From: Thermoplasmata archaeon
Lineage (GTDB): Archaea > Thermoplasmatota > Thermoplasmata > Methanomassiliicoccales > Methanomethylophilaceae
Length of the DNA: 37,179 nt
NCBI GenBank assembly: GCA_030539515.1
Contig: JAUNXZ010000002.1
Coordinates: forward strand, 1 to 37,179
Reading direction: 5' to 3'
Shown: one piece after another, positions 1 to 37,179 of the stretch
How positions within the stretch are numbered: position 1 is the stretch's first letter
Layout of the letters: each line of letters opens with the position of its first letter
Position numbers and translations under genes: made by a program
The notes under the pieces: generated by a model
What the model was told of the DNA's origin: nothing
The model's database searches: none
The model's input: the letters and a program-made list of their open reading frames with translations, nothing else

Positions 1-401
1 TCCTTGAACATCTGCGAGAGCGTGGACTCCATGAAGCTGCTCGCGGATCCGATGACCGCGAAGACCCACATCCAGAAGACCGCGCCCGGTCCGCCGACGG
101 CGATGGCCCCGGCGACTCCGGCGATGTTACCGACGCCCACGCGGGCGCCCAGCCCGATGCAGAACGCCTCGAACGAGGATACGGTGCTCATGCCCTTGCC
201 GTCCTCCCTCCCGCTGATGGCGAGGCGGCTCGTCTCGCGGATCTTGAGGATCTGCAGCCCCTTCAGCTTGATCGTGAAGAGGATGCCGAGGCCGATAAGG
301 AACACGAAGGCAGCGTACCAGACCCACGTGTTGATGGGCGTTACGATGTCCGTGATTGTATCCGATAATGACAGAATATCACAACCCCTGGCAGCGGCCA
401 C
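1..401 (-). CDS. AGCS family sodium:alanine/glycine symporter, 5' part
   Basis: The N-terminal ~133 residues of a secondary transporter that imports a small amino acid (alanine or glycine) with sodium; the rest lies beyond the window's left edge. After a first hydrophobic segment the protein shows the family-typical stretch around GARVGVGNIAGVAGA, with GGPGA and FWMW shortly after, which is the conserved sodium/substrate-binding region of AGCS carriers. I place the start at GTG 399-401, because an in-frame TGA lies about 20 codons upstream and no ATG precedes the first membrane segment. A GGTGGTG stretch lies about a dozen bases upstream. Family assignment is secure from the motif; substrate and exact start are inferred. 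Confidence 0.85.
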   Translation of the reverse strand, partial: MAAARGCDILSLSDTITDIVTPINTWVWYAAFVFLIGLGILFTIKLKGLQILKIRETSRLAISGREDGKGMSTVSSFEAFCIGLGARVGVGNIAGVAGAIAVGGPGAVFWMWVFAVIGSASSFMESTLSQMFK

Positions 402-620
402 AGGGTTGCGGGCACCACCGTTGGATGATCAGAGAAGCCGGCATGACGCACGCTGTCCGGATGCACCCGAAAGGGCACGGATAGACAAATGTGCTCAATC
501 CCAGCATGCTAGCTTATGAGTCTATTGTTTTTTAATACTTCCTAGAAAGGCTCGGATGGTCGGAAACAGCCCGTGCGACGAGACAAATGTCCAGGAAACA
601 GGGGAATTGTTGGAAAAAGC
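402..620. other. Intergenic region upstream of the AGCS gene
   Basis: No gene is visible here. A possible minus-strand TATA box (AAGTATTAAA) lies at 531-540. If used, it would leave a leader of about 100 bases before the symporter. The ten bases AGACAAATGT occur twice (483-492 and 580-589), without an evident role. A T-rich minus-strand stretch at 611-618 immediately follows the tRNA-Val gene and could end its transcript. Confidence 0.4.
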
Positions 621-696
621 TGGTGGGCCCGGCCGGATTTGAACCGGCGACCTCCGCCATGTCAAGGCGACGTCATAACCCCTAGACCACGAGCCC
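621..696 (-). tRNA. tRNA-Val(GAC)
   Basis: The minus strand folds into a complete cloverleaf: acceptor GGGCUCG/CGGGCCC with one U-G pair, a 5-bp anticodon stem UCGCC/GGCGG around loop UUGACAU (anticodon GAC), a T-arm GCCGG-UUCGAAU-CCGGC, discriminator A and an encoded CCA end. GAC reads valine GUC/GUU codons. No intron is present. Confidence 0.97.
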
Positions 697-740
697 AGCA
701 GACCGCAGATAGCCTTGTTGTTCTTATAGATTTTGGCTCC

Positions 741-748
741 TTTATATA
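741..748 (-). promoter_or_regulatory. TATA box of tRNA-Val
   Basis: The minus strand reads TATATAAA, close to the archaeal box-A consensus, about 45 bases upstream of the mature tRNA 5' end. A second, weaker AT-rich element (CTATAAGAA, about 722-730) is closer to the tRNA, so the true start site is uncertain. Confidence 0.6.
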
Positions 749-821
749 GTCTGGAAGGGTCCGGGGCCCGGGCCGGAATCTAAACCCTAATCTACGACAT
801 AGCATACCCCTAAGGATTCAC

Positions 822-837
822 GCGCGCATGTGCGCGC
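822..837. repeat. Perfect GC palindrome upstream of the GGDEF operon
   Basis: GCGCGCA, a two-base TG centre, and TGCGCGC form a perfect 7-bp inverted repeat 20 bases before the first GGDEF start codon. It falls near the expected transcription start if the AT-rich stretch around 798-807 is the promoter. It could be an operator or a 5' leader hairpin. Confidence 0.5.
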
Positions 838-856
838 ATTTCGGGGGCGGGGACGG

Positions 857-1996
857 ATGATGCTGACTTTCTACGAGGGTATGGGGCTGTTCTGCCTCGC
901 GCTCCTCGGCGTGCTGTACGTCAGCGCCCTTCTCTCGCACGACAACAGCAACATCCAGAGGATGTTCCGCTGGACGATCCTGGCCAGCGCCGCCACCGTC
1001 TGCTGCGACATCTGTGGGGGCGCCGTCTACCAGGGCGAGTACGGGGCCGCGGTCACATGGGCGGTCAACATCGCCTACACCTTCTCGGAGTCCACCGCGT
1101 ACCTGCTGTGGGCGCTGCACTACCTGGCGTCGCGCGGCAGGTTCCCCAAGGGGAGGGCGCTCGTCCCGTGGGTGCTGCCCGCCTGCCTCGCCGTCGCCCT
1201 GTGCCTGATGTCCCCGTTCAACGGCGCGTACATCTCCGTCGACGCGGCCGGGGTGTACTCCCGCGGCCCGCTGCACCCGCTCTACACGGTCGTGGTCGCT
1301 CTTCCCGTGGTGGTCGTCACCCTCGAGTCGCTGTACCGCATGGTCGCCGCCAGGCGCAAGTCCGACTTCATCAGGGAGTTCGCCATGGTCTCGTTCATCA
1401 TCCCCCTGCTCGTCTGCGCGATCCTGCAGGTGATGTGGTACGACATACCCGTGCTGGCATGCGGGCTCACCGTCGGGCTGCTGTTCGTCTACATCAACAT
1501 CCAGAACCAGAAGATCACGGAGGACCCGATCACCGGTCTGAACAACAGGTTCCGCATGGCGCAGTACATCGAGTCGAGGTACGAGCGCTGCAGGGACTGG
1601 GACGGGGCGCTCTACGTCGCCGTGATGGACATAGACCACTTCACCGACATCGTCGCCCAGCACGGGAACGGAGACGGGACGCTCATCCGCGTGGCCTGCG
1701 CGCTGCGCGGAGTGTGCGGCACCAGGGACTGCTTCATCGCCAAGTTCGGCGGGGACGAGTTCCTGGTGGCCCGCGACTACGGCACCCGCGAGGAGTTCGA
1801 GTCGATCTGCGATGATGTGCGCGCCCGCATGGAGGAGCTCAGCGCCGAGCTCCCCTACGACCTGCGCCTGAGCATCGGGACGGCCGGGTACGCCGGGCAG
1901 CCGACCCCGAGGCAGCTGTTCGACGAGGCGGACGCCGCGATGTACGCCGACAAGAGGGCCCGCTACGAGTCCATGGGGATAAGGTGGACGAGATGA
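857..1996 (+). CDS. Membrane GGDEF-domain protein with intact signature
   Basis: About 379 residues: six or seven hydrophobic segments in residues 1-215, then a GGDEF domain. Visible domain motifs are DPITGLNNR at the start, a DIDHF metal-site strand, an intact GGDEF at about 298-302, an SIGTAG strand and the closing AMYADK helix. Such domains make cyclic di-GMP in bacteria; whether this archaeal copy does is unknown. The RxxD product-inhibition site normally placed five residues before GGDEF is absent. I chose ATG 857 because a G-rich ribosome-binding stretch (GGGGCGGGG) precedes it; ATG 860 is equally possible. Its TGA overlaps the ATG of the next gene (ATGA at 1993-1996), so the two are translated together. 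Confidence 0.85.
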   Translation: MMLTFYEGMGLFCLALLGVLYVSALLSHDNSNIQRMFRWTILASAATVCCDICGGAVYQGEYGAAVTWAVNIAYTFSESTAYLLWALHYLASRGRFPKGRALVPWVLPACLAVALCLMSPFNGAYISVDAAGVYSRGPLHPLYTVVVALPVVVVTLESLYRMVAARRKSDFIREFAMVSFIIPLLVCAILQVMWYDIPVLACGLTVGLLFVYINIQNQKITEDPITGLNNRFRMAQYIESRYERCRDWDGALYVAVMDIDHFTDIVAQHGNGDGTLIRVACALRGVCGTRDCFIAKFGGDEFLVARDYGTREEFESICDDVRARMEELSAELPYDLRLSIGTAGYAGQPTPRQLFDEADAAMYADKRARYESMGIRWTR

Positions 1997-3135
1997 TCGA
2001 CACCGACCCCAACCTCTACACTGGACTCGACGTCTTCTGCATCGTCCTGATGGTCATTCTGCTGCTCAGCGACTACTTCACCGCCGACCGCGGCCGCTCC
2101 CGCACGCTCTTCCGCCGGATGCTGGTCGCCGCGACGGTGATGATCCTGTTCGACATGCTGGGGTCCGCCGCCGAGGACGGCCACATCCGCCTTCCGAAGG
2201 ACGCCATCTACGTGCTGAACCTGCTCAGCCTGTGGGGCCTGGCGTTCACCAGCTTCTTCTGGGTCCGCTTCTGCGGGGTCCAGAGGCTCAGGTACGGGTG
2301 CACAGGCCCGGACGGCAGGCGCTTCTGGAGAGCGTTCCTGATCGTCACGGTGCTGGTCATAGCGACCAACTGGTGGACCCACTGGTTCTTCGACATAGCG
2401 GTCGGGCACATCTACGTGGCCGGGCCGCTCTACCCGGTGATGATGGTCATGCTGTGCTTCCCGGCGTTGGCGGCCATGTTCCTGTCGGCCCGCGACGCGC
2501 TCCGCGCGGGGTCGGCCTTCGACAGGAGGGGGAACGCCCTCCTCGCATCGTTCACGATCCCGGTCCTGGCCTTCGGGTTCGCCCAGGCGGCGGCCTTCGG
2601 GCTCCCGCTGCTGAGCATGGGCGTGGTGCTCGGGTGCGTCATCGTCTACATGAACCTCCAGACGTCCCTGATCACCGAGGACCCCCTCACGCAGATCAAC
2701 AACTCCGTCAAGATGGACCGCCAGATCCGCAGGGCACTGGACGACCGCAGCGTCCCGTTCCGCATCGCGCTGATGGACATAGACAACTTCAAGCGGATGA
2801 ACGACAGGTACGGCCACGCAGAGGGGGACGAGGTCCTGAAGACCATGGCCCGCGCGCTCGTCGAGGCCTGCGGGGACACCGACTGCGTGCCCGCAAGGTA
2901 CAGATGGGACGAGTTCGTCATCACGTACCGCGGGGAGGACGTGTCCGAGGTGGACGCTGCCATCATAAGGCTGAACGGCATCCTCGGGAGGGAGAGCGAG
3001 GGCCGTCCGTACACCCTGCATTCGACCGCGGGGATACTGGACCTCGACGAGACGCACTTGACCCACGACGACGTGGTGGGCGCGGTCTACGCCGAGAAGA
3101 CCCGCGCCAAGAGGGAGGCTGGACTGATCCGATGA
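1993..3135 (+). CDS. Membrane GGDEF-like protein with degenerate signature
   Basis: A paralogue of the preceding gene: an N-terminal multi-pass membrane half and a C-terminal GGDEF fold. DPLTQINN, DIDNFKRMND and GHAEGDEVL are well preserved, but the signature is RWDEF (about 304-308) instead of GGDEF and the SIG strand is STAG. Loss of both glycines argues against cyclase activity, so it may bind nucleotide or partner its neighbour as a sensor. ATG 1993 is preceded by AAGGTGG and overlaps the upstream TGA; an in-frame GTG at 1984 is a less likely start. The gene ends CGA-TGA (3130-3135). If CGA terminates here, the protein ends one codon earlier, with CGA overlapping the A of the Kae1 ATG. 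Confidence 0.82.
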   Translation: MIDTDPNLYTGLDVFCIVLMVILLLSDYFTADRGRSRTLFRRMLVAATVMILFDMLGSAAEDGHIRLPKDAIYVLNLLSLWGLAFTSFFWVRFCGVQRLRYGCTGPDGRRFWRAFLIVTVLVIATNWWTHWFFDIAVGHIYVAGPLYPVMMVMLCFPALAAMFLSARDALRAGSAFDRRGNALLASFTIPVLAFGFAQAAAFGLPLLSMGVVLGCVIVYMNLQTSLITEDPLTQINNSVKMDRQIRRALDDRSVPFRIALMDIDNFKRMNDRYGHAEGDEVLKTMARALVEACGDTDCVPARYRWDEFVITYRGEDVSEVDAAIIRLNGILGRESEGRPYTLHSTAGILDLDETHLTHDDVVGAVYAEKTRAKREAGLIR

Positions 3136-4112
3136 TAACGATGGGCATCGAGGGCACGGCGCACACGCTGGGCGTGGGCATCGTGGATTCGGGATGCGAG
3201 GTCCTGGCCAACGAGCTCGACATGTTCCGCCCGCCGTCCGGGGGACTGCATCCGCGCGAGGCGGCCAACCACCACGCGGACGTCGCCGCGACGGTGATGT
3301 CCCGCGCCATGGAGAAGGCCGGCGTCGGCCCCGAGGACATCGACCTCGTCTCGTTCTCCATGGGCCCCGGCCTGGGGCCGTGCCTCCGCGTGGCCGCGAC
3401 CGCGGCGAGGGCGTTCGCCTGCATGCGGGACCTCCCGATCATCGGGGTCAACCACTGCATCGCCCACATCGAGATCGGGCGCGCCCTGACCGGATGCCGC
3501 GATCCCGCGCTGCTGTACGCTTCCGGCGGGAACACGCAGGTCATAGCGTTCGCCGAGGGCCGCTACAGGATCTTCGGGGAGACGCAGGACATCGGCATCG
3601 GCAATATGCTGGACAAGCTCGGGAGGGACCTGGGGCTGGGGTTCTACGCCGGCCCGACCATCGAGAAGCTGGCCGCCGAGGGCTCGAAGTACCACGAGCT
3701 CCCGTACTCGGTGAAGGGCATGGACGTGGCCTTCTCCGGCATGATTACCGCGGCCGTCGCGCTGCACAACAGGGGCGTCCCGCTGGAGGACGTGGCGTAC
3801 TCCGTCCAGGAGACGGCGTTCGCCATGCTCACCGAGGTCACCGAGCGCGCCATGGCGCACATCGGGAAGAGGGAGGTCCTGCTCGGAGGCGGCGTCGCCC
3901 AGAACGGCCGCCTGAGGGACATGGTGGAGGACATGGCCCACGCCCGCGGAGCCGAGATGTACGTCCCGGACAGGCAGTTCTGCAGGGACAACGGCGCGAT
4001 GATCGCGTGGCTCGGAGCGGAGATGCACAGCTCCGGCGTCAGGATGACCGTTCCCGAGACCGTCGTCCGCCAGAGGTTCAGGACGGACGAGGTCGAGGTC
4101 GGCTGGCGCTGA
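3132..4112 (+). CDS. kae1: tRNA N6-threonylcarbamoyladenosine (t6A37) synthase subunit Kae1
   Basis: The catalytic KEOPS subunit, which transfers the threonylcarbamoyl group to A37 of ANN-decoding tRNAs. The 326-residue protein has the ASKHA fold with the metal-ligand pair in NHCIAHIE (His108 and His112) and the acidic ligand in DNGAMIA (Asp286); ASGGNTQ and the GGGVAQN nucleotide loop are also intact. No Bud32 kinase is fused at the C-terminus, unlike in several methanogens. ATG 3132 overlaps the end of the second GGDEF gene by four bases; ATG 3141 is an alternative start that keeps the conserved GIEGTA strand. Linkage to two GGDEF genes is unusual for this housekeeping enzyme. It meets the next gene tail to tail with a three-base gap. 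Confidence 0.95.
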   Translation: MITMGIEGTAHTLGVGIVDSGCEVLANELDMFRPPSGGLHPREAANHHADVAATVMSRAMEKAGVGPEDIDLVSFSMGPGLGPCLRVAATAARAFACMRDLPIIGVNHCIAHIEIGRALTGCRDPALLYASGGNTQVIAFAEGRYRIFGETQDIGIGNMLDKLGRDLGLGFYAGPTIEKLAAEGSKYHELPYSVKGMDVAFSGMITAAVALHNRGVPLEDVAYSVQETAFAMLTEVTERAMAHIGKREVLLGGGVAQNGRLRDMVEDMAHARGAEMYVPDRQFCRDNGAMIAWLGAEMHSSGVRMTVPETVVRQRFRTDEVEVGWR

Positions 4113-4115
4113 GAT

Positions 4116-5465
4116 TCAGGCCTTCTTGCCGGCTTCGAGCTGGGCGGCCAGGATGCCGTCCAGGTTCTCCAGGAACCTGTCGACCATGTCGGCGGGCACG
4201 GAACCGCCCGCGGCGATCTTGTGGCCCCCTCCGGATCCGCCTACGGAAGCGCAGGCCTCGCGCATCGCAGCCGCGAGGTCTATGCCCCTGTCCAGCTGCC
4301 CCCACATCCCCCTCGAGGAGACGTTCACGGGGTCGTTGGCCCTGTTCATCCCGATCGTCGGCTTGTCCGGGTCGGCCACGGACTGCATGGAGATCCCGCA
4401 GAGCATGCCGGTGAATCCCGAGTCGGTGGAGTCGAACCACTGGAAGTGCTCCATCTGCGTGAGGCCCCTCTCGTCCAGGTCCCTCATGGCCTGCACGAGG
4501 TCCTTGGCGGACGCGTCGTCCACCTCCTCGGCCATCCTCAGGCACCTCTCGTCGCCCATCCCGGCGGCGATGCCGGCCCCTCCGATCCCGGAGCGGCCGC
4601 AGCTGTTGAGCAGCGACGCCAGATGCTCGGCGTCCATGCTCCAGTCCTTCAGGAGGTACCTGTCGCGGGCGACCTCGTTCATGGACGAGAGCTGCACGCC
4701 CTGTTCGGCGAGCTTCACGGCGATGAGCGAGGACAGGGTCCTCCTCTCCTCCTCGGTGAGGTCCGAGAACGACTTGCCGTTCTCCACGCCGGCGTCCTCC
4801 AGCAGCTTCGCGACGCCCTCCACGCTCCCGCTGACCCCGCGGATGTAGGGGTCGGTGTCCAGGAACAGGCGGGTCATCAGGTTGCCGGAGGGTATGAGCG
4901 ATCCGGGGATCCTCGTGACGTATCCGCGCTTCGTGCCCTCCTCCAGGAGGTGCACGTTCAGGCCGGACAGGCCGTTGATGTGCTGCCTGTCCCCGGCGAT
5001 GCCGGCGAAGGCGATCTGCACCAGGTCCCAGTTGTCCTCGTCGAGGGTGACCGCGAAGAGCAGGCACATGGTGGCGCCGCACCCGGAGGTCATCCCGTCG
5101 ATGCCGTAGAGGTGCGGGTTGGCGTACACGACGCGCTTCGCCTCGGAGATGATGGTGTGGTGGTCGAGGACGACCACGGGGGTGTCCATCTCGTCCAGCT
5201 GGTCAATGTACGACGCCCCGAGGTCCGACACGATGATGCAGTCCGCCTTTGCGGCGCGGATCACGTTCATGTTGTAGTCGTTGAGCGTCGTGAACAGGGT
5301 GACCCTGAACTCCTTCCCGGCGCGCATGAGCGCCTTGGACAGGATGGCGGCGGACGACACGCCGTCCGCGTCGAAGTGGGAGAACACCTGTATGAAGCGG
5401 TGGCCGCGGACCAGGTCCGCGGCTTGTGATAATGTGGTAAGGAGTTTGGGCGGAAGTTCGACCAT
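4116..5465 (-). CDS. DHH/DHHA1 phosphoesterase, RecJ-like (GAN type)
   Basis: A 449-residue archaeal member of the RecJ/DHH superfamily, expected to be a single-strand exonuclease or associated with the replisome. Metal-binding motifs are visible in order: HFDADGV (Asp32, Asp34), the DLG strand near 81, DHH at 101-103 and a GIAGDRQ loop. The C-terminal DHHA1 domain carries GGSGGGHKIAAGG. It starts nine bases after the S15 stop, and pairing of rps15 with a recJ-like gene is common in archaea, so the two are very likely one transcript. Whether it is the GINS-associated nuclease (GAN) or another RecJ paralogue cannot be decided from motifs alone. Confidence 0.88.
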   Translation of the reverse strand: MVELPPKLLTTLSQAADLVRGHRFIQVFSHFDADGVSSAAILSKALMRAGKEFRVTLFTTLNDYNMNVIRAAKADCIIVSDLGASYIDQLDEMDTPVVVLDHHTIISEAKRVVYANPHLYGIDGMTSGCGATMCLLFAVTLDEDNWDLVQIAFAGIAGDRQHINGLSGLNVHLLEEGTKRGYVTRIPGSLIPSGNLMTRLFLDTDPYIRGVSGSVEGVAKLLEDAGVENGKSFSDLTEEERRTLSSLIAVKLAEQGVQLSSMNEVARDRYLLKDWSMDAEHLASLLNSCGRSGIGGAGIAAGMGDERCLRMAEEVDDASAKDLVQAMRDLDERGLTQMEHFQWFDSTDSGFTGMLCGISMQSVADPDKPTIGMNRANDPVNVSSRGMWGQLDRGIDLAAAMREACASVGGSGGGHKIAAGGSVPADMVDRFLENLDGILAAQLEAGKKA

Positions 5466-5474
5466 ATGATGGTC

Positions 5475-5930
5475 TCACTTGAGCATGAGTTCCGCGTTGC
5501 TGAGGGAGTACTTCCAGTCTGCCGGAAGCGTGCCGATCCTCTTGTAGTAGCGCTCGAGCCTCCTGATCTTTGCCTCGATCATGTTGAGACCCCTCTTGTT
5601 GGAGACATCTCCCTTGTTGTCCCTCAGGTGGACGTTCAGGTCGATGGCGCGCCTCATGAGGTTGGCCAGATCCTCGGGGAGCGAGGACGCGACGCCCTTC
5701 TCCTCCATGATCTGCGTGATGCTCTTGCCGGTGGCGAGCTTGACGTTGGGCACTCCGTACTGGTCCCTGAGGACGAGCCCGATCCTTGCGGAGAGCATTC
5801 CGTCCTTTCCGAGCTTCTCGACCAGGTCCTCAATCTCGGTGGCGTTGAGAGGAACCCAGGCGGGGTTCTCGGAGATCATCGGGCGAGTGGAGCCGGATTT
5901 CCCCTTCCTTCTTGTGTGCATTCTTGCCAT
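5475..5930 (-). CDS. rps15: Small ribosomal subunit protein S15 (uS15)
   Basis: About 151 residues, the length of the archaeal/eukaryal form, which carries an N-terminal extension absent from bacterial S15. It begins MARMHTRRKGKSGSTRP and ends with the helix KIRRLERYYKRIG, which binds 16S rRNA. I chose ATG 5930 because GGAGG (5939-5943) sits eight bases upstream; an in-frame ATG further upstream lacks this support. It is the first gene of an operon with the DHH phosphoesterase. Confidence 0.96.
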   Translation of the reverse strand: MARMHTRRKGKSGSTRPMISENPAWVPLNATEIEDLVEKLGKDGMLSARIGLVLRDQYGVPNVKLATGKSITQIMEEKGVASSLPEDLANLMRRAIDLNVHLRDNKGDVSNKRGLNMIEAKIRRLERYYKRIGTLPADWKYSLSNAELMLK

Positions 5931-5985
5931 GTATTGATCCTCCAATCATATGGCGGCGAGGCTGTCTGCGCCGATGCGGAATGCC

Positions 5986-5993
5986 TATTTAAA
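5986..5993 (-). promoter_or_regulatory. TATA box of the S15 operon
   Basis: The minus strand reads TTTAAATA, matching archaeal box A. It would place the start of transcription near 5963, giving a leader of about 30 bases that contains the GGAGG ribosome-binding site. Confidence 0.75.
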
Positions 5994-6008
5994 GAATGGC
6001 ACGCGCCC

Positions 6009-6377
6009 TTAATGCGCGCGTCCCTCGAGGAAGCGCCCCACGGCCTCCCTGGCCCAGGGCACCGTGTCCATGTACTCGGCGCGGTCGAAGGACAGCTCCT
6101 CCGGGAGCTCGGTGAAGATGCGGGACTCCATCTCGGATTCGCCCGGAACGGCGTCACCGAGGACCGCGGCGCAGACGTAGCAGGTGCCGATGTCGCGGGT
6201 CTCCACGACCTCGATGGAGCGTCCGCACTCCTCCCTGTACTCGCGCGCCGCGGTCTGCTCGGGGGTCTCCCCGGGCTCGATGTGCCCGCCCGGCATCTCC
6301 CACCCCTGGCGGCGCTTGTGCCAGACCATCAGGAAACCGTCGCCTTCGAAGGCCACCGCGTAGCAGGTCCCGTGCAC
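6009..6377 (-). CDS. Nudix hydrolase (MutT-like)
   Basis: A 122-residue Nudix protein that would hydrolyse a nucleoside diphosphate linked to another moiety. The box is complete: GGHIEPGETPEQTAAREYREECG fits GX5EX7REXXEEXG, at about residues 30-52. The start is GTG 6375-6377, six bases after a good GGAGG site, and lies one base beyond the CGA codon that I take as the fibrillarin stop. It ends in TAA, one of only two clear TAA stops in the window. Substrate is unknown; its position behind fibrillarin suggests only co-transcription. Confidence 0.85.
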   Translation of the reverse strand: MHGTCYAVAFEGDGFLMVWHKRRQGWEMPGGHIEPGETPEQTAAREYREECGRSIEVVETRDIGTCYVCAAVLGDAVPGESEMESRIFTELPEELSFDRAEYMDTVPWAREAVGRFLEGRAH

Positions 6378-6378
6378 C

Positions 6379-7032
6379 TCGCGCCCTCCTGAAGACGATC
6401 ATCTCGTGGTCCTTCTCGTAGGGGTCGAGGCCCCTGGCGTCGACTATGCGGAAGCCCCTCTCGCGGATGCGGGACTCCGCCTCCGCGAACACCTTCGCCG
6501 GCGGCGCGGTGACGTCCTCCGAGCGCGCCTTCACGGCCACCATGCCCCACTCCGCCCCGAAGGCGTCCATGTTGTCGCAGACGATGTCCGCCTGCCTCTT
6601 CTGGGCCACGTCCTGGTAGACCGCGGACACGCCCTCCGCGAACATCCGGTACTCGTCGGGCTTCGTCGCATCGCCGAGGACCGGCATCATCTGGGGCCTG
6701 CCATCGCAGTTCCTGACCAGCTCGCGGAACATCCTGGGGGCGAACTCCACGCACACGACCTTCCCGCCGCGGGCGATGTCCGCCACGTGGGAGGCGGTCG
6801 TGCCGCTGGAGGCCCCGAGGTACAGGACCCCCGAGTCCTCCGAGAACGGCACCTCGCGCCCGCCTGCGGTGAGGTACGCGGCGAGCTTGCTCCTCCTGGG
6901 GTCCCACTCGCGGTACTCGTCGGCGCCGGAGCGGACCAGCCGCTCCCCGTACACCCTGCGGCCGGGACAGGCCGACCTGGTGTACAGCCTCCCGCGATCC
7001 TCGAACACCCCTTCGGGCCCCAGCGGTTCCAT
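6379..7032 (-). CDS. flpA: Fibrillarin-like rRNA/tRNA 2'-O-methyltransferase
   Basis: The methyltransferase of archaeal C/D-box RNPs, guided to rRNA and tRNA by sRNAs with Nop5 and L7Ae. Hallmarks are VYGERL, YREWDPRRSKLAA, the SAM loop LYLGASSGTTASHVAD (about 70-85), the YQDVAQ strand, VAVKARS, and the closing PYEKDHEMIVF with the catalytic His. The start is ATG 7032, exactly 26 bases from a TATA element. The protein reaches its normal end at about 217 residues, where codon CGA (6379-6381) stands. Under the standard code the frame runs on to TAG at 6154, adding 75 Arg-rich residues that are merely the Nudix gene read in another frame. CGA is therefore taken as the stop. Confidence 0.9.
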
Positions 7033-7053
7033 GCCCCTTTCCAGGGGCACCTC

Positions 7054-7061
7054 CTATTAAG
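7054..7061. promoter_or_regulatory. Shared TATA element between fibrillarin and NAD kinase genes
   Basis: CTATTAAG on plus reads CTTAATAG on minus. Its centre (about 7058) is 26 bases from ATG 7084 on one side and 26 bases from ATG 7032 on the other. It could thus drive leaderless transcripts in both directions; there is no room for two separate promoters in the 51-base gap. Confidence 0.6.
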
Positions 7062-7083
7062 GGATAGTGCCTACGGGGCGAGC

Positions 7084-8697
7084 ATGATCACGATGGCGGA
7101 CCTGTCGGCCATAGCCGACGCTGTCCAGGCGGCCGTGGAGAAGATCCCCACGTCCGAGGAGAGGGGGAAGAAGGTGTGCATGGGCGCGGACGGCACCTAC
7201 TCGTCCCAGGTGGACAAGGTGGCCGAGAACGCGGCCCTGATGTACATCGAGGAGCACCGCCTGCCCCTGAACGTCCTCAGCGAGGAGATAGGCTACGTGG
7301 ACAACGGCGGCGAGGAGGTGCTCGTCATGGATCCGATCGACGGCACGTCCAACGCCATCGCCGGGCTCCCGTACTACACGGTGTCCCTCGCGGTCGGGAA
7401 GTCGCACCTCTCGGACATCCGCCTCGGGTACCTCCGCAACCTGGCCACCGGCGACGTCATCTGCGCCGAGAAGGGCAGGGGGGCGTTCAAGAACGGGAAG
7501 CCGATCCACGTCAGGAAGGCCGTCCCGGACGACCTGTTCCTCATGATCTACGAGGGCAACGGCGCCCACCCGGACGCTTTCACGGTGGCCAAGCTCGTCC
7601 GCTCGTCCCGCTCGCTCGGATGCGCGTCCCTGGAGATGGAGATCGTCGCCGAGGGCGAGGCGGACGGCTTCTTCATGAAGGCCGAGAAGTACACCCGCTC
7701 CGTGCGCATAGTCGACATCGCGGCGAGCACCATAATCCTCAGGGAGGCGGGCGGCGAGGTCTACGATCTGGACAACAACGTCCTGGAGATGCCCTTCGAC
7801 CTGGAGCATCGCTCGAACCTGCTGGCCGTGGGCGACGACCGCGTCTACGACATCATAGCCAGGCACCGCATCCACCGCGCCGAGCACAGGTACGGCGTGT
7901 ACGCGAACGCGCAGATCGGGAACATCCTCAAGCCCGCCAGGGAGGTCGTGGAGTTCCTCCGCGAGTCCGGGGCCGACTTCTGCGTGGACACCGGCATCGC
8001 CGAGGCGCTCGGCGTGCCGGGCATACCTCTGTCGAGGATGAACGCCGACATCGTCATAGTCGTGGGAGGGGACGGGACCATCCTCCGCGCCCTCCAGGCC
8101 ACCGACGCCATCATCATAGGCGTCAACGGCGGCAGCGTCGGGTTCCTGGCCGAGATCGAGAACGACGCCATCCGCGAGGGCCTCCAGAGGCTCCTGGACG
8201 AGGACTACATCGTGGAGACCAGGTTCAAGCTGTCCTGCTTCTACAACGGCGAGTACCTGAAGGACTCTGTGAACGAGGCGGTGGTCCACACGGACACCGT
8301 CGCCAAGATCCGCCACTTCAGGGTCTACGTCGACGACGTGCTCGCATCCGAGCTCAGGTCCGACGGGATCCTGGTGTCGACGCCCACCGGGTCCACATGC
8401 TACGCCATGTCCCTCGGGGCCCCGTACATGGACCCCAAGGTCAACGCGCTGATGGTGGTCCCCATGGCCGCCTTCAAGTTCAACTCCCGCCCGTTCGTGG
8501 TCCCCGCGACGTCCAAGGTCACGGTTGAGAACGTGCTGGACAAGGGCTGCCTCATCGTGCTCGACGGCCAGGACGAGATCTACATGGAGGGAGGCTCCAG
8601 GGTGGAGTTCATGATGTCCGAGCAGAGGGCCCGCTTCATCCGCTTCAACACGGACTTCTACTCGCGCGTAAGGGACAAGCTGGTGAACACCCTATGA
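7084..8697 (+). CDS. Bifunctional NADP phosphatase / NAD kinase fusion
   Basis: A 537-residue fusion that balances NAD and NADP pools. The N-terminal inositol-monophosphatase-type domain (about 1-265) carries the metal ligands EE (67-68) and DPIDGTSN (from 83) plus the later DIAAS segment. The C-terminal kinase domain has GGDG (328-331), NGGSVGF (from 348) and TPTGST (from 433). The same domain order is known from Methanocaldococcus MJ0917, whose two activities have been characterised. ATG 7084 is at leaderless distance from its TATA box; ATG 7093 is an alternative. The TGA overlaps the next ATG (8694-8697), so the JAMM gene is co-translated. Confidence 0.93.
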   Translation: MITMADLSAIADAVQAAVEKIPTSEERGKKVCMGADGTYSSQVDKVAENAALMYIEEHRLPLNVLSEEIGYVDNGGEEVLVMDPIDGTSNAIAGLPYYTVSLAVGKSHLSDIRLGYLRNLATGDVICAEKGRGAFKNGKPIHVRKAVPDDLFLMIYEGNGAHPDAFTVAKLVRSSRSLGCASLEMEIVAEGEADGFFMKAEKYTRSVRIVDIAASTIILREAGGEVYDLDNNVLEMPFDLEHRSNLLAVGDDRVYDIIARHRIHRAEHRYGVYANAQIGNILKPAREVVEFLRESGADFCVDTGIAEALGVPGIPLSRMNADIVIVVGGDGTILRALQATDAIIIGVNGGSVGFLAEIENDAIREGLQRLLDEDYIVETRFKLSCFYNGEYLKDSVNEAVVHTDTVAKIRHFRVYVDDVLASELRSDGILVSTPTGSTCYAMSLGAPYMDPKVNALMVVPMAAFKFNSRPFVVPATSKVTVENVLDKGCLIVLDGQDEIYMEGGSRVEFMMSEQRARFIRFNTDFYSRVRDKLVNTL

Positions 8698-9071
8698 CGG
8701 ATGTGATCCGCGGGGTGGACGTGGACTTCATCGACGCCTTCAACGAGGCCGCCCGGTCCACGTACCCCGACGAGTTCCTGTGCATGGTCCGCGAGATAGA
8801 CGGGATCGTCTCGGAGATGGTCCTGCTGCCGGGCACGGTGTACGGGGACTCGCACAGCTTCCTCAACCAGTGGATGGCCCCCATAGACTACAGCCTCGCC
8901 GGGTCGGCGCACTCGCACCCGGGGTACTCGAACGAGCCCTCGGACGCGGACAAGGACTTCTTCAGGAACACCGGAGGCATCCACTTCATAACGTGCCAGC
9001 CGTACGACCGGGGCAGCTGGCGCGCGTACAACTCGCGCGGCGACCCGGTGGACCTGGAGATCGTGTACCGA
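8694..9071 (+). CDS. JAB/MPN (JAMM) metalloprotease
   Basis: A 125-residue JAMM zinc protease of the type that removes ubiquitin-like SAMP proteins in archaea. The site is complete: Glu34, then His73-Ser-His75, Ser83 and Asp86 in HSHPGYSNEPSDAD. It follows the NAD kinase fusion with an ATGA overlap. The conserved fold ends at VDLEIVY, directly followed by codon CGA (9069-9071). Under the standard code the frame continues to TGA at 9143, adding 24 residues and overlapping the opposing gene by 67 bases. With CGA as stop the two convergent genes are five bases apart. Target proteins are unknown. Confidence 0.85.
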
Positions 9072-9076
9072 GGATT

Positions 9077-10435
9077 TCACTGGCGTCCGCGGAGGATCGT
9101 GTCGACGAGCTCGCCGACGACCTCCATCAGGCCCACCAGGTAGGCGCGGTCGCCGGATTCGGCGATGGCCTCTATGACGTCCCCGTCCCTGACGGTCTTC
9201 CGGCGGAGCAGGAACCATCCCTCGTCCATCACGATCCTGAACTCGTCCCCGTACTGGGTGCAGCGGTCCGCCAGGGGGCCGAGGCTCTCCTCGACCGCGC
9301 GCCTGAACGCGTCCGCCTTCAGGGGGCACCCGTACTCCCTCCTCTCGCGCATGAAGGCCGGGAGGCCCTCGCAGATGGTGTGGAGGCTGTTGTCCCCGGC
9401 CATCTGCACAATGGCCGCGGCGGCGCGGATGCCGTCGCCGATGGCGGCGTTGCCCCCGAAGAGGATGCTTCCGCGGAAGTACCCCAGCTCGGCGCCCTCT
9501 GCCACCGCGTCGCACACCGCCGAGGGGCTGTCGCGGGTGAGGATCAGCTCCCCGGAGTCGGACGGGGGGTCCTCGTGGGGCGTTATCACCTCGGCCGCCG
9601 CCCTGCCGCGGAAGACCTCCTCGATGATGGAGGGGGAGTCCGCCGTTATGGCGATGGACTTCGGCTTCAGGTACATGACGAGGAGCGCGAACACGCGCTC
9701 CGGGGGGATGGGGAGGCCGATCTCGTCCACGACCCTCAGCGCCGTGCCGATGCCGTTGACGCGGATCCCGATGCTCCCGGGGTTGGCCTCCACGATGTCC
9801 TCCAGGGATCCGAGGCCGTCCTCCCCGTCCGCTCCCGTGTCGGGGCGGAAGTCGGGGTCCTTCTGGGCGTTGATCGCCATGACGTCCGCGCCCATACCGT
9901 TGAGGATCCCCGGGAGGGAGTCGGACGCGGCGCCGCACATGCAGTCCACGACGACGGAGCACTTGACCCCGCCCGGGAACTCGGATGCGACGCGGGAGTC
10001 GTACTCCTCCGTGATCCCGTCGCGGTACGACAGCGTGCCCATGCGGTCGTGGGCGGGTGGCTTCGGGGGGTTCTGGAACACGAGGTCCAGGTGCCTCACC
10101 TGCTCGTCGCGGAACAGGCCGCCGTCGGGGTTGATCAGGTAGTACCCGCTCATCCTGCCGATGCGTCCGGCCACGTACACGGCGCAGTCCGCCCTGGATG
10201 CGCACATGCCGAGCGCGGGCGCGCTGAGCACGCCTGCGTCGATCACGTCGGCCCCCTGGAACAGGAGCCCCGATATCACGGCCTCGGACATCATCCTGCT
10301 GCCGCGCGCGGTGTCGCGGGCCACGATCACCTTGCCGTGGTCCATAGCCAGCGCCCTTCCGACGAGGATGCCGTCGTCCGGGGAGGTGTCCTCCGTCTGG
10401 GACGACCTGAGGAGAATCCTCCCTACCTGAGTCAT
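9077..10435 (-). CDS. Degenerate phosphohexomutase-family protein (probable pseudoenzyme)
   Basis: A 452-residue protein with the overall alpha-D-phosphohexomutase architecture (recognisable INPDG after the first loop, VVDEIG after the second), yet all four active-site loops are altered. Where TASHNP with the phosphoserine is expected there is VAGRIGRMSGYY (about 87-99). The metal loop DGDxDR is replaced by RVNGIGTALR (225-234). The sugar loop GExSGH is GGNAAIGDG (327-335), and the phosphate loop RPSGTEP is RRKTVRDGD (411-419). The frame is open, long and has normal codon use, so this is a maintained protein rather than a decaying gene. A catalytic role as phosphomannomutase or glucosamine mutase looks excluded; binding or regulation is possible. 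A GGGAG stretch lies upstream of ATG 10435. Confidence 0.75.
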   Translation of the reverse strand: MTQVGRILLRSSQTEDTSPDDGILVGRALAMDHGKVIVARDTARGSRMMSEAVISGLLFQGADVIDAGVLSAPALGMCASRADCAVYVAGRIGRMSGYYLINPDGGLFRDEQVRHLDLVFQNPPKPPAHDRMGTLSYRDGITEEYDSRVASEFPGGVKCSVVVDCMCGAASDSLPGILNGMGADVMAINAQKDPDFRPDTGADGEDGLGSLEDIVEANPGSIGIRVNGIGTALRVVDEIGLPIPPERVFALLVMYLKPKSIAITADSPSIIEEVFRGRAAAEVITPHEDPPSDSGELILTRDSPSAVCDAVAEGAELGYFRGSILFGGNAAIGDGIRAAAAIVQMAGDNSLHTICEGLPAFMRERREYGCPLKADAFRRAVEESLGPLADRCTQYGDEFRIVMDEGWFLLRRKTVRDGDVIEAIAESGDRAYLVGLMEVVGELVDTILRGRQ

Positions 10436-10603
10436 GGCCGATACTAGTCTCCCATGGTTGATATTGGTTGCGCTCCCATCGCGGCGCGCGGTTGCGGAAA
10501 AGCAAATCGGACCCCTTCAATCTGGCACCTTTTTGAGCACGGTCCCGATGGATGCATAACTTTTGATATCTCACGGGTTGCTGGCTATATCTTGACGAAC
10601 GTT

Positions 10604-10618
10604 TTTATATTTTAAATA
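10604..10618 (+). promoter_or_regulatory. TATA region of the small lysine-rich protein gene
   Basis: TTTATATTTTAAATA is the strongest AT-rich promoter-like stretch in an otherwise GC-rich window. It would start transcription around 10635-10642. The 160 bases upstream (10440-10600) hold no gene that I can recognise. Confidence 0.7.
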
Positions 10619-10639
10619 GTCTTAAATTTCTCAAGACTA
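10617..10639. promoter_or_regulatory. Inverted repeat overlapping the promoter (candidate operator)
   Basis: TAGTCTT (10617-10623) and AAGACTA (10633-10639) are perfect 7-bp arms separated by nine bases. The repeat fills the space between the TATA box and the expected start site, where a bound dimer would block polymerase. It could alternatively form a weak 5' hairpin. Confidence 0.6.
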
Positions 10640-10660
10640 AGGGGGGATGATACCATAGTC

Positions 10661-10873
10661 ATGGAAAAAATCGACATCAAAAAGGCGCAGGCCATTGCCA
10701 AGAACAAGGGTCTCAAGCCCGGCAAGGTAAAGGGGACCGAGGGAGTCCAGTTCACGAAGGGCAAGAACAACAGGCTCGACGTGATCACCTGGGAGGAGTT
10801 CGAGACCATCCTCGCGAAGAGGAAGCTGGCGATCTACGAGTCTGGCGGCTGGATGAAGATCATGAAGGCCTGA
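10661..10873 (+). CDS. Small lysine-rich protein of unknown function
   Basis: 70 residues, very basic in the first half (KKAQAIAKNKGLKPGKVKG) and ending ESGGWMKIMKA. No membrane segment or cysteine is present. I do not recognise a family. The gene is AT-richer at its start, has a strong TATA promoter with an embedded inverted repeat, and is followed at once by a hairpin, so it is probably a well-expressed single-gene unit. A G6 stretch (10641-10646) lies 14 bases upstream of ATG 10661 and directly abuts a four-codon mini-frame (ATG ATA CCA TAG, 10647-10658). Nucleic-acid binding would fit the charge but is only a guess. Confidence 0.75.
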   Translation: MEKIDIKKAQAIAKNKGLKPGKVKGTEGVQFTKGKNNRLDVITWEEFETILAKRKLAIYESGGWMKIMKA

Positions 10874-10888
10874 GTCCCCAAAGGGGAC
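10874..10888 (+). terminator. Hairpin directly after the small protein gene
   Basis: GTCCCC-AAA-GGGGAC forms a 6-bp stem starting at the base after the TGA. There is no U-tract, so it may protect the 3' end rather than terminate transcription. Confidence 0.5.
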
Positions 10889-10907
10889 GGGCCTTCGAAC
10901 ACACCCT

Positions 10908-10925
10908 CCCGGGCAGATGCCCGGG
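10908..10925. repeat. GC hairpin
   Basis: CCCGGGC-AGAT-GCCCGGG is a perfect 7-bp stem between the small gene and the tRNA-Leu promoter, the second hairpin in this 105-base gap. Confidence 0.5.
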
Positions 10926-10935
10926 CGGACCCAAT

Positions 10936-10945
10936 TTATTTTATA
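10936..10945 (+). promoter_or_regulatory. TATA box of tRNA-Leu
   Basis: TTATTTTATA lies about 38 bases upstream of the mature tRNA 5' end. A short inverted repeat CGGAT-AAT-ATCCG follows at 10948-10960. Confidence 0.6.
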
Positions 10946-10978
10946 CCCGGATAATATCCGCGTTTCCAGGCTCCCTGT

Positions 10979-11066
10979 GCAAGGGTATCCGAGCCTGGCC
11001 AAAGGAGATAGGTTCAGGGCCTATTCTCGTAGGAGTTCGAGGGTTCAAATCCCTTCCCTTGCACCA
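10979..11066 (+). tRNA. tRNA-Leu(CAG)
   Basis: Acceptor GCAAGGG/CCCUUGC, anticodon stem AUAGG/CCUAU around loop UUCAGGG (anticodon CAG), a long class-II variable arm (UCUCGUAGGAG) typical of leucine tRNAs, a T-arm with UUCAAAU and an encoded CCA. It reads CUG. Confidence 0.97.
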
Positions 11067-11140
11067 ATTTGTACATCAAATTCCCTGACATCGCCTCTTC
11101 GGGAGAGCGCACGCCCTCTTCCGCGCATCCGTCTCCCGGT
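11067..11140. other. Spacer between tRNA-Leu and DUF1634 gene
   Basis: A short convergent spacer with no gene, holding only the 3' ends of the two flanking transcripts. Confidence 0.5.
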
Positions 11141-11404
11141 TCAGAGCGACACGATCACGCCCGCCGTCGTGATGATCAGCAGGATCCCGGCGACCGACGC
11201 CCAGAACGTGTCCCTCTCGATCACGAGACACAGGAACGTGACGATCACGCCGGCGAACGGCGACGCTATGAGCACCAGGATCCCGGCGCGGAGCAGGGAG
11301 TCGCCCCCTCCGGTCATGCTGACGCACAGCCCGGCGGCCATGAGGACCATCCCGAGGACCACTCCCGCGCGGAGCGTCAGCGCCGTGGCCTTGTTCATGT
11401 TCAT
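11141..11404 (-). CDS. DUF1634 family membrane protein
   Basis: 87 residues with three hydrophobic segments (about 10-30, 38-60 and 68-86). DUF1634 proteins are typically encoded beside TauE/SafE permeases and are presumed partners of them. The ATG overlaps the TGA of the permease gene (ATGA at 11401-11404), so expression is coupled. A second Met two codons later is an alternative start. Function beyond this association is unknown. Confidence 0.75.
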   Translation of the reverse strand: MNMNKATALTLRAGVVLGMVLMAAGLCVSMTGGGDSLLRAGILVLIASPFAGVIVTFLCLVIERDTFWASVAGILLIITTAGVIVSL

Positions 11405-12225
11405 AGTATCCCCACCGCCTGGAGGAGCACGAGGGTCGCCATGATGAAGACGACCACGGAGAAGTACTTGCGGAGGTGCCTGGCCTGGATCCTGCGGGTG
11501 AGGTACGTCCCGGCCAGCGCCCCGAGGAACGCGCCTATGGCGATCCCTGCCGCGTACTCGAGCAGGACCTGCCCGCCCAGGAAGTACGTTATGGCCCCGG
11601 AGAACGCGGTGATGCCGATCATGTAGCTGCTCGTCGCGCTGGCGGCCTTCATGGGCACGTGCATGTAGATGTTCATCAGGGGGACCTTGACCATCCCCCC
11701 GCCCACTCCCGTCATCGACGAGATCATGCCGGCCACGGTGCACAGGGCCATCCCGCCCTTGACGTTCTGGACCTCGTAGTCCACCGACTCGCCGGTGGCC
11801 TCGTCGCTGTAGTTGAACGCGAACCTGCCGTCGGCGCCCTCGGCGGGCTGGACGATCTTCTCGGGGTTCCTGAGCATGCGGTACCCGCTGAAGTAGACGA
11901 TGACCGAGAACACGACCATGAGGATCCAGTCCTCCAGGTACGTGGCGACCACCGCCCCGATTATCGCCCCCGTGGCAGTGGTTATCTCCAGCAGCAGCCC
12001 CAGCCGCACGTTGGAGAGCCCCTTGTCCACGAACACGGTGGACGCGCCGACGGAGCCGGCGATTATCCCGATCAGGCTGATGGCCACCGCCTCCGTGGGG
12101 GCCAGGCCGAACACCAGCATCAGGACGGGGACGAAGATGATGCCCCCTCCGAGGCCGAACAGCGCGCCGAGGACCCCGGCGCCCAGCCCGGTGACCATCA
12201 GTCCGGCCAGTATGATCGGGTCCAT
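11401..12225 (-). CDS. TauE/SafE family anion permease
   Basis: A 274-residue membrane protein with about eight predicted helices and the two-fold repeat of the family: LGALFGLGGGIIFVPVL in the first half and MTGVGGGMVKVPLM in the second. Members export sulfite, sulfoacetate or related organic anions. A soluble loop of about 45 residues separates the halves. Given the sulfur genes nearby (MetY, NifS, a ThiI-like protein), a sulfur oxyanion is plausible but unproven. ATG 12225 lies about 29 bases from a TATA box, so the mRNA is probably leaderless. Confidence 0.88.
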   Translation of the reverse strand: MDPIILAGLMVTGLGAGVLGALFGLGGGIIFVPVLMLVFGLAPTEAVAISLIGIIAGSVGASTVFVDKGLSNVRLGLLLEITTATGAIIGAVVATYLEDWILMVVFSVIVYFSGYRMLRNPEKIVQPAEGADGRFAFNYSDEATGESVDYEVQNVKGGMALCTVAGMISSMTGVGGGMVKVPLMNIYMHVPMKAASATSSYMIGITAFSGAITYFLGGQVLLEYAAGIAIGAFLGALAGTYLTRRIQARHLRKYFSVVVFIMATLVLLQAVGIL

Positions 12226-12250
12226 GGGGACCGGATTCCTGGACCCGCCA

Positions 12251-12278
12251 TTATACCTTTGCGTACAGACTTATTAAC
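12251..12278. promoter_or_regulatory. Divergent promoters of the TauE and purine permease genes
   Basis: GGTATAA on minus (12251-12257) is about 29 bases from the permease ATG at 12225; TTATTAAC on plus (12271-12278) is 24-28 bases from the opposing ATG at 12299. Both distances fit leaderless transcripts. Confidence 0.65.
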
Positions 12279-12298
12279 GCGGAAGCCGATGGCGCGGC

Positions 12299-13618
12299 AT
12301 GGACGGCGGATCGGCCCTGGACAGGTTCTTCGGGATAGCGGCCAGGGGCTCCTCCGTCGGGACCGAGGTGAAGGGCGGGGTCATCGTCTTCCTGGCGATG
12401 TCCTACATCATCGCGGTGAACACCGGGATGATGCGGGACGCCGGGATGGACCCCGACTCGGCGTTCACGGCCACGGTGATCATGGCCGTGATCGGGTCGC
12501 TGGTGATGGGGCTGTACGCGAGGTTCCCGGCGGCCATGGCGCCCGGCATGGGCATCAACGCCATGTTCTGCTACACCGCGGTCGTCACGATGGGGTTCAC
12601 CTGGCAGGAGGCCCTGCTCGGGGTGGTCCTGTCGGGCATCCTGTTCTTCGCCCTCACCGTGTCCGGCGTCAGGAAGGCGGTCATGGACCGCATCCCCTAC
12701 GGGGTCAAGTGCGGGATGATCGCCGGAATCGGGTGCTTCATCGCCTTCATCGGGCTCCAGAACGCGGGGATCGTCGTGGACAGCGCATCCACGCTGGTGA
12801 CCCTGGGCGACATGTCAGACCCGTCGGTGCTCCTGTCTGTGTTCTGCATCGCGGTGACCGTGTTCCTTGCGGCCCGCGGTAGCTCCATGGGGATCCTCGT
12901 CGGGATGCTGGCCACAGCCGTCGTCGGCATGGCGGCGGGCATCATCCCGCTGCCCGACTCGGTCCTCGCGACGCCTTCCGCGCCGGCCGCGGGGGCGTTC
13001 CTCGACGGCATCGGGGACGGCATCATGAGCTTCGAGTTCCTGATGGTGGTCATCTCGCTCGCGTTCGTCGAGTTCTTCGACGGGTCCGGGACGCTCCTCG
13101 CCCTGGGGCAGCGCGCGAACCTGACGGACTCCGAGGGCAACGTGGACTTCGGGAGGGCGATCAACGTCGACGCGGGCGTTGCGTCACTGTCGGGGGCGGT
13201 CGGGTGCACCCCGGCCACGGCGTTCGCCGAATCGGCGGTTGGGATAGAGGCAGGCGCCAGGACGGGACTGATGTCCGTCACGGTCGCGCTGCTGTTCGCT
13301 CTTGCACTGTTCATCGCGCCGGTCTTCCAGGTGTTCGACTACAGCTGCACCGTGGGCGCGATGATCGTGGTCGGCGCCACCATGGCCTCCGAGCTGAAGG
13401 GGACGGAGTGGAACGACCTGCCCACGGCGATGACGGTCGTCTCGATGATCCTGATGATGGTGCTGACCTACTCGATCACCAACGGCATCGCGTTCGGGGT
13501 CATCCTCTACTGCGTCGCGATGGCCGGGGCGGGAAGAGCCAGGGAGGTCAGTCCGGCGCTCTATGCGCTGGCCGTTGTGTTCCTGGTGTACTTCGTCGCC
13601 TATGCGATATCGTTTTAA
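12299..13618 (+). CDS. AzgA-type purine (adenine/guanine/hypoxanthine) permease
   Basis: A 439-residue NCS2/AzgA transporter with 12-14 hydrophobic segments. Diagnostic stretches are GGVIVFLAMSYIIAVNTGMM near the N-terminus, PGMGINAMFCY in the third segment, FVEFFDGSGTL and the TAFAESAVGIEAGARTGL motif near residue 305. It should import nucleobases by proton symport, supplying purine salvage. It has a leaderless-type promoter and ends in TAA, with 22 bases to the ThiI-like gene, which may be co-transcribed. Confidence 0.92.
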   Translation: MDGGSALDRFFGIAARGSSVGTEVKGGVIVFLAMSYIIAVNTGMMRDAGMDPDSAFTATVIMAVIGSLVMGLYARFPAAMAPGMGINAMFCYTAVVTMGFTWQEALLGVVLSGILFFALTVSGVRKAVMDRIPYGVKCGMIAGIGCFIAFIGLQNAGIVVDSASTLVTLGDMSDPSVLLSVFCIAVTVFLAARGSSMGILVGMLATAVVGMAAGIIPLPDSVLATPSAPAAGAFLDGIGDGIMSFEFLMVVISLAFVEFFDGSGTLLALGQRANLTDSEGNVDFGRAINVDAGVASLSGAVGCTPATAFAESAVGIEAGARTGLMSVTVALLFALALFIAPVFQVFDYSCTVGAMIVVGATMASELKGTEWNDLPTAMTVVSMILMMVLTYSITNGIAFGVILYCVAMAGAGRAREVSPALYALAVVFLVYFVAYAISF

Positions 13619-13640
13619 TCGAGGCGCCCATTGAGGCGCC

Positions 13641-14471
13641 GTGTCCAAAATACTAGCAAGGTACTCGGAAATAGGGTTAAAGAGCACGCCCATCCGCCGG
13701 AGGTTCGAGAACCAGCTCCGCGAGAACGCCGTTACCATGCTCATGGAGGACGGCGTCGAGGCCATCGTCAACAAGCAGGGCTCCAGGCTCTTCGTCGAGG
13801 CGGAGGACACAGACAGGGCCGTCGCCTCCCTCAGGAAGGTCTTCGGCATCGCATCGCTGTCCGTCGCCGAGGAGACCACATCGAGGATGGAGGACATCTG
13901 CGCTTTCGCCGCGGAGTACTCCCGCTCCAGGCTCTCGGAGGGCCAGTCCTTCGCGGTCAGGGCCCGCAGGGAGGGATCCCAGGGCTACACCAGCATGGAC
14001 GTGGGCCGCGAGGCCGGATCGGCGATCTTCATCGCCAACGAGGACAGGCACGTGAAGGTCGACCTCACCGACCCGCAGGTCGTGTTCTACATCGAGGTCA
14101 GGGACAACCACGCGTTCATCTTCAGCGACTACATCCGCTGCCACGCCGGGCTCCCCGTGGGGAGCCAGGGGAAGGTGCTGGCGCGCGTCGACGACGACAG
14201 GGGCCTCGTGTCCGCCTGGCTCATGATGAAGCGCGGTTGCCGCGCCATCGTGTCCGGGGACGCGGACTGGTCTCCGCTCAGGCAGTACGACCCGCTCATC
14301 AGGGAGGGCACCGAGCACAGGCACGCGCTCGCGTACGTGCTCGGGACGGACCTGGAGCAGCTGGACTCCGTGGACGTCTCGTCCTACGGCCTCCCCGTGT
14401 TCTTCCCGACCATCGGGATGACCGATGCGGAAGTGGAGGAGCTCGCCGCGACAATCCGCGCCGGGCTCTGA
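13641..14471 (+). CDS. ThiI-like THUMP protein lacking a functional PP-loop
   Basis: Residues 1-165 match the N-terminal ferredoxin-like and THUMP domains of ThiI, the tRNA 4-thiouridine synthase (ARYSEIGLKS at 6-15, RRRFENQL following). The linker GLPVGSQGKVL (170-180) and AWLMMKRGC (192-200), which flank the ATP-binding loop in ThiI, are kept, but the SGG(F/I)DS loop itself is replaced by DDDRGL (184-189). The protein stops at 276 residues, after a shortened second domain. It should bind tRNA but not adenylate it. The start is GTG 13641, just after a GAGGCGCC repeat (13621-13628 and 13633-13640). A separate active ThiI elsewhere in the genome would be expected. Confidence 0.75.
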   Translation: MSKILARYSEIGLKSTPIRRRFENQLRENAVTMLMEDGVEAIVNKQGSRLFVEAEDTDRAVASLRKVFGIASLSVAEETTSRMEDICAFAAEYSRSRLSEGQSFAVRARREGSQGYTSMDVGREAGSAIFIANEDRHVKVDLTDPQVVFYIEVRDNHAFIFSDYIRCHAGLPVGSQGKVLARVDDDRGLVSAWLMMKRGCRAIVSGDADWSPLRQYDPLIREGTEHRHALAYVLGTDLEQLDSVDVSSYGLPVFFPTIGMTDAEVEELAATIRAGL

Positions 14472-14534
14472 GATCATCAAAACGCGCTGCGGGAGAAGTG
14501 TCCGCGGCGCATCCTTCCCCTTCTTCAGCAATAC
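14472..14534. other. Convergent spacer after the ThiI-like gene
   Basis: No gene is seen. The stretch separates the ThiI-like stop from the U-tract terminator of L15e on the opposite strand. Confidence 0.5.
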
Positions 14535-14566
14535 AATAAAAAAAAGACCCCTGCCCGAAGGCAGGG
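14535..14566 (-). terminator. Hairpin plus U-tract terminator of L15e
   Basis: On the minus strand a 7-bp stem (CCCTGCC/GGCAGGG, tetraloop TTCG) is followed within a few bases by a run of eight T and further AT-rich sequence. This is the clearest terminator in the window and lies 20 bases beyond the L15e stop. Confidence 0.85.
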
Positions 14567-14586
14567 TAAGTGGTTTCGGTCGAATC

Positions 14587-15216
14587 TCACTTGATCCTTC
14601 TCTGGTTGGCGCGCACGGAGGGCCTCGCCTTCTCGGCTCCCTTGCCCGTGTGCCTCATTCCGCGGCCCTTCTGGCCGGCGGAGGTCTTTCCGCGGTAGAC
14701 ACGGTTCTTGTGGTCGGGGTCGCAGATCCAGTTGATCTTCGGGTCCGCCTTGATGACCGGGTGAGCCGGGTCCACGAGGATGACCTCGTACCACTCCTGC
14801 TGTCCGTCGGCTCCGACCCAGTAGGAGTTCAGAACCTCGAGGTTGGGGTAGCGCTTGGCGGTCCTCTCCTCGGCCATCCTCTGGAGGGACTTGCCGACGG
14901 TGATCTGGTTGATTCCCTTCCTCTTGGCCCTGCGTCCGGTGACGATGGCCCTCTTCTGGAAGGATCCCTTCCTGACCCTTGCCCTGACGACGACGTAGCC
15001 CTGCTTCGCCTTGTAGCCGAGAGCCCTTGCCCTGTCGAGCCTGGTGGGGCGCTCGATGCGGAGGAAGTTCTCCTCCTTGCGCCACTTGATCCTGCGCTCG
15101 TAGTTCAGGGCCTTGACGTAGCTCTTCTCGGGCGTGTCCCAGGCCTTGCCGATGTAGTAGTACATGCTCTTCCCGTTGACCGGGCGTGTCTCCTGATTCT
15201 GAGTTTCCTCGCTCAT
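14587..15216 (-). CDS. rpl15e: Large ribosomal subunit protein L15e (eL15)
   Basis: About 209 residues, a protein of archaeal and eukaryotic large subunits. Conserved stretches include [49 protein letters not shown] and the basic C-terminal [25 protein letters not shown] region. ATG 15216 is preceded by AAAGGTGATT; upstream in-frame codons lack a ribosome-binding site. It is a single-gene unit with its own TATA box and terminator. Confidence 0.96.
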
Positions 15217-15301
15217 TGGAATCACCTTTACGGATTCACCGTGGAACGGCACATCTCCGTTCGCTCGGCTAATGCCGAACAGGCTTGGGATGTAGGTGTC
15301 G

Positions 15302-15309
15302 TATTTAAA
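15302..15309 (-). promoter_or_regulatory. TATA box of L15e
   Basis: TTTAAATA on the minus strand; transcription would start near 15279, giving a leader of about 60 bases. Confidence 0.75.
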
Positions 15310-15351
15310 CCTAGTCTGGTCCGGGAGGGGCGCCGGGATTGGATAACCCGG

Positions 15352-15383
15352 ATTACGCGGATTACAGACATTACAAAGATTAC
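15352..15383. repeat. Four ATTAC units with a 9-bp period
   Basis: ATTAC occurs at 15352, 15361, 15370 and 15379, each separated by four variable bases, giving a strict 9-bp spacing. The array lies 43-82 bases upstream of the L15e TATA box and also precedes the transposase-like gene. It could be a cooperative regulator-binding array. Confidence 0.65.
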
Positions 15384-15446
15384 AGCCAGCCGTTTATGTG
15401 CTAGCAACGCATCGTGAGACTCGGTGATAAAATCGCACCGACAGGA

Positions 15447-15875
15447 ATGAGCACCATGGATGGCAGCGACCCGGGACGGAGCCCCTACGACATCCGCATC
15501 CGGGAATTACGCGAAGCGATAATGGAGACCGAGAGGGAGAGGCCCAGGGCCTGCCCCTACTGCGAGGTACGGGCCGTAGTACGACACGGCAAGACCTCCA
15601 AGGGCTCCGCCAGGTACAGATGCAGGGCCTGCGGCAAGACGTTCACGCCCCGCGGCGTGATCTCCGGCTCCAGGCTCTCGGCGGACACGTGGATGGCGTT
15701 CGCCGACTGCATGGCGCACGGCTACCCCGTCAGGAGGTCGGCGGACGTGTGCGGCGTCTCGGTCGCCACGGCGTACCGGATGAAGCGGAGGCTCGACGCC
15801 CTCATGGAGGAGTGGCGGGCGATTCGAAACACTGCCCCGACGAGGGGCCCGTGGGGGTCCGCCAGGGCCTACTGA
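15447..15875 (+). pseudogene. Transposase-derived zinc-ribbon/HTH fragment (InsA/IS1595-like)
   Basis: The standard-code frame has a zinc ribbon, CPYC and CRACGKTF (about residues 36-66), like the DNA-binding N-terminus of IS1-, IS1595- and ISNCY-type transposases, then a helix-turn-helix (YPVRRSADVCGVSVATAYRMKRRL). No DDE catalytic domain follows and I see no terminal inverted repeats. Codon use near the start (TTA, GAA, ATA) differs from the neighbours, as expected of acquired DNA. Two in-frame CGA codons occur: one inside the zinc ribbon (15582-15584) and one at 15825-15827, after the helices. If CGA is a stop here, the gene is broken; if the protein is made, this is evidence against that idea. 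ATG 15447 follows AGGA; GTG 15414 is an alternative. Confidence 0.55.
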
Positions 15876-15907
15876 CCGCGGGAGCGGGGGCGTCCGGGGA
15901 GGGCGTC

Positions 15908-15925
15908 CCCGCGGAATCCCGCGGG
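15908..15925. repeat. GC hairpin after the transposase-like fragment
   Basis: CCCGCGG-AATC-CCGCGGG is a 7-bp stem 33 bases beyond the stop of the transposase-like frame. A smaller stem GACGG-CTCAA-CCGTC follows at 15939-15953. Confidence 0.5.
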
Positions 15926-15989
15926 AGAACACTTGCGCGACGGCTCAACCGTCGACAGTATCAACAACGGTGAACGCATCGGGGGTCCC

Positions 15990-16493
15990 ATGAGCGGAGA
16001 CGCAGAGGCATTGGCCGAACTCAGGCGGAAGGCGGAGGCGGGCGACCCGATCGCCCTCCTGGACCTGGGGATACGCTATCTGGACGGTGACGGGGTCGAG
16101 AGGTCCGTGGAGGACGCGCTGGGCTGCTTCCGCGAGGCGGCGCTGAGCGGGGAGCCCGTGTCGGCGTTCAACCTCGGGCTGGCGGCGGCCAGGGGCGACG
16201 GCGTCCCCCAGTCGTGGGACGAGGCCGCCTACTGGATAGGCATCTCCGCGGGGCGCGGCCTGCCAGACGCGCAGTACATGTTCGGCGGGATGTACGAGGG
16301 CGGGCTCGGTGTGGAGGAATCCGACGTCGACGCGGCCAAGTGGTACGCCGAGGCCGGGAAGCAGGGCCACGTGAAGGCGCTGCTCTGCCTGGCGGACATG
16401 TACGAGGAGGGCCGCGGGGTCCCGAAGGACGCCGCGAAGGCCGGGGAGATCAGGAAGTACCTCCGCGGCAACATGGTGACGATAGACGGCTGA
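15990..16493 (+). CDS. Sel1-like repeat protein
   Basis: 167 residues forming about four Sel1/TPR-like helical repeats, visible from the recurring pattern of Ala and Gly with LG.RYLDGDGV, FNLGLAAARGDGV, YMFGGMYEGGLGV and CLADMYEEGRGV. Such proteins are adaptor scaffolds for protein contacts. No signal peptide or membrane segment is present, so it is cytosolic. ATG 15990 is preceded by GGGGGTCCC; an in-frame upstream start lacks support. The gene ends at TGA 16491-16493, two bases from the CGA codon that I take as the end of DNA polymerase B on the other strand. Confidence 0.85.
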   Translation: MSGDAEALAELRRKAEAGDPIALLDLGIRYLDGDGVERSVEDALGCFREAALSGEPVSAFNLGLAAARGDGVPQSWDEAAYWIGISAGRGLPDAQYMFGGMYEGGLGVEESDVDAAKWYAEAGKQGHVKALLCLADMYEEGRGVPKDAAKAGEIRKYLRGNMVTIDG

Positions 16494-16495
16494 GA

Positions 16496-18916
16496 TCGGA
16501 AGAAGTCGTCCAGCCTGCGGACCTTGGGCTTCTCCTTCGGCGCCGCGGGCGGGTCCCTCTTCGGCTTGGCGGGCTCGTCCCTGGACGAGAACATGCCGCC
16601 GTCGAGCAGGGTGGCCTGCTGGCTGCCCATCATCAGGTCCTTCTCGCCCCATCCGAACACGTCGGTGACCATGCCGGCCATCTTGGAGAGGCGCTCGGCG
16701 TAGTACTTGTAGTCGGGCTTCGCCTTGAACTCGGCCCCGCTGATGTACGGTTCGACCTTCATCGGTGCGGACTTGGCATCCGTGACGATCCAGGAGACCT
16801 TCATCCCTGGGATGAAGTCGTAGCCCAGGTCGATGAGCTTCTTCGCGGCCTGGACGTTCGCCATCCTCTCGGGGTTCTCGTAGGCGTCCAGCCCCTTGCA
16901 CGATTTGGATATCACCAGGTCGGACACGTCCACCCTGCCGGCCAGAGTGTCCTGTATGGTCTTCTTGGCGAGCGCCAGCGCGTCGTCGTTCCTCTCGTCG
17001 AGGATGCAGGAGAACATCTCCGTCTGGAGCCTGTCCTGCAGGTCGAACGAGTCGGTCCTGCGGCTCTCGTACCCGCGCACCAGGAGCTCCTCCTGGCGGA
17101 CCGGCCACACGACCCTGCCGACGTACCTCTTCTTCTTCCCGTGGGTGAACAGGGGCTCGAGGATCTTCTCGAACTCCAGCGTCCCGCCGTCGCGGGAGTA
17201 CTTGTCGGCCATGCGCTCCCCGAACTCGGCGGAGCCCTCGAGGCTGTGCTCCGGCGACTGCACGAACACCGAGTCGGTGTCCGAGTACACCACGTTGTGC
17301 CCCTCGCCCTGGAGCTCCCCGATAATCCCTTTGACGTTCGCCCTGGCGAACGATGTGATGGCGGCGCCGATGCTCTTGTCGGTGAACCTGTAGAACGACG
17401 AGGCGAACACGCCGTAGAAGGTGTTCATCAGGACCTTCACGGCGGCCTGGAGACCGTCCAGGTAGCGCCTCTCGTGCTCGTCCTTGGCCTGCTTCATCTG
17501 CCTCTTGATCGAATCCCTCTGGTCCATCAGGCCCTGGAGGATCATCGGCAGCAGGCCGACGCGCTCGTCCTTCGAGAGGAACCTGGTCCCCGACGGGGCG
17601 ACGATGGCGCCGTCCGGGGACAGGGTGGTGAAGCAGATGTTCTTCGCGATGATGGTCGAGGGGTACATGGACTTGAAGTCCAGGACGCACACCCAGTGGT
17701 ACAGGCCGGGCTGGATGTCGTGCACGTAGCCGCCCTCGATCTGGTCGTCGTCCCTGACGCGCTTCCCCATCTGGGGCACCGCGACGTTCGCGCGGTCCGC
17801 CGCGCGGATCAGGAGCGAGTCGGCGAGCTGCGAGGAGCCCGATGTCAGAACGTCCTCGATGGAGAGCTTCGACACCGCGGCGAGGTCCATCCCCTTCCTG
17901 AGGGTGTCCACCTCCAGCAGTATGCGCAGCGCCAGCTCGGCGTCCTTGGTGCAGTACTTCAGGACCTTGGCGCGGTTGTCGCGCCACTCGGCGTCCATGT
18001 GCCTGGGGTCCACGTCCAGCTTGGTCTCGCCCAGGAGCTCCTTGGACACGGCGTTGAGCGTCTCCTGCTTCGGCCTGAGCTCCCTCCTGGCGGCCCACCA
18101 GGCGTCGCAGATGATCCTGCCCTTGACCCTCCAGAACCTCTCGCTCCGGAGCTTCGGCTGCCCGCCGTCCCTCCCCCAGGGGAGGGCGTCCTTCATGCGG
18201 TTGGCCTTGGCGCGCTCCTCGATCTTCCTGATGTCGTAGTTGTCGATGTTGTACCCGGTGATGACGTCGGGGTCCTCCCTCCGGATGAGGTCCGAGAACC
18301 CCTCGATGATCTCCTTCTCGGTGCCGGAGATGGGCTCGCACTCGCGTATGGCGCCCTTCTCCCAGACCACGGCGCAGATGCAGTAGAGGAAGTCGTGCTC
18401 GACGCTGTTCTCGATGTCGAACGACAGTATCCTCAGGCCGGGGTCGAAGGGGTCGATGTTCTCGAAGGAGGACATCTCCAGGGTGATGTCGGTGAGGTAC
18501 TCCTTGTCCACGGGCTCGCCGGACACGCGGATGCACGCGCCCATGTCCGTGTCGTAGGTGTAGCGGTGGTTGAACGGGATGTCCGCCGCGAGCGACTCGA
18601 CGCCCCTGGTCCGGAGCCTGCTCCTGAAGTCGGAGACCTTCCACGGGCTCTTTATCTCGATGCGGAGCGCGTCCACGGTGCGGCCGCGGTACAGGAGGCC
18701 CTTGTGCTCCAGGTTCGTGACCTCGCCGTCCTCGGACAGCTGCTTCTCCAGGTCGGCCGGGACCTCCACGCCGTACAGGTAGGGGCGGAACCCGCGGACC
18801 AGCACCGTGGCGGACCTGCCGTCCCGGGCCTTCCCGTATATTTCGATTACAGGTTCGTCCCCGTCCGTTGTGTAGGACGTGCTGAGTATCCTGATCTCGG
18901 CCGTCTCCATGGGCAT
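16496..18916 (-). CDS. polB: Family-B replicative DNA polymerase
   Basis: About 806 residues. Proofreading motifs: Exo I FDIENS (Asp167, Glu169), Exo II GYNIDNYD and Exo III YCTKD (321-325). Polymerase motifs: A, DFKSMYPST (Asp413); B, KVLMNTFYG (from 494); and C, YSDTDS (544-549). The protein ends with a PCNA-binding peptide, RRLDDFF, normally at the extreme C-terminus of archaeal PolB. The next codon is CGA (16496-16498). Read as Arg, the frame would continue to TAG at 16229, adding about 89 residues antisense to the Sel1 gene. ATG 18916 overlaps the YchF stop (TGATG), so the two are co-translated; ATG 18910 is an alternative start. Confidence 0.95.
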
Positions 18917-20103
18917 CACTTGTTGGCTACGATGCGGATGACGTCCCCGTCCTGGAGCTCGTAGTCGGCGCCGACGGTCCTCTTGGTCTTCGCGTTGACC
19001 GCGCGGATGAACTTGTCGCCCAGGTCGGTGTGGACGCGGTACGCCAGGTCCCTGGCGGTGCTCCCGCGGGGCACGAGGAACGCGTCCGGCAGGACCCTGC
19101 CGAAGTGGTCCGTGAACTTGGTCTCGTCCTCGACGGGGTACACGCAGATGAGGTCCAGCATGTCGAACGCGGCGTCCTCGATGCACTTCTGGACGCCGGT
19201 CCCGCCGTTCTTCGCCATGTTCTCGGCCATGTAGTCCAGAGCCTTGCGCTGGCCGTCCGAGATCTTCGCACCCTCCTTGACCTTGAACGTGGCGTCCCCG
19301 GGGGTGTACTCCACCAGGCCGGCGGCGGCCGCCTTCTTCAGGGCGAGCTCGGTCTCCGCCATGGTGGCGATGCAGTGGGGGTTGATGGCCTCGACCTTGG
19401 CGGTGTTGCCGGCGGGGGCTATGTCCGCCTTGTTCATGGCGGCGATCATGGGCTTGGACCTCTCGCGGATTGCCCCGCACAGCTTCAGAAGCGTGTCGTC
19501 GTCCCATTTGGTGGGGTCGTCCGGCAGGGGGACCTCCCTCAGCGCGTCCTTGATCTGCGCCTCGGTGACCTTCAGGCCCTGGAGCCTCTCGGCGAGGATC
19601 GCCTCGGGCTTGGAGCCCTGCATCTTGGCCTGCCTCGCGATCTTCGCGAAGCCGTTCTTGATGATCTCGCGCATCCAGCACTCGATCTCGGTCCTGAGGA
19701 ACAGGATGTCCTCCGTGGGGTCGTGGGACCCCAGGTCCACCGAGTTCCCCTCGATGTCCGTGGACCCGCTGACGTCCACGACGTTGATCAGCGCGTCGGC
19801 CTGGCGGAGGTCGTCCAGGAACTTGTTCCCGAGGCCCTTGCCCTGCCACGCGTCGGGCACCAGCCCGGCGACGTCCAGGAGCTCCACGGGCACCATCCTG
19901 GTGCCGTCGACGCAGAGCGAGTTGTGCGGTGTGCACGTGACACCGAGCTCCCTGCAGGGGCAGGGCGTGCGGACGTAGGCGACGCCCTTGTTGGGCTCGA
20001 TGGTCGTGAAGGGGTAGTTGGCTATCTCCACGGGAGCCATCGTCGCCGCGCCGAAGAAAGTGGACTTGCCCACGTTGGGCTTCCCGACGATTCCGATCTG
20101 CAT
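18916..20103 (-). CDS. ychF: Obg-family GTPase YchF (archaeal type)
   Basis: A 395-residue ribosome-associated GTPase/ATPase. Visible motifs are the P-loop GKPNVGKST (7-15), the switch with NYPFTT, the LLDVAGLV (DxxG) strand and MNKAD for base recognition. Archaeal hallmarks are the Cys-rich insert PCPCRELGVTC and a C-terminal TGS domain (about 320-395). A TATA-like CCCTTTAACG at about 20129-20138 is 26-35 bases from ATG 20103, and a GGGGGCGAT stretch precedes the start, so it may have its own promoter besides read-through from the MarR operon. Confidence 0.94.
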   Translation of the reverse strand: MQIGIVGKPNVGKSTFFGAATMAPVEIANYPFTTIEPNKGVAYVRTPCPCRELGVTCTPHNSLCVDGTRMVPVELLDVAGLVPDAWQGKGLGNKFLDDLRQADALINVVDVSGSTDIEGNSVDLGSHDPTEDILFLRTEIECWMREIIKNGFAKIARQAKMQGSKPEAILAERLQGLKVTEAQIKDALREVPLPDDPTKWDDDTLLKLCGAIRERSKPMIAAMNKADIAPAGNTAKVEAINPHCIATMAETELALKKAAAAGLVEYTPGDATFKVKEGAKISDGQRKALDYMAENMAKNGGTGVQKCIEDAAFDMLDLICVYPVEDETKFTDHFGRVLPDAFLVPRGSTARDLAYRVHTDLGDKFIRAVNAKTKRTVGADYELQDGDVIRIVANK

Positions 20104-20164
20104 TCTATCGCCCCCGCAACGCCTTATCGCGTTAAAGGGTAGCGCAAGCGCGCGAGGCCCCGCG

Positions 20165-20605
20165 TCGCTCGGGGGATCCGCGGAGGTTGCCGACCACGGT
20201 GCCCAGCATCTCGCGGAGCCTCTCCGCCTCGGCGTCGGGGATGCCGTCCAGCAGGTTGCCGTTGACCTCCACGCCCATCTCCACGAACTCCCGGTACACG
20301 GACGATCCGCGCCCGGTGGGCCACAGGGACCTGGCGCGGGCGTCGTCCGGGGAGACGCGGGACTCTATCAGACCGGCCTCCCTCATCCTGTCCGCCATGG
20401 CCGCGGCCGCCTGGTGCGACGCGCCGAGGCCGTCGCGGAGGTCGGATATGCTGCACCCCGGATTCGAGATGATCAGCCCGAGGGCGTCCGCCTGCGAGGA
20501 GGTCAGTCCGAGGCTCGCCGCGTTGGCGTCGCGCTTCTTCTTGACCTCGCGGCCCGCCAGCCTGAGCAGGCGGGCGATCTCCAGGACCTCGCTGTCCGTC
20601 GGCAT
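20165..20605 (-). CDS. MarR-family transcriptional regulator
   Basis: A 146-residue winged-helix regulator. The DNA-binding core runs SLGLTSSQADALGLI, SDLRDGLGASHQAAAAMADRM (recognition helix) and GLIESRVSPDDARARS (wing), flanked by the N- and C-terminal dimerisation helices. I chose ATG 20605 over an upstream GTG because it removes an N-terminal GTG-CGA-AGG and follows GAAGG. The natural end is codon CGA at 20165-20167; the standard code would add ten residues to TAA at 20132. It overlaps the end of the YczE-type gene by 17 bases. A palindrome over the operon's promoter makes self-regulation likely. Confidence 0.88.
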
Positions 20606-21296
20606 CCTTCGCACCGCCGTCCGCGATGGATGTGAGGTCCTTCCCCGGGACGAGGAACGCGGTGAGCCCGGCGAAGTGCTTCATGTACTGCTTGGCCAGC
20701 AGGCCGGTTATGATGCAGCACAGCACCGTCCCCTCCCTGACGCCGCCCAGCGTCCCCAGGCCGATCAGGCCGATGACCGCCGCGATGATGACCATGGAGC
20801 TGTCGGACGCCACGCGCACCTTGCCGTAGCTCTTCCTGGAGCGGATGGTGAGCGCGTAGGCGAACCCGTCCCCGGGCACCATCACGACGTTCGCGACGAC
20901 CTGGAGGTACACGCCGAAGGCCAGGATGACTATGCCCACCAGGACGCAGACCACCTGGAGCCAGTACTCCGCGGGGTTGAGGCCGGAGAACAGCCACATG
21001 GACACGTCCACCAGGTACCCGAAGAAGATCGAGACGACGTACTCCAGGAGGAGGTTGATCCTCTCAGTGCGGTCGAGCCTCTTCCAGAGCATGAGGGCCT
21101 GGAGGGTGACCAGCAGGAAGCTGAACAGGATGGTGAACATCCCGAGGCTCAGCGGGAAGATCATGGACAGGCTGTAGGGTATCGACGTTATGGGCGAGGT
21201 CCCGAGGGACGCCTTGGTTATGACGCCGATCCCGAGGGAGATGCTCACGATTCCGAGGGCGAAGACGACGTAGCGCCTCGCCAGATCGCGGTTCAT
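20589..21296 (-). CDS. YczE/YitT-family membrane protein
   Basis: A 235-residue protein with five or six membrane segments. The N-terminal GIGVITKASLGTSPITSIPYSL and the central VPGDGFAYAL are typical of the YczE/YitT group, whose transport role is undefined. ATG 21296 lies 26 bases from a TATA box, so the mRNA is probably leaderless. After a hydrophilic end (TSIADGGAKDADGQ) comes codon CGA (20589-20591). The standard code would carry the frame to TGA at 20124, adding about 155 residues that are the MarR gene read in another frame. Read as TGA this base would be silent in the MarR frame (AGC/AGT, both Ser). Co-expression with MarR suggests a MarR-controlled exporter or sensor. Confidence 0.8.
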
Positions 21297-21304
21297 GCGG
21301 CTAA

Positions 21305-21320
21305 ATACAACACGTTGTAT
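21305..21320. promoter_or_regulatory. MarR-type operator overlapping the TATA box
   Basis: ATACAAC-AC-GTTGTAT is a perfect palindrome with 7-bp arms, the size and symmetry of MarR dimer sites. The minus-strand TATA box TTAATATAC (about 21317-21325) overlaps it, so a bound repressor would exclude TBP. Expected start of transcription is at or near ATG 21296. Confidence 0.75.
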
Positions 21321-21354
21321 ATTAACCCGATACAAGCCACCCGGGAAAGCGCGG

Positions 21355-22137
21355 TCAGCGGCGCATCGAGAACACGGCGTCGGCGATCTCGCCGATCTCG
21401 GCGGGGCGGAGGTCCTCGACCCTCTCGTCCCTGTAGGGGATGCCCTCGGACGAGTCCACCAGTCCGGTGTTCCTCAGGGAGGTGCCGATCTTCTTCCTGC
21501 GGTGGTTGAAGCACGCCTCGGTGACCCTGAAGAACGTGGCCTCGTCCAGCACCTCGAAGGGCGCCGGCCTCGGGGTTATCCTCACGACGGCGGAGTCCAC
21601 CTTCGGGCGGGGGTCGAACCTCGACGCGGGCACGGGCTCCATTATATCGCAGTCGGCGCGGTAGAACAGGTTGACGGTCAGCCTGGAGTAGTCCGGGCTC
21701 CCGACGTCGGCGACCATGCGGTCGGCGAACTCCTTCTGCACCATGACCATCGCCGTTCTGAACTCCTGGTCCAGCAGCTTGAAGATCACCGGCGTGGAGA
21801 CGCTGTATGGGAGGTTGCTCACGAAGACGTCGAACTCCGGGAACGGGACCTTGACGGCGTCCCCCTCGATCAGCTCGACGCGGTCCCCGTAGGTGGAGCG
21901 GATGTGCTGCGCGAGCTTCGCGTCCAGCTCTATGCAGGTCAGCCCCCTCCCGAGCGGCGCCAGCCTCTCGGTCAGGATGCCGAAGCCGGGACCCACTTCA
22001 AGCAAACGGTCGTCCGGGGTGATGCCGGCGTAGCCGACGATGCGGTCGGCCACACGGTCGTCTATCAGAAAGTTCTGTCCCTTGCTCCGCTTTGGCACGA
22101 CGCCCGCGGAGGCCATGAGCTCCCTTGCGCTGCTCAT
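21355..22137 (-). CDS. ksgA: 16S rRNA dimethyladenosine transferase KsgA/Dim1
   Basis: 260 residues. It dimethylates two adjacent adenosines near the 3' end of 16S rRNA during small-subunit maturation. Motifs: QNFLIDD at the N-terminus, the SAM loop EVGPGFGILT (about 47-56), IELD, and the catalytic NLPYSVSTP (about 105). The ATG overlaps the TGA of the DUF655 gene (ATGA at 22134-22137). It is the last gene of the eight-gene operon. Confidence 0.95.
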   Translation of the reverse strand: MSSARELMASAGVVPKRSKGQNFLIDDRVADRIVGYAGITPDDRLLEVGPGFGILTERLAPLGRGLTCIELDAKLAQHIRSTYGDRVELIEGDAVKVPFPEFDVFVSNLPYSVSTPVIFKLLDQEFRTAMVMVQKEFADRMVADVGSPDYSRLTVNLFYRADCDIMEPVPASRFDPRPKVDSAVVRITPRPAPFEVLDEATFFRVTEACFNHRRKKIGTSLRNTGLVDSSEGIPYRDERVEDLRPAEIGEIADAVFSMRR

Positions 22138-22685
22138 CTCGAGACGAAGATGTAGCGCTTCCTCTCGGGGTCGGAGATCTCCAGGACGATGCGGGCGGAG
22201 ATGAACTTCTCCGGCGCCTTGATCCCGGTGCGCTCTGTTAAGTCGGCGAAGTCCTTGAAGGCGCCGTTGCGCCTCTCCTCGATGATCGAGGTCATGGACT
22301 TCTTTCCGAGGCCGGGGAGCTCCTCCAGCATGTGCTTGCGGAGGCTGATCGCCTCGGCCTCGTTGAAGAACCTGATGAAGCGCGCGGGGTTGGAGACGAC
22401 GATCTGCTCGACGGCGTACTCCAGCTCCGTCTGCGCGTTGTTTGTCAGCTCGGAGTACCCGATGCGCCTCTTGACATGGTCGACCACGTCCCTCTTGACC
22501 TCGGCGGTGTCCTTGCCGATGTAGGTCCTGGTGCCGATGGTCACCTGCGCGCCGGCCTTGGGGACGAGCTCGAAGAGCTTGAACTCCTCGTCTCCGACGG
22601 CGTAGATGAGCGGCTCGCGGCGCCCGAAGTTGCCTCCGGGGGCGCCCTGCGGCAGCCAGTCGAGTATGTATGCGTAGTCTTCCAA
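22134..22685 (-). CDS. DUF655 protein (archaeal RNA-binding, OB-fold plus HhH)
   Basis: 183 residues. The protein starts EDYAYILDWLPQG, has an OB-like middle (GAQVTIGTRTYIGKD) and helix-hairpin-helix-like LPGLGKKSM near 120, as in the archaeal DUF655 family regularly found between rpoF and ksgA. The start is TTG 22683-22685, preceded by GAGGGATCC; no in-frame ATG fits. Function is not established, but position and fold point to RNA handling during ribosome assembly. Confidence 0.85.
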   Translation of the reverse strand: MEDYAYILDWLPQGAPGGNFGRREPLIYAVGDEEFKLFELVPKAGAQVTIGTRTYIGKDTAEVKRDVVDHVKRRIGYSELTNNAQTELEYAVEQIVVSNPARFIRFFNEAEAISLRKHMLEELPGLGKKSMTSIIEERRNGAFKDFADLTERTGIKAPEKFISARIVLEISDPERKRYIFVSR

Positions 22686-22694
22686 AGGGATCCC

Positions 22695-23021
22695 TCAGGA
22701 GTTGTTGCGGACTATCTCGAGGATGCTCTCGATCTGCTCCTTCTCGAGGGTGACCCTCTCCTTGGCGAAGATCGCGCGGACATCCTCGGGGTATTCGGGC
22801 AGCAGGTCGGCGATCTTGACCGCCACGTTCTCGGTGACGAAGTCGAGGGCGTTGGCCGCCTCCATGATCGCGTCCGCCTGCTCCTTGGAGATCGAGCACG
22901 TCTTCTGGGCGTGGTCGAGCGCGGCCTTCTGGGAGGCGAGCATGAACTCGTATCCCCTGGCCTCCGACTCTGCCTCGAGGAGGTCCTTGACCTCCGCGAC
23001 GCTGACGTACCTCTGCTCCAT
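22695..23021 (-). CDS. rpo4: DNA-directed RNA polymerase subunit Rpo4 (Rpb4/RpoF)
   Basis: 108 residues, the usual size of archaeal Rpo4, which with Rpo7 forms the stalk of RNA polymerase. It starts MEQRYVSVAEVKDLLE and has the helical HRDC-like core with ALDFVTENVAVKIADLLPEYPEDVRAIFAKE. It sits between L21e (seven bases upstream) and DUF655, the conserved archaeal arrangement. Confidence 0.9.
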   Translation of the reverse strand: MEQRYVSVAEVKDLLEAESEARGYEFMLASQKAALDHAQKTCSISKEQADAIMEAANALDFVTENVAVKIADLLPEYPEDVRAIFAKERVTLEKEQIESILEIVRNNS

Positions 23022-23028
23022 CCGAATC

Positions 23029-23322
23029 TCACTCCACGGTCCTGACGAGGTGCTCGGGGCGGGCGACGACGATCTTCGTCTTGTTGCCGTCCTTCACGCT
23101 GACCTCGTAGGCCTCTCCCCTGGCGGCGATGACGACGCCGGTAAGGCCGTGGAACCTGGAGAAGGGCATGCCCTTGTGGACGCTGGGGTCGATGATGATG
23201 TTGACCTTGTCGCCGGGCTCGAAGGTCTGGAGCCCCTTTGTGATGGGGGACAGGCCGCGTGCCCTGGGCTTCTTCTTCAGGAGGTTGCGGGTCTTTGTCC
23301 TAGTTCCTCTGGATGCCTGCAT
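23029..23322 (-). CDS. rpl21e: Large ribosomal subunit protein L21e (eL21)
   Basis: 97 residues with the conserved start MQASRGTRTKTRNLLKK, the KGLQTFEPGDKVNIIIDPSVHKGMPF stretch and the GLTGVV/RGEAYEV strands of the SH3-like fold. An AAGGGAT ribosome-binding site precedes ATG 23322. The CGA codon that I take as the Pus10 stop is at 23334-23336, eleven bases upstream of the ATG. Confidence 0.96.
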   Translation of the reverse strand: MQASRGTRTKTRNLLKKKPRARGLSPITKGLQTFEPGDKVNIIIDPSVHKGMPFSRFHGLTGVVIAARGEAYEVSVKDGNKTKIVVARPEHLVRTVE

Positions 23323-23333
23323 GGTGAATCCCT

Positions 23334-24557
23334 TCGTGGTTCGTGATAGTCAATCGCCAATACGTCGAGGGCGGTGACGACGCACTTGATTCCCAGCCTC
23401 TCGGAGAAGTTGGGCTGCGTGCGGCCGTCGTCCCCGGACACGAACTCCTTGACGTAGGTCCCCGAGTCCGTCTCCAGCTGGAGGTCGAACCCGTCCTCGT
23501 CGAAGCAGTCCGCCGTCACCCAGTGGATCGTCCTCTTCCTGACCAGGTCGGCCCTTCTGTGCTCGACCCGGCGTGGAGTCCTCTGGTTTATATCGGCGTC
23601 CTTGAACGATAAGGCGGTGTCAACTACTGCCTGTTTATTAACTTTACCCTCCGCCTTAACGCGCACGCGATAGGTCTTGTTGGCGGCCGCTCCCTTGTAG
23701 CGCTCCACCGCCTCCCTCTGCGCGAAGTGCAGCGAGTTGAACGCGGCCATCTCCCCGGAGGCGCGCTCCGCGAGCTCGTCGAGGTCGATGAACCTGTTCT
23801 TCGGCTGGCTGATTTCCAGCACGAACGGCCTCCCGTCCCCCAGCATGCAGGCGTCGATGTCCTCGCGGCCCATGCCGTGGAAGAAGTGCTCGGTCCCGCC
23901 GGTCATCTCCAGCGCCACGTCGCCGATGATCTCCTGGACGGAGGTCTCGTACATCTTGCCCTTGCCGTGGCAGTGGGGGCAGCCCTTGCCGTGGCACTCC
24001 CTGCAGGGCCAGACGGTCTGCGGGATCTCGCGGCTGTACTTGTTGTAGCGCCCGGCGATGAAGATGGGCGCGATGTCCAGCGTGACCTCGCCGAAGCGGG
24101 TGTCCACCAGGGCGACGACCTGGGGGCTCTTGAACTCCACCGGGCGGTGGATCATGGGCAGTGCCAGCTTCCCGATCTCGCGGTTGAGCTCGGACTTGAT
24201 GGCCTCGGGGCTGTCCAGCCCGTACTTCTCCCACAGGGCCTTCTCGGCCTGGACGATGGAGGGCTCCACCCTGGTTCCGACCAGGAAGTTCTCGGACTCC
24301 ACCCCGTTGACGGCTTCCGCCACGTTCTCGGCGAACCTGGGCATGAGGTCGAAGACGCCCTCGCACAGGGGGCACACGTCGCTCGCGGGGAGGTCCTCCC
24401 CGCCCTCGGCGAGCGCCTCGCGGACCATGCGCCCGCGCACGTCGTTGGTCATGCCGCTGCCGACCTTGCCGAACATGCGGCCCAGGCAGCGGTCGCACAG
24501 CCCCTCGGACGCCAGCCCGCGGGCGGCGTCGATCCTCTCGGAAATCCAATCCTCCAT
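23334..24557 (-). CDS. pus10: tRNA pseudouridine synthase Pus10
   Basis: 407 residues, close to the usual archaeal length. It makes pseudouridine 54 and 55 in tRNA. The N-terminal zinc-binding part has CDRCLGRMFG and CPLC; CRECHGKGCPHCHGKG (about 185-200) is a second metal-binding stretch. The catalytic segment is GREDIDACMLGDGRPFVLEI with Asp in the DID triplet. The family's C-terminal strand TALDVLAID is followed by YHEP and then codon CGA (23334-23336). The standard code would add 18 residues overlapping L21e and end at 23277. ATG 24557 is eight bases past the KH gene stop. Confidence 0.92.
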
Positions 24558-24565
24558 GGTATCAC

Positions 24566-25114
24566 TCACAGGTCGAATCCCATCTCGGCGATCCTGAGGC
24601 GGGGGCGCTGGCTCTCGAGGTAGTGGTACACGGTGGCGTGCTCGCTCCCCTGGAGGATGAGCTCCACCGCGTGCTTCGCCACGGGAAGCGATATGGAGTT
24701 GCCGATGAGGCCCACGGTGTTGCCGTAGATCACCATGTCGCACCCGGTGAGGTCCTCGATGATGCGGCGGGTCTTCCCGTCCTTGCCGATGAGCCTCCCG
24801 CGGATCCTGTTCATCTGGTTGGTCCTCTCTCCGACGAACTCCTTCAGGTCCACGACCTCCAGGTACTCGTCGTCCTCGAACAGCCTCATGGCCTTCTCGG
24901 GGTTGAATCCCCTGCCCACGGCCTTGATGACATCCATGAGCTGGAGCGCCTTGAGGGGGTCCTCCAGCTCCACGTCGTCGTGGAGGATGACCTCGCCCTC
25001 CTCGGTGTCCACGTCAATCTTGATTCCGGATATGCTCTGGAGGGTCTTCTTGACCTCCCCGTTCTTCCCGATGAGGGTCCCCACTCTGTCGGAGGGTATC
25101 CTGATGGACCTCAT
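24566..25114 (-). CDS. KH-domain protein, Dim2/Pno1-like
   Basis: 182 residues with two KH domains: the first has GKNG at about 17-20 (in GTLIGKNGEVKK), the second GKDG at about 110 (in GRLIGKDGKTRR). Dim2/Pno1 binds near the 3' end of small-subunit rRNA and works with Dim1/KsgA and the Rio kinases in late maturation, which fits this operon containing both. The ATG overlaps the Rio1 stop (ATGA at 25111-25114). Confidence 0.92.
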   Translation of the reverse strand: MRSIRIPSDRVGTLIGKNGEVKKTLQSISGIKIDVDTEEGEVILHDDVELEDPLKALQLMDVIKAVGRGFNPEKAMRLFEDDEYLEVVDLKEFVGERTNQMNRIRGRLIGKDGKTRRIIEDLTGCDMVIYGNTVGLIGNSISLPVAKHAVELILQGSEHATVYHYLESQRPRLRIAEMGFDL

Positions 25115-25917
25115 TCCTCTTCATCCTCCTCGTCGTCGTCATCGTCCTTGCCGTTGACGGTCTCCTCGAAGACGATCTTGTCGTCTATGACGTCGGCGTC
25201 CCTCTTCCTGAAGAACGCGTTGACGTTGCGAATGTCACGCTCCAGAAGCTCCTTCGCGTTGTAGTTGTCGGTGGTCATGGCCTGCCCGACGTCGATCATG
25301 ATCGGCTGCCCGTCCTTCATCAGGATGTTGTACTCGCTCAGGTCCCCGTGGACCAGGTGGGCGTCCTTCCAGCCGTCGATGATGAACGAGATGACCTCGT
25401 CGTACGTCTCGGTGGGATCGTCGAGCACCACGTCCTTGAGCTGCGGGGCCGGGCCGCTCTCGTCGCCGATGAACTCCATGAGCAGGCAGTTCTGCTGGAA
25501 CGTGATGGGCTCCGGAACGGGTATGCCGGCGTCGGCGTACCTGGCGAGGTTCTTGAACTCCTTGTTGACCCAGGTGTAGATCATGCGCCACCTGTTGCCG
25601 GTGGCTCCCCTGAATCTCGGATCCCCCTCGATGTACCTGGCGACGCGCTTGAACGTGGAGGTGGAGGTCCTGAAGATCTTGAGGGCCATTCCGTCGCCGT
25701 CCTCGTCGGTGGCGTAGAAGACGTTGCCCTCCTTGCCGGTGGACACCGGGTAGTGGACCATGTCGATGTACCCGGAGGTCATCATGTCGTAGATGGTCAG
25801 CAGGGTCTTCCTGTCGAAGACCTCGGCGTCCGTCTGGCGCTCGTCGCCGGTGCGGTTCGTCTTCAGGGCGTCCACATGCCTCTCGAGGTACGCGTACGCC
25901 TCCTCGTAGGAGGTCAT
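25111..25917 (-). CDS. rio1: Serine kinase/ATPase Rio1
   Basis: 268 residues. RIO kinase motifs: the P-loop STGKEGNVFYA, the invariant Lys in ALKIF, the catalytic HGDLSEYN (190-197) and metal-binding IDVGQ (Asp209). The C-terminus is an acidic tail, DDDDDEEDEEE. It acts in late 30S maturation. It starts nine bases after the eIF1A stop. Confidence 0.94.
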   Translation of the reverse strand: MTSYEEAYAYLERHVDALKTNRTGDERQTDAEVFDRKTLLTIYDMMTSGYIDMVHYPVSTGKEGNVFYATDEDGDGMALKIFRTSTSTFKRVARYIEGDPRFRGATGNRWRMIYTWVNKEFKNLARYADAGIPVPEPITFQQNCLLMEFIGDESGPAPQLKDVVLDDPTETYDEVISFIIDGWKDAHLVHGDLSEYNILMKDGQPIMIDVGQAMTTDNYNAKELLERDIRNVNAFFRKRDADVIDDKIVFEETVNGKDDDDDEEDEEE

Positions 25918-25926
25918 GGGGGGCCC

Positions 25927-26256
25927 TCAGAATATGTCGAGGTTCTTGGGAACCTTGCCCCTCTTGCTGAGGTTGACGGCCTGCGTGCGGGTGTACCTGA
26001 AGCGGACGTCGCACTTGTCCGGCTGGAAGTCCCAGACGGACACGATGAGGAGGTCGCCCTCCCTTATCCACATCCTCTTCTTGATCTTCCCGGGGATGCG
26101 GCCGACGCGGGAGACCCCGTCCTCGCACATGACCTTGATCTTGGAGGCGCCGAGCAGCTGGTCAGCTATCCCGAACATCTCGTTCTCCTTGACATTCGGC
26201 AGACGGACGCGCGTGACATCCGCATCCGGGCTCTCCAGCGGCTGGTTGTCTACCAT
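25927..26256 (-). CDS. eif1a: Translation initiation factor aIF1A
   Basis: 109 residues with an S1-like OB fold: EMFGIADQLLGASKIKVMCEDGVSRVGRIPGKIKKRMWIREGDLLIV is highly characteristic. The first gene of the operon; ATG 26256 is preceded by GAGTGATC. Operon order downstream is rio1, KH protein, pus10, L21e, rpo4, DUF655, ksgA. Confidence 0.96.
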   Translation of the reverse strand: MVDNQPLESPDADVTRVRLPNVKENEMFGIADQLLGASKIKVMCEDGVSRVGRIPGKIKKRMWIREGDLLIVSVWDFQPDKCDVRFRYTRTQAVNLSKRGKVPKNLDIF

Positions 26257-26291
26257 GTGATCACTCTTGAAGTGCCCATGAAGAGAGATAG

Positions 26292-26300
26292 TATTTAAAA
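26292..26300 (-). promoter_or_regulatory. TATA box of the eIF1A-ksgA operon
   Basis: TTTTAAATA on the minus strand, about 40 bases before ATG 26256; transcription would start near 26270. I see no other equally strong TATA box inside the eight-gene operon. Confidence 0.75.
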
Positions 26301-26307
26301 GGTTTTA

Positions 26308-26327
26308 CGGAGGGGGAATCCCCTCCG
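26308..26327 (-). terminator. Hairpin after metallopeptidase gene 1
   Basis: CGGAGGGG and CCCCTCCG form a perfect 8-bp stem with a four-base loop, 13 bases beyond the minus-strand stop at 26341 and just before the eIF1A promoter. On the minus strand it is followed by TAAAACCTTTT. Confidence 0.65.
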
Positions 26328-26340
26328 CGATGACGGTTTC

Positions 26341-28095
26341 TCAGGACGACGAGTATCCGTCGAGGATCTCGAGGACCTTGTTCAGCACGGAGATCGCGTT
26401 GGACGAGGTCAGCATGTTGGACAGCCCGGCGGCCTCCACGGCGGCGACGTACCCGTCGTAGCCGGTCTGGAAGACCAGCGTCGTGTACGCGGTCCTGGCG
26501 GCGTCCACATCCTCGCACGCGATGGTGAAGATCTCCAGCGCGTTCAGCCCGGACGTCACGTAGCTGACGATGTACCCGGGCCCGGTGTAGATGTTGTTCC
26601 ACAGGCACCACTCCAGCCCCTCGAATATGGAGGTCTGCGTCACGCCGGCCGCGGCCATCACGTCGTTGACGTACGTCTCGTTCAGCAGCTCGACGGTCAG
26701 CTCGGTGCCGGAGGCCTCCATCTTGTAGACCATGTTCTCGAACACGGCCGTCATGGCGAGGCTCGCGGTGTTCGAGACGGTGTCGGCGATGCCGTTGACC
26801 GTCAGGGCGTCCCCGGAGCTCCCGATGTACGTCGACGCGTCCGCGTAGAGGAGCATCTCCAGCCCCTGGGAGTGGATCTCGTCGATGTCGTAGCAGGAGG
26901 TCATCGTCTCGTTCAGGGACATGTGGGATGCGTGGCCGAACTCGTGCACCAGCGAGGAGTACGCGTCCCATCCGGTGTACCCGGAGATGTACATCAGGGC
27001 GGTGTTCTCGGTGTAGAGGTGGAACGTGACCCCGGCGCTCACCTGGTCGTCGTTCACGTCCTCGATCACGAAGTGCCCCGCGGAGTCCATGGCGTCCACC
27101 AGCTCGGAGAAGCTCATGCCGCTGCTCTCCGGGACGTAGGAGTCCAGGTCGGACACGAACGCCTTCAGGTACTCCAGCTTCTGGTCGTACGTCAGGCCCT
27201 CCATCCAGTCCAGGTTGTCCTCCGAGAGGGACGACTCCTTGGCGAGGGACTCGGCCGTGTCGGACACCTCGTTGAGCTTGGTGACGATGTCGAGCAGCGA
27301 GGAGATGTCGTCCGGCGAGTAGTCCCTGCCGTACAGCTTCTCGTAGGAGTACTCCATGTAGTCGTCGTACCCGTAGAGCACGGCGAGGTCGTTGCGGACC
27401 TCCACGAGGTCGATGTAGAGCTCCACCCTCTCGTTCAGGAACTGGCTGTAGACCATGTAGTAGATCACGCTGTAGGTGTAGTACGAGATCTGCCCGTTGG
27501 AGTAGGCGGTCGCCGCCGACTCCGCCGTCCACGTCCGGCCGCCGTACGTGACCTCTACGCCGGAGAAGTCCAGCTGGTAGAACGTGTTCTCCAGCGTGCT
27601 CTCCTCGGTCAGGAGGGCGGTCTCCTCGGCGGTGACGTCGCTGTACCCCCTGAACATGTCGGGGGTGGCCTCCAGCAGGTAGACCGCTTCCGTCACCTTC
27701 TCGCCGCAGGCGCCGTCCAGGCCGTCCTCCACCGTGGTGTAGAACTGCCTGGCGGCGGTGGACCCGAGGGTGTTCCAGATCGCGTACTCCTCGGCCTCCC
27801 CCGTGGGGTCCTGGTAGTACTCGACGGTGGCGTAGGAGGCCCAGTCGATGATGTAGAGGAGCTCGTTGTACACCGTGATGATGGCGTCCGCCATCTCCTC
27901 CACGGTGAGCGACGAGTCGGCGAGCGTGGCCGAAAGGGAGTCGATGTCCGAGGCGTAGGCCTCGGACACCTCCGAAGCGGAGGGGAGGTCGTACCCCCCG
28001 CTCCCGCTCCCGCGGTCCTGCAGGACGATGTACGCCCCTACGCCCGCGACTACGATGATGGCCGCCACCAGGACGGCCAGGATCTTGGAGTTCAT
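26341..28095 (-). CDS. Exported M3-like zinc metallopeptidase 1
   Basis: 584 residues. A hydrophobic segment (about 4-24) anchors or exports the protein; the rest is extracytoplasmic, acidic and rich in Tyr, Ser and Thr. The active site is LVHEFGHASH (His384, Glu385, His388), with downstream DIDEIHSQGLEML supplying the third ligand as in oligoendopeptidase F-type (M3B) enzymes, whose usual size it matches. It should cut peptides outside the cell. It is the most divergent of three tandem paralogues. A GGTGCGGGTGG stretch lies upstream of ATG 28095; the 54-base gap to the next copy holds GATAT as a weak promoter candidate. Confidence 0.85.
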   Translation of the reverse strand: MNSKILAVLVAAIIVVAGVGAYIVLQDRGSGSGGYDLPSASEVSEAYASDIDSLSATLADSSLTVEEMADAIITVYNELLYIIDWASYATVEYYQDPTGEAEEYAIWNTLGSTAARQFYTTVEDGLDGACGEKVTEAVYLLEATPDMFRGYSDVTAEETALLTEESTLENTFYQLDFSGVEVTYGGRTWTAESAATAYSNGQISYYTYSVIYYMVYSQFLNERVELYIDLVEVRNDLAVLYGYDDYMEYSYEKLYGRDYSPDDISSLLDIVTKLNEVSDTAESLAKESSLSEDNLDWMEGLTYDQKLEYLKAFVSDLDSYVPESSGMSFSELVDAMDSAGHFVIEDVNDDQVSAGVTFHLYTENTALMYISGYTGWDAYSSLVHEFGHASHMSLNETMTSCYDIDEIHSQGLEMLLYADASTYIGSSGDALTVNGIADTVSNTASLAMTAVFENMVYKMEASGTELTVELLNETYVNDVMAAAGVTQTSIFEGLEWCLWNNIYTGPGYIVSYVTSGLNALEIFTIACEDVDAARTAYTTLVFQTGYDGYVAAVEAAGLSNMLTSSNAISVLNKVLEILDGYSSS

Positions 28096-28149
28096 GCGCT
28101 GTCCACCCGCACCTGCGATATCAGCCTTCGTATCGTCCCTTCGGATTCC

Positions 28150-29904
28150 TCACGACGACGCGAGCATCTGCGCCACGTACGTCTTGAAGTACTCGACGAT
28201 CTTGGACGCGTTGTCCGCCTCCAGCATGTTCGAGAGGCCGCAGGACGTGATCGTGTTGACGTAGCCGTCGTCCACGCCCTGGTAGAGCACGGACAGGTAC
28301 AGGTCGATCCCCTTGTCCAGGTCCTCGTTGGCGGTCATGAAGATCTCGAGCGAGTTGAGCACCGAGGTCACGTAGCTCACGTAGTATCCCGGGGAGGCGA
28401 ACATGTGGCCGACCTGAGCCCAGTAGAGCCCGGTGTCGAAGACGGTCGTCAGCGGGTAGTCCGCGTCCAGCGTGCTCCTGAAGTGGTCGTTGAGCGAGTC
28501 CACGGTCAGCTTCGTGCCGGACGCCTCGGTGGTGTACGCCCAGATCTCCAGCTCGGCCACCGCGCTCCCCATGTACAGGGTGTTGGCGAAGTTCGCGAAG
28601 ACGAGCGCGGTGAAGTTGCTCGAGAGGTCGCCGATGTACTCGGACGCCTTGACGCACATCAGGGCCTCGAGGGCCTGGGACTGGGTCTCGGCGATGTCGT
28701 AGCACATGTTGTTGGCCAGGGGGCTCAGGGCGGCGTCGGCGGCGTGGCCCAGCTCGTGGACCAGCGTCCTGAACGTCTCGATGTCCGAGCTCCCGATGTA
28801 CAGGACCGCGCTGTGGGCCTTGACGAGCGGCGTGGTGAACGCGCCGTTGATGCCGTTCTGCGCGTAGTTGATGAGGTTCTGGTCGACCATGTAGGTCATG
28901 AACTCGCCCATGGTGCCGTCGATGCTGCCCATGAAGGAGCCGATGGTGGAGTACATCCAGTCCGTGCCCTTCTCGGTGAGGGAGGAGAGGCTGCTGGCGA
29001 GGAACCTCTCGTCGGTGGAGATGGCGGTGATCAGGGACTGGTATGTGGAGCCGGTGGTGAGCGTAACCTGCAGGGTCTCCTGCACGTCCTGGTAGGTGTA
29101 TCCCCTGTAGAACGTGTTGTTGTAGGCGTAGTCGAGGTAGTTCCCCAGCCCGAGCTCCTGGGCGAAGTCGTTGCGGACCTCCACGAGCTGCACGTAGACG
29201 GTCGCGGCCGCGGTCAGCTGCTCCGTGTAGATGGCGCCGATGATCGTGGCCTTCTCGGTGTCTGTCAGCGTGGCGCTGGACTGCGCGGTGGAGACCGTCC
29301 AGGACGTTCCGTTGTAGGAGTACGTGTACTCCGTGGCCATGATCGTCTGGTACTGGGTGGTCAGCTGCGTGTCCTGGGCCTTGAGCTGGAGCGCGGTCTC
29401 CCCGAGGGGGATGTAGTTCCTGATGTCGGAGACCTTCAGGTCCGTGTAGCCTATGGCGGTCTCCACGAGGTCCGCGCGGTCCCCGGAGAGGGCGTTGTGG
29501 AGCAGCGTCTCCAGGGAGTCGTCGTACCACTGGGCGAGCTCCGTCCAGGATGCGAACGCGGTCGCCTCGGTCGAGGGGCTGATGTAGTAGTACACGGTGG
29601 CCCAGCTGAGCCAGTCGCGCATCTCGGTCAGCCTGTCGCCGGCGGCCTGGGCGGCGGCGTTCATCTCGTCGGCGGTGCCCGACTCGATGGCCGTCGACAG
29701 CGTGTCGATGAGCGTCTGCGACTCGGTCCTGAGCGTTGTGAGGTCCGTGGGGAGCACCCTGCTCTCCTCGGAAACGGCCTCCGGGAAGGCGGACGCGCTC
29801 GGGTGGGCGCTCCCTCCGTGGCCGTTGTTGAGTGCGATGTACGCGCCGACGCCCGCTACGAGGACGATTGCCGCGACGATGATAGCTAGAATCCTTTTGT
29901 CCAT
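28150..29904 (-). CDS. Exported M3-like zinc metallopeptidase 2
   Basis: 584 residues with an N-terminal hydrophobic segment (about 5-26) and a Ser/Thr/Tyr-rich exported body. The active site is LVHELGHAAD (His383, Glu384, His387), followed by DIAETQSQALEALM. Its closest relative in the window is copy 3: both share the ESR.LP motif after the anchor, the TYSYNG/TYTYNG.TWTV strands, the YTTEASGT.LTVD stretch and the C-terminal GLSNML.(A/S)DNAS. ATG 29904 is about 25 bases from a TATA box and probably leaderless; a start further upstream would be out of keeping with the signal segment. Confidence 0.85.
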   Translation of the reverse strand: MDKRILAIIVAAIVLVAGVGAYIALNNGHGGSAHPSASAFPEAVSEESRVLPTDLTTLRTESQTLIDTLSTAIESGTADEMNAAAQAAGDRLTEMRDWLSWATVYYYISPSTEATAFASWTELAQWYDDSLETLLHNALSGDRADLVETAIGYTDLKVSDIRNYIPLGETALQLKAQDTQLTTQYQTIMATEYTYSYNGTSWTVSTAQSSATLTDTEKATIIGAIYTEQLTAAATVYVQLVEVRNDFAQELGLGNYLDYAYNNTFYRGYTYQDVQETLQVTLTTGSTYQSLITAISTDERFLASSLSSLTEKGTDWMYSTIGSFMGSIDGTMGEFMTYMVDQNLINYAQNGINGAFTTPLVKAHSAVLYIGSSDIETFRTLVHELGHAADAALSPLANNMCYDIAETQSQALEALMCVKASEYIGDLSSNFTALVFANFANTLYMGSAVAELEIWAYTTEASGTKLTVDSLNDHFRSTLDADYPLTTVFDTGLYWAQVGHMFASPGYYVSYVTSVLNSLEIFMTANEDLDKGIDLYLSVLYQGVDDGYVNTITSCGLSNMLEADNASKIVEYFKTYVAQMLASS

Positions 29905-29924
29905 CACATGGAATCGGATTGCAG

Positions 29925-29932
29925 GATATAAG
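29925..29932 (-). promoter_or_regulatory. TATA box of metallopeptidase 2
   Basis: TTATATCC on the minus strand, 21-28 bases from ATG 29904, consistent with a leaderless mRNA. Confidence 0.65.
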
Positions 29933-29961
29933 CGGGCATGGGCGGGAAGCGGTTTCCGGGA

Positions 29962-29982
29962 CCCCGGGGGACGCCCCCGGGG
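29962..29982 (-). terminator. Long GC hairpin after metallopeptidase 3
   Basis: CCCCGGGGG and CCCCCGGGG are perfect 9-bp arms around a three-base loop, 16 bases beyond the stop of copy 3. Its core resembles the hairpin after the metY gene (35964-35980). No U-tract follows. Confidence 0.55.
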
Positions 29983-29998
29983 CCCCATGCCGGGTTTA

Positions 29999-31762
29999 TC
30001 AGGACGGGGACTGCGCCGCGATCAGCGCGTCCACGTACGCCTTCAGGTTCTCGAGCACCTTCGAGGCGTTGTCCGAGTCGAGCATGTTGGAGAGCCCGAC
30101 GGCCGTCACGGTGTTGACGTACCCGTCGTCGATGGTCTGGTAGAGGATGTACTTGTACATCTCGACCCCCTGGTCCCAGTTCTCGCTGGCGGTGTTGAAG
30201 ATCTCCATCGCGTTGAGGACCGAGGTCACGTAGCTGACGTAGTACCCGGGGGCCCTGAACAGGTGGCCCACGCTGGCCCAGTGGAGGCCGGAGTCCATCC
30301 TCGTGTCGATGACGACGCCCGTGGCCTCCTGGATGGCCGCGTAGTGCTCGCAGAGCGCATCCACCGTCAGCGTCGTGCCGGATGCCTCGGTGGTGTACGC
30401 CCAGATCTCCAGGTCGGTGACGGCGCTGCCCATGTACAGGGTGTACATGACGTTCAGGAGGAAGTTGGCGGTGTAGGTGTCCGACAGCTCGCCGATGTAG
30501 TCCGACGAGGAGAGGCAGAACAGGCCCTCCAGGGCCTGGGACTGGATCTCGGCGATGTCCATGCATTCGGACCCGTACGAGACGGTCAGGGCCGCGTCGG
30601 CGGCGTGGCCCATCTCGTGGACCATCGTGGTGAACAGCGTGTAGTCGGCGTAGCCGATGTAGACCACGGCGCTGTGCTCCGCCCTCAGGTTGGTCGTGAA
30701 CCCTCCCGCGATCCCGTCGCCCGAGGTGTAGACGAGGCCGTTGTCCTCCATGTACTTCACGAACTCGGACATCGTCCCGTCGATCGTCTCCGTGAACGAT
30801 TCGAGCGTGGAGTAGTTCCAGTCCTGTCCGTATGTGGAGATGGCGTCGAGGTCCTTTGTGCTGAACGTGCCGTCGGTGAACGCCGACCTCAGAGAGTCGA
30901 AGACCGATGCGGAGGTGAGCGTGGTCTGCAGGACGTCCGAGACGTCCGAGTAGGTGTATCCCCTGCCGTACAGGGCGCTGTAGGAGTAGTCCAGGTAGTT
31001 TTCGTACCCGAGGGCCTGCGCCAGATCGTTGCGGACGCCGACGAGCTCGACGTAGACCTCGGCGGCGTCGGTGTACTTCGCGTTGTAGATGCCGGCGCGT
31101 ATCTCGGCCTTCTGCTCGTCGGTCAGCGTGGTGCTGGAATCGACGGAGTCCACCGTCCAGGTCCTGCCGTTGTAGGTGTAGGTGTAGTCCGTGGAGACGA
31201 CCGTCGTGTACTGGGTGGTGAGCTCGGTCTCCTTGGACCTGAGCTCCTGGACCGACTCGCTCTCGGGCGCGTAGCTCTCGATCTCGGTCAGGGACGCCCC
31301 GGCCGCGGTGATCGCGGCCTTGACGTTGTCCGCGTTGTCGCCGCCGACGGCCTCGTGCATGGCCGTCATCATGGCGTCCACGTACCAGCTGACGATCTCG
31401 TTCCACGAGGTGTAGGCGGACTCGTACGTCGTCGGGTCCATGTTGTAGTAGACGGTGGCCCAGGCGCGGACCTCCGAGAACGCCGATGCGACGCTGTACA
31501 GGTCGGTTATGCCCTGGGCGATCTCGTCGGACGTGCCGGTGGCGGCCAGCGCCGTGAACTGGTCGATGAGCGCCTGCGCGCTCGCCCTCTCCGCGTCGGG
31601 ATCCGACGGGAGCTCCCTGCTCTCCTGCGTCACCGTCTCCGGGAACGCGGTGGCGTGGGGCTGCTCGTCGTCGTCGCCGTTGTTCATGGCGACGACCACG
31701 CACGCGGCCGCCGCAACGATGACGACGGCCGCGATGATCAATGCCAGATTCCTCTTTTCCAT
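29999..31762 (-). CDS. Exported M3-like zinc metallopeptidase 3
   Basis: 587 residues, the first transcribed of the tandem copies. It has an N-terminal hydrophobic segment (about 6-26), an acidic spacer (NNGDDDEQ) and an exported body. The active site is MVHEMGHAAD (His382, Glu383, His386), followed by DIAEIQSQALEGLF. It is clearly paralogous to copy 2 over its whole length. ATG 31762 follows GAGGAAG and a TATA box 19-28 bases upstream. Role: probably extracellular peptide breakdown or surface protein processing; substrate unknown. Confidence 0.85.
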   Translation of the reverse strand: MEKRNLALIIAAVVIVAAAACVVVAMNNGDDDEQPHATAFPETVTQESRELPSDPDAERASAQALIDQFTALAATGTSDEIAQGITDLYSVASAFSEVRAWATVYYNMDPTTYESAYTSWNEIVSWYVDAMMTAMHEAVGGDNADNVKAAITAAGASLTEIESYAPESESVQELRSKETELTTQYTTVVSTDYTYTYNGRTWTVDSVDSSTTLTDEQKAEIRAGIYNAKYTDAAEVYVELVGVRNDLAQALGYENYLDYSYSALYGRGYTYSDVSDVLQTTLTSASVFDSLRSAFTDGTFSTKDLDAISTYGQDWNYSTLESFTETIDGTMSEFVKYMEDNGLVYTSGDGIAGGFTTNLRAEHSAVVYIGYADYTLFTTMVHEMGHAADAALTVSYGSECMDIAEIQSQALEGLFCLSSSDYIGELSDTYTANFLLNVMYTLYMGSAVTDLEIWAYTTEASGTTLTVDALCEHYAAIQEATGVVIDTRMDSGLHWASVGHLFRAPGYYVSYVTSVLNAMEIFNTASENWDQGVEMYKYILYQTIDDGYVNTVTAVGLSNMLDSDNASKVLENLKAYVDALIAAQSPS

Positions 31763-31780
31763 CTTCCTCGCATCGCAACT

Positions 31781-31790
31781 TGCATTTAAG
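31781..31790 (-). promoter_or_regulatory. TATA box of metallopeptidase 3
   Basis: CTTAAATGCA on the minus strand, 19-28 bases before ATG 31762. Confidence 0.55.
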
Positions 31791-31852
31791 GGGAGACGGC
31801 GGAAGCTTCGTCCGGGCCGGAAGCAAGCAGGAAGACCGCCGTTCGAATAACC

Positions 31853-31859
31853 TTATAAA
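31853..31859 (+). promoter_or_regulatory. TATA box of tRNA-Glu
   Basis: TTATAAA lies 24-30 bases upstream of the first base of the tRNA, so transcription can start directly at the mature 5' end. Confidence 0.75.
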
Positions 31860-31882
31860 CGATATCGGGATGGGTTGTTCGG

Positions 31883-31958
31883 GCTCCGGTAGTGTAGCGG
31901 CCAATCATTCGGCCCTTTCGAGGCCGACACACGGGTTCGAATCCCGTCCGGAGCACCA
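31883..31958 (+). tRNA. tRNA-Glu(TTC)
   Basis: Acceptor GCUCCGG/CCGGAGC, anticodon stem CGGCC/GGCCG with loop CUUUCGA (anticodon UUC), T-loop UUCGAAU and an encoded CCA. No intron. Confidence 0.97.
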
Positions 31959-31969
31959 TCCCTGTAAAA

Positions 31970-33085
31970 TCAGGACCTGTGCCCGATGAACTTCTTCCTG
32001 AACGCGTTGCTCTTGGCCGCGATCTCGTCCACGTTGTGCTTGTCCACCGCGTAGACCTCCGGGAGCTTCCTGGGGTGGGCGGCGAGCATCCTGTCCAGCA
32101 GGTTCCTGTCCGGGAACTCGCACTTCTTGAGGTAGGGCCTCTCCCAGTTGGCCGCCAGGTTCAGTATGGCCTCGATGCCGCGGTCGTTGAACATCGACGC
32201 GAACACCGCGCCGACGGTCGCGTCCTTGGACATTATGGCGATGTTGCTGCCCCTGACCGCGAAGTCCGACCCGTTGAACGCCACGGCCACGCCGCCGGCG
32301 TCCCTGACCAGGTCCAGGCACTGGTAGTCCGTGTCCTCCCCGCCGATGTACATGGTGCAGTCCAGGTCGATGTTGGTCTGCTTCCTGACGTCCAGGAGCT
32401 GGTACGCCTTGCGGTGGGACGTCACGGGGTTGGAGGACTCCATGAGGCCCATGGCGGGCAGGTCCGGGATCCCCTGCTGGAGGATGTCGTCCAGGGTCCT
32501 GATGATCCTGATGTCGTCCTCGTGCACCTCCATGGGGACGTTGAGCTCGTAGACGGTCTTGGGGATCCTGAGCGACGAGATCCTCTCGCACATCTCCCTG
32601 ATCTTCCTGGAGTCGGCCCTGCCGAACTGCACGTGGTCCAGGTCCACCCTGGAGCAGAACACGTCGCACAGGGGAGCGCCGACCCTCTCCTCCACGGCCA
32701 TCCACCCGTGCTCGTACATGGACGTGGACACGTGGGTGGGCAGGAGCTTCGAGATGAACCTGAGGGCGTCCTCCGCCCCGGGGAGCAGGTCCATGGACTC
32801 TTTGTACGCCTCCCTCATCAGGTAGTCGGTGGCGCCGTTGGCCTTCAGGAACGGGATGACCCACTTGACGGTGTTCCCGGCGGTGGCCTCCTCCCTCCCG
32901 AGGACGTAGGCGGTGAGCGCGTCGTAGCGGGCGAGCACGTCGTAGAAGTGCCCCCCGTTGCGGATGAACCTGGCGCACAGGTCGCGCGTGGGGTTGTTCC
33001 TCAGGATGAAGCCGCTCAGGTTGGTGACGAGCATCCTGTCCGGGAACAGGCCCAGCTCCTCCGCGGGGTCGAACTCTCCGGCCAT
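31970..33085 (-). CDS. HAD-like protein related to EhaR, nucleophile replaced
   Basis: 371 residues resembling the archaeal HAD-fold family often annotated as energy-converting hydrogenase subunit R (EhaR): the N-terminal layout (RFIRNGGHFYDVLARYD, VKWVIPFLKANGATD) and the last motif (GGEDTDYQCLDLVRDAGGVAVAFNG) correspond. However, the nucleophile motif is VTNLSGF, with Asn22 where the catalytic Asp is expected, and the GDS.TD loop is GGEDTD. Phosphatase activity is therefore doubtful. It starts one base after the stop of the formyltransferase gene (TGA-G-ATG), so the two form an operon and may act together. No hydrogenase genes are nearby. Confidence 0.65.
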   Translation of the reverse strand: MAGEFDPAEELGLFPDRMLVTNLSGFILRNNPTRDLCARFIRNGGHFYDVLARYDALTAYVLGREEATAGNTVKWVIPFLKANGATDYLMREAYKESMDLLPGAEDALRFISKLLPTHVSTSMYEHGWMAVEERVGAPLCDVFCSRVDLDHVQFGRADSRKIREMCERISSLRIPKTVYELNVPMEVHEDDIRIIRTLDDILQQGIPDLPAMGLMESSNPVTSHRKAYQLLDVRKQTNIDLDCTMYIGGEDTDYQCLDLVRDAGGVAVAFNGSDFAVRGSNIAIMSKDATVGAVFASMFNDRGIEAILNLAANWERPYLKKCEFPDRNLLDRMLAAHPRKLPEVYAVDKHNVDEIAAKSNAFRKKFIGHRS

Positions 33086-33086
33086 C

Positions 33087-33911
33087 TCATCCCTCCAGGG
33101 CCCTGTCGACCATGTCGGACAGGTCGTACGGGCCGTCGAGGTCGCCGTCTCTGGCGATGAGCCTCTTGTCCTCCATCCTGACCCTCCCGTCGGCGAACGC
33201 CGCCACGGTCTCGGCGATCAGCGGGAGCTCCCTCTTCGCGCCGTCCTCGCGGATGCGCCTGAACAGGGGCTCGGACTCGCCCTCCTCCTTCCGGATCTCG
33301 TCGAGGGTCTTGGATTCCAGCTTCCTCTCCATCTGCTCCCAGAGGGCGTCGTAGTCCCCTCCGCGGATGGGGAAGCCGCAGTACGTTATAGCGGCGCCGC
33401 GGTCCCACTCCTCGGTGCAGACGTGCATCATGGCGCCCTGGCGGTCCGCCTTCTCGGATATGAGCTGCCAGATGACCTCCTGCCAGGTGCCCTTGGGGCC
33501 GTCCGGCAGGGCAGGGTGCAGGTTCAGCATGTCGAACTCGCGGCAGGTCTCGTCGTCCATCCAGAGCATGTAGCCGGCGAGCACCCCGAGGTCGAACGGG
33601 TAGGGCGCGACGGATTCGCGCAGGACCTTCCCGTACGCGACGCGCCAGGCCGCCTCGTCCGTTTTCCTGAGCTCGGGCTCGAACTCCCTCCAGGACGCGG
33701 TGACCAGCGGGATGCCGTATCCCCTGACCATGTCGAAGAACATCTCGCGCTGCTCGCGGCGGGGGTTGTCCGCCTCCTCGTTGGACCAGTTGCAGAAGAC
33801 GAAGGAGATCTCGATGTCGAGCTCCCCGGAGAGCTTCCGGTCCATGATGGCCTTGAGCAGATTGCGGGACCCGGGGCCCCTCCCGGTGGAGAACCAACCC
33901 AGTCTGAGCAT
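33087..33911 (-). CDS. Formyltransferase-like protein (PurN fold)
   Basis: 274 residues. The N-terminal FSTGRGPGSRNLL matches the first strand and loop of PurN-type formyltransferases, and the catalytic residues are all present: Asn130 and His132 in NLHPALPDGPKGTW and Asp170 in EEWDRGAAI. The usual donor is 10-formyltetrahydrofolate; archaea of this group often use other formyl carriers, so donor and acceptor are open. It is longer than bacterial PurN (about 210 residues) because of inserts near 180-250. ATG 33911 is about 26 bases from a TATA box. Confidence 0.75.
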   Translation of the reverse strand: MLRLGWFSTGRGPGSRNLLKAIMDRKLSGELDIEISFVFCNWSNEEADNPRREQREMFFDMVRGYGIPLVTASWREFEPELRKTDEAAWRVAYGKVLRESVAPYPFDLGVLAGYMLWMDDETCREFDMLNLHPALPDGPKGTWQEVIWQLISEKADRQGAMMHVCTEEWDRGAAITYCGFPIRGGDYDALWEQMERKLESKTLDEIRKEEGESEPLFRRIREDGAKRELPLIAETVAAFADGRVRMEDKRLIARDGDLDGPYDLSDMVDRALEG

Positions 33912-33935
33912 GATGGTCGGCCTATGGCGAGGGGG

Positions 33936-33944
33936 CTATATTAG
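33936..33944 (-). promoter_or_regulatory. TATA box of the formyltransferase operon
   Basis: CTAATATAG on the minus strand, 25-33 bases before ATG 33911, consistent with a leaderless transcript. Confidence 0.6.
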
Positions 33945-33996
33945 GTTCCGCTTCGGACGCTTCCCGCGGCGGGTGCGGAAGGCCGAGGTGCGGAAA

Positions 33997-34035
33997 TCAT
34001 GTAATGGATTACATGAAAATCTGGTAATCCGTTAC
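33997..34035. promoter_or_regulatory. Twin GTAAT-type palindromes (candidate regulator sites)
   Basis: TCATGTAAT-GG-ATTACATGA (33997-34016) is a perfect inverted repeat with 9-bp arms. Eight bases later, GTAAT-CC-GTTAC (34024-34035) repeats the core with one mismatch. The pair lies about 53 bases upstream of the formyltransferase TATA box. Two spaced copies of one palindromic core is the usual signature of cooperative dimers. Confidence 0.65.
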
Positions 34036-34044
34036 AATGAATCG

Positions 34045-34063
34045 GCATGCATCCGATGCATGC
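34045..34063. repeat. Perfect GCATGCAT inverted repeat
   Basis: GCATGCAT-CCG-ATGCATGC, 8-bp arms, between the twin palindromes and the archease stop. It may form the 3' hairpin of the archease transcript or be a further protein-binding site. Confidence 0.55.
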
Positions 34064-34093
34064 ATCCCCCCGGTCCTATATTGTATAATAATA

Positions 34094-34501
34094 TCAGACG
34101 TCGAAGAGCACCGTGACCGACGGCGTCTCCCTGTCGATCTCCATCATGTGGTAGGTCACGGCCTTGATCTCGGACCTGAGGCGGTGCCTCGAGCGGTCGA
34201 GGGTCTCGCCCCTCGCTTTGCACACAACGTCGTCCCCCTCGAACCTGACGTCGAACTCCCTCAGTATGAGGTTGTCCGCGTCCTCGATGAAGAGCATCTC
34301 CGAGAGGAAGGAGAAGAGCCTGTCCTCGTCGTCTATCCCGGTCACGCGGACCTCCGTCTCCTCGGACGTCCCGATCCCGGAGAGGTCCACCGTCTGGTCG
34401 AAGAGCGCGTACGCCGCGTTCCCGAAGCACTCCTCGAGGGTGGCGCCGTTCGCCCTCACCATGAGGTCCGCGGTGTGGTCGATCAGGGTGTACCTTTCCA
34501 T
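34094..34501 (-). CDS. Archease (RtcB ligase activator)
   Basis: 135 residues, standard length. It begins ERYTLIDHTADLMVRANG, has the acidic calcium-binding residues of the family in IDHTADL, and ends EIKAVTYHMMEIDRETPSVTVLFDV. Archease stimulates the tRNA ligase RtcB, which is not encoded in this window. A weak TATA (AAATTTTACAT, about 34518-34528) precedes ATG 34501 at leaderless distance. Confidence 0.93.
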   Translation of the reverse strand: MERYTLIDHTADLMVRANGATLEECFGNAAYALFDQTVDLSGIGTSEETEVRVTGIDDEDRLFSFLSEMLFIEDADNLILREFDVRFEGDDVVCKARGETLDRSRHRLRSEIKAVTYHMMEIDRETPSVTVLFDV

Positions 34502-34557
34502 AATCCCCTATTTCCGATGTAAAATTTCAACGTTGCCGTGCCAGCACATTTCATACT

Positions 34558-34586
34558 ATTCCGATAGGAATGATATTGTTTATATA
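34558..34586 (+). promoter_or_regulatory. metY promoter with upstream inverted repeat
   Basis: TTTATATA (34579-34586) is a strong TATA box, giving a start near 34610. Seven bases upstream lies ATTCC-GATA-GGAAT (34558-34571), a perfect 5-bp inverted repeat abutting the BRE region, a plausible operator for sulfur or amino-acid control. The AGGTGA ribosome-binding site is at 34621-34626. Confidence 0.65.
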
Positions 34587-34632
34587 GGACGGCCATATAT
34601 GCATACTCCAGCAAGAAAACAGGTGAATCATC

Positions 34633-35946
34633 ATGACCAACGCGAACATTCCCAAAGGACCCAACAACAAGAACAACCAGAGGTTCGAGACCCTCCAGCT
34701 CCACGTGGGGCAGGAGCAGCCCGATCCCGCCACCGACTCCCGCGCGGTGCCCATCTACCTGACCACGTCCTACGTGTTCAAGAACTCCCAGCACGCCGCG
34801 GACCGCTTCGGCCTCAGGGACGCCGGGAACATCTACGGCCGCCTGACCAACTCCACCCAGGATGTCTTCGAGAGACGCATCGCCGCCCTCGAGGGAGGGA
34901 CCGCCGCCCTCGCTCTCGCTTCCGGAGCCGCGGCCATCACCTATACGATCCTGAACATCACCAGGGCCGGGGACAACATCGTCTCCTCCAAGACGATCTA
35001 CGGAGGAACCTACAACCTGCTGGAGCACACCCTCTCGCCCTACGGAGTCACCACCACCTTCGTGGACCCCGACGAGGAGGGGGCCTTCGAGAAAGCGATC
35101 AACGACAAGACGAAGGCCATCTTCGTGGAGACCTTCGGGAACCCCAACAGCAACATCGTGGACTTCGAGAAGATCTCCGCGATCGCCCACGCCCACGGGA
35201 TCCCCCTGATCGTGGACAACACCTTCGCCACGCCCTACCTCTTCAGGCCCCTGGAGCACGGAGCCGACGTTGTCGTGGAGTCCGCGACGAAGTTCATCGG
35301 AGGACACGGGACCGTCCTCGGAGGGGTCATCATCGAGGGGGGCAACTTCGACTGGGGCAACGGCAAGTTCCCCGCGCTGGCGGAGCCCGACCCCAGCTAC
35401 CACGGGATCAGCTTCTACAAAGCCCTCGGGCCGGTCGCCTTCGTCACCAGGATAAGGGCCACCCTGCTCCGCGACACCGGTGCGACGATCTCGCCCGTGA
35501 CCGCCTTCGTGCTGCTCCAGGGGCTCGAGACCCTGTCCCTCCGCGTCGACAGGCACGTGGAGAACACCCTCAAGGTCATCGAGTACCTCAAGAAGAACCC
35601 CAAGGTCGCCAGCATCAGCCACCCGGCCATCCTGGAGCACCCGAGCCACGCCCTCTACGAGCGCTACTTCCCCGACGGGGCCGGCTCGATCTTCACCATC
35701 GAGATCAAGGGCGGCGAGGCCGAGGCCAAGAAGTTCATCGACAGCCTCCAGCTGTTCTCGCTCCTGGCCAACGTGGCGGACGTCAAGTCCCTCGTGATCC
35801 ACCCCGCCAGCACCACGCACTCCCAGCTCACCGAGGAGGAGCTCCTGGACCAGGGCATCACCCCGTCCACCGTCAGGTTCTCCATCGGAACCGAGCACAT
35901 CGACGACATAATCGCCGACCTGGACCAGGCCTTCGCCAAGATCTGA
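34633..35946 (+). CDS. metY: O-acetylhomoserine sulfhydrylase (PLP-dependent)
   Basis: 437 residues of the Cys/Met-metabolism PLP family, the length typical of MetY rather than MetB/MetC (about 380). It should make homocysteine from O-acetylhomoserine and sulfide. Motifs: [31 protein letters not shown] at the start, [15 protein letters not shown], the PLP-lysine in [10 protein letters not shown] (Lys220) and the C-terminal [13 protein letters not shown]. The gene prefers Cys/Met-class codons like its neighbours and uses relatively many AAC/ATC codons, as in highly expressed genes. It is followed by a GC hairpin, so it is probably a single-gene unit. Confidence 0.94.
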
Positions 35947-35963
35947 TCCCGGGAAAACGGGCT

Positions 35964-35980
35964 CCGGGGGACTCCCCCGG
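35964..35980 (+). terminator. GC hairpin after metY
   Basis: CCGGGGG-ACT-CCCCCGG, 7-bp stem 18 bases past the stop; its core matches the hairpin at 29962-29982. No U-tract follows. Confidence 0.55.
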
Positions 35981-36021
35981 GGCCCACACCGCTTGATTCC
36001 CGCGCGTGCCTACTGAAGACT

Positions 36022-36029
36022 GATATACT
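36022..36029 (+). promoter_or_regulatory. TATA box of the cysteine desulfurase gene
   Basis: GATATACT, about 55 bases before ATG 36081, gives a start near 36052 and a short leader. Confidence 0.55.
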
Positions 36030-36080
36030 AGTTCCCCGATTCAAATCATAGTAATCAGCTAGGAATTACGGGGTTTGAAA

Positions 36081-37179
36081 ATGGCCAGCAAAGAGATCTA
36101 CATGGACAACGCATCGACGTCGGCCGTCCGCAGGGAGGTCCTGGACGCGATGCTCCCGTTCTTCGTCGAGGAGTTCGGGAACCCTGCGAGCATCCACGCC
36201 ATGGGGAAGCCCGGAAGGGAGGCCGTCAAGGAGGCCAGGGCGAACCTGGCGAAGCTCATCGGGGCGAAGCCCGAGGAGATCTACTTCACCTCCGGCGGCT
36301 CCGAGTCCGACAACTGGGCGCTCAAGTCCGCGGTCTTCGGCCCGCACGCCAAGGGCAAGCACATAATCACGTCGAGCATCGAGCACCATGCCATAATCAA
36401 CACCTGCGAGTACCTCGAGAAGATGGGCGTGGAGGTCACCTTCCTCCCCGTCGACGAGTACGGGCTCGTGGACCCCAAGGATGTGGAGGCGGCCATCCGC
36501 CCCGACACCGCGATCATCTCCGTGATGACCGCCAACAACGAGATCGGGACGATCGAGCCCATCCGCGAGATCGGGGCCATCGCGAAGGCCCACAAGATCC
36601 TGTTCCACACCGACGCCGTCCAGGCGTACGGGCAGATCCCCATCGACGTGAATGCCGATAACATCGACCTCCTGAGCGCCAGCGCCCACAAGCTGGGCGG
36701 GCCCAAGGGCGTCGGGTTCCTGTACATCAGGAACGGCGTCAGGCTCGACCCGCTGATCCACGGCGGCGAGCAGGAGCGCGGTATACGCGGCGGGACCACC
36801 AACGTCCCCGGGGCCGTCGGCTTCGGTAAGGCGGCGGAGCTCGCGGCGGCGGACATGGCCGAGCGCGCGGAGAAGGAGTCGAAGCTGAGGGACCACCTCG
36901 TGGAGAGGGTCCTGGCCGAGATCCCGTACACCCGCCTCAACGGCCACCCCACGAAGAGGCTGCCCAGCAACGCCAACTTCAGCTTCGACTTCGTCGAGGG
37001 CGAGGGCCTGCTCATGTCCATGAACATGAACGGCGTCTGCGTCTCCACCGGTTCCGCGTGCGCGTCCGGGTCCCTGGACCCGTCCCACGTGCTGCTGGCC
37101 ATCGGCCTGGAGCACCAGACGGCGCACGGGTCCCTCAGGTTCTCCCTGCCGCCCACGGCGACGCTGGAGGACGTGGACT
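36081..37179 (+). CDS. nifS: Cysteine desulfurase (NifS/IscS), 3' end missing
   Basis: 366 residues are seen before the window ends; perhaps 15-30 are missing. It releases sulfur from cysteine as enzyme-bound persulfide for Fe-S clusters and thiolation. Motifs: MDNASTS, GNPASIHAMG, TSGGSESDNWAL, SSIEHHA, the PLP-lysine in SAHKLGGPKG (Lys204) and the persulfide Cys327 in STGSACASG. ATG 36081 is preceded by GGGGTTTG and a TATA box at about 55 bases. The usual partner genes (IscU) would lie beyond the right edge. Confidence 0.94.
   Translation, partial: MASKEIYMDNASTSAVRREVLDAMLPFFVEEFGNPASIHAMGKPGREAVKEARANLAKLIGAKPEEIYFTSGGSESDNWALKSAVFGPHAKGKHIITSSIEHHAIINTCEYLEKMGVEVTFLPVDEYGLVDPKDVEAAIRPDTAIISVMTANNEIGTIEPIREIGAIAKAHKILFHTDAVQAYGQIPIDVNADNIDLLSASAHKLGGPKGVGFLYIRNGVRLDPLIHGGEQERGIRGGTTNVPGAVGFGKAAELAAADMAERAEKESKLRDHLVERVLAEIPYTRLNGHPTKRLPSNANFSFDFVEGEGLLMSMNMNGVCVSTGSACASGSLDPSHVLLAIGLEHQTAHGSLRFSLPPTATLEDVD

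Follow-up and report, generated by a model that had tools for sequence, protein, structure and literature searches.

Codons that have changed from sense to stop are, to our knowledge, known only from mitochondria. In sphaeroplealean green algae, mitochondrial UCA and UCG have been reassigned in this direction, in a system with a bacterial-type release factor, mtRF1a, and no cognate tRNA (PMC6821328). For prokaryotes, the Codetta screen reported reassignments of arginine codons (CGA/CGG) in bacteria and none in archaea (PMC8629427), and by design it is blind to sense-to-stop changes (PMC9825746). A stop codon can also serve its own release factor: the bacterial prfB gene (RF2) is autoregulated by an in-frame UGA and a +1 frameshift (PMC12421855). 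In the archaeal order Methanomassiliicoccales, UAG has been turned from a stop into the codon for pyrrolysine (PMC4824259).

Here we analyse a genus of gut methanogens of this order, comprising 31 GTDB species including the methanogen ISO4-G1, in which CGA is very probably a fourth stop codon beside TGA, TAA and TAG. As in the algal mitochondria, the sense codon has gone from coding positions and stands at homologous gene ends, and changes in the release factor are suspected; unlike them, these archaea are free-living, use aRF1, have an arginine codon affected and still encode tRNA-Arg(UCG) in most species (PMC6821328). With the Codetta bacteria they share CGA as an arginine codon that was rare before reassignment, but those cases are sense-to-sense changes in low-GC bacteria, whereas the present genomes are GC-rich and CGA is very probably a stop (PMC8629427). 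Pyrrolysine shows altered stop and sense usage in the same order but runs from stop to sense, and both codon and machinery differ (PMC4824259). As with prfB (PMC12421855), the release-factor gene holds a conserved in-frame stop, here a putative one, that its product could read; the archaeal gene differs in encoding aRF1, in using CGA and in a continuous frame, so that bypass would be arginine decoding rather than frameshifting.

Results

An overlap of two genes with CGA in place of TGA

The window, the whole stretch of 37,179 nucleotides that was analysed, belongs to the genome labelled G000; congeners and outgroups are labelled Gnnn. Its minus strand carries a YczE-like gene that overlaps the start of a MarR-family gene:

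20592..21296, minus strand: YczE-like membrane protein (DUF6198, PF19700), 235 aa if CGA is a stop; Pfam 7.6e-17; orthologues of similar length end in TGA
20589..20591, minus strand: CGA proposed to act as the YczE stop; in G020 and G007 this codon is TGA
20124..20588, minus strand: standard-code extension of YczE, considered spurious; 154 codons to TAA, rich in Arg, Gly and Pro, no conserved domain
20168..20605, minus strand: MarR-family regulator, 146 aa if CGA is a stop; Pfam MarR_2 1e-13; orthologues in 9 congeners
20165..20167, minus strand: CGA, probable MarR stop; standard TAA 10 codons on; CGA near the homologous end in G021, G007 and G020

The original prediction placed a CGA in the YczE frame at 20589-20591, and the minus strand indeed reads CGA at 20591-20589. 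The codon covers bases 15-17 of MarR, which starts with ATG at 20605-20603, and spans its codons AGC and GAG. A TGA at this place would be silent in MarR, as had been claimed, because AGC would become AGT and both encode serine, and the predicted run-on of about 155 residues through MarR under the standard code amounts to 154 sense codons, covering almost the whole of MarR, before TAA at 20126-20124. The accompanying argument that selection on MarR does not explain CGA holds only in part: serine choice is heavily biased towards C (AGC 1226 versus AGT 53), so that codon bias can explain how C arose at the YczE stop, but it leaves the tolerance of stop loss unaccounted for. The length of the run-on is by itself no proof, because long open frames under GC-rich genes are common, and in several congeners too the frame stays open for at least about 120 codons past TGA; it is the position of the CGA that lies beyond chance.

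The YczE-MarR pair occurs in ten genomes of the genus. At the exact YczE codon, G020 and G007 have TGA, with MarR reading AGT GAC; G014 and G023 have TGA at an analogous Thr-Asp overlap, and G013 likewise has TGA. At the corresponding overlap of G027, TGA has become CGA, after which no stop is met for about 140 codons; in G015 the CGA is followed by TGA. The YczE stop of G021, the closest relative, lies two codons upstream of the CGA site, and in G016 the two genes do not overlap. The comparison thus indicates that the change from TGA to CGA arose more than once. A conserved hydrophilic C-terminal domain, which would speak for a translated extension, was sought in the YczE homologues, and these end at standard stops at or near the site; a conserved extension was absent in all relatives compared, the extension gave no match in a Pfam search, and no YczE with an added C-terminal domain of some 155 aa was encountered. 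The relatives therefore support the proposal that the membrane protein ends at CGA, and the pattern extends across the genome and the genus. A second YczE paralogue of G000 (contig C82, ORF on the minus strand, 1900-3277) has CGA at the homologous end, followed by 34 further codons.

CGA is missing from gene bodies

In a gene set made with outgroup references only, 403 genes of the genus contributed 88,121 validated body codons. In-frame CGA made up 32 of these across the 31 congeners; 23 were codon 81 of aRF1 and nine lay in two doubtful ORFs, one likely non-coding and the other close to the end of a contig. The triplet itself is not avoided: in the remaining two sense frames of this DNA it occurs 1,224 and 6,377 times. 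The stricter of our earlier gene sets had given 20 CGA among 96,744 body codons. In sister genera, CGA serves as a normal arginine codon, with 28 in 17,636 codons for the family's other genera and 127 in 26,108 elsewhere in the order. Within the genus, CGA is absent from conserved sense positions, aRF1 codon 81 being the only conserved internal occurrence, and its depletion far exceeds that of other rare codons (CTA, CCA, GTA). Loss of CGA driven by AT pressure was considered and rejected, as the genomes are GC-rich and CGA is plentiful out of frame.

These counts depended on how genes were delimited. Shadow ORFs and over-extended starts produced many false internal CGAs in the first homology runs, and were eliminated through codon-model scoring, a requirement for several references and, as the last step, restriction to outgroup references; a paired-alignment scan for shared internal CGAs was discarded because it was swamped by shadow ORFs.

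Genes of the window with a strong third-position GC signature contain no internal CGA and carry it only at their ends, and the same holds for about 300 kb of G000. Apart from these stands a short GTG-start ORF on the plus strand (15414-15875; GC3 0.86) whose codons 57 and 138 are CGA; it could be a complete gene, one that stops at a CGA, or what is left of a transposase-like sequence.

CGA stands at homologous gene ends

CGA also occupies the stop positions of homologous genes. With outgroup-only references, the first CGA in 24 genes of the genus falls at -2 to +1 codons relative to the expected end; in the outgroup genomes, CGA is internal in 102 of 112 CGA-bearing genes. Reading CGA as a stop would truncate 102 of 264 outgroup genes, and the sole credible conserved casualty in the genus would be aRF1. 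Among genus genes with at least three references, frames that overrun the homologous stop by at least five codons have CGA there 17 times and any other codon at most three times, and the outgroups show no CGA at such places. Further cases in the window are:

16499..18910, minus strand: family B DNA polymerase, 804 aa, end RLDDFF; DNA_pol_B 1.4e-54
16496..16498, minus strand: proposed CGA stop of DNA polymerase B; standard frame continues for 88 codons; homologues have TGA (19 species) or CGA (8)
23337..24557, minus strand: Pus10 tRNA pseudouridine synthase, 407 aa, end AIDYHEP; Pus10_C 3.4e-71
23334..23336, minus strand: proposed CGA stop of Pus10; common to G021, G007, G020 and G026; TGA in other congeners
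6382..7032, minus strand: fibrillarin, about 217 aa; Fibrillarin 9.5e-70
6379..6381, minus strand: proposed CGA stop of fibrillarin; standard frame continues for 74 codons
8694..9068, plus strand: JAB-domain protein, 125 aa; Prok-JAB 6e-08
9069..9071, plus strand: proposed CGA stop of the JAB gene; TGA at this codon in G027 and G017; the convergent gene 9077-10435 ends 5 bases further on
3130..3135, plus strand: tandem CGA-TGA at the end of the 7TM-GGDEF gene 1984-3129

DNA polymerase B ends in TGA in 19 congeners, in CGA in eight and in nothing else; the CGA ends fall in several lineages whose near relatives keep TGA, and in G020 the standard frame would run on for 206 codons. Pus10 ends in CGA in five species, KsgA in four and archease in two. 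Beyond CGA ends, standard frames overrun by up to 214 codons. In the last 30 codons of G000 ORFs, CGA is enriched 32-fold; other unusual codons are enriched there too, as expected if the tails are untranslated sequence. Of 388 stops assessed, 343 are UGA, the dominant one. G028, G026, G020, G021 and G000 often end genes in CGA, and G027, G013 and others do so occasionally. In the lower-GC clade that includes ISO4-G1, CGA is absent from gene bodies and aRF1 codon 81 is CGA; seven members had no CGA stop among about 100 assessed genes, and G008 had a single one. An irregular end of another kind was seen in Pus10 of G015 (ORF on the plus strand, 7571-9104), in which GGA takes the place of the stop found in all relatives; the frame continues for 101 codons into the gene downstream without meeting any type of stop, which may reflect a fusion, an error or another cause.

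A conserved CGA inside the release-factor gene

The archaeal proteins are homologous to eRF1, and codon 81 is given in human eRF1 numbering, anchored on N61 of the NIKS motif. This codon is CGA in 23 of 24 aligned genes of the genus and in one of 26 outgroup genes, the others having AGG, CGC, CGG, AGA, CGT or AAG. Its surroundings are invariant in the genus (KCT CGA CTN AAR), although GCT makes up 6% of Ala codons and TCT 4% of Ser codons. A pattern search found the motif once per genome in 25 of the 31 genomes, including all 17 of high quality. Nearly all genomes contain aRF1, although it was not found in the incomplete assemblies of G000, G021 and G002. The reading frame is continuous on both sides of CGA, and a +1 frameshift bypass of the prfB type was not encountered. 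With a C directly after it, the CGA is reminiscent of prfB, where UGA-C is a leaky context.

In aRF1, both NIKS and YxCxxxF are intact. Near NIKS, the genus typically has Q56, A59, M68 and S73, which are candidates for a relaxed reading of the first base; M68 is common to the whole family and Q56 and S73 are shared with G033, so none of them alone explains recognition of C. Just ahead of the CGA codon, A79 also belongs to the substitutions that are specific to the genus or shared with the family.

tRNA-Arg(UCG) is retained in most species

G000 and most congeners encode tRNA-Arg(UCG) at a conserved place, together with tRNA-Arg(CCG), which is able to read CGG. A competing cognate tRNA is therefore present in most members, CGA is in principle still readable as arginine, and a canonical full reassignment would have lost this tRNA; its loss, which we considered as the general cause of the change, was rejected for the same reason. 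In many species, positions 31 and 39 of tRNA-Arg(UCG) are mismatched and its D-loop is short. In the ISO4-G1-like clade, C33 replaces the near-universal U33 and is conserved in several species.

One exception, which accords with CGA as a stop, is G028. Its aRF1 has CGC at codon 81 and CGA at the place where the gene stops in other genomes, and CGA stands at four of eight assessed stops. Two search patterns and inspection beside the syntenic neighbour gene revealed no tRNA-Arg(UCG) in this assembly, which is 87% complete and of uncertain contig extent. In G015, aRF1 codon 81 is CGA, yet the syntenic site yielded no tRNA-Arg(UCG).

Discussion

From this comparison we infer that CGA is no longer an arginine codon in ordinary genes of the genus and that YczE would end at CGA. 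TGA and CGA would be interchangeable at homologous gene ends through a single T/C transition, with high GC favouring the change from TGA to CGA. The reader of CGA is probably aRF1: most likely, this single release factor has a relaxed reading of the first base and accepts CGA as well as TGA, while the retained tRNA-Arg(UCG) would compete for CGA. A feedback on aRF1 at codon 81 is probable. When aRF1 is plentiful, it would terminate its own synthesis at CGA; when it is scarce, tRNA-Arg(UCG) would insert arginine and full-length aRF1 would be made. As the frame is continuous, bypass needs an arginine tRNA, and the need to read codon 81 may explain why tRNA-Arg(UCG) has survived. Weighing against the reading of CGA as a stop are this retained tRNA, the intact NIKS and YxCxxxF motifs of aRF1, the scarcity of CGA stops among the assessed genes of the clade with ISO4-G1, the case of G015 and the missing aRF1 in the G000 assembly.

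Taken as a whole, it is likely that a cellular genus has gained a fourth stop from a sense codon by way of a stage of competition between aRF1 and tRNA-Arg(UCG), with the CGA inside aRF1 acting as a meter of release-factor activity. G028 would have gone further: the meter has been lost, the tRNA has apparently been lost, and CGA accounts for roughly half of the stops assessed, aRF1's own among them.

The same protein ends could arise without recognition by aRF1 if CGA were unassigned, with a scarce or defective tRNA-Arg(UCG) causing ribosomes to stall and aPelota/aABCE1 rescuing them. The absence of CGA as a sense codon fits this explanation, as do the 31-39 mismatch and short D-loop in many species and C33 in the ISO4-G1-like clade. 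We nevertheless consider it unlikely, because a stalling codon should be shunned at gene ends too, yet CGA is enriched there; routine stalling would be costly where CGA is the only nearby stop, as in DNA polymerase B of eight species and aRF1 of G028; and the CGA conserved within aRF1 suggests that this codon and the release factor interact. Ordinary stop loss, which would leave CGA as a very rare arginine codon and give YczE and other proteins harmless C-terminal extensions, is very improbable. It could draw on the presence of tRNA-Arg(UCG) and on the G+C-rich bias, which makes NNA codons rare and AGC preferred over AGT in MarR, but it should leave various codons at the lost stops, where CGA was counted 17 times and any other codon at most three times. 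Moreover, CGA recurs at the same sites across many species and is depleted internally far beyond CTA, CCA and GTA, and the extensions, which lack conservation, are neighbouring genes translated out of frame.

Site-specific C-to-U editing of mRNA, as in plant mitochondria, would turn CGA into UGA at gene ends, and each CGA stop is indeed one such step from the dominant stop. Editing confined to these sites would, however, leave CGA in gene bodies, from which it has been purged throughout the genus; we know of no such mRNA editing in archaea and find this explanation hardly credible. Errors of sequencing or assembly in metagenome-assembled genomes come to mind because the genome of the window is fragmented (82% complete, 186 contigs). 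That they produced the pattern is scarcely conceivable, as many independent assemblies, among them G013 in a single contig and G027 in 10, show it at homologous positions and always with CGA, and the CGA codon of aRF1 is found in 25 genomes including ISO4-G1.

A fourth stop codon in a free-living archaeal genus, if it is correct, would change many annotations of protein ends in 31 species, and this may be the first sense codon found to have turned into a stop outside mitochondria. In a literature search without preprints and with few subscription papers, CGA as a stop came up solely through C-to-U editing in plant mitochondria. Screens of the genetic code in prokaryotes such as Codetta cannot see changes of this kind (PMC9825746). 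The genus would offer a natural series of stages in a code change, from an unused codon through an ambiguous codon to a full stop, and its aRF1 would be a variant suited to the study of how the first base of a stop codon is read. The CGA conserved within aRF1 would suggest that feedback on a release factor has an archaeal origin independent of prfB.

Other features of the window

On the minus strand, the region 26341-31762 carries three tandem paralogous genes of about 585 codons each, with starts that resemble signal peptides (MNSKILAVLVAAII, MDKRILAIIVAAIV and MEKRNLALIIAAVV).
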